Origin: an uncultured Prevotellaceae bacterium
GTDB taxonomy: Bacteria > Bacteroidota > Bacteroidia > Bacteroidales > Bacteroidaceae
Reading direction: 5' to 3'
NCBI GenBank assembly: GCA_900318115.1
Contig: ONJJ01000022.1
Coordinates: 1-51,641 of the forward strand
Length of the DNA: 51,641 nucleotides
In this document: positions 1 through 51,641 of the stretch, piece after piece
Numbering within the stretch: the stretch's first letter is position 1
How the letters are laid out: the number at the start of each line of letters is the position of its first letter
Program-made: the position numbers and the translations under genes
The notes under the pieces: model-generated
The model's input: the letters and a program-made list of their open reading frames with translations, nothing else
Told to the model about the DNA's origin: nothing
Database searches by the model: none

Positions 1-161
1 CCGAACACCTTTTTCAGCTTTCCCAGCTCGTCCAGCGCCGTCAGGTCGCGGCGAACTGTGGATTCCGATATACCAAGCAGCTCGGCGAGCTCAGAGACCG
101 TTACGGCTCCCCTTTCGTTGACCGTGCTCAAAATTGACTGATATCTTTCCTGAGTGAGCAA
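1..161 (-). CDS. DeoR-family transcriptional regulator, N-terminal part (runs off the window)
   Basis: The reading frame starts at TTG (161-159) behind a strong AGGGGTG ribosome binding site and leaves the window after about 53 codons. The visible protein has the classic DeoR winged-helix start: LTQERYQSIL, then TVSELAELLGISESTVRRDL, then LDELGKLKKVF. This matches sugar-phosphate-responsive regulators such as the FruR/GlpR type that often head sugar kinase operons in Firmicutes; the effector domain is outside the window, so the ligand is unknown. The TTG start, the purine-rich ribosome binding site and the sigma-70 promoter in front of it are all unlike the Bacteroidales genes further along. 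It is probably not from the same genome as the rest of the window, or it was acquired. Confidence 0.8.
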   Translation of the reverse strand, partial: MLTQERYQSILSTVNERGAVTVSELAELLGISESTVRRDLTALDELGKLKKVF

Positions 162-164
162 TTT

Positions 165-232
165 TAATCACCCCTAATCACATTATAGCACTATTTTGCG
201 CAAAGTCAAGCTAATTTAATCATTTTTAATCA
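165..232 (-). promoter_or_regulatory. Four TGATTA boxes, candidate DeoR operators
   Basis: TGATTA occurs on the minus strand at 170-165, 180-175, 222-217 and 232-227. This gives two pairs of direct repeats, each with a 10-base period. One pair sits upstream of the -35 box and one between the -10 box and the start codon. The arrangement fits autoregulation by the adjacent DeoR protein; binding itself is inferred. Confidence 0.5.
182..209 (-). promoter_or_regulatory. Sigma-70 type promoter (TTGACT, 16 bp, TATAAT) of the DeoR gene
   Basis: On the minus strand TTGACT (209-204) and TATAAT (187-182) are separated by 16 bases and lie just upstream of the DeoR start. This is the usual bacterial housekeeping promoter and not the Bacteroidetes TTTG/TAnnTTTG type seen elsewhere in the window. 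Confidence 0.7.
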
Positions 233-287
233 TTTTTTAATAATTATTTTGAGCGTTTTTGATTGAATTTATTGTCAAAAAAGAAAA

Positions 288-315
288 GCTCAACACTAAA
301 AGCATAGTGTTGAGC
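288..315 (-). terminator. Intrinsic terminator downstream of the GH26/aldo-keto reductase frame
   Basis: A perfect 11-bp stem (GCTCAACACTA at 288-298 pairing with 305-315) has a 6-base loop. On the minus strand it is followed directly by TTTTCTTTTTT. It lies 14 bases beyond the stop at 329-331, so it would end minus-strand transcription before the DeoR promoter. Confidence 0.85.
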
Positions 316-328
316 ATATAAGTATTAT

Positions 329-421
329 TTACGGTAGGATATGTCCCGAGGACAGGTACAGGCGGTACCACTCCTCGCGGGTCAGTTCGATCTCAGCCGC
401 GCGGGCTATCTCGAGCATGCG
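329..421 (-). other. Aldo/keto reductase C-terminal tail fused in frame to the GH26-CE7 gene
   Basis: The last ~29 codons of the minus-strand frame read MLEIARAAEIEL, then TREEWYRLYLSSGHILP and stop. That is the characteristic C-terminus of YdhF-type aldo/keto reductases (family knowledge), and it is unlike any CE7 esterase sequence. The CE7 homology stops at about codon 566 (near base 422), so the switch falls at roughly 415-428. With the terminator and the DeoR gene it forms a continuous block of non-Bacteroidales character from 1 to about 420. Confidence 0.65.
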
Positions 422-2119
422 GTAGTAGTCGTCCTTCTGCCCGTTGAGCATACCGTGGGCGTTCAGGTCCAGGCTGAGGGCTCCTCCGCCCATGGCAGCA
501 TTACCCACGCACTCACCCACCTGGCAGCGGCACCAGTAGCCACTGACGCCTGCAGCGCGGCAGAGGATGATGATGGGCAGCGACTTCTTCTTGGCGCCCA
601 CGGGTTTGGCCATGTAGCCACGCACGGGTGCAGGTCCCAGGCAGTTGATTTCCACATCCTGGCAGACGTACTTGCCCTGGTATTGAGCAGGAACAACCAG
701 CGGTGTGGTCTTCACCTGCATGGGCAGCGCCTTGAGCTGTTGCTTCTGGTCTGCCCAGTACTGCATCAGGTCTGCTGGCTCCTCGTAGCCCGCACGGAAG
801 CCCTCCGGAGCCACGACATAGCCGATGGAGGCGGGTTTGCCATGGCGTTCCTGCAGCTCCACGCTGACGGCACACGTGCTGTCCAGCGCCAGTTCCAGTG
901 CCGTGAAATCCTGTGTGGAGGGCAGCAGGCAGAACTCGCGGCTGAGCATATTATTAAGGTACACGCGCACGCGCACGGAGTCCAGCGGCACTTCCTCGGC
1001 GTGGCAGGTGACCACGGCACGCTCGCCCTTGGCATAGATGCCGCTGGCGTGGTCGATGTCCAGCCGGTAGGTGCCTGCGCGGTTGACCTCGTCGCGCGTC
1101 AGGATGAGTTTTTCGCCGAGGAACTGCTTCCAGAAAGCGTCGTCGTTCTGGCGGCTGAAGACATAGGGCGTGGTCCACGGAGCCACGAAGAGCCAGCGCG
1201 CCTCGTCCTGCTCCATAGCAGCTGCCGAGGGCACCACGTCGCACTCCGCCAGCGCCAGCATCTTCGTGGGATACTTGCTGCGCAGGAGGTCGAACTGCTG
1301 CTTGAAGGAACCGTGGTCCGAAGCCACGCGGTACTGGTCGCGAGCCACGATGTCCACGTACTCGTCGCCAGGATACCAGTCGTCGTCGTCCAGCTCCGAG
1401 GTCCAGATGTAGATGAGGTTGTGCACGCCTCGCTGCATGAGGTAGCGCTGCGCGTAGAGGTACAGTTTCTTGAAGGTTTCGGCGCCGTCGTTTCCCCACC
1501 AGAACCACGCCTTTCCGCCGCGGTTGGTGTTGCCTGCAGCCTCGTGGAAGGGTCGCCAAAGGATGGGGATTCCCTGCTCCTGGTAGTGGAGGAGGTAGCG
1601 CACGATGGTGTCGAGGTTCTCATTGATGATGCGCTGCTCTGGCGTGCCCTCCTGCACCGCCCTGCGGGCAGAGAAGAGGGTACCTGGGCGACGTCCCTCA
1701 GCACCCGTGGGGGTGTAGAAGGCGAAGCCGTCCTTCGGCGTCAGTTCAGGGTCCACAGGCACGCTCCAGTGCCAGATGAAGCCCACGATGCCGCCGGCAT
1801 CGTTCCACTGCTTAGCCGTCGGAGCCAGGTAGTTGAGGTTGCGCTGGCGGAAGTGCTGAAAGTCAAAAATATTCACGGCAGGATACTTCCCTGCACGCTC
1901 GCGGATGCCGTCGGCGTCCGTGGTGTTGTAGTCCCAACGAGCCTGGCATCCGGCCAGCACCTGCCTGCCCCACACCTTGTCGCGGAGGTAGCGGTAGAGC
2001 TGCCGCGTGGGTCCTGTGGCCTCGCGGTCGATGGGCTGGGGGGAGACTTCTCCCTGGGCGAAGATGCCTGGCATGAAGAGCGCCAGCAGCAGAGCAGATA
2101 GCAGTAGGAAGCGTTTCAT
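329..2119 (-). CDS. Secreted GH26 beta-mannanase with truncated CE7 acetyl esterase domain
   Basis: The 596-codon frame starts with a signal peptide ending near residue 22. Residues ~35-345 are a GH26 barrel. The acid/base is E193 in WRPFHEAAG and the nucleophile is E292 in LALAEC, so the mannanase part looks active and would cut beta-mannan outside the cell or in the periplasm. Residues ~350-425 look like a beta-sandwich linker. Residues ~440-566 match the start of a CE7 acetyl xylan esterase (AXE1): GYMAKPVG, LPIIILC, DLNAHG. The esterase is cut before its GxSQGG nucleophile motif, so it cannot be active, and the final ~29 residues are an aldo/keto reductase tail. The true gene probably encoded a full GH26-CE7 enzyme. 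The start ATG follows an AT-rich leader and the signal peptide supports it. Confidence 0.85.
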   Translation of the reverse strand: MKRFLLLSALLLALFMPGIFAQGEVSPQPIDREATGPTRQLYRYLRDKVWGRQVLAGCQARWDYNTTDADGIRERAGKYPAVNIFDFQHFRQRNLNYLAPTAKQWNDAGGIVGFIWHWSVPVDPELTPKDGFAFYTPTGAEGRRPGTLFSARRAVQEGTPEQRIINENLDTIVRYLLHYQEQGIPILWRPFHEAAGNTNRGGKAWFWWGNDGAETFKKLYLYAQRYLMQRGVHNLIYIWTSELDDDDWYPGDEYVDIVARDQYRVASDHGSFKQQFDLLRSKYPTKMLALAECDVVPSAAAMEQDEARWLFVAPWTTPYVFSRQNDDAFWKQFLGEKLILTRDEVNRAGTYRLDIDHASGIYAKGERAVVTCHAEEVPLDSVRVRVYLNNMLSREFCLLPSTQDFTALELALDSTCAVSVELQERHGKPASIGYVVAPEGFRAGYEEPADLMQYWADQKQQLKALPMQVKTTPLVVPAQYQGKYVCQDVEINCLGPAPVRGYMAKPVGAKKKSLPIIILCRAAGVSGYWCRCQVGECVGNAAMGGGALSLDLNAHGMLNGQKDDYYRMLEIARAAEIELTREEWYRLYLSSGHILP

Positions 2120-2133
2120 ATCGAAGGAGTTTT

Positions 2134-2200
2134 TGAGGGGAAATTCAGGTTACTGCCCACTGAGAGGGAAATTCAGGTTACAGCCCACTGAGGGGAGAAA
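2134..2200 (-). repeat. 27/28-bp tandem repeat that copies the 3' end of the GH59 gene
   Basis: Two near-identical units (2134-2160 and 2161-2188) and a partial third (from 2189) each carry, on the minus strand, CTCAGTGGGC followed by TGTAA or AGTAA. The GH59 stop codon (2180-2178) lies inside the second unit. The repeats fill the 58-base gap to the next gene in the cluster. Confidence 0.8.
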
Positions 2201-4214
2201 TCTTGAGGTTGTCAAAGTAGGGTGTGCAGACACGACGCCGCTGCAGGGGAGCCATCAGACCAGCCATACCTCGGCGGTAGCGGTCTGATGAGGTGCTGAC
2301 GACCTGCTTCCCGTCGACAAAACCGACGAGCGTGGAACCCTGCATGCGCAGCCTGAGGTTGTGCCACTTGCAGGGGCGGATGCCCTCCACCTGTGCACTG
2401 TCGAGCACGAATTCCCCACCCACTTCCATGTCTTTGCGTGCACGGATGAGTGCCTGCTGCTCGGCATCGCCGATGAGTTCCTGCTTGTTGCGCTTGCCGC
2501 AGCTCATGACGAGGCTGGCACGCCCCTGGTCGTTGAGTTTCAGGTAGTAACCCTTGACCCACACGCCGTAGCCGGAGCCCACGTCGATGACACGTCCCAT
2601 CACTGCCGCTTCGTCCTGTGGGTTCAGGTAGACATCGGCACTGACCTCATAGTCGCGCCAGGCAGAGTCGCCCACGATGGTGTAGTGATGCCATTCGGGT
2701 GCCCAGCTGAGGGTGTGGTCGCCCACCACCTGCCTCACGCACTGTCCCTGGTGGTCAGGGCGTTCGGTGAGTTCGAAGGCACCGATGATGTCCGCGAGAT
2801 AGTTGGGCAGGTAGCCATAGGCAGAGGCTGGCTGGTACTTCTCGAAGTCGTCGGCGTAGGGGAAGGGGAAAGGCTTCGAGGCAGGCACGTTGGCGAAGGA
2901 ACCCTTCTGTTGTCCGCGCGTGGTGGAGAGCGAGTAAACAGCCCCCGGCTCGAGTGTGATTTCGAAACGACCACGACGGGGATGGATGTCCTGCTGCTGC
3001 ACAAATAGTTGATCGGGTATGCTGCGCCAGACACAGAGGTCAGCACGGCTGAGTCCCTTTGCGACCTCGAACTTCAGGGTCTGCGGAGCCTTGGCCTCCT
3101 TGGTCTCTATGATGATGCTGTAGTCGCCTGTTGAAGGGTCGCGCATGGTGATGACTGAACCTCCGCCAGGCAGCTTCCTACAAGCGGAGTCGACATATCT
3201 CCATCCTATCTGCGTGAACTGGCCATAGTGGGCATAGCCCCACAGCGACTCGCGCACGCTGTAGTGTCCGCTCCAGGGCTCGTGGGCAATCATCATGGCA
3301 GGGTCTACGCCATAGGGTTCCAAGGGATAGACGGCAGCTATGTCATACCAGTTGATGACGCGTGTGGCTCCGCTGATGATATAGTTCTCGTTGAAGCATT
3401 TGACGATGGTGATGAGCACATCGAAGCCCTTGCGGTAAACATGGTCCTCGCTGTTCCAGATGGGTTTTCCCAGCGCCTCGGCAGCAGCACGCTGCTCTGG
3501 CGTGAGCTGTATCTCGCTGAAGGTGTGGGCGCTGACGGCATCGATGGCTGCAGCCAGTTCAGGATCGCGCTGCATCTCGGCGAGGAAGTCCATCTTGTTC
3601 TTGCCCCAGTTGTCGAAGCCATGAAGCTTCACGTTGCCGAACCCGCGCTCGTTCATCGTGCGGCGAAGGCGCTTGGCGAAGTCGTAGCTGTAGCCCTTCT
3701 CGTTGTGACAGCCCAGGGCATCGAGCTCCAGTCCGTAGTGCTCGCGCAGTCCTGTGAGCCAGTCGACGTAGTAGTCCGCCATCTCCTGCGACCAGATATT
3801 CCCCACCCAGGCAGGTGCACTCCATCCTGTGGCGTCGATGGCCAGCTGCGGATTGCGTCGCTTGGCTTCGGTCATCACCCACCACATATAGCCTCGCTCG
3901 AAGTTGGCGTCGCCACGGTAGTGGGCATGGGTGGGCATGGAGCCCTGCGTGGAGTTTCCGTCGCCGGGAATTTCCACGAGCATGGTGCTCACGCTGGCTC
4001 CGAACTTCGGGCGGAAGACGAAGTCGAGGATTTGGGAACGTTGCGGCTCTGGGTAGGCACGCAGCAACACAGAGGTGGCTCCTCCGCCGTTGACGGCTCC
4101 AATACCATCGAATGCCTTGCCGGAGGCTGTGGCACTGACTTGCAGGGGTTGGGCTTGTGCACTCGTGGCAAGGGCGGCAGCCATGAGGAAAGAAATGAGG
4201 GAGAACTTTTGCAT
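2178..4214 (-). CDS. Secreted GH59 galactosidase (galactocerebrosidase-like)
   Basis: This is a 678-residue protein with a signal peptide cut near AQAQ (~22). The catalytic barrel (~30-330) closely follows the GH59 pattern: FDGIGAVNGGGATS, RSQILDFVF, a GASVSTMLVEI strand, GYMWWVMTEAKRRNP, then the acid/base E172 in HNEKGY and the nucleophile E256 in WNSEDH. EPWSGHY and GQFTQIGW follow, as in galactocerebrosidases. The C-terminal half has a beta-sandwich and a laminin-G-like lectin domain (~470-675), so the domain order is that of the mammalian enzyme. The family releases beta-linked galactose. Next to two mannanase genes, the substrate may be galactose-bearing plant polysaccharide or galactolipid; which one cannot be told from sequence. 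Confidence 0.85.
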   Translation of the reverse strand: MQKFSLISFLMAAALATSAQAQPLQVSATASGKAFDGIGAVNGGGATSVLLRAYPEPQRSQILDFVFRPKFGASVSTMLVEIPGDGNSTQGSMPTHAHYRGDANFERGYMWWVMTEAKRRNPQLAIDATGWSAPAWVGNIWSQEMADYYVDWLTGLREHYGLELDALGCHNEKGYSYDFAKRLRRTMNERGFGNVKLHGFDNWGKNKMDFLAEMQRDPELAAAIDAVSAHTFSEIQLTPEQRAAAEALGKPIWNSEDHVYRKGFDVLITIVKCFNENYIISGATRVINWYDIAAVYPLEPYGVDPAMMIAHEPWSGHYSVRESLWGYAHYGQFTQIGWRYVDSACRKLPGGGSVITMRDPSTGDYSIIIETKEAKAPQTLKFEVAKGLSRADLCVWRSIPDQLFVQQQDIHPRRGRFEITLEPGAVYSLSTTRGQQKGSFANVPASKPFPFPYADDFEKYQPASAYGYLPNYLADIIGAFELTERPDHQGQCVRQVVGDHTLSWAPEWHHYTIVGDSAWRDYEVSADVYLNPQDEAAVMGRVIDVGSGYGVWVKGYYLKLNDQGRASLVMSCGKRNKQELIGDAEQQALIRARKDMEVGGEFVLDSAQVEGIRPCKWHNLRLRMQGSTLVGFVDGKQVVSTSSDRYRRGMAGLMAPLQRRRVCTPYFDNLKISPLSGL

Positions 4215-4306
4215 GTGTATTCCTTAATTAAATAGAGTTCAAATGTTATCTTAGGTTCACTTCAGAGGCAGTTGTCATTCCAGACATGCTATTTGAGCGA
4301 CGGATT

Positions 4307-5506
4307 CTATCTGACAAAATATTTCTTACCTCCACGGATGACCAGTCCTTTCTGTCCCGGCTGCCAGGGGCGTCCGTTCAGGTCGAAGGATTTATCGTCT
4401 TCAGGCTTGAGAGTCACGAAATTGTCGTCCTGCAGATCGCCGATTCCGACGAGTTCCTGTCGCAACGCCTTGAAGTCCTCGCGAGAGAGGACATAGTCCT
4501 GGGCGAAGGCATCGTCCCACCAGTCTGCATTGCAGCTGCCGTGGTCCCTGCTCTTGAATGCCGAGCTGTTGGGATTGCTGGTGCGACCATAGTCATACCA
4601 GGGCGCGAAGTACAGCCAGCGCGCGCGCGCCTTCCACTGCTGACTGATCTTGGCGAGATTTCCGCACTCGGTCAGAGCCACCAGCTTGGTGGGCGAGGCT
4701 TTCTTCAGGAAGTTGAAGCAGGTGCTGTAGATATTGGAGGCATTGGTGTTGTTGTACACATCGATGCTGACGATATCCACATACTCGTCGCCGGGGTACC
4801 AGCGGTAGCCGTCGCTGTACGGTTTTCCCCATGCCGCCGACTGCGTCCACACCCAGATGAGGTTGTCCAGTCCGAGTTCCTGGAACCGACGGTACATGAC
4901 CTTCCAGAGCTCATTGCAGGCTTCAGGGTCGCGCCCCCACCAGAACCACATACCTCCTGCCTCGTGCAGCGGACGCCAGAGAACGGGAATCTTGCGGGTC
5001 TTCAGCAGCTTCAGGTAGCCTCCGATGGTATTTATATCTTTCATCATTAGCTTATATTCGTTCGACGTAGGGTCAAATATTTTCTTGACATCAAAAGTCG
5101 TCTTGTCGTCCTCCGTTCCCCAGTAGAACGAGTACTGCCCGCTCTTGTTGGCAGGCACGTTCCAGTGCCACATGATCTCGATGACTCCGCCAGCCTTGTG
5201 CCAGTTGACGAGCTCGGTCACGTTGGTGTAGTCAATCCACCCGCCCTTGGAGGCGAAGGGATGGTGCAGGTAGTCGAAGCAGTTCACGGCAGGCCACTTG
5301 CCCGTGTGCTGGTGTACCCACTTGGCTTCGTTGAGGTTCCAGTTCACGTTGGCCGTGGCACCGGAGAGTATCTTCTCTCCAAAGATCTGATGGAAGCACT
5401 GCAGCAGCTCCTCTGCCTCAGCAGAGCGCTGGGGAGTGTCCTGAGCCGATGCGCTGCCGCAGAGCAGCAGCAACAACAGCAAGTGTAGGATTCGTCTCTG
5501 TCTCAT
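4307..5506 (-). CDS. Secreted GH26 beta-mannanase
   Basis: This is a 399-residue single-domain GH26 enzyme. It has a signal peptide with a long leucine run, cut near residue 21, followed by the barrel (~25-370). The acid/base is E182 in LWRPLHEAGG and the nucleophile is E280 in VALTECGN. The aromatic MWHWNVP strand and WYPGDEYVDIVSIDVY are typical of the family. It is complete, unlike the 5'-truncated-neighbour GH26-CE7 gene, and would cut beta-1,4-mannan to oligosaccharides or mannobiose. It lies 92 bases upstream of the GH59 gene in the same direction, so co-transcription is likely. A cysteine in the signal (LLLLCGS) is a poor lipobox, so a type I signal is preferred. Confidence 0.9.
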   Translation of the reverse strand: MRQRRILHLLLLLLLCGSASAQDTPQRSAEAEELLQCFHQIFGEKILSGATANVNWNLNEAKWVHQHTGKWPAVNCFDYLHHPFASKGGWIDYTNVTELVNWHKAGGVIEIMWHWNVPANKSGQYSFYWGTEDDKTTFDVKKIFDPTSNEYKLMMKDINTIGGYLKLLKTRKIPVLWRPLHEAGGMWFWWGRDPEACNELWKVMYRRFQELGLDNLIWVWTQSAAWGKPYSDGYRWYPGDEYVDIVSIDVYNNTNASNIYSTCFNFLKKASPTKLVALTECGNLAKISQQWKARARWLYFAPWYDYGRTSNPNSSAFKSRDHGSCNADWWDDAFAQDYVLSREDFKALRQELVGIGDLQDDNFVTLKPEDDKSFDLNGRPWQPGQKGLVIRGGKKYFVR

Positions 5507-5589
5507 GTGTGTATGGTCTTTTTGCTTGAATATTTCCCAAAATTCGTACCTGCTCCATCCTCCGTTTACTTGAAAAGACGTGGAGCGAA

Positions 5590-5616
5590 GTCGCGCAGGT
5601 AGCGGTAGAGCTGCCG
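5590..5616 (-). repeat. 27-bp echo of the GH26-CE7 coding sequence
   Basis: Positions 5590-5616 match 1979-2005 with one mismatch in 27 bases. At 1979-2005 the sequence encodes RQLYRYLRD near the start of the GH26 domain. Here the same words lie just after the esterase stop and run into a stop 6 codons later. It may be a remnant of a lost GH26 start or a short gene-conversion tract. Confidence 0.5.
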
Positions 5617-5618
5617 AA

Positions 5619-6407
5619 TCAAAAGTAGTTGTTGCGGATTTCCTTTGCGATGTAGCGTCCCATGAGCTGCTGACCGGGACGTTCGGGGTGAAGCCCGTCG
5701 CGCAGGTAGCGTTGTCCGTGGCCGTTCTCCAGCTTCTCCGTGATGCCGCACTCTGCCCAGCAGTCGATGACCTGTACGGAGAGGGCTCGGCAGATTTCCT
5801 TCAGTATCTGGCACTTGCGCAGGTTGAAGGCGTTGTGGCCCGGATCGGCGGTCTGAATGGGGGTGCAGACGAAGACGCGGCAGTCAGGGAAGCGCTCGAT
5901 GATGGTCTGGATAGCCCAGCGCGCACCGCCTGCCATGGTGGTGACGTCCACCTCGTCAAGATTCTTGCCCTTGAGTGCCTCCTCTGCCGTTCCGAGGTTG
6001 CCGTCGTTGGTACCCATGGCGAAGACGAAGACGTCGGGCGCAGGGAACTGCCCCGCCTCGACCTCGGCGATGAACTTTTGGACGTGAACCTTGGAGCAGT
6101 TGTTGTGGCGCTTCTGCAGCTCGGCAGCATCCTCCGTGGGAAGCCAACCGCCCGAGATGCCGGCGAAGCCCGTGCTGCCGTAGTCCTGCGTGTCGGCGTG
6201 GCAAGCCCAGGTGGCAGAGCCCACGGCGACGTTGTGGTGGGTGGCAAAGCCCAGCTGCTGCACCACCGTCTCGGACCACTGCTGACCGGCGGTAATGCTG
6301 TTGCCGTCGCAACCGAAGTTCAACTTGGTAAAATCAGGAAAGCCCTGCGCCATGCTGCCAAGGGCGAAGAGCACCAGTGCTGCTAAGGATAGTAGTCGTT
6401 TCATCAT
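5619..6407 (-). CDS. Secreted SGNH/GDSL-family esterase
   Basis: This is a 262-residue protein with a signal peptide ending at GSMAQG (~21). SGNH blocks are visible: block I as GCDGNSITAG (nucleophile Ser ~residue 38), an oxyanion-type AMGTNDG block, and block V as DGLHPERPG with the catalytic Asp and His. The size and motifs match small carbohydrate or lipid esterases. In this mannan cluster a mannan acetyl esterase is the natural guess, by context only. It is 112 bases upstream of the second GH26 and 165 bases downstream of the large secreted protein, all in one direction. Confidence 0.8.
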   Translation of the reverse strand: MMKRLLSLAALVLFALGSMAQGFPDFTKLNFGCDGNSITAGQQWSETVVQQLGFATHHNVAVGSATWACHADTQDYGSTGFAGISGGWLPTEDAAELQKRHNNCSKVHVQKFIAEVEAGQFPAPDVFVFAMGTNDGNLGTAEEALKGKNLDEVDVTTMAGGARWAIQTIIERFPDCRVFVCTPIQTADPGHNAFNLRKCQILKEICRALSVQVIDCWAECGITEKLENGHGQRYLRDGLHPERPGQQLMGRYIAKEIRNNYF

Positions 6408-6476
6408 TCTACAGGTTTTTATGCGTTAGTTATTTTGCATCTCTGAAGTAGTATTTACGGGAATGGGAAACAGCAG

Positions 6477-6502
6477 GGCAAGTCCTCCTGAGAGGACTCG
6501 CC
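6477..6502. other. Hairpin between the large secreted protein and the esterase
   Basis: AGTCCTC (6481-6487) and GAGGACT (6492-6498) pair around a CTGA loop, and flanking GGC/GCC extends the stem with one mismatch. No T-run follows on the minus strand, so it is more likely an mRNA processing or stability element than a terminator. The rest of the 6408-6572 gap shows nothing else clear. Confidence 0.45.
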
Positions 6503-6572
6503 GTACTGGACGATGACGATTATGCATCTGCTGCATCATATCGTAAGGATTTTTACAGGTTCAAATAAGCAC

Positions 6573-9500
6573 TTATTTCACCAGCACCTTCACCCCGTTG
6601 AGGATGTAGAGGCCGCTGGGCAGCTGCTGCACCTCGTTGAGGGTGGCACCCCTGCGGACGAGCTGTCCGGCAGCATTATAGACGTTTCCGCTCCGGGCGA
6701 CGTTGCTCAGCGTCTGCTGCACTCCCGTCAGGTCGCCTCCCACTTCGAGCACGAGGTCGTAGGTGGCGTCTGCATCTGCAGCTCCGGCACCCGGCACGAT
6801 GTAGGCGTGGTTAGCCCAGACCTTGGCATTCTCCTCGGTGGTGGGCTGGAAAGCATTCTCGTTGACGATGAAGGCAGCCTCCGTCAGGTCGGTGTCGGCA
6901 TAGACACCCTTCAGCGCTCCGTCGTTCAGGGGCTGGGCGGCGATGTCTGTGCCCACGTTGAGGGTGGCGGTGGTGCGTGCCTCCACGTTCTCTGCGTCGT
7001 AGGTGCCTTCGGCGATGTAAACCACAGGCTGTCCTGCCGCAGCCTTCTTAACCTTGTTCAGAGCCACGAAGACCTTCCCGTCCTTGTCGTAGGTGCCTGC
7101 CACGGTGTAGAGGCTGCCTGCCGAGGGAGCCACGGCCACGGGATAGCACATCGTTGTCAGCTCGCCCGTACGGAAGTCAGCCAGCGGCTGTGCAGGTTCG
7201 CCTTCCACGTCTGCCACCTCCTCGATGATCAGACCGGAGTTGCTGCCTACGTTGTGGTCGTGCCAGGTGACCAGGCGGTGGTCACGCAGCTGTGCGTGGA
7301 GGTAGGAGAGGTCGTTGCCGGCATAGTCTGCGCCGTGGAGTGTGCATTCGCCGTTGCCCACGGCTTCGATGGTGAAGACGGTGGGATTCAGCGTCAGACC
7401 CGTCCAGCTATCGTAGCCATAGACCTGGACAAAGAGTCCGCTGGCCTTGTGCTGGATGATGTAGCGGTTGTCACCTGCCGGCACGAAGCGGAAGGCGATG
7501 TCGGCATTCCTGTCATCGGTGAAGAACATGAAGGAGCCCTGACGTACGTCGCCTGCCGGTGTGGGAACCAGGTCGGACTCCCCAGCCGGTGCGAGGTAGG
7601 TGTCGAAGAGGGGTCCGAAGTCGCTCTCCGCCACATTGCCGGTGCTCCATCCCTGCTCCTCGTACTTCTCCTCGCTGGCAAAGCGGATGGCGTAGTACTT
7701 GTTGGGGTTCAGCTGGTTGGCAGCTGCCGAGAAGTTGGCAGCAGCGAGCTTCGAGATGTAGTCCTCACTCTGTGCCGAGGTGTACTTGCCTGCCTGGTCG
7801 TAGGCTCTGGCGTCTGCCATGAGCTGGTTCCAGCCGTCTATAGCCTGCTGGCTCCACTGACCGGGATTGTTGCCCACTTCCGCCACCCGGACGATGTTCT
7901 CTGCTCCGGCAATGGCTTCGCGCAAGGGCGTGGGATCCACGAAGAGCGCAACGAAGGGGTCGTAGGCAGCCTTCAGCGCCTCGTAGTCAGCACGGCTGAC
8001 GGCGTTCTGGTCCACCAGGTCGGCAGCGGCAATGGCAGCCTGCAGGTCGGTGAACACCTTGCCCATGGTGGCAGCCTGGTTGGTGGGATTGGCGGAGAGG
8101 GCGAAGAGCTGCAGCTCGCTGACGTGGAAGTATCCGCGACCGCTGGTGGTGGCTTCGGCGTAGAAGCGCAGGTACTCAAATTCCTTGCCGTCTTCGATGG
8201 TGAACATGACAGAGGGCTGCTCGCTGTAGTCCGTGTAGGGGGTCTCGAGGTCAGCAATCCACTCGTAGGAGTCCTTGCCGCCGTCGGGCGAGTCGCTGCC
8301 ATAGACGCTCCACTTGGTGACGTGGTCGCTGGCGATGTTCTGGCGTCGCGCGATGTCGAACTCCAGCGAGCCTCCCACGGCCTCCGGGAGTTCCACCTGG
8401 AGGTAGTGCACTCCGGCTTCGACGTTGCCGCCTTCCCAGTGGCTGTGCCAGAAGCTGCCGAGGTCGCCGTCGATGAGCACGCCTGAGCTGAGGTCGCCGC
8501 CGTCGCGGTTGCCGAGGTCGTTCTGGCTGTAGGGGCTGCTGAACTGGCTGGCTTCGGTGATGAGTTTGGTCTTAATCATGTCGTCGGCCAGAATAGCCTT
8601 CTCCTTAGCATCGGCGAGCATGACCACGAAGTCATGTGCGAAGGAGTTATCGTTGAGGATTGCCTGTGCCTCCTCGTCGCTGACGGGCTGGATGAACCAC
8701 TCGCTGGCACCGCTGTCGGTGTTGGTGTTGAACCAGGTGGTCATGGGGCCTCCCCATCCCTTGCCGCCGTCGTGCCAGTTGCAGTGAATATACATCTGGT
8801 TGTTGGCCGGCTGGTCGCTGAATCTGAAGTTGAAGACCACGACATCCTCCTCTGTGCTCATGGGCCAGCTGAACTCATAGGCTCCGTTTGTTCTGAGCAC
8901 GGGGTCGAAGGCGATGAACTTCTGCGCCTCGGAGCACTTCTCCGGGGAGCTGAAATAGAGGTGGTTGGCAGGATTTGCCATCAGGTAGGTGCCGTCCTCC
9001 TGCCGCTGCAGCGTCCAGAGGAAGGTGGGGTCTGCGGCATCCAGGGTCTTCCACTGGTTGGTGCCGTCGTTGCCGCTGTAGAGCGCCTTCTGGAAGAAAG
9101 CGGTCTCGCCCCTCTCCTCGTCCTCGGTGTAGAACTGACGCGCGCACACGAACCTATAATATCCATTCTCCGGCAGGTACTGCTTCTTCGATGCCATCAG
9201 CGTGCGATAGGCGTCCACGATGGCCTGCGCAGCAGCATTCAGCGCCTCGGTGGTCATTTCCTGCATGGCCTTGTCGCCCAGCTTGTTCACCACGTCCAGC
9301 GCCTTGACGAACTCATTGTACAGCTCCTCGGAATAGTAGCCATAGTCGTCGCCCAGGGGCAGTCCGTCCTCGTACTGCTGGTAGCGCAGATAGATATCGA
9401 TGAGGTTTTCCACCGCCTCGTCATGGTCCTCCGGAGCAGGGTTGAAGAACTCATCCTCCGTGCAGAAATAGATTTTCTCAACGGTGATCTGACCTTCGGC

Positions 9501-9842
9501 ATGGTTCTGGATGACCACGCAGCTGTAGCTCGTGTAGGCATGGGGCGTCAGCTTTATATACGCCTCCGTCTCGTTGGCGTTGCAGCTGACCTGGTAGGCG
9601 TTCTGCCAGTCGGGATTCTGCAGGATCAGGTTGAAACTGCAGGTGGACTCGTACCTGATGTAGAGGTATTCGTAGTCCATCACATCGTAGCTGCGGAGGT
9701 CCACGCTGTGCCAGCCCCATGCGCTGGTGGCGTCAATGACGTTGGTCCCCTCCGTGAAGCGCGAGGAGAAGTCCACATCAACTTTTGCATTTGCACCGAG
9801 GGTCATCAGGACCATCAGTAAGCAGGTAAAGATTCGTTTCAT
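6573..9842 (-). CDS. Large secreted multidomain protein with F5/8-type C domain and sorting tail
   Basis: The start chosen is the ATG at 9842, giving MKRIFTCLLMVLMTLGANA as signal peptide and 1089 residues; upstream codons in the frame do not look coding. Residues ~20-120 form a beta-sandwich that may bind carbohydrate. Residues ~435-580 are a discoidin/F5-8C-like galactose-binding fold, with SSPYSQNDLG, LIDGDLGSFWHSHW, LQVELPE and YLRFYAE. Residues ~590-720 are helical and FIVAR-like. A trefoil-like region begins at NKYYAIRFAS. The end (IYNAAGQLVRRG, then LPSGLYILNG) is the usual Bacteroidales Por-type sorting tail. No catalytic domain is recognised. It is probably a cell-surface or secreted glycan-binding protein or scaffold linked to the downstream esterase and hydrolases. 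Confidence 0.7.
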   Translation of the reverse strand: MKRIFTCLLMVLMTLGANAKVDVDFSSRFTEGTNVIDATSAWGWHSVDLRSYDVMDYEYLYIRYESTCSFNLILQNPDWQNAYQVSCNANETEAYIKLTPHAYTSYSCVVIQNHAEGQITVEKIYFCTEDEFFNPAPEDHDEAVENLIDIYLRYQQYEDGLPLGDDYGYYSEELYNEFVKALDVVNKLGDKAMQEMTTEALNAAAQAIVDAYRTLMASKKQYLPENGYYRFVCARQFYTEDEERGETAFFQKALYSGNDGTNQWKTLDAADPTFLWTLQRQEDGTYLMANPANHLYFSSPEKCSEAQKFIAFDPVLRTNGAYEFSWPMSTEEDVVVFNFRFSDQPANNQMYIHCNWHDGGKGWGGPMTTWFNTNTDSGASEWFIQPVSDEEAQAILNDNSFAHDFVVMLADAKEKAILADDMIKTKLITEASQFSSPYSQNDLGNRDGGDLSSGVLIDGDLGSFWHSHWEGGNVEAGVHYLQVELPEAVGGSLEFDIARRQNIASDHVTKWSVYGSDSPDGGKDSYEWIADLETPYTDYSEQPSVMFTIEDGKEFEYLRFYAEATTSGRGYFHVSELQLFALSANPTNQAATMGKVFTDLQAAIAAADLVDQNAVSRADYEALKAAYDPFVALFVDPTPLREAIAGAENIVRVAEVGNNPGQWSQQAIDGWNQLMADARAYDQAGKYTSAQSEDYISKLAAANFSAAANQLNPNKYYAIRFASEEKYEEQGWSTGNVAESDFGPLFDTYLAPAGESDLVPTPAGDVRQGSFMFFTDDRNADIAFRFVPAGDNRYIIQHKASGLFVQVYGYDSWTGLTLNPTVFTIEAVGNGECTLHGADYAGNDLSYLHAQLRDHRLVTWHDHNVGSNSGLIIEEVADVEGEPAQPLADFRTGELTTMCYPVAVAPSAGSLYTVAGTYDKDGKVFVALNKVKKAAAGQPVVYIAEGTYDAENVEARTTATLNVGTDIAAQPLNDGALKGVYADTDLTEAAFIVNENAFQPTTEENAKVWANHAYIVPGAGAADADATYDLVLEVGGDLTGVQQTLSNVARSGNVYNAAGQLVRRGATLNEVQQLPSGLYILNGVKVLVK

Positions 9843-9892
9843 TTGACACATAATTTGAATAGTTAAACCTAAATTTTGAACGATTTTCGCTG

Positions 9893-9900
9893 CAAATGTA
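9893..9900 (-). promoter_or_regulatory. Bacteroidetes -7 box (TACATTTG) for the large secreted protein gene
   Basis: TACATTTG on the minus strand fits TAnnTTTG and lies ~50 bases upstream of the start at 9842. A -33 TTTG at the usual spacing is not obvious. It may drive the whole 9842-329 gene run. Confidence 0.45.
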
Positions 9901-9956
9901 CGGGTCATTCCTATTCTATCGTGACACAATTTTAACCGTTGCCGACACAGGCCACC

Positions 9957-10859
9957 TCAGATGAACACTTTCTTCTTCTGGTAGCCCTCGCGGAACTCCT
10001 TGGGCGAGCATCCTTTGCGGCGACGGAAGAGGCGGTTGAAGTTCGAGAGAGTGTTAAAACCGCAGTCATAGCAGATCTCGGCCACGGTCTGCGTGGAGTC
10101 CACCAGCAGGCGGGCGGCGTGGCCTATGCGCGTGTCGATAATATAGTCGGAGAGGGTGCGTCCCGTGCGCTGGCGGAAGAAGCGCGAGAAGCCCACGGGT
10201 GTCATCCCCACCAGGTCGGCCAGCGTCTCCAGGCGCACCTCCTCGTGGAAGTGCTGGGCGATATACTGCTGCACCTTGGCCACGCGACGGCTCTCCGAGC
10301 GGTTCTCTGCGCGCGAGAAGGCGGAACTGCTCAATTCACGGGCGCCCTCGCTCAGCGACAGCTCATAGAGCACCTCCAGGAACGCAAGCACGGAGTGAAA
10401 GCCGCCATCGTCGTGCGCCAGGCGCTCCAGGCGCGCGTAAACCTTCATGATGGAATCCATGGGGAATGCCAGTCCGTGGCGGGCCCGCTCCAGCATACGG
10501 CGAATGGTGTCGAACTGGTTCTTCTGCAGCAGCACGTCGGGCAGCGACTGGGCACTGAACTGGATGGTGATCTCGCGGATGGTAGTGCTGCGGCAGTCGC
10601 CCTGCTCCCAGCCGTGCTCCAGCTCAGGACCGGCGATGAGCACCAGCTCGTACTCGCCGATGGTCTCCGTCGAGTCGCCCACGATGCGTCGCGCTCCGGC
10701 AGCGTGCTCGATGAAGTTCAGTTCCAGTTCCTCGTGGATGTGCAGAGGGTAGTCGAAGGCCACCTTGCGGCGATCGACGATGTAGAAGCAGTCGCGCTCA
10801 GACAGGGGCGTGATCTCGCGCATGATATGCGCCTCCGGAGTGGTATCTTTGGTGATCAT
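9957..10859 (-). CDS. AraC-family transcriptional activator
   Basis: The protein has 300 residues from the ATG at 10859; a TTG three codons upstream is an alternative. The N-terminal half is a cupin-like sensor (DYPLHIHEELELNFI). The C-terminal ~100 residues carry two helix-turn-helix units: LADLVGMTPVGFSRFFRQ and VAEICYDCGFNTLSNFNRLF, ending in CSPKEFREGY. Such proteins bind a sugar and activate catabolic operons. It lies between the hydrolase run and the epimerase/symporter pair, all on the minus strand, so it is a good candidate regulator of mannan or mannobiose use. The ligand is not shown. Confidence 0.9.
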   Translation of the reverse strand: MITKDTTPEAHIMREITPLSERDCFYIVDRRKVAFDYPLHIHEELELNFIEHAAGARRIVGDSTETIGEYELVLIAGPELEHGWEQGDCRSTTIREITIQFSAQSLPDVLLQKNQFDTIRRMLERARHGLAFPMDSIMKVYARLERLAHDDGGFHSVLAFLEVLYELSLSEGARELSSSAFSRAENRSESRRVAKVQQYIAQHFHEEVRLETLADLVGMTPVGFSRFFRQRTGRTLSDYIIDTRIGHAARLLVDSTQTVAEICYDCGFNTLSNFNRLFRRRKGCSPKEFREGYQKKKVFI

Positions 10860-10912
10860 AGTTGGCAAGTTGTTAGCTGTTTTTCTGTCGCGAAGTTAGC
10901 ATTTCACTGCCG

Positions 10913-10946
10913 CAAAGTTAGCAATTCTTTCTTATTCCGCAGCAAA
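10913..10946 (-). promoter_or_regulatory. Promoter of the AraC gene (TTTG, 22 bp, TAACTTTG)
   Basis: On the minus strand TTTG (10946-10943) and TAACTTTG (10920-10913) are spaced by 22 bases, close to the Bacteroidetes -33/-7 layout. A second AAGTTAGC word lies at 10893-10900, so AAGTTAGCA is present twice and could be an operator. Confidence 0.5.
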
Positions 10947-11054
10947 AATACTACCTTTCCCCGCACACGCCACCTCTTTCTTAACATTCTTTACCTCTTT
11001 ATTAACTCCACAGCCTTCCTTACCCCACACAGCTGCCTGCAAATCGCCACACTG

Positions 11055-11100
11055 CAGCCTCCTACAAGCACCGCCCCGAAGCATCTGCAGCAGGAGGCTG
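11055..11100. other. Inverted repeat after the epimerase gene
   Basis: CAGCCTCCT (11055-11063) pairs with AGGAGGCTG (11092-11100) around a 28-base loop that itself contains CTGCAG. It lies 42 bases past the epimerase stop with no T-run. It may be a weak terminator or RNA-stabilising structure. The remaining gap 10947-11141 shows only pyrimidine-rich sequence. Confidence 0.4.
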
Positions 11101-11141
11101 AATCATCGATGTGCGTTCTATATGCTGAATCTCCCGGGACC

Positions 11142-12515
11142 TCACCCGCCCGTGGGGAAGCGTTCGAGGATTTCCAGGCACATACGGCTGTTGTGGTAGG
11201 GGCATTTCCAGAAGCCGGCGTGGTCCTCGTCGAGGTTCACCGAATACGAGGTCTCGCGAGAGGCATCGCCGCCGTCCTTCAGGCATGACGCATCGCCATG
11301 GACCGGGCGTACACAGCCGTCGGCACGCAGGCTCCAGTACCACTCACCCCGCTCGCGGTCGATGAGGTGGTCCTTGATGAACTGCCAGGCGGCGAGAGCC
11401 CGAGCAAGCGCTGCCTCGTCGCCGAAGTGCTGGTACATATTGAGGAACCCCACGACAGCCTCTGCCTGCACCCACCAGTGGAGGTCGGGGTCGCCGCTCT
11501 CGTGGATCATGGCGCCGTTGGGCAGCAGTCCCCGCTCGCTCGCCACAGCCACCTGCTGCACGACGGGTTCCAGCTGATGCAGCACATCGGCATCGCCCAG
11601 CACCAGCGCAGCCTCGTGCAGCAGCCAGGAGCATTCGATGTCGTGGCCGTAGCTCTCCGTGGTGCTCATGCGCGACCAGTCCATCTGGAAGAAGAGGTCG
11701 AGGTGGTGGGTGGCGGGGTTGAGGATGCGCTCGGCGAAGAGGGAGAGCAAGCGCCGGACGGCACTCGCTACCACGGCCACGGCAGCGGTATCTGCGGTGG
11801 CTGCGGCAGGAACAGCGGGAGCGGCATCAATGCAGGCGGCAGGAACAGCGGCAGCAGCAGTGCTGCGTTCCTTCAGCGCGCGCAGGAGGTTGGTGTACGG
11901 CTCGATGATGTGAAGGTGGGTGTTCTGGCTCTTGGGGTAGTTCTCGTCCTTGTCGGAGAGCCGCATGTCGCTGACGGGTTGCCAGTCGCGCGTGCAGGCC
12001 TCGATGTAGCCTCCGTGGACGGGATCCCAAGCGTGGCGCTGGACATCCCCGAAGAGGTTGAGGGCGACCTGCAGCGCCTCGTCGTCGCCCGTGGCTCGCG
12101 CGTACTCCGAGAGCCCGTAGATGGCGAAACCGATGGCGTAGAACTGCTTCTTCGTGTCCAGCGGACGTCCCAAGTAGTCCACGGACCAGTAAACGCCACC
12201 CTGCTCGCGGTCGAGGAAATGGCGGAGGAAGTAGTCCTTGGTGCGCGCGGCAGCCTGGAGACAGCGCTCACGCAAGTCCTGATACCTGGCGTCCTCCTTG
12301 GCCAGCACGCGGCTGGCTGCCGAGAACGACCAGAGGATGCGGGCATTCAGGATTGCACCTTTCTCGGCCTGGGGATGCAGCGTACCGTGGCCGTCCATGC
12401 GACCGTACCAGCCGCCATGCTCGTTGTCCTGCATCTTGTCCAGCCAGAAAGGCAATATGTTCTGCGTCAGGCACTCCAGCGCCTCGGCGCGCAGTTGGCA
12501 GATAGCGGGGTTCAT
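11142..12515 (-). CDS. Cellobiose/mannobiose 2-epimerase (AGE superfamily) with Ala-rich insertion
   Basis: This is a 457-residue cytoplasmic (alpha/alpha)6-barrel enzyme. Hallmarks are NEHGGWYGRMD near residue 30, KGAILNARILWSFSA, HDIECSWLLHEAA (metal-free His/Glu active site) and the C-terminal HAGFWKCPYHNSRMCLEI. The family turns the reducing-end glucose or mannose of a beta-1,4-disaccharide into its 2-epimer; in Bacteroides mannan pathways it makes mannosyl-glucose for a GH130 phosphorylase, which is not in this window. Residues ~215-252 are an Ala/Val-rich stretch that replaces a short loop of ordinary epimerases. The start overlaps the symporter stop by 4 bases (12512-12515), so the two are translationally coupled. 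Confidence 0.88.
   Translation of the reverse strand: MNPAICQLRAEALECLTQNILPFWLDKMQDNEHGGWYGRMDGHGTLHPQAEKGAILNARILWSFSAASRVLAKEDARYQDLRERCLQAAARTKDYFLRHFLDREQGGVYWSVDYLGRPLDTKKQFYAIGFAIYGLSEYARATGDDEALQVALNLFGDVQRHAWDPVHGGYIEACTRDWQPVSDMRLSDKDENYPKSQNTHLHIIEPYTNLLRALKERSTAAAAVPAACIDAAPAVPAAATADTAAVAVVASAVRRLLSLFAERILNPATHHLDLFFQMDWSRMSTTESYGHDIECSWLLHEAALVLGDADVLHQLEPVVQQVAVASERGLLPNGAMIHESGDPDLHWWVQAEAVVGFLNMYQHFGDEAALARALAAWQFIKDHLIDRERGEWYWSLRADGCVRPVHGDASCLKDGGDASRETSYSVNLDEDHAGFWKCPYHNSRMCLEILERFPTGG
11763..11867 (-). repeat. In-frame Ala/Val-rich low-complexity insertion in the epimerase
   Basis: The segment encodes ~35 residues made almost only of Ala, Val, Thr and Pro. It contains imperfect repeats of GGCAGGAACAGCGG (near 11809 and 11839). 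It lies between LLRALKERS and VRRLLSLF, two conserved helices, and keeps the frame. Confidence 0.7.
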
Positions 12516-13921
12516 TGGCGTTGCAGTTTCAGTTGTTCATTGATTTCGCCCACGCGCTCGGTCGTCAGCGGATAGTAGTGGCAGACACAGATGGCCAGCA
12601 AGGCCACGGCAGCGGGGATGAAGGACATCAGGTAGCGCAGGCACTGGAGGGCGGCATCGGGCTGCGAGACCAGCGCCTGGGCTGCCAGCTGCTCGTCGGT
12701 GCGAGGCGTGTAGCCGCAGGCCGAGAGCAGCCACAGCACGGCAGCGCCGCCGATGGCACCGCCGAACTTCTGGGCCATGCTGGAGCTGGAGAAGATGAGA
12801 CCCGTGGAGGCCGTGTGGTAGCGCAGCTCGGCGTAGTCCGAGACGTCGGCGTACATCGACCAGATGAGGGGCGACATGATTCCCGTGAGCACAGAGATGA
12901 GCACCTGGAAGAGCAGCATCAGCCAGAAGCCCGTGGGCGAGACGGGGATGAAGAAGAACAGGCAGCTCAGCACCATCAGGGCGGCATTCACGCCGATGAA
13001 GGTGCTCTTCTTGCCAAAGCGGCGTGCCAGCGAGACGGTCATCGCCACGCCGGCCATATTGGCGACCTCACCGACCGAGAGGAACAGGCCGGCGTAGAAG
13101 AGGAGCTCGAAGCCGAAGCTGGCGAAGCGGAAGTTCAGCATCTGGTTGAAGCCTATCACATCGGCGAAATAGTAGGCCACGGTGGCGCCACGCACGGTGC
13201 TGAAGAGATTGAAGCACAGGGCTGCGCCGATGAGCAGCCACCAGGGACGGTTGGACAGCAGCGCCCGGAAGTCGGAGCCTACGCTGACGGTGGAGACGGT
13301 CTTCACGCGCTCCCTCGTCAGGGCAAAGCAGCCCAGGAAGAGCACGAAGCACACGGCGGCAATGACCATCATCGCCTGCTGCCACGCAGCGGGCGTGGTG
13401 GAGCCCGCAGACTTGAAGAAGTTCACGATAGGTTCCCAGGCCGCCAGCGCCACGAACGAGCCGCCGTAGGCGAAGAACATACGGAAGGAGGAATAGACCG
13501 TCTTCTCCTGCGAGTCGGCCGTCATCACACCCAGCATGGCGCCGTAGGGCACGTTGATGGCAGTATAGACAGTCATCATCAGGATATAGGTCACATAGGC
13601 GTAGATAAGTTTGGCACCATACTCCCAGTCGGGCGTGGTGAAGAGCAGGATGCCGGCGATGCTGAACAGGGGCGCCACGAACAGCAGATAGGGCCTGTAC
13701 TTGCCCCAGCGCGAGCGGGTGCGGTCGGCGAGGATGCCCATCATGGGGTCCGACACCGCATCCCAGATGCGGGTGACCAGCACCAGCACGCCCGCATCGA
13801 CGAGGCTGAGGCCGAAGACATTTGAGTAGAAGAAGGGAAGGTAGTAGGAGAACACCTTCCAGAACATAGAGGACGACATATCGCCCAGGCCATAGCCGAC
13901 GTAAGAGACTTTCTTGTTCAT
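12512..13921 (-). CDS. Sugar:cation symporter of the GPH (MelB-like) family
   Basis: The start chosen is ATG at 13921 (MNKKVSYVGYGLGDMSS), giving 469 residues. The longer frame to 14080 reads through the promoter region and is not coding. About twelve membrane segments are visible. GPH signatures are DAVSDPMMGILADRTRSRWG in loop 2-3, followed by KYRPYLL, and SMYADVSDYAELRYH in the central loop. The family moves disaccharides with Na+ or H+ across the inner membrane. Coupled to the epimerase and near the mannanases, mannobiose or similar beta-1,4-disaccharides are the likely cargo. It is divergently arranged with the OPT gene. Confidence 0.88.
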   Translation of the reverse strand: MNKKVSYVGYGLGDMSSSMFWKVFSYYLPFFYSNVFGLSLVDAGVLVLVTRIWDAVSDPMMGILADRTRSRWGKYRPYLLFVAPLFSIAGILLFTTPDWEYGAKLIYAYVTYILMMTVYTAINVPYGAMLGVMTADSQEKTVYSSFRMFFAYGGSFVALAAWEPIVNFFKSAGSTTPAAWQQAMMVIAAVCFVLFLGCFALTRERVKTVSTVSVGSDFRALLSNRPWWLLIGAALCFNLFSTVRGATVAYYFADVIGFNQMLNFRFASFGFELLFYAGLFLSVGEVANMAGVAMTVSLARRFGKKSTFIGVNAALMVLSCLFFFIPVSPTGFWLMLLFQVLISVLTGIMSPLIWSMYADVSDYAELRYHTASTGLIFSSSSMAQKFGGAIGGAAVLWLLSACGYTPRTDEQLAAQALVSQPDAALQCLRYLMSFIPAAVALLAICVCHYYPLTTERVGEINEQLKLQRQ

Positions 13922-13961
13922 GTCTGCACGAAGAACGGTTAAAGAAATAGACTTTCGGGCG

Positions 13962-13969
13962 CAAAGATA
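13962..13969 (-). promoter_or_regulatory. -7 box (TATCTTTG) for the symporter-epimerase pair
   Basis: TATCTTTG on the minus strand fits TAnnTTTG and lies ~40 bases upstream of the symporter start. No clear TTTG is seen at -33. Confidence 0.5.
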
Positions 13970-14041
13970 AGCGGTTTTTGGCGTTCTTGCCGACACTTTT
14001 TTCACCTTTTCTTCCACAGCGGCTGCAAAAATGCCATTTTC

Positions 14042-14073
14042 TTTGGCCGTTACGCATTTTTTTTGTATCTTTG
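14042..14073 (+). promoter_or_regulatory. Bacteroidetes promoter (TTTG, 20 bp, TATCTTTG) of the OPT gene
   Basis: TTTG at 14042-14045 and TATCTTTG at 14066-14073 are separated by 20 bases, an exact match to the -33/-7 consensus. The OPT start at 14119 follows 45 bases later. Confidence 0.75.
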
Positions 14074-14118
14074 TGGCCACAAACGCGCGACGTAGGCGCG
14101 CGAGTACCTATTAAGATT

Positions 14119-16092
14119 ATGAAAGCAATGGAAGAAAAGCAAGAACAGATGCAGCTGCCGGAGAACGCGCTGCGCGAGTTGCAGCCCGGCGAGCAATACC
14201 AGCCGCTGATGCGACCGGAGAACGAATACCCCGAGGTCAACGCTTGGAGCGTGGGATGGGGCGTGGTGATGGCAGTCATCTTCTCTGCCGCTGCCGCCTA
14301 TCTGGGACTGAAGGTGGGGCAGGTCTTCGAGGCCGCCATACCCATCGCCATCATCGCCGTGGGACTGAGCACCGCTGCCAAGCGCAAGGGCGCCCTGGGC
14401 GAGAACGTCATCATCCAGAGCATAGGTGCCTCGTCGGGAGTCATCGTCGCCGGTGCCATTTTCACGCTGCCCGCCCTGTACATCCTGCAGGCGAAGTACC
14501 CCGAGATCACCGTCAGCTTCCTCCAGGTGTTCCTGGCATCGCTGCTGGGTGGTTGCCTGGGCATCCTGTTCCTGATTCCCTTCCGCCGTTATTTCGTCAA
14601 GGACATGCACGGCAAATACCCCTTCCCGGAGGCCACGGCCACCACGCAGGTGCTGGTCAGCGGCCAGCAGGGAGGCTCGCAGGCGCGCCCGTTGATTTGG
14701 GCAGCTGCCATCGGCGGACTGTACGACTTCCTGGTCGCCACCTTCGGCGCCTGGCACGAAACGCTCACGACCCGCATGACCGAGTGGGGCGAGACGCTGG
14801 CCACGAAGGTGAAACTGACCTTCAGCATAAACACTGGCGCGGCCGTGCTCGGACTGGGGTACATCGTAGGCTTGAAGTATGCAGCCATCATCTGCGCCGG
14901 CAGCCTGTTCGTATGGTGGTTCCTCATCCCCCTGCTGGGAATGACCACCGCGGACAGCGCCATGCTCAGCCAGATGGACCCCCAGCAGATATTCACGGGC
15001 TACGCCCGCTACATCGGCATCGGAGCCATCGCCATGGCTGGTGTCATCGGCATCGTCAAGAGCTGGGGCGTCATCCGCGGAGCCGTGGGGCTGGCGGGTC
15101 GCGAGCTGCGAGGCCAAGGCAAGGCTGTTGCCGCTGCCACCCTGCGCACCGACCGCGACCTCTCCATGCGCTTCCTGGCCATTGCCGTGGGCGTGGCTCT
15201 GGCGGTCGTCTTCGTCTTCTTCCTCGTGGGCGTGATCCACAACTTCATGCAGGCGCTGGTGGCCTGGCTGGTGGTGACGGTCATCGCTTTCCTCTTCACC
15301 ACCGTGGCAGCCAACGCCATCGCCATCGTGGGTTCCAACCCCGTCAGCGGCATGACGCTGATGACACTCATCATCGCCTCCATCGTGCTCGTGGCAGTGG
15401 GTCTGCAGGGCACCAGCGGCATGGTGGCCGCCATGGTCATCGGCGGCGTAGTCTGCACGGCACTGTCGATGGCTGGCGGCTTCGTCACCGACCTGAAGAT
15501 CGGCTACTGGCTGGGCACGACGCCTGCCAAGCAGGAGACTTGGAAGTTCCTCGGAACATTGGTCTCGGCAGCCACCGTCGGAGGTGTCATCATCATCCTG
15601 AACAAGACCTACGGATTCACGGGAGAACATGCCCTGGTGGCTCCACAAGCCAACGCCATGGCGGCTGTCATCGAGCCCCTGATGATGGGTCAGGGTGCAC
15701 CCTGGCTGCTCTACGGCGTGGGGGCAGCGCTGGCCTTGCTGCTGAATGTGCTGGAAGTGCCCGTGCTGGCGTTCGCGCTGGGTATGTTCATTCCCCTGGA
15801 ACTGAACGTGCCGCTGGTGGTGGGCGGTGCCGTGAACTGGTACGTCACCACCCGTTCCACTGACGCAGACCTGAACAAGGCACGTGGCGAGCGCGGCACC
15901 CTGCTGGCCAGCGGATTCATCGCCGGCGGAGCTCTGATGGGTGTGGTCTCTGCCCTACTCCGCTTCGTAGGCTTCGAGCCCGACAGCGCAGCATGGCTGG
16001 CCAACCCGGCCTCCGAGCTTCTCTCCATCGTGGCCTACGTGGCACTCATCGCCTATGTCATACTGGGATCCATGAGGGCTCGGAAGTCATAA
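14119..16092 (+). CDS. OPT-family oligopeptide transporter
   Basis: The start is ATG at 14119 (MKAMEEKQEQMQ), giving 657 residues; the frame opens further upstream but runs through the promoter. A short soluble N-terminus (LRPENEYPEVNAW-like) is followed by about 14-15 hydrophobic segments from GWGVVMAVIFSAAAAYLGL onward. PF03169 marks are GLKVGQVFEAAIP, RRYFVKDMHGKYPFPEATA and FALGMFIPLELNVPLVVGG. The family imports oligopeptides or metal chelates with protons. Nothing in the context fixes the substrate. The gene diverges from the symporter and is followed 110 bases later by the GH2 fusion, which may share its transcript. Confidence 0.88.
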   Translation: MKAMEEKQEQMQLPENALRELQPGEQYQPLMRPENEYPEVNAWSVGWGVVMAVIFSAAAAYLGLKVGQVFEAAIPIAIIAVGLSTAAKRKGALGENVIIQSIGASSGVIVAGAIFTLPALYILQAKYPEITVSFLQVFLASLLGGCLGILFLIPFRRYFVKDMHGKYPFPEATATTQVLVSGQQGGSQARPLIWAAAIGGLYDFLVATFGAWHETLTTRMTEWGETLATKVKLTFSINTGAAVLGLGYIVGLKYAAIICAGSLFVWWFLIPLLGMTTADSAMLSQMDPQQIFTGYARYIGIGAIAMAGVIGIVKSWGVIRGAVGLAGRELRGQGKAVAAATLRTDRDLSMRFLAIAVGVALAVVFVFFLVGVIHNFMQALVAWLVVTVIAFLFTTVAANAIAIVGSNPVSGMTLMTLIIASIVLVAVGLQGTSGMVAAMVIGGVVCTALSMAGGFVTDLKIGYWLGTTPAKQETWKFLGTLVSAATVGGVIIILNKTYGFTGEHALVAPQANAMAAVIEPLMMGQGAPWLLYGVGAALALLLNVLEVPVLAFALGMFIPLELNVPLVVGGAVNWYVTTRSTDADLNKARGERGTLLASGFIAGGALMGVVSALLRFVGFEPDSAAWLANPASELLSIVAYVALIAYVILGSMRARKS

Positions 16093-16202
16093 GATACGGG
16101 GCCACCCAAGATTCGGAATACCCTGGAAGAGACAGGAGTAGCCGGCCACTCCGTCCACACCACTCACATAATCACCAACAATCCACAAATCCAACAACCA
16201 TC

Positions 16203-19200
16203 ATGAAACGTCTTTGCTTACTTGCAGTGGCCACACTGATGGCCCTTTCCGAAGCCTGCGCTGCAGAATGGCAGCGGCTGTCGGCACGTCTGATGACTCC
16301 GTGGGGAGAGACCATCGACCCGGAGAACGTTTGGCAGGAATATCCGCGCCCACAGCTGGTGCGCGACAATTGGATGAACCTCAACGGCGTGTGGGATTAC
16401 TTCCGACGCACGAACAGCGTGAAGCTGACCTACGAAGAGAAAGCCAGCCGATTCACACAGAAGATTCTGGTGCCCTTCGGAGTCGAGTCCGCGCTGTCCG
16501 GCATCATGCACACAGACTACAGCACCACAGCCAACTCCACGCTGATGTATCGCCGCACGTTCACCATGCCCGAGAACTTCCAGGGGAAGCGCATACTGCT
16601 GCACTTCGGAGCCGTGGACTGGCAGTGCGCCGTGTTCGTCAACGGCACACAGGTGGGTGAGCACAAAGGTGGCAGCGACCCCTTCACCTTCGACATCACG
16701 AACTTCCTCCAGGCCAGTGGCGAGCAGGAGCTGCAGGTGGCTGTCTATGACCCCAGCAGCCGCGGCGGACAGCCCAATGGCAAGCAGACCGTGTCGCCCA
16801 GCGGCATCTGGTACACCAGCTGCAGCGGCATCTGGCAGACGGTGTGGCTGGAAGCCGTGGGCAAGCAGTATGTGCAGCGCTATGAACTCGTCCCTGACGC
16901 CGAGACGGGAAGCGTGCGCGTCCGCGTCTTTGCAAACGACCCCTCCTGCAAGTTCAGCCTTATCGCACGCGACGGCGAACAGATAGTGGCTACATCAGAT
17001 AAGGTTCGCGTAGGCGAGGAGGTGACACTCGTCATCCCCGACGCCAAGCTATGGACACCCGACACACCCTTCCTCTATGACCTCGACATCGTGCTCTGCA
17101 CAGACGACTGCCAGGAGTGCGACCGAGCACGAGGATACTTCGGACTGCGCACGCTCACCAAGGCTCTGGTGGACGGGCAGATGGCATTCCTGCTCAATGG
17201 CAAGCCTCTGTTCATGTTCGGTCCTCTGGATCAGGGATGGTGGCCCGACGGACTCCTGACACCTCCTTCCTACGAAGCCATGGTTTACGACCTGAAGACT
17301 ATCAAGTCACTGGGAATGAACATGGTGCGTAAACACATCAAGGTGGAAAACGACCTTTGGTACGAATGGTGCGACCGCAACGGACTCATCGTCTGGCAGG
17401 ACATGCCCAGCGGAGGCAGCAGCGGCAGCCTGGGCACCAAAGAGGAAATCCAACATAACTTCTACCAGGAATGTGAGCACATCGTGACTGCGCTGAAACA
17501 GCACCCCTGCATCGGGGTGTGGGTGCCCTACAACGAAGGTTGGGGACAGGATGCCAGCGCCGGCGGTGGACACACCATACGCGGACATCTCGTCGTCCGC
17601 AATGCCGATGCTGACCACGGACGACTGATGAACACGGCCTCCGGATGGACGGACTTCAAGATTGGCGACATACTGGACCGGCACAACTACCCGGCACCCA
17701 GCACAGAGGCAGACTCGCGCAAGGAGCGTGTGGCTGTCTGCGGAGAGTACGGAGGCATCACACTGATGGTCGAAGGACATCTCTGGGCTGGAAGCCAGCA
17801 GACCTACACACAGGTCAGCAACAGCGAGGACTACACGGAACGATTCAACCAATACACGGGCGCGCTGCAGGGATTGCAGCAGTCACGACAGCTCTGGGGA
17901 GCCGTTTACACCCAGATCACCGACGTGGAACAGGAGGTCAACGGAATCCTCACCTACGACCGCAAGGTGCTCAAGGTCAACGAAGAACAGCTGGCATCCA
18001 TTCGTGCCAAGATCCAGCAGACCATCAACTACCGCCTCTCCTCGGCAGAGAGTGTGCTGACGGCTGGCGACAACGCCGACAACATCGTCTGGAGCTACAC
18101 CACCAACGAACCGGAAGAGGGGTGGGAGAAGCCTGACTACGACTGCAGCAGCTGGAAGACCGGCAAGGCAGGATTCGGAAAGATAGACCAGGCTGCAGCG
18201 CGAGTCCGCACCACCTGGAGCACGCCGGAGATTTGGATCCGTCGCAACTTCCAACTGGAGGGCGTCACCCAGGAACAGCTGCCGGCACTCTGCCTGCGCA
18301 TCTTCTACGACGAAGACTCGGAGGTGTATATCAATGGAGTTCTCGCCATGACCACCACAGGCTACAACACCTCCTACCAGCTCTTCGAAATCTCTGAGGC
18401 GGCGCGCAAGACCATCCGGCTGGACGGCGAGAACACCATCGCCATCCACACCAAGCAGACCAGCGGAGGACAGTACATCGATGCAGGATTCAGCCTGCGC
18501 ACCTTCAAGAGCAATGCCGAGACCACCATCAAGCCCCTGACCGCAGTGAAGACACCCGAGATCGTGGAAGACCCGGCTCGTGCCTACCTCCTCACCTACA
18601 CCACCTCCGCTGCCGACGGCATCCACTATGCCTCCAGCTTCGACGGATTCCACTGGACCGAACTGAACAACGGAGAGAGCGTTTTCGCTAACTTAACAGA
18701 AGAAGAGACCGTCAAGGACCCTTTTGTCCTTAGGATGGAGGACGAGTCGGGCAAGCCCGTCTTCCATCTGGTACACGCACTCGACGATGCCAAGGGACTC
18801 TACCACTGGAAGTCCAGCGACCTGATGTCGTGGGAACCCATCAACGGGACGGACGGGCAGGTGGTGAACCTGAAGGTGAACACGCCCGAAATCGGCTACG
18901 ACTCCACCTCTACCTACTACATTTACCACTGGTCCACCATCAACGGCACCACCTACGCTGCCCGCTACTCGCGCACCAAGGACTTCGTGAAATTCACCAA
19001 ACCGGCTGAATACTTCAACTCCGACACCTCCGTCAAGGATCTTCACGTCTTCCCCAACGGCAAGACCTACGTGGCCATCTTCGCAGACCCGGAAGGCAGC
19101 CACCTGCTGCAAGCCACCTGCAAGACCCAGAACCCAGGCATCGCCAAGTTCAGCAACGTGACCGAGGCCGTCAGCAACTTCAGTGTGGACAGACCCCTGA

Positions 19201-19580
19201 CGATTCCTGCACTCGGAGGCGACGGCTGGTTCCTCGCCACCTCCATGGAGCAGTACAGACTGCTCTACTCCGCCATGCTCACGGCCGCCGCTTCGCCGAA
19301 GTGGCAATTCATGGACGATGCCATCTGCGAGATGCCGGAGGACATGAGAGACGGCAAGGTGACCATCATCTCGCGCGCTGAGCTGGAAGCGCTGAACACC
19401 ACGATCGAGAACATCCGGACCGGCGTGCTCCCACAGATTCCCCTCTTCCGTCCATTACCCCAACAGGATGCCATCTACAACGTAGCCGGCCAACAGGTGG
19501 CTCGACGCTCGCAGTTGAAATCTGGCACCCTTTCCCCCGGCGTTTACATCGTTGCCGGAAAGAAAATCCTGGTGAAGTAA
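16203..19580 (+). CDS. Secreted GH2 / GH43-like fusion glycoside hydrolase
   Basis: The start is ATG at 16203, giving 1125 residues with a signal peptide ending near ACAAE (~22). Residues ~30-200 are the GH2 sugar-binding domain (LNGVWDYF, GIWQTVWLE). The GH2 barrel has acid/base E445 in PYNEGWGQ and nucleophile E515 in CGEYGG, so it should be active. Residues ~620-760 form a galactose-binding-like sandwich. Residues ~790-1070 look like a five-bladed GH43-type propeller: SFDGFHWTEL, KDPFVLR with D839, and NTPEIGYD with E896 at the acid position; the catalytic base could not be placed, so this half may be inactive. The end (IYNVAGQQVARRS, GVYIVAGKK) is a sorting-type tail. The substrate is unknown; a pentose- or galactose-containing side chain is plausible. 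Confidence 0.8.
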   Translation: MKRLCLLAVATLMALSEACAAEWQRLSARLMTPWGETIDPENVWQEYPRPQLVRDNWMNLNGVWDYFRRTNSVKLTYEEKASRFTQKILVPFGVESALSGIMHTDYSTTANSTLMYRRTFTMPENFQGKRILLHFGAVDWQCAVFVNGTQVGEHKGGSDPFTFDITNFLQASGEQELQVAVYDPSSRGGQPNGKQTVSPSGIWYTSCSGIWQTVWLEAVGKQYVQRYELVPDAETGSVRVRVFANDPSCKFSLIARDGEQIVATSDKVRVGEEVTLVIPDAKLWTPDTPFLYDLDIVLCTDDCQECDRARGYFGLRTLTKALVDGQMAFLLNGKPLFMFGPLDQGWWPDGLLTPPSYEAMVYDLKTIKSLGMNMVRKHIKVENDLWYEWCDRNGLIVWQDMPSGGSSGSLGTKEEIQHNFYQECEHIVTALKQHPCIGVWVPYNEGWGQDASAGGGHTIRGHLVVRNADADHGRLMNTASGWTDFKIGDILDRHNYPAPSTEADSRKERVAVCGEYGGITLMVEGHLWAGSQQTYTQVSNSEDYTERFNQYTGALQGLQQSRQLWGAVYTQITDVEQEVNGILTYDRKVLKVNEEQLASIRAKIQQTINYRLSSAESVLTAGDNADNIVWSYTTNEPEEGWEKPDYDCSSWKTGKAGFGKIDQAAARVRTTWSTPEIWIRRNFQLEGVTQEQLPALCLRIFYDEDSEVYINGVLAMTTTGYNTSYQLFEISEAARKTIRLDGENTIAIHTKQTSGGQYIDAGFSLRTFKSNAETTIKPLTAVKTPEIVEDPARAYLLTYTTSAADGIHYASSFDGFHWTELNNGESVFANLTEEETVKDPFVLRMEDESGKPVFHLVHALDDAKGLYHWKSSDLMSWEPINGTDGQVVNLKVNTPEIGYDSTSTYYIYHWSTINGTTYAARYSRTKDFVKFTKPAEYFNSDTSVKDLHVFPNGKTYVAIFADPEGSHLLQATCKTQNPGIAKFSNVTEAVSNFSVDRPLTIPALGGDGWFLATSMEQYRLLYSAMLTAAASPKWQFMDDAICEMPEDMRDGKVTIISRAELEALNTTIENIRTGVLPQIPLFRPLPQQDAIYNVAGQQVARRSQLKSGTLSPGVYIVAGKKILVK

Positions 19581-19584
19581 AACC

Positions 19585-19671
19585 CAAATGCAATTGAAGT
19601 AAAAACAAAGTGCAATTGAAGTAAAAACAAAGTGCAATTGAAGTAAAAACAAAATGCAATTGAAGTAAAAA
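19585..19671 (+). repeat. 22-bp tandem repeat, four copies, after the GH2 gene
   Basis: The unit is GTGCAATTGAAGTAAAAACA with small changes, at 19585-19605, 19606-19627, 19628-19649 and 19650-19671. The word GAAGTAAAA in each copy also forms the last codons and stop of the GH2 gene (GTGAAGTAAAAC), so the array may have grown from the gene end. No open frame of note is present. Confidence 0.85.
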
Positions 19672-19692
19672 CATCTCCCTCAGCCGTGGTGC

Positions 19693-19710
19693 CCTCCGCG
19701 TCCGCGGAGG
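19693..19710. other. 18-bp GC palindrome upstream of pta
   Basis: CCTCCGCG-TC-CGCGGAGG is a perfect inverted repeat 68 bases before the pta start. It lacks a T-run. It may be a REP-like hairpin or an operator. The rest of 19711-19777 is AT-rich leader. Confidence 0.45.
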
Positions 19711-19777
19711 TCTCCCCCACTCAGAACCAAAATACATTCATCATATATCATAAATCACCAAATCATTAATTCAAATC

Positions 19778-20785
19778 ATGTCATTGATTGAGAAAATCAT
19801 CGCTCGCGCCCAGGCCAACCGCCAGCGCATCGTACTGCCAGAGGCAACAGAAGAGCGCACGCTCATCGCTGCCGACAAGGCACTGGCCGACAAACTGGCC
19901 GACATCATCCTCATCGGAAACCCCGACGAGGTCCACGCACTCGCCAAGAAGCACAACCTCACCCACATCGACGAGGCCACCCTCATCGACCCTGAAAACT
20001 ACGAACGCTCTGAGGAACTCGCACAGTTGCTCTGCGAGCTGCGCAAGAAGAAAGGGATGACCATCGAGGAAGCTCGCAAACTCGTCAAGAACCCGCTCTA
20101 CCTCGGATGCATGATCATCAAGACCGAAGGCGCAGACGGACAGATATCCGGTGCCCTCAGCACCACGGGCGACACCCTGCGACCCGCCCTGCAGATCATC
20201 AAGTGCTCGCCGGGCATCACCTGCGTCAGCGGAGCCATGCTACTCATCACCGACCGCCCAGAATATGGTGAGAACGGAGTGCTCGTCGTGGGCGACGTTG
20301 CCGTCACTCCCATGCCGGATGCCGACCAGCTCGCACAGATTGCCATCTGCACAGCCCAGACCGCCAAGAGCGTGGCAGGATTCGAGGATCCGCGAGTGGC
20401 CATGCTGAGCTTCAGCACCAAGGGCAGCGCCAAGCACGAAGTCGTGGACAAGGTGATCGAAGCCACCCGGCTGGCCAAGGAGCGTTGTCCGGAGCTGAAG
20501 GTCGATGGCGAACTGCAGGCCGATGCAGCACTCGTGCCTTCCGTGGGCGAAAAGAAAGCTCCCGGCAGCGACATCGCCGGTCACGCCAACGTACTCGTCT
20601 ATCCCAACCTCGAAGTGGGCAACATCAGCTACAAGCTCGTGCAGCGTCTGGGTGGAGCTATTGCCATCGGCCCCATCCTCCAGGGCATCGCACGCCCCGT
20701 CAACGACCTCAGTCGCGGCTGCTCCGTGGAAGACATCTATTACCTCATCGCCATCACTGCCTGCCAGGCAATGGATGCTAAATAA
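19778..20785 (+). CDS. pta: Phosphate acetyltransferase
   Basis: This is a 335-residue cytoplasmic enzyme that exchanges acetyl-CoA and phosphate for acetyl phosphate and CoA. It is the short, single-domain form. Motifs include RIVLPEATEERTLIAAD near the start, GALSTTGDTLRPALQIIK, the substrate-site segment PDADQLAQIAI, and HANVLVYPNLEVGNISYK near the C-terminus. It is followed after 14 bases by ackA, the standard pair for ATP formation with acetate release in fermenting anaerobes. It starts at ATG 19778 after an AT-rich leader. Confidence 0.95.
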   Translation: MSLIEKIIARAQANRQRIVLPEATEERTLIAADKALADKLADIILIGNPDEVHALAKKHNLTHIDEATLIDPENYERSEELAQLLCELRKKKGMTIEEARKLVKNPLYLGCMIIKTEGADGQISGALSTTGDTLRPALQIIKCSPGITCVSGAMLLITDRPEYGENGVLVVGDVAVTPMPDADQLAQIAICTAQTAKSVAGFEDPRVAMLSFSTKGSAKHEVVDKVIEATRLAKERCPELKVDGELQADAALVPSVGEKKAPGSDIAGHANVLVYPNLEVGNISYKLVQRLGGAIAIGPILQGIARPVNDLSRGCSVEDIYYLIAITACQAMDAK

Positions 20786-20799
20786 GACCACCCATCGAT

Positions 20800-21996
20800 A
20801 TGAAAATACTTGTTCTCAACTGCGGCAGCAGCAGTATAAAATACGCACTCTACGACATGACCGACAAGTCGGTCATCACCAGCGGCGGCATCGAGAAGAT
20901 CGGGCTGCCAGACTCCTTCATCAAATACAAGGCCGACGGCCAGAAGTTCCAGTTCGAAGCTCCTGTGCCTGAGCACACTGCCGGCGTGCAGCTCATCTTC
21001 AAGGTCCTCACCGAAGGCGAGCACGCTGTGCTCCGTGACCTCCACGAGCTGGACGCCGTAGGCCATCGCATGGTGCACGGCGGCGAGAAGTTCTCCAAGA
21101 GCGTGCTCCTCACCCCCGAGGTCATGCGCGACTTCGAAGCCTGCAACGACCTGGCTCCACTGCACAACCCGGCCAACATCAAGGGCGTCAACGCCGTCAA
21201 GGCGCTGCTGCCCGACCTGCCGCAGGTGGGCGTCTTCGACACCGCTTTCCACCAGACAATGCCCGACTACGCCTACATGTATGCCCTGCCCTATGACCTC
21301 TACAAGAAGTATGGCGTGCGTCGCTACGGCTTCCATGGCACCAGCCACCGCTATGTCTCTGCCCGCGTGCTGGAGTTCTTAGGCATGCCCGTCGAAGGCT
21401 CCAAGGTCATCACCTGCCACATCGGCGGTGGAGCCTCCATCGCTGCTGTCAAGGACGGCAAGGTTGTGGACACCTCCATGGGTCTCACTCCCCTGGAAGG
21501 CCTGATGATGGGCACGCGCTCCGGCGATATCGACGCCGGTGCCGTCACCTTCCTCATGGACAAGCTCGGGCTGGACACCCACGGCATCTCCAACCTGCTG
21601 AACAAGCAGAGCGGCCTGCTCGGCGTCAGCGAAGGACGCAGCGACTTCCGCGACATCCTGGCCGGCATCGCAGAGGGCAACGACCTCGCCCGGCTGGCAA
21701 AGGAAATGTACACCTACCGCATCAAGAAGTACATCGGCAGCTACGCTGCAGCCATGGGTGGAGTGGATGTCATCCTCTTCACAGCCGGTGCTGGCGAGAA
21801 CCAGTGGGAAGTGCGCGAAGGAGCCACCAAGGGGCTGGAGTTCCTCGGCGTAGAAATCGACGACGAGAAGAACCGAGCCTGCCGTGCCACCGAAGCCATC
21901 ATCAGCAAGGACTCCTCACGCGTGAAGGTCTGCGTCATCCCCACCGATGAGGAACTGATGATTGCCACCGACACCTACAACCTCACCAAGAAGTGA
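20800..21996 (+). CDS. ackA: Acetate kinase
   Basis: This is a 398-residue enzyme that makes ATP and acetate from acetyl phosphate and ADP. Family signatures are clear: KILVLNCGSSSIKY at the start, GHRMVHGG, FDTAFHQTMP, YGFHGTSHRYVS, CHIGGGASIAA and TPLEGLMMGTRSGDID with the catalytic Asp/Arg region. It lies in an operon with pta. Its last five codons (NLTKK) and stop are part of a 56-bp sequence that is tandemly repeated downstream to the next gene. Confidence 0.96.
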   Translation: MKILVLNCGSSSIKYALYDMTDKSVITSGGIEKIGLPDSFIKYKADGQKFQFEAPVPEHTAGVQLIFKVLTEGEHAVLRDLHELDAVGHRMVHGGEKFSKSVLLTPEVMRDFEACNDLAPLHNPANIKGVNAVKALLPDLPQVGVFDTAFHQTMPDYAYMYALPYDLYKKYGVRRYGFHGTSHRYVSARVLEFLGMPVEGSKVITCHIGGGASIAAVKDGKVVDTSMGLTPLEGLMMGTRSGDIDAGAVTFLMDKLGLDTHGISNLLNKQSGLLGVSEGRSDFRDILAGIAEGNDLARLAKEMYTYRIKKYIGSYAAAMGGVDVILFTAGAGENQWEVREGATKGLEFLGVEIDDEKNRACRATEAIISKDSSRVKVCVIPTDEELMIATDTYNLTKK

Positions 21997-22109
21997 ACGT
22001 CGCACCTCCTCAACAAGAAGTGAACGGTTCACCCAACCTCACCAAGAAGTGAACGTCGCACCTCCTCAACAAGAAGTGAACGATTCACCCAACCTCACCA
22101 AGAAGTGAA
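21979..22109 (+). repeat. 56-bp tandem repeat from the ackA 3' end to the next start codon
   Basis: Two full units (21979-22034 and 22035-22090) differ by one base, and a 19-base third copy ends at 22109. Each unit is built of two ~28-base halves containing CAAGAAGTGAACG or CCAAGAAGTGAACG. The first copy carries the ackA stop TGA; the last copy supplies AAGAAG and the GTG used to start the glycosyltransferase. Confidence 0.9.
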
Positions 22110-23274
22110 ATATTCTCTGATCATACCCGTCTATAACCGCCCCGACGAGGTGGACGAACTGCTTGCGAGTCTCTGCACCCAGACCTCGCAAGACTTCGAC
22201 GTCCACATCGTCGAGGACGGTTCAGACATCCCCTGCAAATCCGTCTGCGACCGCTATCGCCCTGTTGACGGCGGTTCGTCCGCCGTCACCCAGCCTGCCC
22301 TCACCCAGCCCGCCGTCACCTCCCCCTTCTTCCCCCTCCACTACTATGTGAAGCCGAACGGAGGTCCCGGCGCTGCCCGCAACTACGGCGCAGAGCGCGC
22401 CACGGGCGACTACTTCATCGTGCTCGACTCCGACGTCGTCCTCCCGCCCGGCTACATCGCTGCCATCGACGAGGAGCTGCGCACGGCACCCGCCGACGCC
22501 TTCGGAGGACCGGACCGCGCCCACCCCGACTTCACACCCGTGCAGAAAGCCATCAGCTATGCCATGACCTCCTTCTTCACAACGGGAGGCATCCGCGGCG
22601 GCAAGAAGAAGCTCGACCGCTTCTACCCACGTTCCTTCAACATGGGTGTCAGCCGCCAACTCTGGCAGCAACTGGGAGGCTTCCGCCAGATGCGCTTCGG
22701 CGAAGACATCGACTTCAGCTATCGCATCTGCGACGCCGGTGCCCGCTGCCGCCTGTTCCCGGAAGCCTGGGTCTGGCACAAGCGCCGCACAGACTTCCGC
22801 AAGTTCTTCCGCCAGGTGCGCAACTCCGGCGCGGCACGCATCAACCTCCACCTGCTGCATCCCGGCTCGATGAAGCTGGTCCACATGCTGCCCGCCGCCT
22901 TCACCGTCGGCTGCTGGCTGCTGGCCCTTGTCTTTCTGGTGGGGCTGGTGATGGCCGTCACCGGCTTCGTCGCCAGTCCCCGTGAGGGCTGCAACATGGT
23001 GCTCGTCCTGGCCTATTTCGGCTGCGCGCTGATGGCTGTGGCGCTGCTGCCCCTGCTGCTCTACGCCCTGCTCATCTTCGCCGATGCCTCCGTGCGCAAC
23101 CATAGTCTGCGCGTGGGCCTGCTGGCGGTGCCCGCAGCCTTCATACAGCTCACTGGCTACGGCACGGGCTTCCTCAGTGCGGCATGGCAACGCCTCGTGC
23201 TGAAACGCCAGGACGAGGGCTTCGACACCAACCAGACGCTCTACGGAGAAAACGTACACACGCAGAAACAATGA
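22105..23274 (+). CDS. Family 2 glycosyltransferase with C-terminal membrane segments
   Basis: This is a 389-residue protein with a GTG start (22105) lying in the last copy of the ackA-derived repeat; no other start fits the conserved N-terminus KYSLIIPVYNRPDEVDELL. The GT-A domain has VEDGSD, GPGAARNYG, the metal-binding LDSDV and FGEDIDFSYRI with the catalytic Asp region. Three membrane helices follow (~265-290, ~300-330, ~340-360). It would build a surface polysaccharide or lipid-linked glycan at the inner membrane. Residues ~56-76 contain a 5-residue repeat (AVTQP, ALTQP, AVTSP) absent from ordinary relatives. Its stop overlaps the radC start by 4 bases. Confidence 0.85.
   Translation: MKYSLIIPVYNRPDEVDELLASLCTQTSQDFDVHIVEDGSDIPCKSVCDRYRPVDGGSSAVTQPALTQPAVTSPFFPLHYYVKPNGGPGAARNYGAERATGDYFIVLDSDVVLPPGYIAAIDEELRTAPADAFGGPDRAHPDFTPVQKAISYAMTSFFTTGGIRGGKKKLDRFYPRSFNMGVSRQLWQQLGGFRQMRFGEDIDFSYRICDAGARCRLFPEAWVWHKRRTDFRKFFRQVRNSGAARINLHLLHPGSMKLVHMLPAAFTVGCWLLALVFLVGLVMAVTGFVASPREGCNMVLVLAYFGCALMAVALLPLLLYALLIFADASVRNHSLRVGLLAVPAAFIQLTGYGTGFLSAAWQRLVLKRQDEGFDTNQTLYGENVHTQKQ
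22282..22326 (+). repeat. 15-bp in-frame repeat, three copies, in the glycosyltransferase
   Basis: GCCGTCACCCAGCCT, GCCCTCACCCAGCCC and GCCGTCACCTCCCCC follow one another at 22282, 22297 and 22312. They encode AVTQP-like words in a loop between beta strands of the GT-A fold. Confidence 0.75.
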
Positions 23275-23954
23275 ACATCAAAGACCTCCCCAACGACGAA
23301 CGACCGCGCGAGCGCCTCATCGAGCAAGGCGCTGCAGCCCTCTCCCCTGCCGAGCTGCTGGCCATCCTCATCGGCAGCGGCAACACCGAGGAGTCGGCTG
23401 TGCAGCTGATGCAGCGCCTGCTCTCGGACTGCGGAGGTAGCCTGAAGACACTCAGCCGCCTCTCGCTCAGCGACCTCACCAGGAACTACAAAGGACTGGG
23501 ACCCGCCAAGGCTGTCACCATCCTTGCGGCCTGTGAGCTCGGACGACGGCGTACCATGGAGGCTGCGGCAGAGAAACGCTACGTCGAGAACTCCGTGGAC
23601 CTATATAATATAATGTACCCGCGTATGCGCGACCTCGCCCACGAGGAGAGCTACGCCATCTATCTCCGGGCCGACAGGAGCATCGAAGGACCACCATTCC
23701 TCATCAGCAAGGGAGGACTCACCAGCACGGCCGTGGACGTGCGACTCGTCATCCGCGAAGCCCTGATTCGCCAGACACCGGCCCTCGCCTTTGCACACAA
23801 CCACCCCTCTGGCAACAAACGCCCCAGCCGCGATGACGACAAACTGACCGAGCGACTCGCACGTGCCTGCCAAACGATGGGGCTGAACCTGATTGACCAC
23901 GTCATCATCACCGATGGCGATTTCTACAGTTATCGCGAAGAAGGCAAACTCTAA
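23271..23954 (+). CDS. radC: RadC family JAB-domain protein
   Basis: The start is ATG at 23271, overlapping the glycosyltransferase stop, and gives 227 residues. The N-terminal helix-hairpin-helix part reads DERPRERLIEQGAAALSPAEL and LAILIGSGN. The C-terminal MPN/JAB domain has the metal motif HNHPSGNKRPSRDD and ends with LIDHVIITDGDFYSY. RadC proteins carry a metalloprotease-like fold; despite the name, a DNA repair role is not established. Translational coupling to the glycosyltransferase is evident. Confidence 0.93.
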   Translation: MNIKDLPNDERPRERLIEQGAAALSPAELLAILIGSGNTEESAVQLMQRLLSDCGGSLKTLSRLSLSDLTRNYKGLGPAKAVTILAACELGRRRTMEAAAEKRYVENSVDLYNIMYPRMRDLAHEESYAIYLRADRSIEGPPFLISKGGLTSTAVDVRLVIREALIRQTPALAFAHNHPSGNKRPSRDDDKLTERLARACQTMGLNLIDHVIITDGDFYSYREEGKL

Positions 23955-23992
23955 GCCCCCTACGAATACACCTCCCCAAAAATACACGCCCA

Positions 23993-24307
23993 ATGGACAA
24001 ACTACAAATAGAAGAAAAAGTCATCGAACTCCTGAAGACGGTTTACGACCCTGAGATTCCCGTGAACGTCTATGACCTCGGGCTCATCTATCGCATCGAA
24101 CTCAGCGATGACCTCACGCAGCTGGACGTCGATATGACCATGACAGCTCCCTCCTGCCCCATGGCAGACTTCATCATCGAGGACGTACGTCTGAAACTCG
24201 AAACGATCGAAGGACTCACCACCGTCAACGTCAATCTCGTCTTCGAGCCTGAATGGTCACAAGATATGATGACCGAAGAAGCCAAGCTCGAGCTGGGACT
24301 TCTCTGA
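23993..24307 (+). CDS. MIP18/DUF59 family protein (SufT-like iron-sulfur assembly factor)
   Basis: This is a 104-residue protein of the small DUF59 fold: VIELLKTVYDPEIPVNVYDL near the start, IYRIELSD, and the conserved MTMTAPSCPMADF with the reactive Cys. The C-terminus is DMMTEEAKLELGLL. Relatives (SufT, PaaD-like, MIP18) help to mature iron-sulfur proteins. It lies 38 bases after radC and 57 bases before lpxH, on the same strand, and no suf genes are near. Confidence 0.88.
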   Translation: MDKLQIEEKVIELLKTVYDPEIPVNVYDLGLIYRIELSDDLTQLDVDMTMTAPSCPMADFIIEDVRLKLETIEGLTTVNVNLVFEPEWSQDMMTEEAKLELGLL

Positions 24308-24364
24308 AGAATCATCCCCCACCTTTCACTCATCTTTCGTCACTCATAATTCGTCACTCGCAAT

Positions 24365-25129
24365 ATGAAACCCATCTACTTCCTCTCCGATGCCCATCTG
24401 GGCAGTCGCGCCATCCCCCACAGCCGCACACAGGAGCGCCGCCTCGTCCGCTTCCTCGACAGCATCAAGGAGAAAGCGGGCGCCGTCTATCTCCTTGGCG
24501 ACATGTTCGACTTCTGGTATGAGTACAAGCTCGTGGTTCCCAAGGGCTTCACCCGCTTCCTCGGCAAGGTCAGCGAACTGACTGACCTCGGAGTGGAAGT
24601 GCATTTCTTCACGGGCAACCACGACATCTGGGCTTATGACTATCTGGAGAAGGAATGTGGATGCATCATCCATCGCAAACCCGTCACCCTGGAACTCGGC
24701 GACAGCCTCTTCTTCCTCGCTCATGGCGATGGCCTGGGCGACCCCAACCCCACATTCAAGTTCCTGCGCTGGCTGTTCCACTATCGCCCGGCCCAGATAC
24801 TCTTCTCCGCCCTGCATCCTCGATGGGGCATGGAACTCGGATTGCGGTGGGCTGCACGCAGTCGCCGCAGGCATGAAATAGAAGGCCCCGCACAGTATCT
24901 CGGCGAAGACAAGGAACACCTGGTACTCTTTGCCAAAGACTATCTGCGCACCCATCCGGACATCAATTACTTCATCTTCGGGCACCGCCACATCGAACTG
25001 GACTTGATGCTCAGCCACGACTGCCGCCTCTTCATCCTCGGCGACTGGATTTCGCAGTTCACCTACGCCGTCTTCGACGGTCAGCAGATCATCCTCAACA
25101 ACTACTTAGAAGGGGAAACAGAACCCTGA
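24365..25129 (+). CDS. lpxH: UDP-2,3-diacylglucosamine diphosphatase
   Basis: This is a 254-residue calcineurin-like phosphoesterase. The metal ligands are in place: FLSDAHLGS, LGDMFDFWYEY, TGNHDIW, AHGDGLGD and FGHRHIE. It makes lipid X in lipid A synthesis on the inner face of the inner membrane, as expected for a Gram-negative organism. The short upstream gap (24308-24364) contains three imperfect CGTCACTC-type repeats. Its last 35 bases overlap, tail to tail, the end of cbiA on the other strand. Confidence 0.9.
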   Translation: MKPIYFLSDAHLGSRAIPHSRTQERRLVRFLDSIKEKAGAVYLLGDMFDFWYEYKLVVPKGFTRFLGKVSELTDLGVEVHFFTGNHDIWAYDYLEKECGCIIHRKPVTLELGDSLFFLAHGDGLGDPNPTFKFLRWLFHYRPAQILFSALHPRWGMELGLRWAARSRRRHEIEGPAQYLGEDKEHLVLFAKDYLRTHPDINYFIFGHRHIELDLMLSHDCRLFILGDWISQFTYAVFDGQQIILNNYLEGETEP

Positions 25130-26549
25130 ACGCCTCTGGACTGAGGTGAGTATAACTGGCGAGCACGTTGCCGCTACGCAGAATAGGCGTAGCCACGGGC
25201 TCGCCTTTGGCGTTCATGACTTGCACGACGGAAGCGGGTGCCGGCTGGGCAAACTGCGTGTAGTGGAACTCATGCCCACGCATCTCCTGCCCTTCGAGTT
25301 CGAAGCGGCGATAACCCAGCGAGAGCCTTCGGTCTGCCTTGCGGGCGCTGACATCGTAGGGAAGGACGCCACACATCGCAGCCTCGCCCTCGTCAGTCAG
25401 AATACTTCTGCATAAATACATCATTCCTCCACATTCTGCAATGATGTGCCCTCCTGCAGCTGCGAAGTCGTGCACGAAACGGCGCGTCTTCTCCGCACGA
25501 ACCAGTGCTTCAAGATGCTTCTCCGGGTAGCCGCCGGGGAGATATAGAAGAGTGAATGGCTCCCCCGCAAGACATATTCCTGACTCTTCCGCAGGGCGAT
25601 TCCCGAGCTCTTCCGCAGAACGATTCCCGAGCTCTACCGCAGAACGATTCCCTGAGTTTCCCACAAGACATCGCCCTGACTCTTCCTCCTCCGGATCAAA
25701 GAACGCAACGCTACCCAGAGAAGAAAGTAAGTCTATAGTCTCCTGATATACAAACGAAAAGGATTCCGCATTGCGGGCAACAAGGATGCGGCAAGATTTC
25801 TGGGCGAATACCACAGGTGGTACTTCCTTGTACCACAGGTGGTACTTTTGAGTACCACAAGTGGTACTCTCCATCAGAGCCTGGAGGTCAAGGCACTCTG
25901 TCAGGGTGCGTAGCAGCTCGTCGTTATTCGTATCCTCTGAGAAGTCCAGCCCCAAGTAGCGCGACCCTTGCTCCAAGGCGGCTTGCTTGGGGATGCAGCC
26001 GAGGCAGGGGACGCCCACCTCGCCGGCAACTTCGCGCAGCATCTGCTGATGCCGCTGGCTGCCCACCTTATTAAATATCACGCCCGCGATGCGCACGTCC
26101 GCACGAAAATGCAGGAAGCCCTGCAGCAGGGCGGCCATGGAGTAGGCTGCGGAGCGCGCATCGACCACGAGCACCACGGGCAGCTCCAGCACTCGGGCCA
26201 CCTCCGAGCAGGAGCCGAGGTCGCGGTCGTAGCCGTCGAAGAGCCCCATCATACCCTCGACCACAGCCACGTCGGCAGGCCGACGCGCCCACTCTGGAGC
26301 TGCTGCGCCGCCAAGGGTGTAGCGGCAGAAGAGTTCACGGACGTGGTCTGGCGTAGCCATGAACGTGTCGAGGTTCACGCTCGGGCGGCCGCAGACGGCT
26401 TCGTGGAACTTGGTGTCGATGTAATCCGGCCCGCATTTGAAGGGCTGGACGCAGAAGCCCCGTTGCACAAGAAGGGCCATCAGACCACGGGCAATGGTGG
26501 TCTTGCCACTGCCGCTGGAGGGTGCTGCTATGAGGAATGCTGCTTTCAT
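25095..26549 (-). CDS. cbiA: Cobyrinate a,c-diamide synthase (CbiA) with two internal repeat insertions
   Basis: The start chosen is ATG at 26549 (MKAAFLIAAPSSGSGKTT), giving 484 residues; the hydrophobic upstream extension lies in a polypurine tract and is not coding. The N-terminal P-loop ATPase domain has GSGKTT and FKCGPDYID; the C-terminal glutamine amidotransferase domain has LYLPGGYPEKH and the nucleophile Cys in AECGGMMYL. It amidates the a and c side chains of cobyrinate (or cobalt-cobyrinate) using glutamine and ATP. Between the domains there are two insertions coded by tandem repeats (25566-25685 and 25809-25874). The length is a little above the usual ~430-460. It faces away from the riboswitch-controlled genes. 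Confidence 0.92.
   Translation of the reverse strand: MKAAFLIAAPSSGSGKTTIARGLMALLVQRGFCVQPFKCGPDYIDTKFHEAVCGRPSVNLDTFMATPDHVRELFCRYTLGGAAAPEWARRPADVAVVEGMMGLFDGYDRDLGSCSEVARVLELPVVLVVDARSAAYSMAALLQGFLHFRADVRIAGVIFNKVGSQRHQQMLREVAGEVGVPCLGCIPKQAALEQGSRYLGLDFSEDTNNDELLRTLTECLDLQALMESTTCGTQKYHLWYKEVPPVVFAQKSCRILVARNAESFSFVYQETIDLLSSLGSVAFFDPEEEESGRCLVGNSGNRSAVELGNRSAEELGNRPAEESGICLAGEPFTLLYLPGGYPEKHLEALVRAEKTRRFVHDFAAAGGHIIAECGGMMYLCRSILTDEGEAAMCGVLPYDVSARKADRRLSLGYRRFELEGQEMRGHEFHYTQFAQPAPASVVQVMNAKGEPVATPILRSGNVLASYTHLSPEAFRVLFPLLSSC
25566..25685 (-). repeat. 24-bp tandem repeat, five copies, in frame in cbiA
   Basis: Units start at 25566, 25590, 25614, 25638 and 25662. They encode 8-residue words such as GNRSAEEL and GNRPAEES between the two CbiA domains. 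The middle copies are nearly identical and the outer ones diverged, as expected for a slipping minisatellite. Confidence 0.85.
25809..25874 (-). repeat. 22-bp palindromic repeat, three copies, in frame in cbiA
   Basis: TACCACAGGTGGTA occurs at 25809 and 25831, and TACCACAAGTGGTA at 25853. Each is an inverted repeat of TACCAC with GTGGTA. The period of 22 is not a multiple of three, but three copies (66 bases) keep the frame, encoding words like TTCGTQKYHLW. Confidence 0.85.
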
Positions 26550-26555
26550 CGGGCA

Positions 26556-26563
26556 CAAAGGTA
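26556..26563 (-). promoter_or_regulatory. -7 box (TACCTTTG) immediately before cbiA
   Basis: TACCTTTG on the minus strand ends 6 bases before the ATG at 26549, so transcription would begin at or near the start codon. No Shine-Dalgarno could fit. Either cbiA mRNA is nearly leaderless or the promoter lies further up. Confidence 0.5.
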
Positions 26564-26570
26564 CGGCTTT

Positions 26571-26670
26571 TTGAGAGAAAAGAGAAAAAAGAAGAAGAGA
26601 AAAGTCTAAAGTGAGGAGAAAGAAGAGGAAAAAGAAGGAGGAAAAAGAGCAAATGAGGAAAGTATGCGAG
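26571..26670 (+). repeat. Polypurine tract between cbiA and the riboswitch
   Basis: About 100 bases are almost only A and G on the plus strand, made of AGAGAAAAG- and GAAGAAGAG-like words. It lies in the divergent region upstream of cbiA, where no gene is seen. It has the look of a degenerate simple repeat. Confidence 0.6.
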
Positions 26671-26774
26671 GTCAGAGAACGCAAAAAAGACGACTTGCAG
26701 GCCGAAAAGTAATGCCATGAGGCTTTCTTCTAAACTTTTTTCCCTTTTCTCTTTTCTCTTTACCCTAAATTCCG

Positions 26775-26782
26775 TACCTTTG
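26775..26782 (+). promoter_or_regulatory. -7 box (TACCTTTG) of the riboswitch transcript
   Basis: TACCTTTG fits TAnnTTTG and lies just upstream of the cobalamin riboswitch. The -33 region is T-rich without a clear TTTG. Confidence 0.55.
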
Positions 26783-26789
26783 CGCCCGA

Positions 26790-26965
26790 AACGAGCAATC
26801 GCCAGCCTGTAGGCTGCCGATGCAAGGGAATCCGGTGCGAGTCCGGAGCTGTTCCTGCAGCTGTAATCCCCATTCTGAACGTTTGTCCGTATAAAGCCAC
26901 TGACCAGCAAGGTTGGGAAGGTAAGGACCGACGGGGGAAAGCCAGAAGACCTGCTACGTTTTCGC
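26790..26965 (+). ncRNA. Cobalamin riboswitch
   Basis: The leader carries the class-defining elements in order: GGGAATCCGGTGCGAGTCCGG, the CTGCAGCTGTAAT segment, GGAAGGTAAGGACCG-like pairing, and the B12 box AAGCCAGAAGACCTGC (26939-26954). It is followed 40-50 bases later by a BtuB-like receptor, the classic target. High adenosylcobalamin would switch off the receptor, the chelatase and probably the second receptor. The expression platform was not resolved. Confidence 0.95.
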
Positions 26966-27007
26966 GAACATCCATCAAAGGCGTCCAGGAACAGACGCAC
27001 GGAGTCA

Positions 27008-29155
27008 ATGAAACATTTTCTGTCTCTCGGCGTGGCACTATTGTGCCTCTTTGCCCCTATCAAAGCGCAGGACTCTCTACGTACAAGCCGTATGGAAGAA
27101 GTAGTCGTCACCGGTACTGGAACCCAGCACCGGCTGAAGGACGTGCCCGTGCAGACGGAAGTCATCACCCGCCACGAACTGGAGCAGTACGGCGGCCGCT
27201 CGCTGGAAGATATCCTGAGTGGACTGACCGCCAGCTTCGCCTTCAACGAGGACGACATGGGCGCGCAGATGCAGATGAACGGCCTGGGCAACAGCTACAT
27301 ACTCATCCTCGTGGACGGCAAGCGCCTGCACGGCGACAATGGCGGGCAGAATGACCTCGGACTCATAGACCCCGCACGCATCGAACGCATAGAAATCGTG
27401 AAGGGAGCCGCTTCTGCACTCTACGGCAGCGACGCCATTGCCGGAGTCGTGAATATCATCACACGAAAGTACGACCGCGACGGCCTGTTGCTGGAGAACA
27501 CCACCCGCGGCGGCAGCTACGGCGACCTGCGCCAGCACAACAGCGTGGGCTTCGCCATCGGCAAGGTCAGCAGCCTGACCAACTTCCAACTCCAGCACAG
27601 CGACGGCTGGCAGAACACCTCCCACGAAGATCCGGCACAGACAGAGTTCCCCATCTACGACTCGCGCAACAAGACCGTCAACCGCCACACCAACTGGCAG
27701 GTGGCCGAGCGACTGACCTACACTCCTACGTCCGACCTCGAATTCTACGCCGAAGGTTCTATCTACCGCAAGCGCATCTATCGTCCATCGGGCAAGTACG
27801 CCGCCGTGGACGTGAAGACCTACGACCTCGCCTACCGCAACGCATCGGCTGCCGTGGGCGGCAAGTGGACACCGTCGGAGAAGGCGGTGGTCACCCTGGA
27901 CATCGACTGGAACCGCCACGCCTACGAATACGTCTTCACGGACACCACACTGGTGGACGGCTACGACCCCTACGGCAACTTCACGCACTACTACCCCTAC
28001 TTCCCCGACCAGACCAACCTGCAGAGCGACCAGCGGCGCACGATGGGACACCTGAAAGGTATCTTCGAGCTACCGGCCCGAAATCGCCTCAGCGCAGGAC
28101 TGGAGGTGCGCCACGACTGGCTGCGTGCGCCCATGCGTGTGGACCACGGAGGCACCGTCACCGACCATACCGAGGCACTCTACGTCCAGGATGAATACAG
28201 CCCCTGGCGACTCTTGCAACTGACGGGAGGCCTGCGACTGGATCGCAACCAGCAGTTCGGTCTGCATCTGACGCCCAAGCTCTCAGCCATGCTGCGCCCC
28301 ACGGATTGGCTGCGACTGCGTGCCGCCTGGTCACAAGGTTTCAAGACCCCGACGCCCAAGGAGCAGCACTATCGCTACGTCCGCGAGATGAACGGCACCT
28401 ACCTTTACCTCGGCAATGCCGACCTGCGTCCGCAGACCAGCAACTACGGCTCCATCGGAGCAGAAATCAACACAGGCGGCTTCTCGTTCTCCGTGACGGG
28501 CTATATTAATAAGGTGGAGGACATGATCAACCTCGTCACCATCCCCAACTACCGTGCACCCGAGGAGTATCAGATGCAGTACGAGCTACACAAGACACGC
28601 CAGTACCAGAACCTCGAGGACGCACGCACCATCGGCGTGGACGTCAACGTGCGCTACGCCTTCAGCGACTTTGCCGTCGGCGGCAGCTACAGCTACCTGG
28701 ACACCAAGGCCCACGAGTACGACAGCGACCACGACCGCATGCACGAAGTCGTCATCGACGGCATGGCGCACCACAAGGGCAGCTGCTTCGCCACCTGGAA
28801 CCACACCTTCAGCCGTTCTGGCTATCGTCTCGGCCTTGGGCTCTACGGCCGGGCATCCTCCAAACGCTACTACCAGCTCAACGGCAACGGAAAGGCCTAC
28901 CACATCTGGCGCCTCTCCTCCACCCACGACATAGCGTGCCGCGCCATTCAGTCGCGCGGACTGACTCTCCGCGCCGAGGCAGGCGTGGACAATATCTTCA
29001 ACTACGTGGACCGCACGCCCCACGGCCTGCACCTGGGCACCACCTCGCCCGGCACCACGGTCTATGCCTCGCTCACCATTCGCTTCAATCAAGGAAAAGC
29101 TAAATTCCAATCATTTAAAACAAATTCTAAACAATCCTACAATGAAGAAGATTAA
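27008..29155 (+). CDS. btuB: TonB-dependent outer-membrane receptor, BtuB-like
   Basis: This is a 715-residue outer-membrane protein with a signal peptide ending at PIKAQ (~21). The plug domain follows: MEEVVVTGTGTQHRLKDVPV, DILSGLTASF, LILVDGKRLHG and IEIVKGAASALYGSDAIAGV. A ~22-strand barrel follows with no SusC-type N-terminal domain. Its position right after a cobalamin riboswitch identifies it as a cobamide or corrinoid importer. The C-terminus overlaps the next start by 14 bases; the last ~12 residues read as a tail past the usual final barrel strand (TIRFNQ). Confidence 0.92.
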   Translation: MKHFLSLGVALLCLFAPIKAQDSLRTSRMEEVVVTGTGTQHRLKDVPVQTEVITRHELEQYGGRSLEDILSGLTASFAFNEDDMGAQMQMNGLGNSYILILVDGKRLHGDNGGQNDLGLIDPARIERIEIVKGAASALYGSDAIAGVVNIITRKYDRDGLLLENTTRGGSYGDLRQHNSVGFAIGKVSSLTNFQLQHSDGWQNTSHEDPAQTEFPIYDSRNKTVNRHTNWQVAERLTYTPTSDLEFYAEGSIYRKRIYRPSGKYAAVDVKTYDLAYRNASAAVGGKWTPSEKAVVTLDIDWNRHAYEYVFTDTTLVDGYDPYGNFTHYYPYFPDQTNLQSDQRRTMGHLKGIFELPARNRLSAGLEVRHDWLRAPMRVDHGGTVTDHTEALYVQDEYSPWRLLQLTGGLRLDRNQQFGLHLTPKLSAMLRPTDWLRLRAAWSQGFKTPTPKEQHYRYVREMNGTYLYLGNADLRPQTSNYGSIGAEINTGGFSFSVTGYINKVEDMINLVTIPNYRAPEEYQMQYELHKTRQYQNLEDARTIGVDVNVRYAFSDFAVGGSYSYLDTKAHEYDSDHDRMHEVVIDGMAHHKGSCFATWNHTFSRSGYRLGLGLYGRASSKRYYQLNGNGKAYHIWRLSSTHDIACRAIQSRGLTLRAEAGVDNIFNYVDRTPHGLHLGTTSPGTTVYASLTIRFNQGKAKFQSFKTNSKQSYNEED

Positions 29156-30236
29156 GTTCTTTCTGATGGCTCTTGCAGCCATCGCCCTGTCGGCCGGCTT
29201 CGTCGCCTGCTCCGACAATGACAACGCCCCCGCCAGCAACTGGCAGAAGTATCAGGATGCCGTGACCCAGAACGTCAAGGCAAACAAGAAACAGAACAAG
29301 GCTATCCTGCTCGTGGCCTTCGGTTCCACTTGGCAGCAGGCCTACGATGCTTTCGACGGCACCGTCAATGCCTACAAGCAGCAGTTCCCCGGCTACGACG
29401 TGTTCCTCTCCTTCTCCTCCGCCATCTGCATCAACCGCGCCGCTGCCGGTGAGAAAGTGGATCCCCGTAACTTCTACGCTCCCAACTTCTGGCTCAACGC
29501 TTTCGCCCAGGAAGGTGTCCGCTACGATGAAATCATCGTGCAGTCCCTGCAGGTCATCCCCGGCGAGGAGTACACGCGCGTCATCAACTACATCAAGGAC
29601 TTCGCCAACAACAGCAACGGCGACCTCGACGATGCTTACCTCTCCAAGGTTGTGCTGAAGCTGGGTGTTCCCCTCCTTCAGGATGCCGAGAAGGACGTCC
29701 CCGAAGTGGCCAAGCAACTCGATGCCCTCTATAAGACACAGGCCGCAGAAGGCGTGGTCGCCTTCATGGGCCACGGCAACCCCGACAGCTACGACACCTA
29801 CAAGGCCAACGTGCGCTACACACAGCTCGAAGAGGCTCTGCAGCTGTACAGCAAGAGCTACTTCGTAGGCACCGTTGACATGATGGATAACTTCAAGACC
29901 GACGTGTACGAGCGCATGCAGGCTGCCGGCATCACCAGCGGCAAAGTCTTCTGCCACCCGCTGATGTCCATCGACGGCGACCACGGCCACAACGACATGG
30001 CTGGCGACGATGACGCCTGGGACAACGGATTCGAGGAGAACGAGGAAGGCGAAGTCGAGGACACCAGTTGGAAGAAGTACTTCAGCCACATGGGCTACAC
30101 CTGCGACAATTCCACCATGATCGAGAAGGGTCTGCTGGAACTGCCCACCGTGCGCAACGTCTGGATGCAGCACACGAAGAACGCCATCGCCGGCGAGGCC
30201 CTTGACTTCTATCACTCCAAGAATCCTGAGGAGTAA
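29142..30236 (+). CDS. cbiK: Exported CbiK-type sirohydrochlorin cobaltochelatase lipoprotein
   Basis: The start is ATG at 29142, giving 364 residues; the upstream frame lies in the receptor gene. A lipoprotein signal is clear: hydrophobic stretch, then GFVACSDN. The chelatase domain (~45-355) has AILLVAFGSTW, FLSFSSAICI, VVAFMGHGNPDS with the catalytic His, and HPLMSIDGDHGHNDMAGDD with a second His. CbiK inserts cobalt into sirohydrochlorin at the start of the anaerobic cobalamin route, a cytoplasmic step. A lipid anchor would place this copy in the periplasm, as known for Desulfovibrio CbiK(P). It overlaps the receptor and is 10 bases before the second receptor, so a transport-linked role is likely. 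Confidence 0.85.
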   Translation: MKKIKFFLMALAAIALSAGFVACSDNDNAPASNWQKYQDAVTQNVKANKKQNKAILLVAFGSTWQQAYDAFDGTVNAYKQQFPGYDVFLSFSSAICINRAAAGEKVDPRNFYAPNFWLNAFAQEGVRYDEIIVQSLQVIPGEEYTRVINYIKDFANNSNGDLDDAYLSKVVLKLGVPLLQDAEKDVPEVAKQLDALYKTQAAEGVVAFMGHGNPDSYDTYKANVRYTQLEEALQLYSKSYFVGTVDMMDNFKTDVYERMQAAGITSGKVFCHPLMSIDGDHGHNDMAGDDDAWDNGFEENEEGEVEDTSWKKYFSHMGYTCDNSTMIEKGLLELPTVRNVWMQHTKNAIAGEALDFYHSKNPEE

Positions 30237-30246
30237 AACAGGACCC

Positions 30247-32484
30247 ATGAAACACGCCATAAATACTATCTGCTTCGCAGCGGTGCTCTCCCTCTTGGGG
30301 AGCACCGCTTTCGCTCAATCAAAGAGCGCTGCTTCACAGGGCACTAAAGCCCATGACCTGAACCCCGTTGTCGTCACCGGCACAGGCACCTACCACCGTG
30401 CCGACAACTCCCCCGTTGCCGTCAAGGTCATCTCTGCCAAGGAGCTGAAAGACGCCCAAGTCACCACCCTCGAGGAGGCACTGACGCGCCTGACCACGAA
30501 CGTCACCACCCACACCAATGGCATGGGCACCTTCGTCAACTTCAACGGCATCAGCGACGACTACATCATCATCCTCGAGAACGGCAAGCGCGTCAGTGGC
30601 GACGACCGTTGGGCACGCCTCAGCCTGGCCAACGTCAAGCGCATCGAAATCTACAGCGGAGCGGCCTCCGCCCTCTATGGTTCCGACGCCATCGCGGGTG
30701 TCATCAACGTCATCACGGACGAGGGTCGCGACGCCGTTTCTGCCACCTCGGGCACTCAGTTCCGCAGCAAGGGGCGCCTGGACCAGGACATCAATGTCGA
30801 TGCCACCATTGGGCGCTTCTCCACCCACACCACCTACACCCATCATCAGGCAGACAACTGGCAGGTCAACCACTACCAGGCCTTCGATGAAGACGGCACC
30901 GAGGTGCTGAAGCTCACCGGTCGCCCCATGTCCACAGGCTTCCATAGCAACAACATCAGCGAGAAACTGGACTTCCGCCTCAACGACCAGTGGTCCTTCT
31001 ACATCCGTGGCTCCTACTACGACAACCAGACCGACCGCCCCCAGTCCGCCACCTACTTCACCCAGAAGAAGAACACCGCCCCCTCTCACGCCCCCTCCTC
31101 CCCTCTCTCTTCTTCCTCTTCTCCCTTCTCCTCTCCCTTTTCTCCCTTCTCCTCTCCCTCTGTTCCCCTCTCTCCTCTCTCTTCTTCCTCTGCTCCCCTC
31201 TGGTTGGGTGCGGCGCGTACTCGCGCCGATTCCTCCCCCTTCACCTACACTCCGAAGGCCGCCTACACCTACGACCTGCACCACACCTCCTACCTCTACG
31301 GCGGCGGTGCACGCTGGACTCCCGACTCCCGCATCCACCTCTACCTCGATATCTACAGCGACAACTTCTCCTCGAAGTACGACTACTGGCAAACCGCCGA
31401 GAAGGAGAGCTACGAAGAGACCCGCAAGCGCACCCACTATGTCAACGAGACCCTGCGCGGTATCTTCCGCCTCGCCTCGTGGAACAAACTCTCGGCAGGC
31501 GCTGAATTCGTGCAGGAGAGCCTCAGCAGCCAGAGCGACAACATCGACTTCGAGACCACCAACACCTACAACCTCTTCGCCCAGGATGAGGTGCAGATCG
31601 TCCGCGGGCTGGAAGGCGTGGTCGGACTGCGCTACACCCAGAACGACAACTTCGGAGCCGCGCTGACCCCCAACGCCGGACTCTTCTTCCACACTGGAGG
31701 CTTCCGCCTGCGCGCCAACTACGCTGGCGGCTACCGCACCCCCACCCTCTCGCAACTCTACGCCACCGACCAGGCCAAGACAGCCTCGCGCTACACCCTC
31801 TACAACACGAAGCTGAAGCCCGAGAAGAACCACTTCGTCAACGTCAACGCCGAGTACAGCAACGAGTGGATGAGCATCAGCGTGACGGGATTCCTGAATA
31901 AGATTCGCGACATGATCAACTACCGCACCATGACGCAAGCCGAAGTAGATGCCGACGCCCATCTCACCGCCATCAGAGCCGACGGCTGGACCACCATCCG
32001 CCAGCGCGACAACATCGACAAAGCCACGTTGCGAGGCATCAGTGCTTCGGTGAAGTTACTCCTGCCCTACGGTTTCACCATCGGAGGCGGCTACACCTTC
32101 ACCGACTCCGAAGCCGAGACCCAGACTCTGGACAAGAAGACACAGCAGTACGTCGTCACCACCTCACCTGTCGATAAGAGCGTGCGCCACGTGGGCAATG
32201 TCCTCGCTTCATGGGACCAGACCTGGAACAACTACCACCTCAACGTCACCATCAACGGCCACATCCAGGGCCAGCGCTACAGCAGCACCTACGGCTACGC
32301 CGACGCCATCAGCCAGTGGGACCTGATGACTCGCCACACCATTGCCCTGCGCAACTTCACCCTCGAACCGGGACTGGGCATCGAGAATATCTTCAACCAG
32401 CGCGACACTTCGCCCTGGAATTCCAACTTTTCGACCATCAATCCCGGTCGCTCGCTCACTTTAAGCCTCAGAATGAGGTATTGA
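30247..32484 (+). CDS. TonB-dependent outer-membrane receptor of the corrinoid/iron type
   Basis: The start is ATG at 30247 (MKHAINTICFAA), giving 745 residues with a signal peptide ending at TAFAQ. The plug has NPVVVTGTGTYHRADNSPV, LEEALTRLTTNV and IEIYSGAASALYGSDAIAGV, followed by a full barrel. It is the second receptor of the same riboswitch-led operon, and its plug resembles the first, so import of a cobamide, precursor or metal chelate is likely. Residues ~278-322 are a Ser/Pro-rich insertion coded by a polypyrimidine tract, probably in an extracellular loop. A new promoter follows the stop. Confidence 0.88.
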   Translation: MKHAINTICFAAVLSLLGSTAFAQSKSAASQGTKAHDLNPVVVTGTGTYHRADNSPVAVKVISAKELKDAQVTTLEEALTRLTTNVTTHTNGMGTFVNFNGISDDYIIILENGKRVSGDDRWARLSLANVKRIEIYSGAASALYGSDAIAGVINVITDEGRDAVSATSGTQFRSKGRLDQDINVDATIGRFSTHTTYTHHQADNWQVNHYQAFDEDGTEVLKLTGRPMSTGFHSNNISEKLDFRLNDQWSFYIRGSYYDNQTDRPQSATYFTQKKNTAPSHAPSSPLSSSSSPFSSPFSPFSSPSVPLSPLSSSSAPLWLGAARTRADSSPFTYTPKAAYTYDLHHTSYLYGGGARWTPDSRIHLYLDIYSDNFSSKYDYWQTAEKESYEETRKRTHYVNETLRGIFRLASWNKLSAGAEFVQESLSSQSDNIDFETTNTYNLFAQDEVQIVRGLEGVVGLRYTQNDNFGAALTPNAGLFFHTGGFRLRANYAGGYRTPTLSQLYATDQAKTASRYTLYNTKLKPEKNHFVNVNAEYSNEWMSISVTGFLNKIRDMINYRTMTQAEVDADAHLTAIRADGWTTIRQRDNIDKATLRGISASVKLLLPYGFTIGGGYTFTDSEAETQTLDKKTQQYVVTTSPVDKSVRHVGNVLASWDQTWNNYHLNVTINGHIQGQRYSSTYGYADAISQWDLMTRHTIALRNFTLEPGLGIENIFNQRDTSPWNSNFSTINPGRSLTLSLRMRY
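31080..31203 (+). repeat. Polypyrimidine tract coding a Ser/Pro-rich loop in the second receptor
   Basis: About 124 bases are nearly pure C and T on the coding strand (words such as TCCCTTCTCC and CTCTCTTCTTCC), coding Ser, Pro, Phe and Leu. The frame is kept. Flanking sequences are ordinary barrel strands (YFTQKK before, FTYTPKAAYTYD after). Confidence 0.8.
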
Positions 32485-32499
32485 TTCCCTAATTTTCCG

Positions 32500-32507
32500 T
32501 ATCTTTG
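32500..32507 (+). promoter_or_regulatory. -7 box (TATCTTTG) of the cbi fusion operon
   Basis: TATCTTTG fits TAnnTTTG and lies 20 bases before the start at 32528, so the three cbi fusion genes probably have their own short-leader transcript. No riboswitch is visible in that short leader. Confidence 0.6.
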
Positions 32508-32527
32508 TGCCGGAAATAAGACTGCGA

Positions 32528-34024
32528 ATGAAGAAAATCATCATTGCGGGCATCGGCCCGGGAAGCCCTGAAGACATGACGCCGGCCGTCCTCACTGCCA
32601 TCGGTGAGGCCGACGTCATCGTGGGCTACAAATACTACTTCCGCTTCGTCCAGCCCTATATGAAGGAGGGCTGCGAGTGCATCGACACGGGAATGAAGCG
32701 CGAGCGCGAACGTGCCGAGCAGGCTTTCCGCCTGGCTGAGGAAGGCCGCACGGTGGTCGTCATCTCCTCCGGCGATGCCGGCATCTACGGAATGGCTCCC
32801 CTCATCTATGAGATGAAGCGCGAACGCGGCGTGGAACTGGAAGTCGAATGCCTGCCGGGCATCTCGGCGTTCCAGAAAGCAGCCTCCCTGCTGGGGGCTC
32901 CAATCGGCCACGACCTGTGCCTCATCTCCCTCTCGGACCTGATGACTCCCTGGGCACTCATCGAACGCCGTATTCGTGCAGCTGCAATGGGCGACTTCGT
33001 CACCGCCATCTACAATCCGCGCTCCCACGGTCGCTACTGGCAGCTCTACCGCCTCCGCGAACTCTTCCTTGCCGAGGGGCGCGCGGCGACCACTCCCGTC
33101 GGCATCGTCCGCCAAGCAGGACGTCCGGAGCAGGAAGCCACGCTCACCACCCTTGCGGAGCTCGACCCGGAGCAGGTTGATATGTTCTGCGTGCTCCTCA
33201 TCGGCAATTCCCAGAGCTATATTGCCGACGGCCACTTCATCACACCACGCGGCTACTATCCCTCCGCCACCTTACCCGCAGGGAAGGAGGAGCCAGACGC
33301 TGCCGCGCCGAGCGGGAATGAAAGCCACCCTGCGCACGGAGAACCAGAGAGGTCCATCGGTCAGTCCATCATGAACGAGTCCTTCCGCACCATCCTCGCC
33401 GAGCTTCGCACAGGACGTGGTCTTTCCACATCTCCTTCCTCCTATCCCCTCGACCACCTCTGGGCCCTACTCCACGCCATCCACACCACCGCCGACTTCG
33501 AGATGGAGCGACTTCTCTACACCGACCCCGGTGCCGTGGAAACAATATATAATAAGGTGAAGGAAGGCACCCTGCGCACCATCGTCACCGACGTGACCAT
33601 GGTCACCAGCGGCATCCGCAAGGGAGCCCTCGCCCGCCTCGGCGTCGAGGCCAAGTGCTACCTCAGCGACCCGCGTGTGGCCGAGATGGCTCAGGCACAA
33701 GCAATCACCCGCACCCAGGCAGGCATCCGGCTCGCCGTGGAAGAGCATCCCGATGCCCTCTTTGCCTTCGGCAACGCGCCCACGGCCTTGATGGAACTCT
33801 GTGAACTCATCCGCCAGGGCAAGGCACACCCCGCAGGCGTCATCGCAGCCCCTGTCGGCTTCGTCCATGTCTGCGAGTCCAAACACATGATCAAGCCCTT
33901 CCGCGATATTCCCAAGGTCATCGTCGAAGGCCGCAAGGGCGGCAGCAACCTCGCCGCCACGCTCTGCAATGCCATCCTCACCTTCGACGATGCCGCCCAA
34001 CTCAAACCCGGACGCGACCTATGA
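32528..34024 (+). CDS. Fused CbiH (precorrin-3B C17-methyltransferase) - CbiC (precorrin-8X methylmutase)
   Basis: The start is ATG at 32528 (MKKIIIAGIGPGSPEDMT), giving 498 residues. Residues 1-~248 are a SAM-dependent tetrapyrrole methylase with GPGSPEDMT, VISSGDAGIYGMAPL, GVELEVECLPGISAFQKAA and FVTAIYNPRS, typical of CbiH/CobJ. Residues ~251-281 are a Glu/Pro/Ser linker. Residues ~282-498 are CbiC/CobH: GAVETIYNKVKEGTLRTIVT, DVTMVTSGIRKG, FGNAPTAL and PVGFVHVCESK with the catalytic His. It does ring contraction and then the final methyl shift of the corrin ring. The stop overlaps the next start by 4 bases. Confidence 0.93.
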   Translation: MKKIIIAGIGPGSPEDMTPAVLTAIGEADVIVGYKYYFRFVQPYMKEGCECIDTGMKRERERAEQAFRLAEEGRTVVVISSGDAGIYGMAPLIYEMKRERGVELEVECLPGISAFQKAASLLGAPIGHDLCLISLSDLMTPWALIERRIRAAAMGDFVTAIYNPRSHGRYWQLYRLRELFLAEGRAATTPVGIVRQAGRPEQEATLTTLAELDPEQVDMFCVLLIGNSQSYIADGHFITPRGYYPSATLPAGKEEPDAAAPSGNESHPAHGEPERSIGQSIMNESFRTILAELRTGRGLSTSPSSYPLDHLWALLHAIHTTADFEMERLLYTDPGAVETIYNKVKEGTLRTIVTDVTMVTSGIRKGALARLGVEAKCYLSDPRVAEMAQAQAITRTQAGIRLAVEEHPDALFAFGNAPTALMELCELIRQGKAHPAGVIAAPVGFVHVCESKHMIKPFRDIPKVIVEGRKGGSNLAATLCNAILTFDDAAQLKPGRDL

Positions 34025-35325
34025 AGTTCATCGTCATTGGCATCACGGACGCTCCGCATCCCTTCTTCCCGCCCCAGGTGACGGACGTCATCCGCCGCGG
34101 TCACCTCTTCTCGGGAGGCCGCAGGCACCACGAACTCGTGGCCGACCTGCTGCCCCATGGTGCCGTGTGGATAGACATCACCGTGCCTGTGGAGGCGGTG
34201 ATAGACACCTATAGACAAAGGAGCCACGAGGGAACCATCATCGTCTTCGCCTCCGGCGACCCCCTCTTCTTCGGCTTCGCCAACACCCTCCGTCGCCTGC
34301 TCCCCGAGGCGGAGCTTCGACTCTTTCCCGCCTTCAACAGCCTCCAGCTGCTGGCCCACCGTCTCGTTCTCCCCTACCACGACCTGCGCGTCGTCTCCCT
34401 CACCGGTCGTCCCTGGCCGGAGTTCGACCGCGCCCTCATCGAGCGAGCGCCCAAGATAGGAGTGCTCACCGACCGCGAGCACACCCCCGCCACCATCGCC
34501 CGCCGAATGCTCGACTACGGCTACGACGACTACACCATGCACGTGGGCGAACACCTCGGTCACCCCACTCTGGAGCGCGTCACCACCCTCTCCCTCGCCG
34601 CGGCCTCCACCCGTGAGTTCACCCTTCCCAACTGTCTCTTGCTCTGCGCTGGCAGTGGCACTGCCACTGCCCGGCCATCCTCTTCCTTCCTCGCCGCCCC
34701 CGCCTCTCCCCTACCCCCTCGTCCCTTCGGCCTCCCCGACTCTTCCTTCGCCCTCCTCGACGGCCGCGAGAAGATGATTACGAAGATGCCCATCCGCCTG
34801 CTCACCCTGCAGGCCCTGGACCTCCCTCGCCGCCGCGTCCTTTGGGACATCGGTTTCTGCACGGGCAGCGTCTCCATCGAAGCCCGCCTGCTCTTCCCCC
34901 ACCTCCGCGTCGTCGCCTTCGAGATTCGTCCTGAGTGCGAAGCCCTCATCCACGAGAATGCCCGTCGCCACGGTGCCCCGGGCATCAAGGTCCGCATGGG
35001 CGACTTCTGTTCCCTATGCTGCAACATTGTTGCAGCCCAAGCACCCACCCCATCCCCCGATGCCATCTTCATCGGCGGCCACGGCGGCAAGCTCAAGGAA
35101 ATCATGACCCAGGCCACCGCCGCCCTCCAACCTGGCGGCGTCATCGTCATGAACAGCGTCACCTCACCCGTCGTGGACCGCCTCACGGACCATCGGCCCG
35201 GCAGCCACCAGCTCTTCGACGAGGCGTGCGCCGAACTCGGTCTCCGGCAGGAGCCTCCCCTCCGCATTCAGCTCGGCGACTACAACCCCATCGAAATCCT
35301 CAAGGCCACCAAGCCCGTCAAATAA
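34021..35325 (+). CDS. Fused CbiE-CbiT (precorrin-6Y C5,15-methyltransferase, decarboxylating; CobL-like)
   Basis: This is a 434-residue protein. Residues 1-~208 are CbiE: FIVIGITDAPHPFFP, FSGGRRHHEL, FASGDPLFFGF. A low-complexity linker (~210-248, Ala/Ser/Pro) follows. Residues ~250-434 are CbiT, with ITKMPIRLLTLQAL, LWDIGFCTGSVSIEA (SAM site), FEIRPECEAL and FIGGHGGKLKEIM. A short extra SLCCNIVAAQAPTPSPD stretch is coded over a 19-bp palindrome in place of the usual loop. The enzyme methylates C5 and C15 and removes a carboxylate. It is translationally coupled to CbiH-CbiC and 8 bases from CbiG-CbiF. Confidence 0.92.
   Translation: MKFIVIGITDAPHPFFPPQVTDVIRRGHLFSGGRRHHELVADLLPHGAVWIDITVPVEAVIDTYRQRSHEGTIIVFASGDPLFFGFANTLRRLLPEAELRLFPAFNSLQLLAHRLVLPYHDLRVVSLTGRPWPEFDRALIERAPKIGVLTDREHTPATIARRMLDYGYDDYTMHVGEHLGHPTLERVTTLSLAAASTREFTLPNCLLLCAGSGTATARPSSSFLAAPASPLPPRPFGLPDSSFALLDGREKMITKMPIRLLTLQALDLPRRRVLWDIGFCTGSVSIEARLLFPHLRVVAFEIRPECEALIHENARRHGAPGIKVRMGDFCSLCCNIVAAQAPTPSPDAIFIGGHGGKLKEIMTQATAALQPGGVIVMNSVTSPVVDRLTDHRPGSHQLFDEACAELGLRQEPPLRIQLGDYNPIEILKATKPVK
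35018..35036. repeat. 19-bp palindrome inside cbiT part
   Basis: GCTGCAACATTGTTGCAGC is a perfect inverted repeat around a single centre base. It codes CCNIVAA. A near copy in the same frame (17 of 19 bases) lies at 46162-46180 in the GH32-like lipoprotein gene. Confidence 0.7.
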
Positions 35326-35333
35326 CCTTTCTT

Positions 35334-37166
35334 ATGCAGATAACACCACAGACTACACTCGTCGCCCTCGTTCCCATCTCCGAAGCCAGTGCCCGCATCG
35401 CCGAAACCCTTCAGCGCGAATTCCGGGCCACCGTCATCACCCGTGGCGAAGTCGCCGAACGATGGAACGACTTTGGCGCCTTCATCTTCATCGGTGCCAT
35501 GGGCATCTGTGTCCGTACCATAGCACCCCTCGTGGAGGACAAGCACACCGACCCCGCCGTGCTGTGTATCGACAGCACCGGAGCCAACATCATCCCCGTC
35601 CTCTCCGGCCACGTGGGAGGTGCCAACCGCTTTGCCCAGGCCCTGGCCGACCGCATCGGCGCGCGAGCCATCATCACCACCCAGAGCGACCTCGCCGGAC
35701 TCTGGGCACTCGACTGCCTCGACCAGCAGTTCGGTTGGTACAAGCTGACGGGCTATGATGAGAACAAGGTCATCTATGCCTTCGTCAACCGCAGGCCCGT
35801 AGCCCTCATCCTCGGCGTTCGCGACGAAGGCACCGACTACCTGGAGTCCACCTGCCCCGACCACGTCGTCATCTTTGAGGAAGACGAGTGGCGACCGGAG
35901 CTGGCCGTGGACTACGAGGCGATGGTCGTCGTTTCCTTCCGCGGCCACGACTTCATGTCCAACCTCCCCACCATCTTCTACATTCCCCGTGTGCTCTCTG
36001 TCGGAATCGGTCTGGCACATCAGGCTGAGCCGGCCAAGATCATCTGGAGCGAGATCTACGGCGACCTCTCCGGGCACCAACGCCTGCTGACCAAGGCCAT
36101 ACGGGAGTTCGCCACCATCGACCTGAAAGCCGACGAACCCGTGGTGAAGCTTCTGCAGGAGGAAGAGGGCTATCCCGTCACCTTCTACACTGCTGAACAA
36201 CTGGCCGCCGTCAGCGTCCCCACTCCCAGCCAGACCGTAGCCGACCACGTGGGCACCCCCAGCGTCTGCGAGGCTGCCGCCCTCCTCGCCTCTGACCAGG
36301 GCCACCTCCTCGTCACCAAGCAGAAAGGCCAGCAATGGACCTACGCCGTGGCCATCGATCCCCGCCACCTGCGCAGGCTACCCGCTTCCGGCCGTGCCAC
36401 CTCTAAGCGCGAAGGTCATATCGAAATCGTAGGCGCCGGTCCAGGCGACCCCGACCTCATCAGCGTCCGCGGACGTCGATTCCTGGAGCAGGCCGACCTC
36501 ATCCTCTACGCTGGTTCCCTCGTCCCCGAGGCACTGACCCGTTGCCACAAGCCCGGCGCCGTCGTGCGTTCCTCTGCCGACATGGCCCTCGAGGAGCAAT
36601 GCGCCCTGATGCAGCAGCACTACGACCTCGGACATCTCATCGTGCGCCTCCACACCGGCGACCCCTGCATCTTCGGCGCCATCCAGGAGCAGATGGCCTA
36701 CTTCGATGCCAACGGCATGCACTACCACATCACCCCCGGCATATCTTCCTTCCTGGCTGCTGCGGCCGAACTGCGCTCGCAGTTCACCATCCCCGAGCGC
36801 ACGCAGACCATCATCCTCACTCGCGGCGAAGGCCGCACGCCCATGCCCGAGCGGGAGAAGCTACACCTGCTGGCCCGTTCCCGGAGCACCATGTGCATCT
36901 TTCTCAGCGCAGCCATCGTCGATGATGTCCAGCGCGAGCTCCTGCAGGAATACCCCGAGGACACCCCCGTGGCAGCCTGCTACCACCTCACCTGGCCGGA
37001 CCAGCGTATCTATCGCGGCCAGCTCAAGGACCTCGCCAGCATTGTCCACGACAACAACCTCACCCTCACGACCATGCTCGTCGTGGGCGAAGCCATCGAC
37101 AACCGCACCGGCCTCTCAGAGCTCTACAACCGCCACTTCACCCACCTCTTCCGCCAAGGCGAATGA
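35334..37166 (+). CDS. Fused CbiG (cobalt-precorrin-5A hydrolase) - CbiF (cobalt-precorrin-4 C11-methyltransferase)
   Basis: The start is ATG at 35334 (MQITPQTTLVALVPIS), giving 610 residues; the longer frame runs through the CobL-like gene and is not used. Residues ~1-350 are CbiG: FIFIGAMGICVRTIAPL, LSGHVGGANRFAQALA, IPRVLSVGIGLA, then the C-terminal CbiG part with GTPSVCEAAALLAS. Residues ~360-610 are CbiF: IEIVGAGPGDPDLISVRGRR, LYAGSLVPEAL, VRLHTGDPCIFGAIQEQM and HITPGISSFLAAAAEL. CbiG is found only in the anaerobic (early cobalt) route, so this organism uses that route. cbiD, cbiJ and cbiL are not in the window. Confidence 0.93.
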   Translation: MQITPQTTLVALVPISEASARIAETLQREFRATVITRGEVAERWNDFGAFIFIGAMGICVRTIAPLVEDKHTDPAVLCIDSTGANIIPVLSGHVGGANRFAQALADRIGARAIITTQSDLAGLWALDCLDQQFGWYKLTGYDENKVIYAFVNRRPVALILGVRDEGTDYLESTCPDHVVIFEEDEWRPELAVDYEAMVVVSFRGHDFMSNLPTIFYIPRVLSVGIGLAHQAEPAKIIWSEIYGDLSGHQRLLTKAIREFATIDLKADEPVVKLLQEEEGYPVTFYTAEQLAAVSVPTPSQTVADHVGTPSVCEAAALLASDQGHLLVTKQKGQQWTYAVAIDPRHLRRLPASGRATSKREGHIEIVGAGPGDPDLISVRGRRFLEQADLILYAGSLVPEALTRCHKPGAVVRSSADMALEEQCALMQQHYDLGHLIVRLHTGDPCIFGAIQEQMAYFDANGMHYHITPGISSFLAAAAELRSQFTIPERTQTIILTRGEGRTPMPEREKLHLLARSRSTMCIFLSAAIVDDVQRELLQEYPEDTPVAACYHLTWPDQRIYRGQLKDLASIVHDNNLTLTTMLVVGEAIDNRTGLSELYNRHFTHLFRQGE

Positions 37167-37211
37167 CCCCTCCGGACATCCCATCGTGAGAGCCCGCAGG
37201 AAGAAAAAACA

Positions 37212-37245
37212 TTTTTTAACTCAGAAAAGAGCGCACCTGTCACGC
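37212..37245. repeat. Dispersed 34-bp repeat, copy 1
   Basis: This segment (T-run, AACTC, then GAGCGCACCTGTCACGC) matches 51542-51575 with two mismatches. Both copies sit just after the last gene of a plus-strand operon. Here the second arm of the hairpin found in copy 2 is missing. Confidence 0.75.
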
Positions 37246-37277
37246 TGGGATGTGGCGTCTTCGCCTCATCAGCATCT

Positions 37278-37488
37278 TCATTCCCACCCAAGGCCATGCA
37301 ACTCGTGGCGGGTGATGTCGTTGCTGAGGGCTATGCCCTGCTCGGCGCGCCGTCGTGTCTGGCTGATGAGCGTCTGGGCCAGTGGCAAAAAGTTGTTCCA
37401 TTGTCATCCTGAGCGGCTCCTGCGCCGAGGCACAGAGCACGCCGGCTGCGGCGAACGTAGCCGCCAGCCATCTTCTTTCTTGTATCAT
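37278..37488 (-). pseudogene. Remnant of a TolC-family outer-membrane efflux protein
   Basis: The minus strand opens with a good signal peptide (MIQERRWLAATFAAAGVLC, then ASAQEP) and the TolC-like start LRMTMEQLFA. A frame change near 37385 then leads to LPLAQTLISQTRRRAEQGI and ALSNDITRHEL up to a stop at 37280. That is the typical later helix of outer-membrane factors. Signal and helix are joined with most of the ~450-residue protein missing. A TACCTTTG box lies upstream at 37601-37608. The rest of the 37167-37829 gap holds a dispersed repeat and AT-rich regulator leader, with no other gene seen. Confidence 0.5.
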
Positions 37489-37793
37489 TTACTGAATTTG
37501 ATTGATGATGCTATCGTCGTTGAAAGTTTATGCCAGTGCCTGCCCTGGCCTTTGTCCTTTCAACTACAACCCTGCAGGCTTTTTTTTCCTAAATCGGCCG
37601 CAAAGGTACGAATAATTCCTCAAACTTGTAACCTCCATCCATACCGAAAAACCCACATCTTTTAACATCTTTTATCCCTCACAACCCGCTCGCACCCCTA
37701 CAATGAACACCTACATTCCGCAAAAAAGAGCACGAAGGACGATTTTTACTTGCATTTTTTTCCTTTCTGCACTCCCCCATAACTTTTTTTTTG

Positions 37794-37801
37794 TAATTTT
37801 G
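37794..37801 (+). promoter_or_regulatory. -7 box (TAATTTTG) of the membrane regulator gene
   Basis: TAATTTTG fits TAnnTTTG and lies 28 bases before the start at 37830, after a T-rich tract. A -33 TTTG is not clear. Confidence 0.5.
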
Positions 37802-37829
37802 CAGGCAGAATTCTAAATCCAAGGAATCA

Positions 37830-39425
37830 ATGAGGCATGACATTTCTCTTTGCTTGATCATTCTATTGACCCTCACTGCCTGCTCATCTGAGCGGGCACG
37901 CTACCACATCGGCATCTCCCAATGTTCCGAGGACATCTGGCGAGATTGGCAGAATGCGGAGATGAAGCTGGAAGCAAGCCTGCACGAAGACCTGCGGATG
38001 AGTTTCACCACGGCTCACGACGACAGCCGCCGGCAAATCCAGCAAATCGACAGCCTCGTGGCCGCCGGCATAGACCTGCTCATCGTGGCCCCCAACCAGC
38101 TGCAGAATGTCACGCCCGCCATCGACAGAGCCTACGACAGCGGCATTCCAATCATCGTCTTCGAGAGGAAAACCGACTCGAGGAAGTACACCGCCTTCGT
38201 CAGCGCCGACAACTACGAGATGGGCCGACAGATGGGAGAGTACATCGCTGCCACACTCGGAAGACAAGGGAAAATACTGGAGGTGCTTGGTCTCAAAGGC
38301 AGTTCGCCGGCAGAGGAACGCCACCGAGGATTCTGCGATGCCATCAGCACCTATCCCAAGATGCAGATTGCCGCAACGCTGCAGGGCGACTGGACCGAGG
38401 AGAAGGCATACAAGGTGCTCCGCGAATACCCAGGCGATGTCTCCGAATTCGACATCGTCTTCGGACACAACGACCGCACCGCCATGGGAGCCCGCAGGGC
38501 CATAGCTGAACGCATGCCGGGCAGAAAGCTACCACTCTTCTGCGGCATCGATGGGTTGCCGGGCGAGCTGGGTGGCATCCGTCAGGTGCGCGATTCGCTG
38601 CTCACAGCATCATACATCTATCCCACGCGGGGCGACCTACTGCTGCAATTAGCACTGGACATTCTCCAAGGAAAGCCCTACCAGAAAGAGACGCTTCTCA
38701 CATCTGCCCTCGTGACTCATGAGAACGCCAATGTGCTCTACCTTGAGAGCGAGGAGGTCGTGCGACGTTCACAACGGCTGGAACGCATGCACCTGCTGGC
38801 AAACGGCTACCTCCGACAACTTTCCGTGCAACGCACAGTCACCATCCTCGCCTGTGGTGTCATTGCCTTGCTGCTCATTGTCATCGTACTTTTCTATCTC
38901 TATCACCGTGGGCAGGTGAACATCCGACGCGAGCGCGTGCTGAACAACCTATGGAATCTGAGCGTCCAACCCCAAGACACAAAGGACGCCAGTGCCACCA
39001 CAGAAGAAACAGAAAAAGTGGCAGCACAGGCATTACCGCCACATTCCCCCATCACCCCAGAGTCCACAGATTCCCCAAAGCCAGCATCCGCAACAATTCA
39101 GGAAGCCTCCTCACCCTTCATCGCCCACTTCCGCGAAGTCGTGGAGCGAAACATGGAAAACAGTGAGCTCAGCGTGGAAGACTTAGCTGCCGAAATGAAT
39201 CTCAGCCGTGTTCAACTCTACCGAAAGGTGAAAGCCATCACCGGCAGTTCACCTGTGGAACTGCTGCGCACCGCCCGCCTCAACCGGGGTCACCAACTCC
39301 TACTGACTACGGACAAGACCGTTTCCGAAGTGGCCTATGCTGTGGGATTCTCTGCTCCAGCTTACTTTACGAAATGTTTTAAGGAAGAATTTGGCATGGT
39401 ACCCGGAGAGGTCAGAAAATGCTAA
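37830..39425 (+). CDS. Membrane-bound one-component regulator: periplasmic sugar-binding domain, TM helix, AraC domain
   Basis: This is a 531-residue protein. The N-terminus is a signal with lipobox-like LTLTACSS. Residues ~25-310 are a LacI/RbsB-type periplasmic binding fold: IDSLVAAGIDLLIVAPNQ, SGIPIIVFERK, VLGLKGSSPAEERHRGF, IVFGHNDRTAMGARRA. Residues ~334-358 are one membrane helix (VTILACGVIALLLIVIVLFY). A ~75-residue Ser/Pro/Thr linker leads to an AraC domain (~441-531) with LSVEDLAAEMNLSRVQLYRK and VSEVAYAVGFSAPAYFTKCF. The sensor is like that of fructose-sensing hybrid two-component systems such as BT1754, but kinase, ATPase and receiver domains are all absent. It sits directly before a fructan locus, which it probably activates in response to fructose. 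Confidence 0.9.
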   Translation: MRHDISLCLIILLTLTACSSERARYHIGISQCSEDIWRDWQNAEMKLEASLHEDLRMSFTTAHDDSRRQIQQIDSLVAAGIDLLIVAPNQLQNVTPAIDRAYDSGIPIIVFERKTDSRKYTAFVSADNYEMGRQMGEYIAATLGRQGKILEVLGLKGSSPAEERHRGFCDAISTYPKMQIAATLQGDWTEEKAYKVLREYPGDVSEFDIVFGHNDRTAMGARRAIAERMPGRKLPLFCGIDGLPGELGGIRQVRDSLLTASYIYPTRGDLLLQLALDILQGKPYQKETLLTSALVTHENANVLYLESEEVVRRSQRLERMHLLANGYLRQLSVQRTVTILACGVIALLLIVIVLFYLYHRGQVNIRRERVLNNLWNLSVQPQDTKDASATTEETEKVAAQALPPHSPITPESTDSPKPASATIQEASSPFIAHFREVVERNMENSELSVEDLAAEMNLSRVQLYRKVKAITGSSPVELLRTARLNRGHQLLLTTDKTVSEVAYAVGFSAPAYFTKCFKEEFGMVPGEVRKC

Positions 39426-39487
39426 GACGATGAAAAGAAACTATGTCGTAGACGACTTTCGCCCTCATTTCCCGACATTTCAACCAA

Positions 39488-39554
39488 AAGAATCGTTCAT
39501 TCCTTTGCATTTATGTTGCATCGAAACAAATCTTCAAGGGGATGAACGATTCTT
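39488..39554. promoter_or_regulatory. Inverted repeat upstream of susC, candidate operator or hairpin
   Basis: AAGAATCGTTCATTCC (39488-39503) and GGGATGAACGATTCTT (39539-39554) pair over 15 of 16 positions with 35 bases between. They lie between the regulator gene and SusC, ahead of a weak -7 like box (GACTTTTG at 39581-39588). An operator for the upstream regulator or an RNA leader hairpin are both possible. Confidence 0.5.
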
Positions 39555-39633
39555 TATGCACACATTATTAGAATAATACGACTTTTGCAGCGTCAAAAAG
39601 CGTTTAATCCATTAACTAACATCTCAAAAAACA

Positions 39634-42600
39634 ATGCAAAAGCTAAGACGATTGTTGATGAGCCTCGCGCTCATTCTTGCTGGCACTACACTTTGGGCGC
39701 AGCAAGTAGACGTCCACGGCACCGTGCTCGACGACCTCGGTGAAGGCCTGCCCGGTGCCACAGTAAAGGAAAAAGCCAACTCCAACAACGGCACGCTGAC
39801 CGACATCGACGGCCACTTCACGTTGAAGGTGGAGAAGGGCGCCACGCTGGTCATCTCCTTCATGGGCTTCAACACCCAGGAGGTGGAGGCCAAGGACGGC
39901 ATGACGGTCACTATGGGCGAGAATGTCGCCCAGATGAACGAGCTCGTCGTGACAGGTTATCAGGTGCAGCGCAAGGCCGACTTGACGGGCGCTGTCTCGG
40001 TAGTCAGCGTTGATGAACTGGCCAAGCAGAACGAGAACAACCCCATCAAGGCTATGCAAGGTCGAGTGCCCGGCATGAATATCTCGGCCGATGGTAATCC
40101 CTCTGGAGCCGCCACGGTTCGTATCCGTGGTATCGGCACGCTGAACAACAACGACCCTCTCTACATCATCGACGGCGTGCCCACCAAGGCCGGTATGCAT
40201 GAGCTGAACGGCAACGACATCGAGTCGATCCAGGTGTTGAAGGATGCTGCTTCAGCTTCTATCTATGGTAGCCGTGCTGCAAACGGCGTCGTCATCATTA
40301 CCACCAAGCGCGGCAAGGAAGGCAAGGTGAAGATCGACTTCGACGCCAGCGTGGCCGTACAGACTTATGCCAACCGCATGGAGGTGCTCAATGCCAAGCA
40401 GTTCGGGCAGGTGATGTGGCAGGGCTACGTCAACGATGGTCTCGACCCCAACATGAACGGCCTCGGCTATCACTACGACTGGACCTACAACCAGCAGGGC
40501 GTGCCTGTGCTCAACGGCATCACGATGAGCAAGTACCTCGACGCCGCCGGCACCACTCCCGCTGCCGACACCGACTGGTTCGACCAGACCACGCGCACGG
40601 GCGTCGTGCAGAAATATGATGTCTCGCTGAGCAACGGTTCGGAGAAGGGCAGCAGCTTCTTCTCGCTCGGTTACTACAAGAACCTCGGCATCATCAAGGA
40701 CTCCGATTTCAGCCGCTTCTCTGCCCGCATGAACAGCGACTACAAACTCCTGAAGATTAACGATCGCGACATCATCACCGTAGGCGAGCACTTCACCGTC
40801 AACCGCACCAGCGAGGTGCAGGCTCCTGGCGGATTCCTCGAGAACGTCCTTCAGTTCAATCCCTCGCTGCCCGTCTATACTACCGATGGCAGCTTCGCAG
40901 GTCCCGTCGGCGGCTATCCCGACCGCGAAAACCCGCTGGCACGCCTTTCGCGCAATGCAGACAATCGCTACACATACTGGCGCATGTTCGGCGATGCCTT
41001 CATCAACATCAACCCCTTCAAGAACTTCAACATCAAGAGCACCTTCGGTCTCGACTACGCTCAGAAGAAGCAGCGCATCTTCACCTATCCTATCACCGAA
41101 GGCACCGTGGCCAACTCCACCAATGCTGTCGAGCCCAAGCAGGAGCACTGGACAAAGTGGATGTGGAACGCCGTGGCCAGCTACAGCTTCGAGGCTGGTA
41201 AGCACCACGTCGACGCCCTGGCAGGTGTGGAGCTGAACCGTGAGGACGACAGCTGGTTCAGCGGCAAGGCCTATGACTTCGCAGTGCTCACTCCTTCTTA
41301 TATGTGGCCCGACGCAGCCGTGGGCGAGGCCGAAGCTTACGGCGGTGCCGGCGGCTTCTCGCTCGTATCGTTCTTTGCCAAGGCCAACTACAACTTCGAC
41401 AACCGCTACCTGGCCAGCGTCACCGTCCGCCACGACGGCAGCTCGCGCTTCGGCAAGAACAATCGCTATGGTACCTTCCCCTCGTTCAGCGCAGGTTGGC
41501 GCATCAGCCAGGAGAAGTTCATGGAGAACGTAGGCTGGCTCGACGACCTGAAGCTGCGCGCCAGCTGGGGACGTACGGGTAACCAGGAGATCGACAACAT
41601 CGCACGCTACACGCTCTACGTGAGCAACTACGGCGAGGCAGGCTTCGGCGGCCAGAGCTACGGCACCAGCTACGACATCGCAGGCACCAACGGCGGCCAG
41701 CAGCTGGCCAGCGGCTTCAAGCGCAACCAGCTCGGCAACGACAACCTGAAGTGGGAAACCACCACACAGACGAACATCGGCTTCGACTTCGGTCTCCTGC
41801 GCAACGCCCTCTATGGTTCATTCGAGTGGTACTACAAGAAGACCACCGACATCCTTGTCTACATGCCCGGCATCGGCGTCATGGGCGAAGGAGCCAGCCA
41901 ATGGATCAACGCTGGCGAGATGGAGAACAAGGGTATCGAGTTCAACGTAGGTTATCGCGGCAAGGTTGGCGACTTCAGCTACGACCTCGCCGGAAACATA
42001 GGCACCTATCGCAACAAGATTACCAAGCTGCCCGAGACTCTCGCTGCCAACGGCACCTTCGGCGGCAACGGCGTCGAGAGCGTCGTAGGTCATCCCATGG
42101 GCGCACAGGTAGGCTACGTCTACGACGGCATCTTCAAGAGCCAGAACGAAATCGACGACCACGCCACCCAGAACGGAGCAGGCCTCGGACGCATCCGCTG
42201 GAAGGACCTCAACGAGGACGGTATCATCAACGAGAAGGATCAAAAGTGGATCTACTCGCCCGTGCCCGACTTCACCTGGGGCCTGAACGTCTATCTGCAG
42301 TACAAGGATTGGGACTTCACCATGTTCTGGCAGGGCGTGCAGGGCGTCGATGTCATCAGCGACCTCAAGCGCGAGACCGACCTCTGGAGCGGTCTTAACA
42401 TCTCCAACCTCAACAAAGGCCAGCGCCTGCTCGATGCCTGGAACCCCGCCAACAACGGCTCCAACATCCCCGCCATCAGCGTGATGGACAACAACAACGA
42501 GAAGCGCGTCAGCTCCTATTTCGTCGAAAACGGCAGCTTCGCCAAGCTGCGCACCGTGCAACTCGGCTACAACCTCCCTTCGAAAGCCCTCGAGCGGATC

Positions 42601-42747
42601 CACATGCAGCGTCTGCGCCTCTATCTCTCGGCTCAGAACCTCTTCACGATCAAGAGCAAGAGCTTCACGGGCGTCGATCCAGAGAACGCCAACTTTGGCT
42701 ATCCTATCCCCGTCAACGTGACCTTCGGAATCAATGTCTCACTCTAA
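39634..42747 (+). CDS. SusC-like TonB-dependent oligosaccharide transporter
   Basis: This is a 1037-residue protein with a signal peptide ending at TTLWAQ. Residues ~22-100 are the carboxypeptidase-regulatory-like domain (VHGTVLDDLGEGLPGATV, LVISFMGF). The plug follows (MNELVVTGYQVQRKADLTGA, RGIGTLNNNDPLYIIDGVP, IESIQVLKDAASASIYGSRA), then a large barrel ending NVTFGINVSL. SusC proteins import oligosaccharides with SusD as a lid. The GH32 enzymes and fructokinase downstream indicate fructan (levan or inulin) oligosaccharides. It is the first gene of the locus. Confidence 0.96.
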   Translation: MQKLRRLLMSLALILAGTTLWAQQVDVHGTVLDDLGEGLPGATVKEKANSNNGTLTDIDGHFTLKVEKGATLVISFMGFNTQEVEAKDGMTVTMGENVAQMNELVVTGYQVQRKADLTGAVSVVSVDELAKQNENNPIKAMQGRVPGMNISADGNPSGAATVRIRGIGTLNNNDPLYIIDGVPTKAGMHELNGNDIESIQVLKDAASASIYGSRAANGVVIITTKRGKEGKVKIDFDASVAVQTYANRMEVLNAKQFGQVMWQGYVNDGLDPNMNGLGYHYDWTYNQQGVPVLNGITMSKYLDAAGTTPAADTDWFDQTTRTGVVQKYDVSLSNGSEKGSSFFSLGYYKNLGIIKDSDFSRFSARMNSDYKLLKINDRDIITVGEHFTVNRTSEVQAPGGFLENVLQFNPSLPVYTTDGSFAGPVGGYPDRENPLARLSRNADNRYTYWRMFGDAFININPFKNFNIKSTFGLDYAQKKQRIFTYPITEGTVANSTNAVEPKQEHWTKWMWNAVASYSFEAGKHHVDALAGVELNREDDSWFSGKAYDFAVLTPSYMWPDAAVGEAEAYGGAGGFSLVSFFAKANYNFDNRYLASVTVRHDGSSRFGKNNRYGTFPSFSAGWRISQEKFMENVGWLDDLKLRASWGRTGNQEIDNIARYTLYVSNYGEAGFGGQSYGTSYDIAGTNGGQQLASGFKRNQLGNDNLKWETTTQTNIGFDFGLLRNALYGSFEWYYKKTTDILVYMPGIGVMGEGASQWINAGEMENKGIEFNVGYRGKVGDFSYDLAGNIGTYRNKITKLPETLAANGTFGGNGVESVVGHPMGAQVGYVYDGIFKSQNEIDDHATQNGAGLGRIRWKDLNEDGIINEKDQKWIYSPVPDFTWGLNVYLQYKDWDFTMFWQGVQGVDVISDLKRETDLWSGLNISNLNKGQRLLDAWNPANNGSNIPAISVMDNNNEKRVSSYFVENGSFAKLRTVQLGYNLPSKALERIHMQRLRLYLSAQNLFTIKSKSFTGVDPENANFGYPIPVNVTFGINVSL

Positions 42748-42798
42748 GAGAAGACGAAGCCAACGAAATCATCACATATATAATATTAAGGAATCATT

Positions 42799-44532
42799 AT
42801 GAAAGCAAATATTATAAAGAATCTCTTGCTGTGCGTAAGTTGTGGCATTGCCGCAACCTTGACCTCCTGCTCCGACTTCCTCGACGAGCATACCCCGCAG
42901 GGCACGCTCAGCGACGAGCAGGTGAAAACGCCTGAGAACGCCGAGGCCATGGTAGTCTCTGCCTATGCCATCTTCACTACCGCAGAGGACATCAACTCCT
43001 CCTTCTCCATGTGGAACTTCGACGTCCGCTCCGATGACGCCTACAAAGGCGGCAGCGGCACTAGCGACGGCGACGTCTTCCATCAGCTCGAGGTGCAGCA
43101 GGGCGTGCTGACCACCAACTGGAACATCAACGACATGTGGGTTCGCCTCTACAACAGCCTCTCGCGCGTCAACAGCGCCATCGCCCTCTTGAACGAGAGC
43201 GACTATGGAATGAAGACTCAGCGCCTGGCCGAGATGAAGTTCCTCCGTGCCTACGGACACTTCCTCCTGAAGCGCCTCTACAAGCACATCCCCTTCGTCA
43301 TCAATGAGAACCTGACCTACGACGAGTACAACACCCTCTCCAACACCACCTACACCAACGATGAGGGCTGGCAGCTCATTATCGACGACCTCATGGAAGC
43401 TTTCAACACCCTGCCCGAGACTCAGGCCGACAAAGGGCGCCCCACCAAGGCCGCCGCTGCTGCCTTCCTCGCTAAGGTCTATCTCTACAAAGCCTACCGT
43501 CAGGACGACGCTGCCACCAACCAGGTGACCAGCATCAACGAGGCCGACCTGCAGAAGGTAGTCGAGTTCACAGCCCCCGCCCTCTACGCAAACTATGGCC
43601 TCGAAGACGACTTCCACAACAACTTCCGCCCCGAGGAGGAGTATGAAAACGGCATCGAGAGCATCTGGGCCATTCAGTACTCGCGCAACGACGGCAGCAC
43701 CTACGGCAACCTCAACTGGAGCTACGGCCTCATACCGCCCAACATCCCCGGCGCTACCGACGGCGGCTGCGACTTCTACAAGCCCTCGCAGAACCTCGTC
43801 AACGCCTACCGCACTGGCAGCGACGGCCTGCCACTGCTCGACACCTACAACCAGCGCAACTACGACAAGGCCGCCGACAATGCCGACCCACGTCTGTTCC
43901 TGACCGTAGGCATCCCCGGACTCCCCTATATGTTCAACCCCGCCTACATGATGGAGGAGACCAGCATCTGGAGCCGCTCCAACGGTCTCTATGGCTACAA
44001 CGTCTCGCTCAAGCAGAACGTCGACCCCGCCCTCATCGACCAGTACCTCATCAAGGGCAGCTACTGGGCAAGCTCCATGAACCGCATCGTCTTCCGCTAT
44101 GCCGACGTACTGCTGATGCGCGCCGAGGCCGAGGCTCAGCTGGGCAACACCACCGAGGCCATCCAACTCGTCAACCAGCTCCGCACACGTGCCGCACAGA
44201 GCACACAGATGATTGCCAGCTACCCCAACCGCTACGGCGTCAAGATGTTCATCTCCAACTATCGTGGCAGCTACTCCAAGGCTGACGCCCTGCGCATCGT
44301 AAAGATGGAGCGCCGCCTGGAGATGGGCATGGAGTGCGAGCGCTTCTTCGACCTCGTACGCTGGGGCGAAGCCGCCACCGTGCTCAACAAGTACTACGCC
44401 GAGGAGATCGACAACTGCGCCATCTACACTGCAGCCCACTTCACGGCCAACCGCGACGAGTACCTGCCCATCCCCTTCGAGCAGCTCTCTGCCTCCAACG
44501 GCCACTACACCCAGAACATAGGCAACTGGTAA
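42799..44532 (+). CDS. SusD-like surface glycan-binding lipoprotein
   Basis: This is a 577-residue lipoprotein (TLTSCSDFLDEHTPQGTL), lying 51 bases after SusC. RagB/SusD features are LRAYGHFLLKRLYKHIPFV, PTKAAAAAFLAKVYLYKA, VFRYADVLLMRAEAEAQLG, and the C-terminal ERRLEMGMECERFFDLVRWG and YLPIPFEQL. It sits on the outer membrane as the lid of the SusC channel and binds the glycan. Downstream 44541-44613 is an AT-rich tandem repeat. Confidence 0.95.
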   Translation: MKANIIKNLLLCVSCGIAATLTSCSDFLDEHTPQGTLSDEQVKTPENAEAMVVSAYAIFTTAEDINSSFSMWNFDVRSDDAYKGGSGTSDGDVFHQLEVQQGVLTTNWNINDMWVRLYNSLSRVNSAIALLNESDYGMKTQRLAEMKFLRAYGHFLLKRLYKHIPFVINENLTYDEYNTLSNTTYTNDEGWQLIIDDLMEAFNTLPETQADKGRPTKAAAAAFLAKVYLYKAYRQDDAATNQVTSINEADLQKVVEFTAPALYANYGLEDDFHNNFRPEEEYENGIESIWAIQYSRNDGSTYGNLNWSYGLIPPNIPGATDGGCDFYKPSQNLVNAYRTGSDGLPLLDTYNQRNYDKAADNADPRLFLTVGIPGLPYMFNPAYMMEETSIWSRSNGLYGYNVSLKQNVDPALIDQYLIKGSYWASSMNRIVFRYADVLLMRAEAEAQLGNTTEAIQLVNQLRTRAAQSTQMIASYPNRYGVKMFISNYRGSYSKADALRIVKMERRLEMGMECERFFDLVRWGEAATVLNKYYAEEIDNCAIYTAAHFTANRDEYLPIPFEQLSASNGHYTQNIGNW

Positions 44533-44540
44533 TTTCTTTA

Positions 44541-44613
44541 ATTCATAATTATCAATTCATAATTCATAATTATCAATTCACAATTCATAATTATCAATTC
44601 ACAATTCATAATT
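44541..44613 (+). repeat. 21-bp tandem repeat between susD and the surface-binding protein gene
   Basis: ATTCATAATTATCAATTCA with CA or TA at its end repeats at 44541, 44562 and 44583, with a partial copy at 44604. The AT-rich array fills the gap and may affect mRNA stability or translation of the next gene. Confidence 0.85.
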
Positions 44614-44622
44614 GACTTCATT

Positions 44623-46035
44623 ATGAGAACCATATATAAGATTCTTCTCTTAGGTTGTGTTTGTTGCTGTATCGCAGCAACCACATTCCTCGCCGCCTGC
44701 TCCTCCGACAACGTCAGCGACCTCCGGCTCTCGGGCGACTGCCGTGTCGAGGCCCTCGCACTCGACGACTACGAAGGCAACATCGACCTTCCTTCGCGAA
44801 CCATCACCGTGCGTCTGCCCGAAGTCTATGAGACATCGGCCATGCAACTGACACGCCTCACCCTCTCCGACGGCGCCGCCTGCAACTTCCAGCAGGGCGA
44901 TCGCCTCAATATGAACGCCGCACAAGTGCTCCGCGTCAGCAACGGCGACACCTACCTCGACTGGACTCTCCGCGTGCTCCACGACGAGGCGCGCATCACC
45001 GCCTTCACCATTAACGACATCTACCAGGGCACCATCGACCAGACGGCCAAGACGATCACCGTCTACGTGCCGGCCACGGAGAACATCACCGCACTCGTGC
45101 CCACCATTGTCTACAGCCAGAACGCCACCATCACCCCCGCTTCAGGGCAGGCACAGGACTTCTCGCAGCCCGTCACCTATAAAGTGAAGAACAATTCTGC
45201 CGAAAGCACCTACACCGTCACCGTCATCGCCATCGACAAGCCCAAGGCACTCTTCGTGGGCGCAGCCCCCAGCATGAACGACCTCGATGCCGAGGCCAAG
45301 ACCGCCTGCGAGTGGATGCTCGCCAACGTGCCCGGTTCGCTCTACGCCAGCTTCGCCGACCTCGAGGCCAACGCCGTTGATATGAGCGAGTGCAAGGTCA
45401 TCTGGTGGCACTTCCATGTCGACGGAGGTGTCGACGGTCACGATGTCTTCGTGGCCAAGGCCCCCGAGGCGCTTGCTGCCAAGAACCAGCTGCGCCAGTT
45501 CTATGAGAACGGCGGCGCACTCTTCCTGACGCGCTACGCCGTCAACCTGCCCTCGTTCATCGGAGCTACGGGCGACGACGAATGGACCACGCCCAACAAC
45601 TGCTGGGGCCAGGACGAAGCTGCTGCCGAGCTCTGCGGCGGCCCCTGGACGTTCCGCATCTTCGACGGCCAGAACGCTCACCCGCTCTTCCAAGGCCTCG
45701 TCGCCGGTGACAATCCGCAGGAAGTCTATTGCACCGATGCCGGCTACCACATCACCAACTCCACCGCCCAGTACCACATCGGCACCGACTGGGGCGACTA
45801 TCCCGACTACGCCGCCTGGACCTCGCGCACGGGCGCTACCGTCCTCGGCGTGGGTGGCGACGGAGCCATTGTGGCTTGGGAATATCCCGCCCACGACGGT
45901 AAGGGAGGCATCGTCTGCATCGGCTCCGGCTGCTACGACTGGTACTCCTACACCTACGAGGCCGGCTACACCGAGAACTTCCACCGCAACATCGCCACGA
46001 TGACAAAGAACGCCCTCAATCATCTTTCAAAGTAA
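44623..46035 (+). CDS. Surface glycan-binding lipoprotein (DUF4960-like), fructan locus
   Basis: This is a 470-residue lipoprotein (TTFLAACSSDN). Two Ig-like repeats lead the protein (~30-110 and ~118-200), each ending with a DUF5018-type strand such as YTVTVIAI. The C-terminal ~270 residues form one domain with KALFVGAAPSMNDLDAEAK, IWWHFHVDGG, GGALFLTRYAV and IVAWEYPAHDGKGGIVCIGS, the type seen beside SusD in Bacteroides fructan loci (DUF4960 family, as in BT1761). Its position after SusD fits a second surface glycan-binding protein that helps capture polysaccharide. No catalytic motif is seen. Confidence 0.75.
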   Translation: MRTIYKILLLGCVCCCIAATTFLAACSSDNVSDLRLSGDCRVEALALDDYEGNIDLPSRTITVRLPEVYETSAMQLTRLTLSDGAACNFQQGDRLNMNAAQVLRVSNGDTYLDWTLRVLHDEARITAFTINDIYQGTIDQTAKTITVYVPATENITALVPTIVYSQNATITPASGQAQDFSQPVTYKVKNNSAESTYTVTVIAIDKPKALFVGAAPSMNDLDAEAKTACEWMLANVPGSLYASFADLEANAVDMSECKVIWWHFHVDGGVDGHDVFVAKAPEALAAKNQLRQFYENGGALFLTRYAVNLPSFIGATGDDEWTTPNNCWGQDEAAAELCGGPWTFRIFDGQNAHPLFQGLVAGDNPQEVYCTDAGYHITNSTAQYHIGTDWGDYPDYAAWTSRTGATVLGVGGDGAIVAWEYPAHDGKGGIVCIGSGCYDWYSYTYEAGYTENFHRNIATMTKNALNHLSK

Positions 46036-46049
46036 CCCGCAGCCGCCGT

Positions 46050-46075
46050 GCCCCTCCCCTGGCAAGGGAAGGGGC
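46050..46075. other. REP-like GC hairpin between two fructan-locus genes
   Basis: GCCCCTCCCCT (46050-46060) pairs with AGGGAAGGGGC (46065-46075) around GGCA, with one mismatch. No T-run follows. It may trim or stabilise the polycistronic mRNA. Confidence 0.5.
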
Positions 46076-46121
46076 GCCGGCAGGGTGAATCAAGTAGAAC
46101 TTCAACAATAAGAACACAGCA

Positions 46122-47708
46122 ATGAAAAAGATGTTTAATATATTCTGCGCAGGCCTCTTATGCTGCAATATGGTTGCAGCCCTCACCGCCTGTTCCGAAG
46201 ACAACTATGGCGACGATCCTAAGCCTTGGGCCTCAACCACTACAGCCTTCGCTAGCACCGACGATGCCGCCTTCCTCACCTACTACAAGCCCGCCATCGG
46301 GCGCGTAGGCGACCCCATGCCCTTCTACGATCAGAAGGCGGGCGAATTCAAGGTCCTCTATCTGCAGGAGTACGACAACAACGGCGCCTGCTACCATCCC
46401 TTCTGGGGACTCGCCACTAAGGACGGAGCCACCTACCAGCCCCTCGGCGAGGTGCTGCCCACAGGCTCCTCCACCGCTCAGCAGGACGCTGCCCTCGGCA
46501 CCGGCTGTGCCGTCTACAACGAGGCCGACGGTCTCTACTACATCTACTACACCGGCCACAACCCGCTGCTGCCCAACCGCGAGGTGGTCATGCGCGCCAC
46601 GTCGCCCGACTTCAAGACGTGGACGAAGGATGCCACGTGGAGCCTCAAGGGCGTCGACTACGGCTACGCCGCTTCCGACTTCCGCGACCCGCAGGTCTTC
46701 AAGGCCGACGACGGCCTCTGGCACATGGTCATCTCCTCCAACCTCCGCTTTGCCGACTTCAAGTCGAGTGACCTCAAGACGTGGCAGCACGTAGGCTCGT
46801 TCAATATGGTGTGGGACCGCATGTGCGAATGCCCCGACATCTTCAAGATGGGCAACTACTGGTACTTCGTCTATAGCGAAGGCTACCGTGCACCTTGGAG
46901 CCGCAAGGTCAAGTACATGATGGCCACTTCTTTCGAGGGTCTCAAGGCTTGCTTTGGCGACCCGGGAGCCAACTGGCCAAAGGACGGTCATGAGGGCGTG
47001 CTCGACAGCCGAGCCTTCTACGCCGCCAAGACAGCTTCGAACGGCACCGACCGCTTCATCTGGGGATGGTGCCCGCAACGCATCGGCACCACCATCGACG
47101 AGCGCAACATCAACGTGGGCGCCGAGAGCGAACCTGCATGGTCAGGTGCTCTCGTCTGCCACCGCATCATCCAACACGAGGATGGCACCCTCACCCTCGG
47201 TGCTGTGCCTGCTATGGCCGCCAAGTACAACAAGCAGCAGGAGGTCAAGGTGATGGCCAGCAACGGTTATGCCGACGGCAAGCTCTCCGGCAACGATGCC
47301 TATGTCCTCTACCCCCGTCTCGGCACCGCCAACCACATCACCTTCACCGTGCAGACCTCCAACAACTGGGACCGCTTCGGCATCAGCTTCGTCCGCGGCA
47401 CAGATAGCGAGAAGTACTACACCCTCGTCGTCAACCCCGAGGATGAGAACCACCGCAAGGTCAACTTCGAGCAGGAAGGCAAGGCTGGCAAGGGATTCAT
47501 CGAGGGCATCGACGGCTACTGGTTCGAGCGCCCCGCCGACAACAAGTACAACATCGACATCTACACGGACAACAGCGTCCTCGTGCTCTACATCAACGAT
47601 GTCTGCGCCTACACACAGCGCATCTACGGCATCCAGAAGAACTGCTGGAGCATTAACAACTACGGCGGCAACATCACCGTCACCGACGTGAAAGTTGCCC
47701 AGCAGTAA
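46122..47708 (+). CDS. GH32-like lipoprotein (fructan hydrolase with altered nucleophile motif)
   Basis: This is a 528-residue protein with a lipobox (AALTACSEDN). A five-bladed propeller covers ~50-350. D64 in GRVGDPMPFY takes the place of the usual NDPNG nucleophile motif. D189 in FRDPQVF and E236 in CECPDIF match the GH32 transition-state Asp and acid/base. The C-terminal ~170 residues are a beta-sandwich (NHITFTVQTSNNWDRFGISF). Anchored at the cell surface it could cut polymer fructan, as endo-levanases do, or bind it. The NDPNG change makes activity uncertain. Confidence 0.8.
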   Translation: MKKMFNIFCAGLLCCNMVAALTACSEDNYGDDPKPWASTTTAFASTDDAAFLTYYKPAIGRVGDPMPFYDQKAGEFKVLYLQEYDNNGACYHPFWGLATKDGATYQPLGEVLPTGSSTAQQDAALGTGCAVYNEADGLYYIYYTGHNPLLPNREVVMRATSPDFKTWTKDATWSLKGVDYGYAASDFRDPQVFKADDGLWHMVISSNLRFADFKSSDLKTWQHVGSFNMVWDRMCECPDIFKMGNYWYFVYSEGYRAPWSRKVKYMMATSFEGLKACFGDPGANWPKDGHEGVLDSRAFYAAKTASNGTDRFIWGWCPQRIGTTIDERNINVGAESEPAWSGALVCHRIIQHEDGTLTLGAVPAMAAKYNKQQEVKVMASNGYADGKLSGNDAYVLYPRLGTANHITFTVQTSNNWDRFGISFVRGTDSEKYYTLVVNPEDENHRKVNFEQEGKAGKGFIEGIDGYWFERPADNKYNIDIYTDNSVLVLYINDVCAYTQRIYGIQKNCWSINNYGGNITVTDVKVAQQ

Positions 47709-47737
47709 GCTAACGATTATTTCAACAGAAGTGCATT

Positions 47738-49438
47738 ATGAACATTTCCAAATGTTTTATCCTGTCTGTAGCTCTCACGGCACTCCCTTTCGGGAGTCGC
47801 TGTGAGGCGCAGGGACTGACACCGCAGGCTTGCGAGCAAACCATCGTGACACCAGCATCGCAAGGCCGCTACCTGTGGCTTCCCATTCAGGAATCGGTGC
47901 CCGAAGGTAAGGTGCAAGTCATCCGAAACGGTATGCTCTTGATGGAGCAGAACATTCGCATGGCACGTGAGCGGGTGGATTATTTCGTGGCCTTGGACCT
48001 GAAGCCCTATCAGGCAAGTGGTTCTTTCAAGGTTTGCGTGCAGAACGTGCCCACAGGCAGCATCTGTTTCTCTAAACTCGTGCAGAACGATGACCCCGAC
48101 TACGCGTTTATCGACGAGAAGTATCGTCCGCTCTACCACCAGACACCGCGTCGAGGATGGATGAACGACCCGAACGGGATGTTCTACAAGGATGGCGTGT
48201 GGCACCTCTTCTATCAGTACAACCCCTATGGTTCCATGTGGGGCAATATGCATTGGGGACATTCCGCATCTACCGACCTTGTCCGTTGGAAGGACGAAGG
48301 CGTGGCACTTGCCCCCGACGCATGGGGAACGATGTTCAGTGGTTCCTGTGTTGTCGATGAAAACAACACGGCAGGCTTCGGCCGCGGTGCCGTCATCGCT
48401 ATGTACACTTCGAGCCGTCCCACGCCCTTTGGTGGCGACGTGCAGGCACAATGTTTAGCCTACAGCACCGATGGCGGCAAGACGTTCACGAAGTATGAGG
48501 GCAACCCCGTGCTGACTGCTGAAGAAAAGGATTTCCGCGACCCGAATATGTTCTGGAACGAGGACATCAACGCCTGGAACCTTATCCTGGCCGTGGGGCA
48601 GGAGATGCGCATCTATTCGTCGCCCAACCTCAAGGACTGGAAGGAAGAGAGTCGCTTCGGTCTCGGCTATGGCAACCACGACGGCGTCTGGGAGTGCCCG
48701 GATCTGTTCAAACTGAACGGGAAATGGGTCCTCGTCTGCAACATCAACCCCGGCGGCCCCTTCGGCGGCTCGGCCACGCAGTACTTCGTGGGCGATTTCG
48801 ACGGCCATAAGTTTACCTGCGACTCCGCACCGCAGGTCACCAAGTGGATGGACTGGGGTAAGGACCACTACGCTACCGTCTCCTTCTGGGGTGCCCATGA
48901 AGGACGTCGCACCGTGCTGGCATGGATGAGCAACTGGCAGTACGCCAACGACGTCCCGACCATGCAGTACCGCTCGGCCAACTCCATCGCCCGCGACCTC
49001 GGCCTTTTCCAGGACGGCGGAGAATGGTACGTCAGCGTGAAGCCCGCACCCGAGATGCTGGCCGCCCGCGGCAAGAAAGTGAAGAACCCCACCGAAGCCT
49101 GCGAGATGGTCGTCGACCTGAAAGGCTCGGCCACAATCACGCTCTCCAACGCCAAGGGCGAGCAAGTCGTCATGACCTACGACGACGATGCGCGCACCTT
49201 CAGCATGGATCGTACGCAGAGCGGCAACGTCGCCTTTAGCGAGGCCTTCCCCTGCACCACCGTGGCGCCCACGCACGGACGCCTGAAGCAGCTGCGCATC
49301 TTCATCGACCGCTGCTCCATCGAGGCCTTCGATGCCGACGGGCGCGTGGCCATGACTAACCTCGTCTTCCCCGCAGAGCCTTACAACACCGTGAAGGTCA
49401 AGGGCGGAAAGGCCACCATCTATCAGATTAACAATTAG
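47738..49438 (+). CDS. GH32 fructanase/invertase (exo-acting, secreted)
   Basis: This is a 566-residue protein with a signal peptide ending near RCEAQ. An N-terminal beta-sandwich (~25-125, DUF4980 type) precedes the propeller (~130-430): nucleophile D144 in GWMNDPNG, transition-state D268 in FRDPNMFW, acid/base E319 in VWECPDLF. The C-terminal sandwich (~440-566) ends in RCSIEAFDADGRVAMTNLVF. It would release fructose from fructo-oligosaccharides in the periplasm. It is 29 bases after the GH32-like lipoprotein gene and precedes the transporter and kinase for the product. Confidence 0.93.
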   Translation: MNISKCFILSVALTALPFGSRCEAQGLTPQACEQTIVTPASQGRYLWLPIQESVPEGKVQVIRNGMLLMEQNIRMARERVDYFVALDLKPYQASGSFKVCVQNVPTGSICFSKLVQNDDPDYAFIDEKYRPLYHQTPRRGWMNDPNGMFYKDGVWHLFYQYNPYGSMWGNMHWGHSASTDLVRWKDEGVALAPDAWGTMFSGSCVVDENNTAGFGRGAVIAMYTSSRPTPFGGDVQAQCLAYSTDGGKTFTKYEGNPVLTAEEKDFRDPNMFWNEDINAWNLILAVGQEMRIYSSPNLKDWKEESRFGLGYGNHDGVWECPDLFKLNGKWVLVCNINPGGPFGGSATQYFVGDFDGHKFTCDSAPQVTKWMDWGKDHYATVSFWGAHEGRRTVLAWMSNWQYANDVPTMQYRSANSIARDLGLFQDGGEWYVSVKPAPEMLAARGKKVKNPTEACEMVVDLKGSATITLSNAKGEQVVMTYDDDARTFSMDRTQSGNVAFSEAFPCTTVAPTHGRLKQLRIFIDRCSIEAFDADGRVAMTNLVFPAEPYNTVKVKGGKATIYQINN

Positions 49439-49472
49439 CGTAATATCGGAATAACGTTATATCGTAATATCG
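49439..49472 (+). repeat. Short AT-rich repeat upstream of the MFS gene
   Basis: CGTAATATCG occurs at 49439-49448 and 49463-49472, with the related CGTTATATCG at 49455-49464 in between. It begins just after the GH32 stop and ends ~8 bases before the MFS start. Confidence 0.6.
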
Positions 49473-49480
49473 AAAGAACT

Positions 49481-50644
49481 ATGAATAACAAGACAAGTAA
49501 ATTGGCAATCATCCCCGTGATGCTCTGCTTCTTCTGCATGGGCTTCGTGGACTTGGTGGGCATCGCCTCCAACTATGTGAAAGAAGACCTCGGACTGACC
49601 GACAGCGTGGCCAACATCTTCCCGTCGCTCGTCTTCTTCTGGTTCCTCATCTTCAGCGTGCCCACAGGCATGCTGATGAACAAGATCGGTCGCAAGCAGA
49701 CCGTGCTGCTCTCGCTGCTGGTCACCGTCGTCTCGCTCGTGCTGCCCCTCTTCGGCGAGTCGTTCGGCGTGATGCTCGTGGCCTTCTCGCTGCTCGGCAT
49801 CGGCAACGCGCTGATGCAGACATCGCTGAACCCGCTCGTCTCCACCGTCATGGGCGGCGGTAACCTGGCCTCCACGCTCACATTCGGACAGTTCGTCAAG
49901 GCCATCGCCTCGTTCTCGGCCCCCTATCTGGCCATGTGGGGCGCCACGCAGGTCATCCCCGAACTGGGCCTGAACTGGCGCGTGCTCTTCGCCATCTTCC
50001 TCGTCGTAGGCGCGCTCTCCACGCTGTGGCTGTGGCTGACGCCTATTGAGGAAGCGCCCATCGAGGGCAAGCCCTCCACGTTCGTCGAGTGCTTCAAGCT
50101 CCTCGGCACCCCCATCGTCCTCCTCTCGTTCCTCGGCATCATGTGCCATGTGGGCATCGACGTGGGCACCAACACCACCGCCCCCAAGATCCTGATGGAG
50201 CGCCTGGGCATGACGCTCAACGAAGCCGCCTTCGCCACCTCGCTCTACTTCATCTTCCGCACCATCGGCTGCCTCACGGGCTCCTTCTTCCTGCGCGTGT
50301 TGCGCATGCGCACGTTCTTCATCATCTCCGTCTGCATGATGGCCCTGTCGATGTGCGGCCTCTATTTCGGCCAGACCAAGCTGGTGCTCTACGCGGCCAT
50401 CGCCCTCGTGGGCTACGGCAACAGCAACGTCTTCTCGATGTGCTTCGCCACCGCCCTCGAATCCATGCCCGAGAAGCAGAACGAGGTCAGCGGCCTCATG
50501 ATCATGGGCCTCTTCGGCGGCACCGTGTTCCCGCTGCTCATGGGCGTCATGAGCGATGCCATGGGTCAGGCCGGCGCTGTGCTCGTCATGGCCATAGGCG
50601 TCATCTACCTGTTCACCTATATCAAACAACTCAAAACTGCATAA
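49481..50644 (+). CDS. MFS sugar transporter (FucP-like), likely fructose importer
   Basis: This is a 387-residue inner-membrane protein with about 12 helices. Family marks are FFCMGFVDLVGIASNYVKED in the first helix and loop, LMNKIGRKQT in loop 2-3, GIGNALMQTSLNPLVSTVMG and GVMSDAMGQAG. FucP-type porters move a sugar with protons. Between a fructan-cleaving GH32 and a fructokinase, fructose is the expected cargo (compare BT1758 in the known levan locus). The fructokinase start follows 4 bases after its stop. Confidence 0.88.
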   Translation: MNNKTSKLAIIPVMLCFFCMGFVDLVGIASNYVKEDLGLTDSVANIFPSLVFFWFLIFSVPTGMLMNKIGRKQTVLLSLLVTVVSLVLPLFGESFGVMLVAFSLLGIGNALMQTSLNPLVSTVMGGGNLASTLTFGQFVKAIASFSAPYLAMWGATQVIPELGLNWRVLFAIFLVVGALSTLWLWLTPIEEAPIEGKPSTFVECFKLLGTPIVLLSFLGIMCHVGIDVGTNTTAPKILMERLGMTLNEAAFATSLYFIFRTIGCLTGSFFLRVLRMRTFFIISVCMMALSMCGLYFGQTKLVLYAAIALVGYGNSNVFSMCFATALESMPEKQNEVSGLMIMGLFGGTVFPLLMGVMSDAMGQAGAVLVMAIGVIYLFTYIKQLKTA

Positions 50645-50648
50645 GACT

Positions 50649-51533
50649 ATGAACGAAAAACGTTATGTCGTAGGCCTGGGCGAAGTCCTGTGGGACGTTC
50701 TGCCCGAAGGCAAGAAGCTCGGCGGCGCACCTGCCAACTTCGCTTACCACGCTGGTCAGTTCCTCGGTTCGGACAACACCATCGCCATCAGCGCTCTCGG
50801 CGAGGACAAGCTGGCCGACGAGACCATCGAAGCCCTGCGCGAGCACAACCTCAACGACCTGCTGCCCCGCGTGCCCTACCCCACCGGCACCGTGCAGGTG
50901 ACGCTGGCCGAAGGTGGTATCCCCACGTACGACATCAAGGAGAACGTGGCTTGGGACAACATTCCCTTCGACGATGATATCGCTGCCATTGCACGCTCGT
51001 GCCGTGCCGTATGCTTCGGCTCGCTCGCACAGCGCAACATCGTAAGCCGCACCACCATCCAGAAGTTCCTCGACGCCACGCCCGACGACTGCCTCAAGAT
51101 CTTCGACATTAACCTGCGCCAGCAGTTCTACACCAAGGAGATCATCCAGGAGAGCATACGCCGCTGCAACATCCTCAAGATCAACGACGAGGAACTCGTG
51201 CTCATCGGCCGCATGTTCGGCTATCCCGGCCTCGACATCGAGAACAAGTGCTGGCTCATACTGGGCAAGTACAACCTCGACATGCTCGTGCTCACCTGCG
51301 GCACCAACGGCTCCTACGTCTTCACCCCCGGGGCCGTCTCGTTCCAGGAGACGCCGAAAGTCACCGTGGCCGACACCGTAGGCGCCGGCGACTCGTTCAC
51401 AGGCTCCTTCGTAGGTAGCATCCTGGGTGGCAAGAGCGTGGCCGAGGCCCACCGCACTGCCGTACGCGTCAGCGCATACGTCTGCACGCAGAACGGTGCC
51501 ATGCCCGCAGTGCCCGAGGAACTGAAAGCCTGA
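50649..51533 (+). CDS. PfkB-family fructokinase
   Basis: This is a 294-residue cytoplasmic kinase. It has GLGEVLWDVLPEGKKLGGAP and NFAYH at the start (first PfkB signature), FDINLRQQFY, and the second signature DTVGAGDSFTGSF with the catalytic Asp. It would make fructose-6-phosphate from the imported fructose, ending the fructan pathway. It is the last gene of the locus, and a T-rich tract and dispersed repeat with hairpin follow. Confidence 0.93.
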   Translation: MNEKRYVVGLGEVLWDVLPEGKKLGGAPANFAYHAGQFLGSDNTIAISALGEDKLADETIEALREHNLNDLLPRVPYPTGTVQVTLAEGGIPTYDIKENVAWDNIPFDDDIAAIARSCRAVCFGSLAQRNIVSRTTIQKFLDATPDDCLKIFDINLRQQFYTKEIIQESIRRCNILKINDEELVLIGRMFGYPGLDIENKCWLILGKYNLDMLVLTCGTNGSYVFTPGAVSFQETPKVTVADTVGAGDSFTGSFVGSILGGKSVAEAHRTAVRVSAYVCTQNGAMPAVPEELKA

Positions 51534-51541
51534 TTTTTTCT

Positions 51542-51591
51542 TTTTTTAACTCGAAAAAGAGCGCACCTGTCACGCCGAACGTGGCAGGTGC
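51542..51591. repeat. Dispersed repeat, copy 2, with hairpin after the fructan locus
   Basis: Positions 51542-51575 match 37212-37245 with two mismatches. Here the sequence continues as a hairpin, GCACCTGTCACG (51563-51574) with CGTGGCAGGTGC (51580-51591), containing one G-T pair. On the minus strand the hairpin is followed by CTCTTTTTCG and a T-rich run, so it could be a terminator for transcription from the right. Confidence 0.7.
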
Positions 51592-51604
51592 GTACCCACC
51601 GTAG

Positions 51605-51626
51605 GGGCATACCCCCGTGTATGCCC
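51605..51626. other. REP-like hairpin at the window end
   Basis: GGGCATAC (51605-51612) pairs with GTATGCCC (51619-51626) around CCCCGT. It is adjacent to the dispersed repeat and may be part of the same intergenic element. Confidence 0.5.
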
Positions 51627-51641
51627 GTCGGATACCACCCC

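Follow-up and report, generated by a model that had tools for sequence, protein, structure and literature searches.

One of the known systems closest to the regulator considered here is BT1754 (HTCS_Fru) of Bacteroides thetaiotaomicron, a hybrid two-component system (HTCS) with which it has in common the fold and sequence of the sensor, an AraC-type output and a fructan PUL. BT1754 contains HisKA, HATPase and receiver domains, as described in excerpts of PMC3404733 and PMC3878776, whereas the present protein has none of these. In most HTCSs the receiver (REC) appears to suppress the DNA-binding domain (DBD), and a SHIP motif is part of the inhibitory REC-DBD interface (excerpts of PMC11253607). 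HTCS motifs have an average spacing of 21 bp, while SusR sites lie 67 or 77 bp apart (excerpts of PMC3878776).

Regulators that act from the membrane without a kinase are also known. The transmembrane transcription regulators (TTRs) combine a membrane sensor and a DBD in one chain, as does the protein described here, and the term AraC has 0 occurrences in the main text of PMC10269533. That paper mentions a two-component ancestry of TTRs as no more than a possibility, and no series of intermediates appears in its excerpts. The same source describes Rsp of Neisseria gonorrhoeae, in which the receptor part of PilS is joined to the DBD of PilR in a kinase-less chimera similar to ours, but Rsp is a repressor of pilA whereas an activator is proposed here; the two are set side by side by description. 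SusR of B. thetaiotaomicron is likewise a membrane PUL regulator with a periplasmic sugar-binding part, but its DBD is unlike other families (excerpts of PMC3878776), and this comparison too is by description.

Set against these systems, our protein has the COG1879/Peripla_BP sensor of an HTCS and an AraC-type DBD (HTH_18) with predicted half-sites 21 bp apart, close to the HTCS value and not at the SusR distances, and it has neither kinase core nor receiver. A TM helix and a DBD in one chain without a kinase core agree with a TTR. The initial annotation had drawn a parallel to ToxR and CadC. The DNA-binding domain of the latter proteins is an OmpR-type winged helix, so the parallel is only a working analogy for signalling and does not extend to the DBD, which here belongs to another family (HTH_18/AraC). 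The suggestion of a distinct class is not supported in the form given, since membrane one-component regulators, including Rsp, are already recognised (PMC10269533) and SusR is an older Bacteroides example (PMC3878776), both sources being cited from excerpts.

A kinase-less regulator at a fructan locus

The window, which is the whole stretch of 51,641 nucleotides that was analysed, contains an open reading frame with an ATG start and no internal stops that encodes the regulator. Its parts are as follows.

37830..39425, + strand: kinase-less one-component regulator of 531 aa, sensor, TM helix, linker and AraC domain (ORF, Pfam, 73-sequence family alignment)
37830..37883, + strand: predicted signal peptide, residues 1-18, ending in a lipobox-like Leu-Thr-Ala-Cys (translation, Cys column)
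37899..38738, + strand: periplasmic sugar-binding sensor, residues 24-303, BT1754/2x7x-like (Pfam, phmmer, Foldseek, conserved columns)
38739..38954, + strand: predicted continuous helix, residues 304-375, with membrane segment at about 336-358, nt 38835-38903 (AlphaFold2, hydropathy)
38934..38954, + strand: RVLNNLW, residues 369-375, possible deletion scar resembling the post-receiver RVLKNLW of protein L054 (alignment)
38955..39113, + strand: mostly disordered linker, residues 376-428 (AlphaFold2 pLDDT)
39114..39419, + strand: AraC-type DNA-binding domain, residues 429-530 (Pfam HTH_18, identity to relatives)

Pfam assigns Peripla_BP_4 to residues 37-282 (E 2.4e-40) and HTH_18 to residues 452-530 (E 5.7e-22). 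Hydropathy gives a single outstanding stretch, with 19-residue windows above 1.6 starting only at 331-345 and a peak at 337-355. In an AlphaFold2 model based on 37 sequences (mean pLDDT 82) the helix 304-375 is unbroken, residues 376-402 and 405-426 have a pLDDT below 50, and the DBD starts at residue 429. Judged from this model the linker would comprise about residues 359-428, some 70 residues.

None of the five Pfam families listed at E 0.05 for this protein is a kinase or receiver family. HMMs of our own, built from full-length HTCS relatives and run without filters at a cut-off of 1e-3, gave 0 matches to HisKA, HATPase and REC in 73 short proteins including that of the window, the best E values being 0.28, 1.7 and 0.047, respectively. 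There is also no kinase or receiver among the 25 commonest Pfam families of these 73 proteins, a listing that excludes 50 rarer families each found in at most two members. The architecture initially proposed, with sensor, one TM helix, linker and AraC domain in a single frame and the phosphorelay absent, thus agrees with ORF, Pfam and hydropathy data and with the HMM searches. A kinase hidden in the linker was sought with Pfam and with the unfiltered HMMs and was not found.

The sensor resembles that of BT1754, and the comparison with fructan HTCSs that had been made holds: the nearest solved structure is the fructose-binding domain of BT1754 (2x7x), which has rank 1 in Foldseek (E 7.6e-31, 41% identity) and is also the closest by sequence (phmmer 3e-76). 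Trp37, Arg38, Arg164, Asp241 and Thr266 are identical in all 73 short proteins, and Arg113 (one gap) and Asn214 are each retained in 72. By analogy with the ribose-binding protein, these seven residues probably line the pocket. Glu112 corresponds to Asp in BT1754. Kinship and pocket point to fructose as the ligand; homology is no proof of this, and an oligosaccharide is possible. The lipobox cysteine column is near-invariant or invariant in the family alignments, and also invariant in 21 full HTCSs (C19). A strict lipobox pattern, which we judge too strict, is present in 46 of 72 short, 14 of 17 intermediate and 19 of 21 full proteins and in 7 of 18 proteins of the outside set, with L022 and L064 omitted because their 5′ ends are cut; several relatives outside the family have no lipobox-like cysteine. 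The sensor may therefore be held by an N-terminal lipid anchor beside the TM helix.

The regulator ends 208 bp before the PUL, in which the following genes were recognized.

39634..42747, + strand: SusC-like transporter (TIGR04056, E 1.7e-270)
42799..44532, + strand: SusD-like lipoprotein (PF07980)
44623..46035, + strand: DUF4960 protein (PF16324)
46122..47708, + strand: GH32, BT1760-like (PF16346, PF00251)
47738..49438, + strand: GH32 (PF00251)
49481..50644, + strand: MFS transporter (PF07690)
50649..51533, + strand: PfkB sugar kinase, fructokinase-like (PF00294; NF006957 far below its cutoff)

By its predicted products this is a fructan set, and the earlier assignment to a fructan locus holds. 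In related loci longer than 6 kb, of which many are shortened by contig ends, a SusC relative was found near 52 of 59 other short regulators and a GH32 relative near 47; the corresponding numbers are 13 and 8 for 15 intermediate loci, and 3 and 9 for 11 full loci. Elsewhere in the window a cobalamin riboswitch (RF00174, 82.7 bits, 26776-26972) precedes a gene set (27008-35325) in which CbiK is flanked by two TonB receptors and two corrin-pathway ORFs follow.

Occurrence of the short form

The sensor gave 149 matches in 135 of 399 genomes of the family. By size these are 37 proteins of 508-635 aa, 98 of at least 883 aa, 10 of 700-850 aa and 4 below 400 aa; the 700-850 aa group consists of 8 intermediates, described below, and two full proteins that are cut short (L123, L150). 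By form this gives 37 short, 98 full-size, 8 intermediate and 6 cut matches, with domains checked in all 37 short and in 20 of the 98 full-size ones. The 37 short matches have open frames without stops. In the genus of the window, eight genomes have nine matches, all of short size (522-635 aa). A deletion private to one assembly was considered as a possible artefact and is ruled out by this recurrence in 37 family matches, one of which (L183) is in a genome assembled as a single contig. The Bacteroides framing of the initial annotation does not fit: those relatives that carry names are MAGs assigned to Prevotellaceae, Bacteroidaceae or Bacteroidales, most of them ruminant-derived according to their titles, and not Bacteroides proper. 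Identical duplicates (L098-L100, L106, L111, L115) were removed.

Two further proteins, L060 (8995-10080, 362 aa) and L063 (8950-10032, 361 aa), consist of sensor and TM segment and end after the membrane helix. No partner was found for either, and there is no SusC or GH32 match within their loci; genes downstream of L063 look by eye like those of a mobile element.

Intermediates without the ATPase domain

Besides short and full proteins there is a third group (INTERMEDIATE) of 17 distinct proteins of 702-835 aa, which contain sensor, TM segment, HisKA, receiver and AraC domains but no ATPase domain. The set includes L064, which is cut at its start, and leaves out an 18th candidate, L123, which is a full protein cut short. 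One member, L137, comes from a single-contig genome. According to our own HMMs, with which Pfam agrees, HATPase is present in 22 of 22 full, 0 of 17 intermediate and 0 of 73 short proteins, and HisKA and REC in 22 of 22, 17 of 17 and 0 of 73, respectively.

Pattern searches show that the H-box histidine and the receiver's phospho-acceptor aspartate and lysine are retained in all 17 intermediates and the receiver acidic pair in 16. The SHIP motif takes the form TSHIPV or TSHVPV in 13 members of this set of 17. The residue following the H-box histidine is Glu or Asp in 22 of 22 full proteins, but in the intermediates it is Glu in 6, Gln in 8 and Arg in 3. This loss of the acidic residue in 11 of 17 proteins is as expected if the HisKA hairpin now serves as a dimer and spacer module. 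The 'DK' motif of the REC-DBD interface (excerpts of PMC11253607) was dropped as a marker because 11 of the 22 full proteins, many of them cut at locus ends, do not show the DBD pattern. An AlphaFold2 model of the ATPase-less L053 was built from 9 sequences and is too poor to rely on (mean pLDDT 67, pTM 0.28); it places helices at 303-409 and 418-446, followed by a receiver-like stretch that starts at 481 and by the AraC domain.

The retained histidine and receiver aspartate could mean that a kinase acts in trans. It could do so as part of a full HTCS that forms a heterodimer with the regulator, or it could cross-phosphorylate the intermediates. L059 would suit this, since a separate SBP_bac_3-HisKA-HATPase gene (6094-7785), a possible phosphate donor in trans, lies directly upstream of its ATPase-less HisKA-receiver-AraC regulator (7815-9995). 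We nevertheless regard a kinase in trans as improbable. No phospho-acceptor domain is present in the short form, just 4 of the 74 loci with short or intermediate regulators have a HATPase ORF nearby, and the genome of the window has no second protein with a BT1754-like sensor at E 1e-30, and hence no kinase-bearing paralogue, although this genome is 87% complete and a partner kinase may be missing from the assembly. In another locus, L065, two ATPase-less regulators stand in tandem (4354-6585, 7083-9287) before one susC-susD-DUF4960 set.

A predicted operator that follows the regulator

Between the stop codon of the regulator and susC two candidate elements were found.

39492..39550, + strand: predicted operator, ATCGTTCAT, then ATGTTGCAT 21 bp on, then ATGAACGAT (pattern search, relatives)
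39580..39587, + strand: GACTTTTG, -7-box-like element of the susC promoter (fixed spacing in relatives)

The operator has the layout ATCGTTCAT-N12-ATGTTGCAT-N20-ATGAACGAT, with half-sites 1 and 2 at a distance of 21 bp. Its outer pair at this spacing occurs at a single place in the 3.33 Mb genome (control pattern 0), and the operator pattern was not found in 100 shuffles of the window. A strict test demanded CGTTCA and TGAACG at 27-28 or 48-49 bp. Within the window's clade, 37 of 44 intergenic regions next to short regulators and 4 of 6 next to intermediates pass it (41 of 50 together), as against 2 of 23 regions of other regulators and 1 of 15000 mononucleotide shuffles. Where SusC is at least 70% identical the operator is present in 19 of 24 clade regions versus 1 of 12 others, and where SusC is below 55% in 18 of 22 versus 1 of 7; the Fisher values of 7e-5 and 0.0026 are only indicative, because the sequences are related and not independent events. 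As the contrast exists at both high and low SusC identity, the operator follows the clade of the regulator and not the transporter. The full HTCSs L155 and L156 have an operator that is degenerate but recognizable by eye and fails the strict test. The locus L143 (G362:C9, regulator 5713-7260) has SusC, SusD and GH32 proteins that are 98%, 96% and 95% identical to those of the window, respectively, while the sensor is 38% identical; its intergenic region has lost the left half-site and retained the right one. We read this as a probable exchange of regulator and operator in front of a near-identical PUL. The intergenic regions of L028 and L041 contain two operator copies, at about 500 and 143 bp before susC.

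The Bacteroides -7 consensus is TAnnTTTG, from which GACTTTTG differs by one mismatch. Of the 41 loci with the operator, 35 have their first -7-like box, by a lenient pattern, 30-32 bp below it; 3 have the first box at another distance and 3 have no such box. Shuffled sequences have it at 30-32 bp in 106 of 20500 cases (0.5%). Relative to this box, the predicted operator would be at the place of an activator touching polymerase. That the gene has an effect on the adjacent locus, as the initial annotation had supposed, is favoured by this predicted, regulator-specific operator before susC.

The operator also bears on the idea that the short protein is a decayed, inactive regulator. Domains have been lost, and decay does appear to occur among relatives, where L067 (8986-10543, two overlapping frames) and L182 (4595-5482, a sensor piece only) look broken. 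Against this, the 37 family frames are open, columns of both sensor and DBD are conserved and the operator is kept, which makes inactivity the least plausible reading of all.

Linkers and deletion scars

The linkers of the short form are 24-99 residues long (median 56) and have a median net charge of -6 over the 73 proteins (range -15 to -1, window -3). Their type differs by lineage: a Trp motif followed by disorder as in the window, 'RRRHRLERQAF', an H-box scar, long helices, or very short linkers. Such linkers, that of the window's protein being disordered in the model, could allow regulated proteolysis: ligand binding would lead to a cut in the linker, and the released AraC domain would then work in the cytosol. 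We find this very unlikely, because linker length and composition vary with lineage, no shared motif was seen by eye and no protease is present among the PUL proteins scanned with Pfam.

According to the classical ToxR-like view, the protein could be a monomer without sugar that becomes active by ligand-induced dimerization. The loss of HisKA, the known dimer module of HTCSs, and the paired half-sites of the operator are in line with this. However, the linkers of L132-L135, L138, L140-L142, L145, L127 and L152 are long helices, heptad-like by eye, that would hold a constant dimer, and the retention of HisKA in the intermediates also fits a standing dimer. We thus consider induced dimerization a rather unlikely option, although one to be taken seriously.

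In a second lineage the linker appears to preserve a clear scar of the deletion. The linkers of L139, L143, L146 and L148 start like the HisKA domain of the intermediates related to them, a resemblance that extends to the phospho-acceptor region, with local alignment scores of 48-62 versus 33-42 for the maxima of 20 shuffles; an example is 'NEEQTLFYTDAS' in L143 versus 'NEEQTLFYTNAS' in L137. In L143 and L148 the linker continues as post-receiver-like 'RKLHDIFD', for which 0 of 100 shuffles were as good by HMM; this half was not seen by HMM in L139 and L146. The linker of L149 reads 'SRRKLRNLFDD'. In the window's own protein a scar is suggestive only. RVLNNLW resembles RVLKNLW of L054, but local alignment gives a score of 48, with a mean of 35 and a maximum of 47 for shuffled sequences, while by HMM the score is about zero and 2 of 100 shuffles are as good. 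Within its clade just 5 of 54 linkers reach 0.02 or less by this HMM, and in 35 of the 54 the best linker match outside the juxtamembrane part is the post-receiver helix.

Direction and number of origins

For the direction of change, 198 genomes of the order were searched with a cut-off of 1e-40, which gave 24 matches, including the window, in 20 genomes. Frames of 922-994 aa make up 18 of the 23 non-window matches, and 17 of these 18 come from outside the family. Inspection of 16 of the 18 outside genomes with a match revealed 13 full HTCSs, two proteins with other outputs (L179, L180) and one short form, in a genome (G508) that has both this protein (L166) and a broken copy (L182). In L179 (G453) the BT1754-like sensor is fused to an output part that, by eye, resembles a phosphatase of the SpoIIE/PP2C type. 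Of the outside relatives with AraC output that were examined, 13 of 14 are full kinases. Since the outside relatives are mostly full HTCSs, the kinase form is the likely ancestor and the short form likely derived from it.

A sensor tree was rooted on seven outside relatives, with 23 near-copies or awkward rows omitted. The DBD tree omits nine near-copies, the full proteins cut at the C-terminus, L123 and L150, and both trees omit L179, L180, L182 and L183. The sensor tree rejects a single short clade (AU p 7e-5) and has 14 changes of form, of which at least 10 are forced. The DBD tree, which has few columns and a bootstrap that had not settled, also rejects it (AU p 6e-5, or 0.005 without four long rows) and has 5 changes, at least 3 forced. 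Label changes on these trees cannot distinguish loss from regain, and the direction of loss rests on the outside relatives. Because the DBD tree groups the chassis better, the mixing of short and intermediate forms in the sensor tree would at least partly be due to exchange of sensors, which we read as swapping between chassis. Many independent deletions inside the window's clade, as suggested by the sensor tree, were rejected as an explanation, the DBD tree needing only 5 changes. A Trp early in the linker is common to 47 of 54 short proteins of this clade, and together with the DBD tree this leads us to read the data as sensor swapping with few origins of the short form, apparently about three or more.

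Instead of internal loss from an HTCS, a binding protein could have been fused de novo to an unrelated AraC regulator, and the weakly scar-like junction of the window's own protein leaves some room for this. The DBD, however, is up to 69% identical to those of intermediates and up to 62% (79 aa, L116) to those of full HTCSs of the same sensor family, versus at most 40% to five other AraC-type proteins of its own genome. The intermediates also have the window's operator and another lineage has the clear scar. De novo fusion is highly improbable in view of this, and descent from an HTCS is retained below.

Proposed mechanism

In view of the above, the protein is probably an activator of the fructan operon next to it that stays tethered to the membrane and works without phosphorylation, and it probably descends from a BT1754-type HTCS that lost its kinase. 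Fructose freed in the periplasm would bind to the BT1754-like sensor domain, and closure of this domain would be relayed across the membrane through the one continuous helix (304-375), probably in a pre-existing dimer. The two AraC domains, on their short flexible linkers, could then occupy half-sites 21 bp apart, just in front of the susC promoter, and bring in RNA polymerase, with no phosphate involved. As the protein has no receiver, either its geometry or the acidic linker must keep it silent in the absence of sugar. In the proposed descent the ATPase domain would have been the first part of the HTCS to go, followed by HisKA and receiver, with sensor, DBD and operator kept; we infer this order also for the window's own lineage.

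A wider hypothesis, which we put forward tentatively and hold to be somewhat less likely than not to apply in full, is that HTCSs carry a latent phosphorylation-free route via helix and linker which has repeatedly taken over in Prevotella-like lineages. The ATPase domain would go first and HisKA and receiver, by then a dimer and spacer module, next, so that a one-component system would arise again from a two-component one, while sensor, chassis and PUL are exchanged and the operator stays with the chassis.

Implications

Neither a kinase-loss series nor an ATPase-less HTCS was seen described in the open-licence PMC literature. Within that literature, and as far as seen, the ATPase-less HTCS class, kinase loss with living intermediates and an operator staying with the chassis are new. 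The initial annotation, made from the sequence alone, could not reveal the intermediates, the evidence of several origins, the sensor swapping and the operator, which are the important points.

The trend toward kinase loss may be wider, since the window's genome also encodes three apparently kinase-less proteins (L003, L004 and L006, on contigs C45, C65 and C42) that join an HTCS-type sensor to an AraC domain, with a Reg_prop beta-propeller instead of a binding protein; two of them also have Y_Y_Y. No kinase was found in the whole 694-aa frame of L004, in the 615 of 773 aa read for L003 or in 628 of 904 aa for L006. The genome further contains a TPR-HTH_18 protein and one clear full HTCS (L002). 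The inulin PUL of S. copri has been reported to have no contiguous HTCS and to have a homologue upstream of unclear role (excerpts of PMC11784079), and a kinase-less regulator is worth seeking in loci such as this one.

The short proteins have lost the receiver brake on the DBD, and another must serve. One- and two-component systems are usually discussed in terms of evolution from simple to complex. Here the change seems to have run from complex to simple, and on more than one occasion; living species still represent its steps, and sensor and operator have hardly altered. As one sensor family is found on full, on ATPase-less and on kinase-less chassis, it can be asked directly what the phosphorelay contributes.
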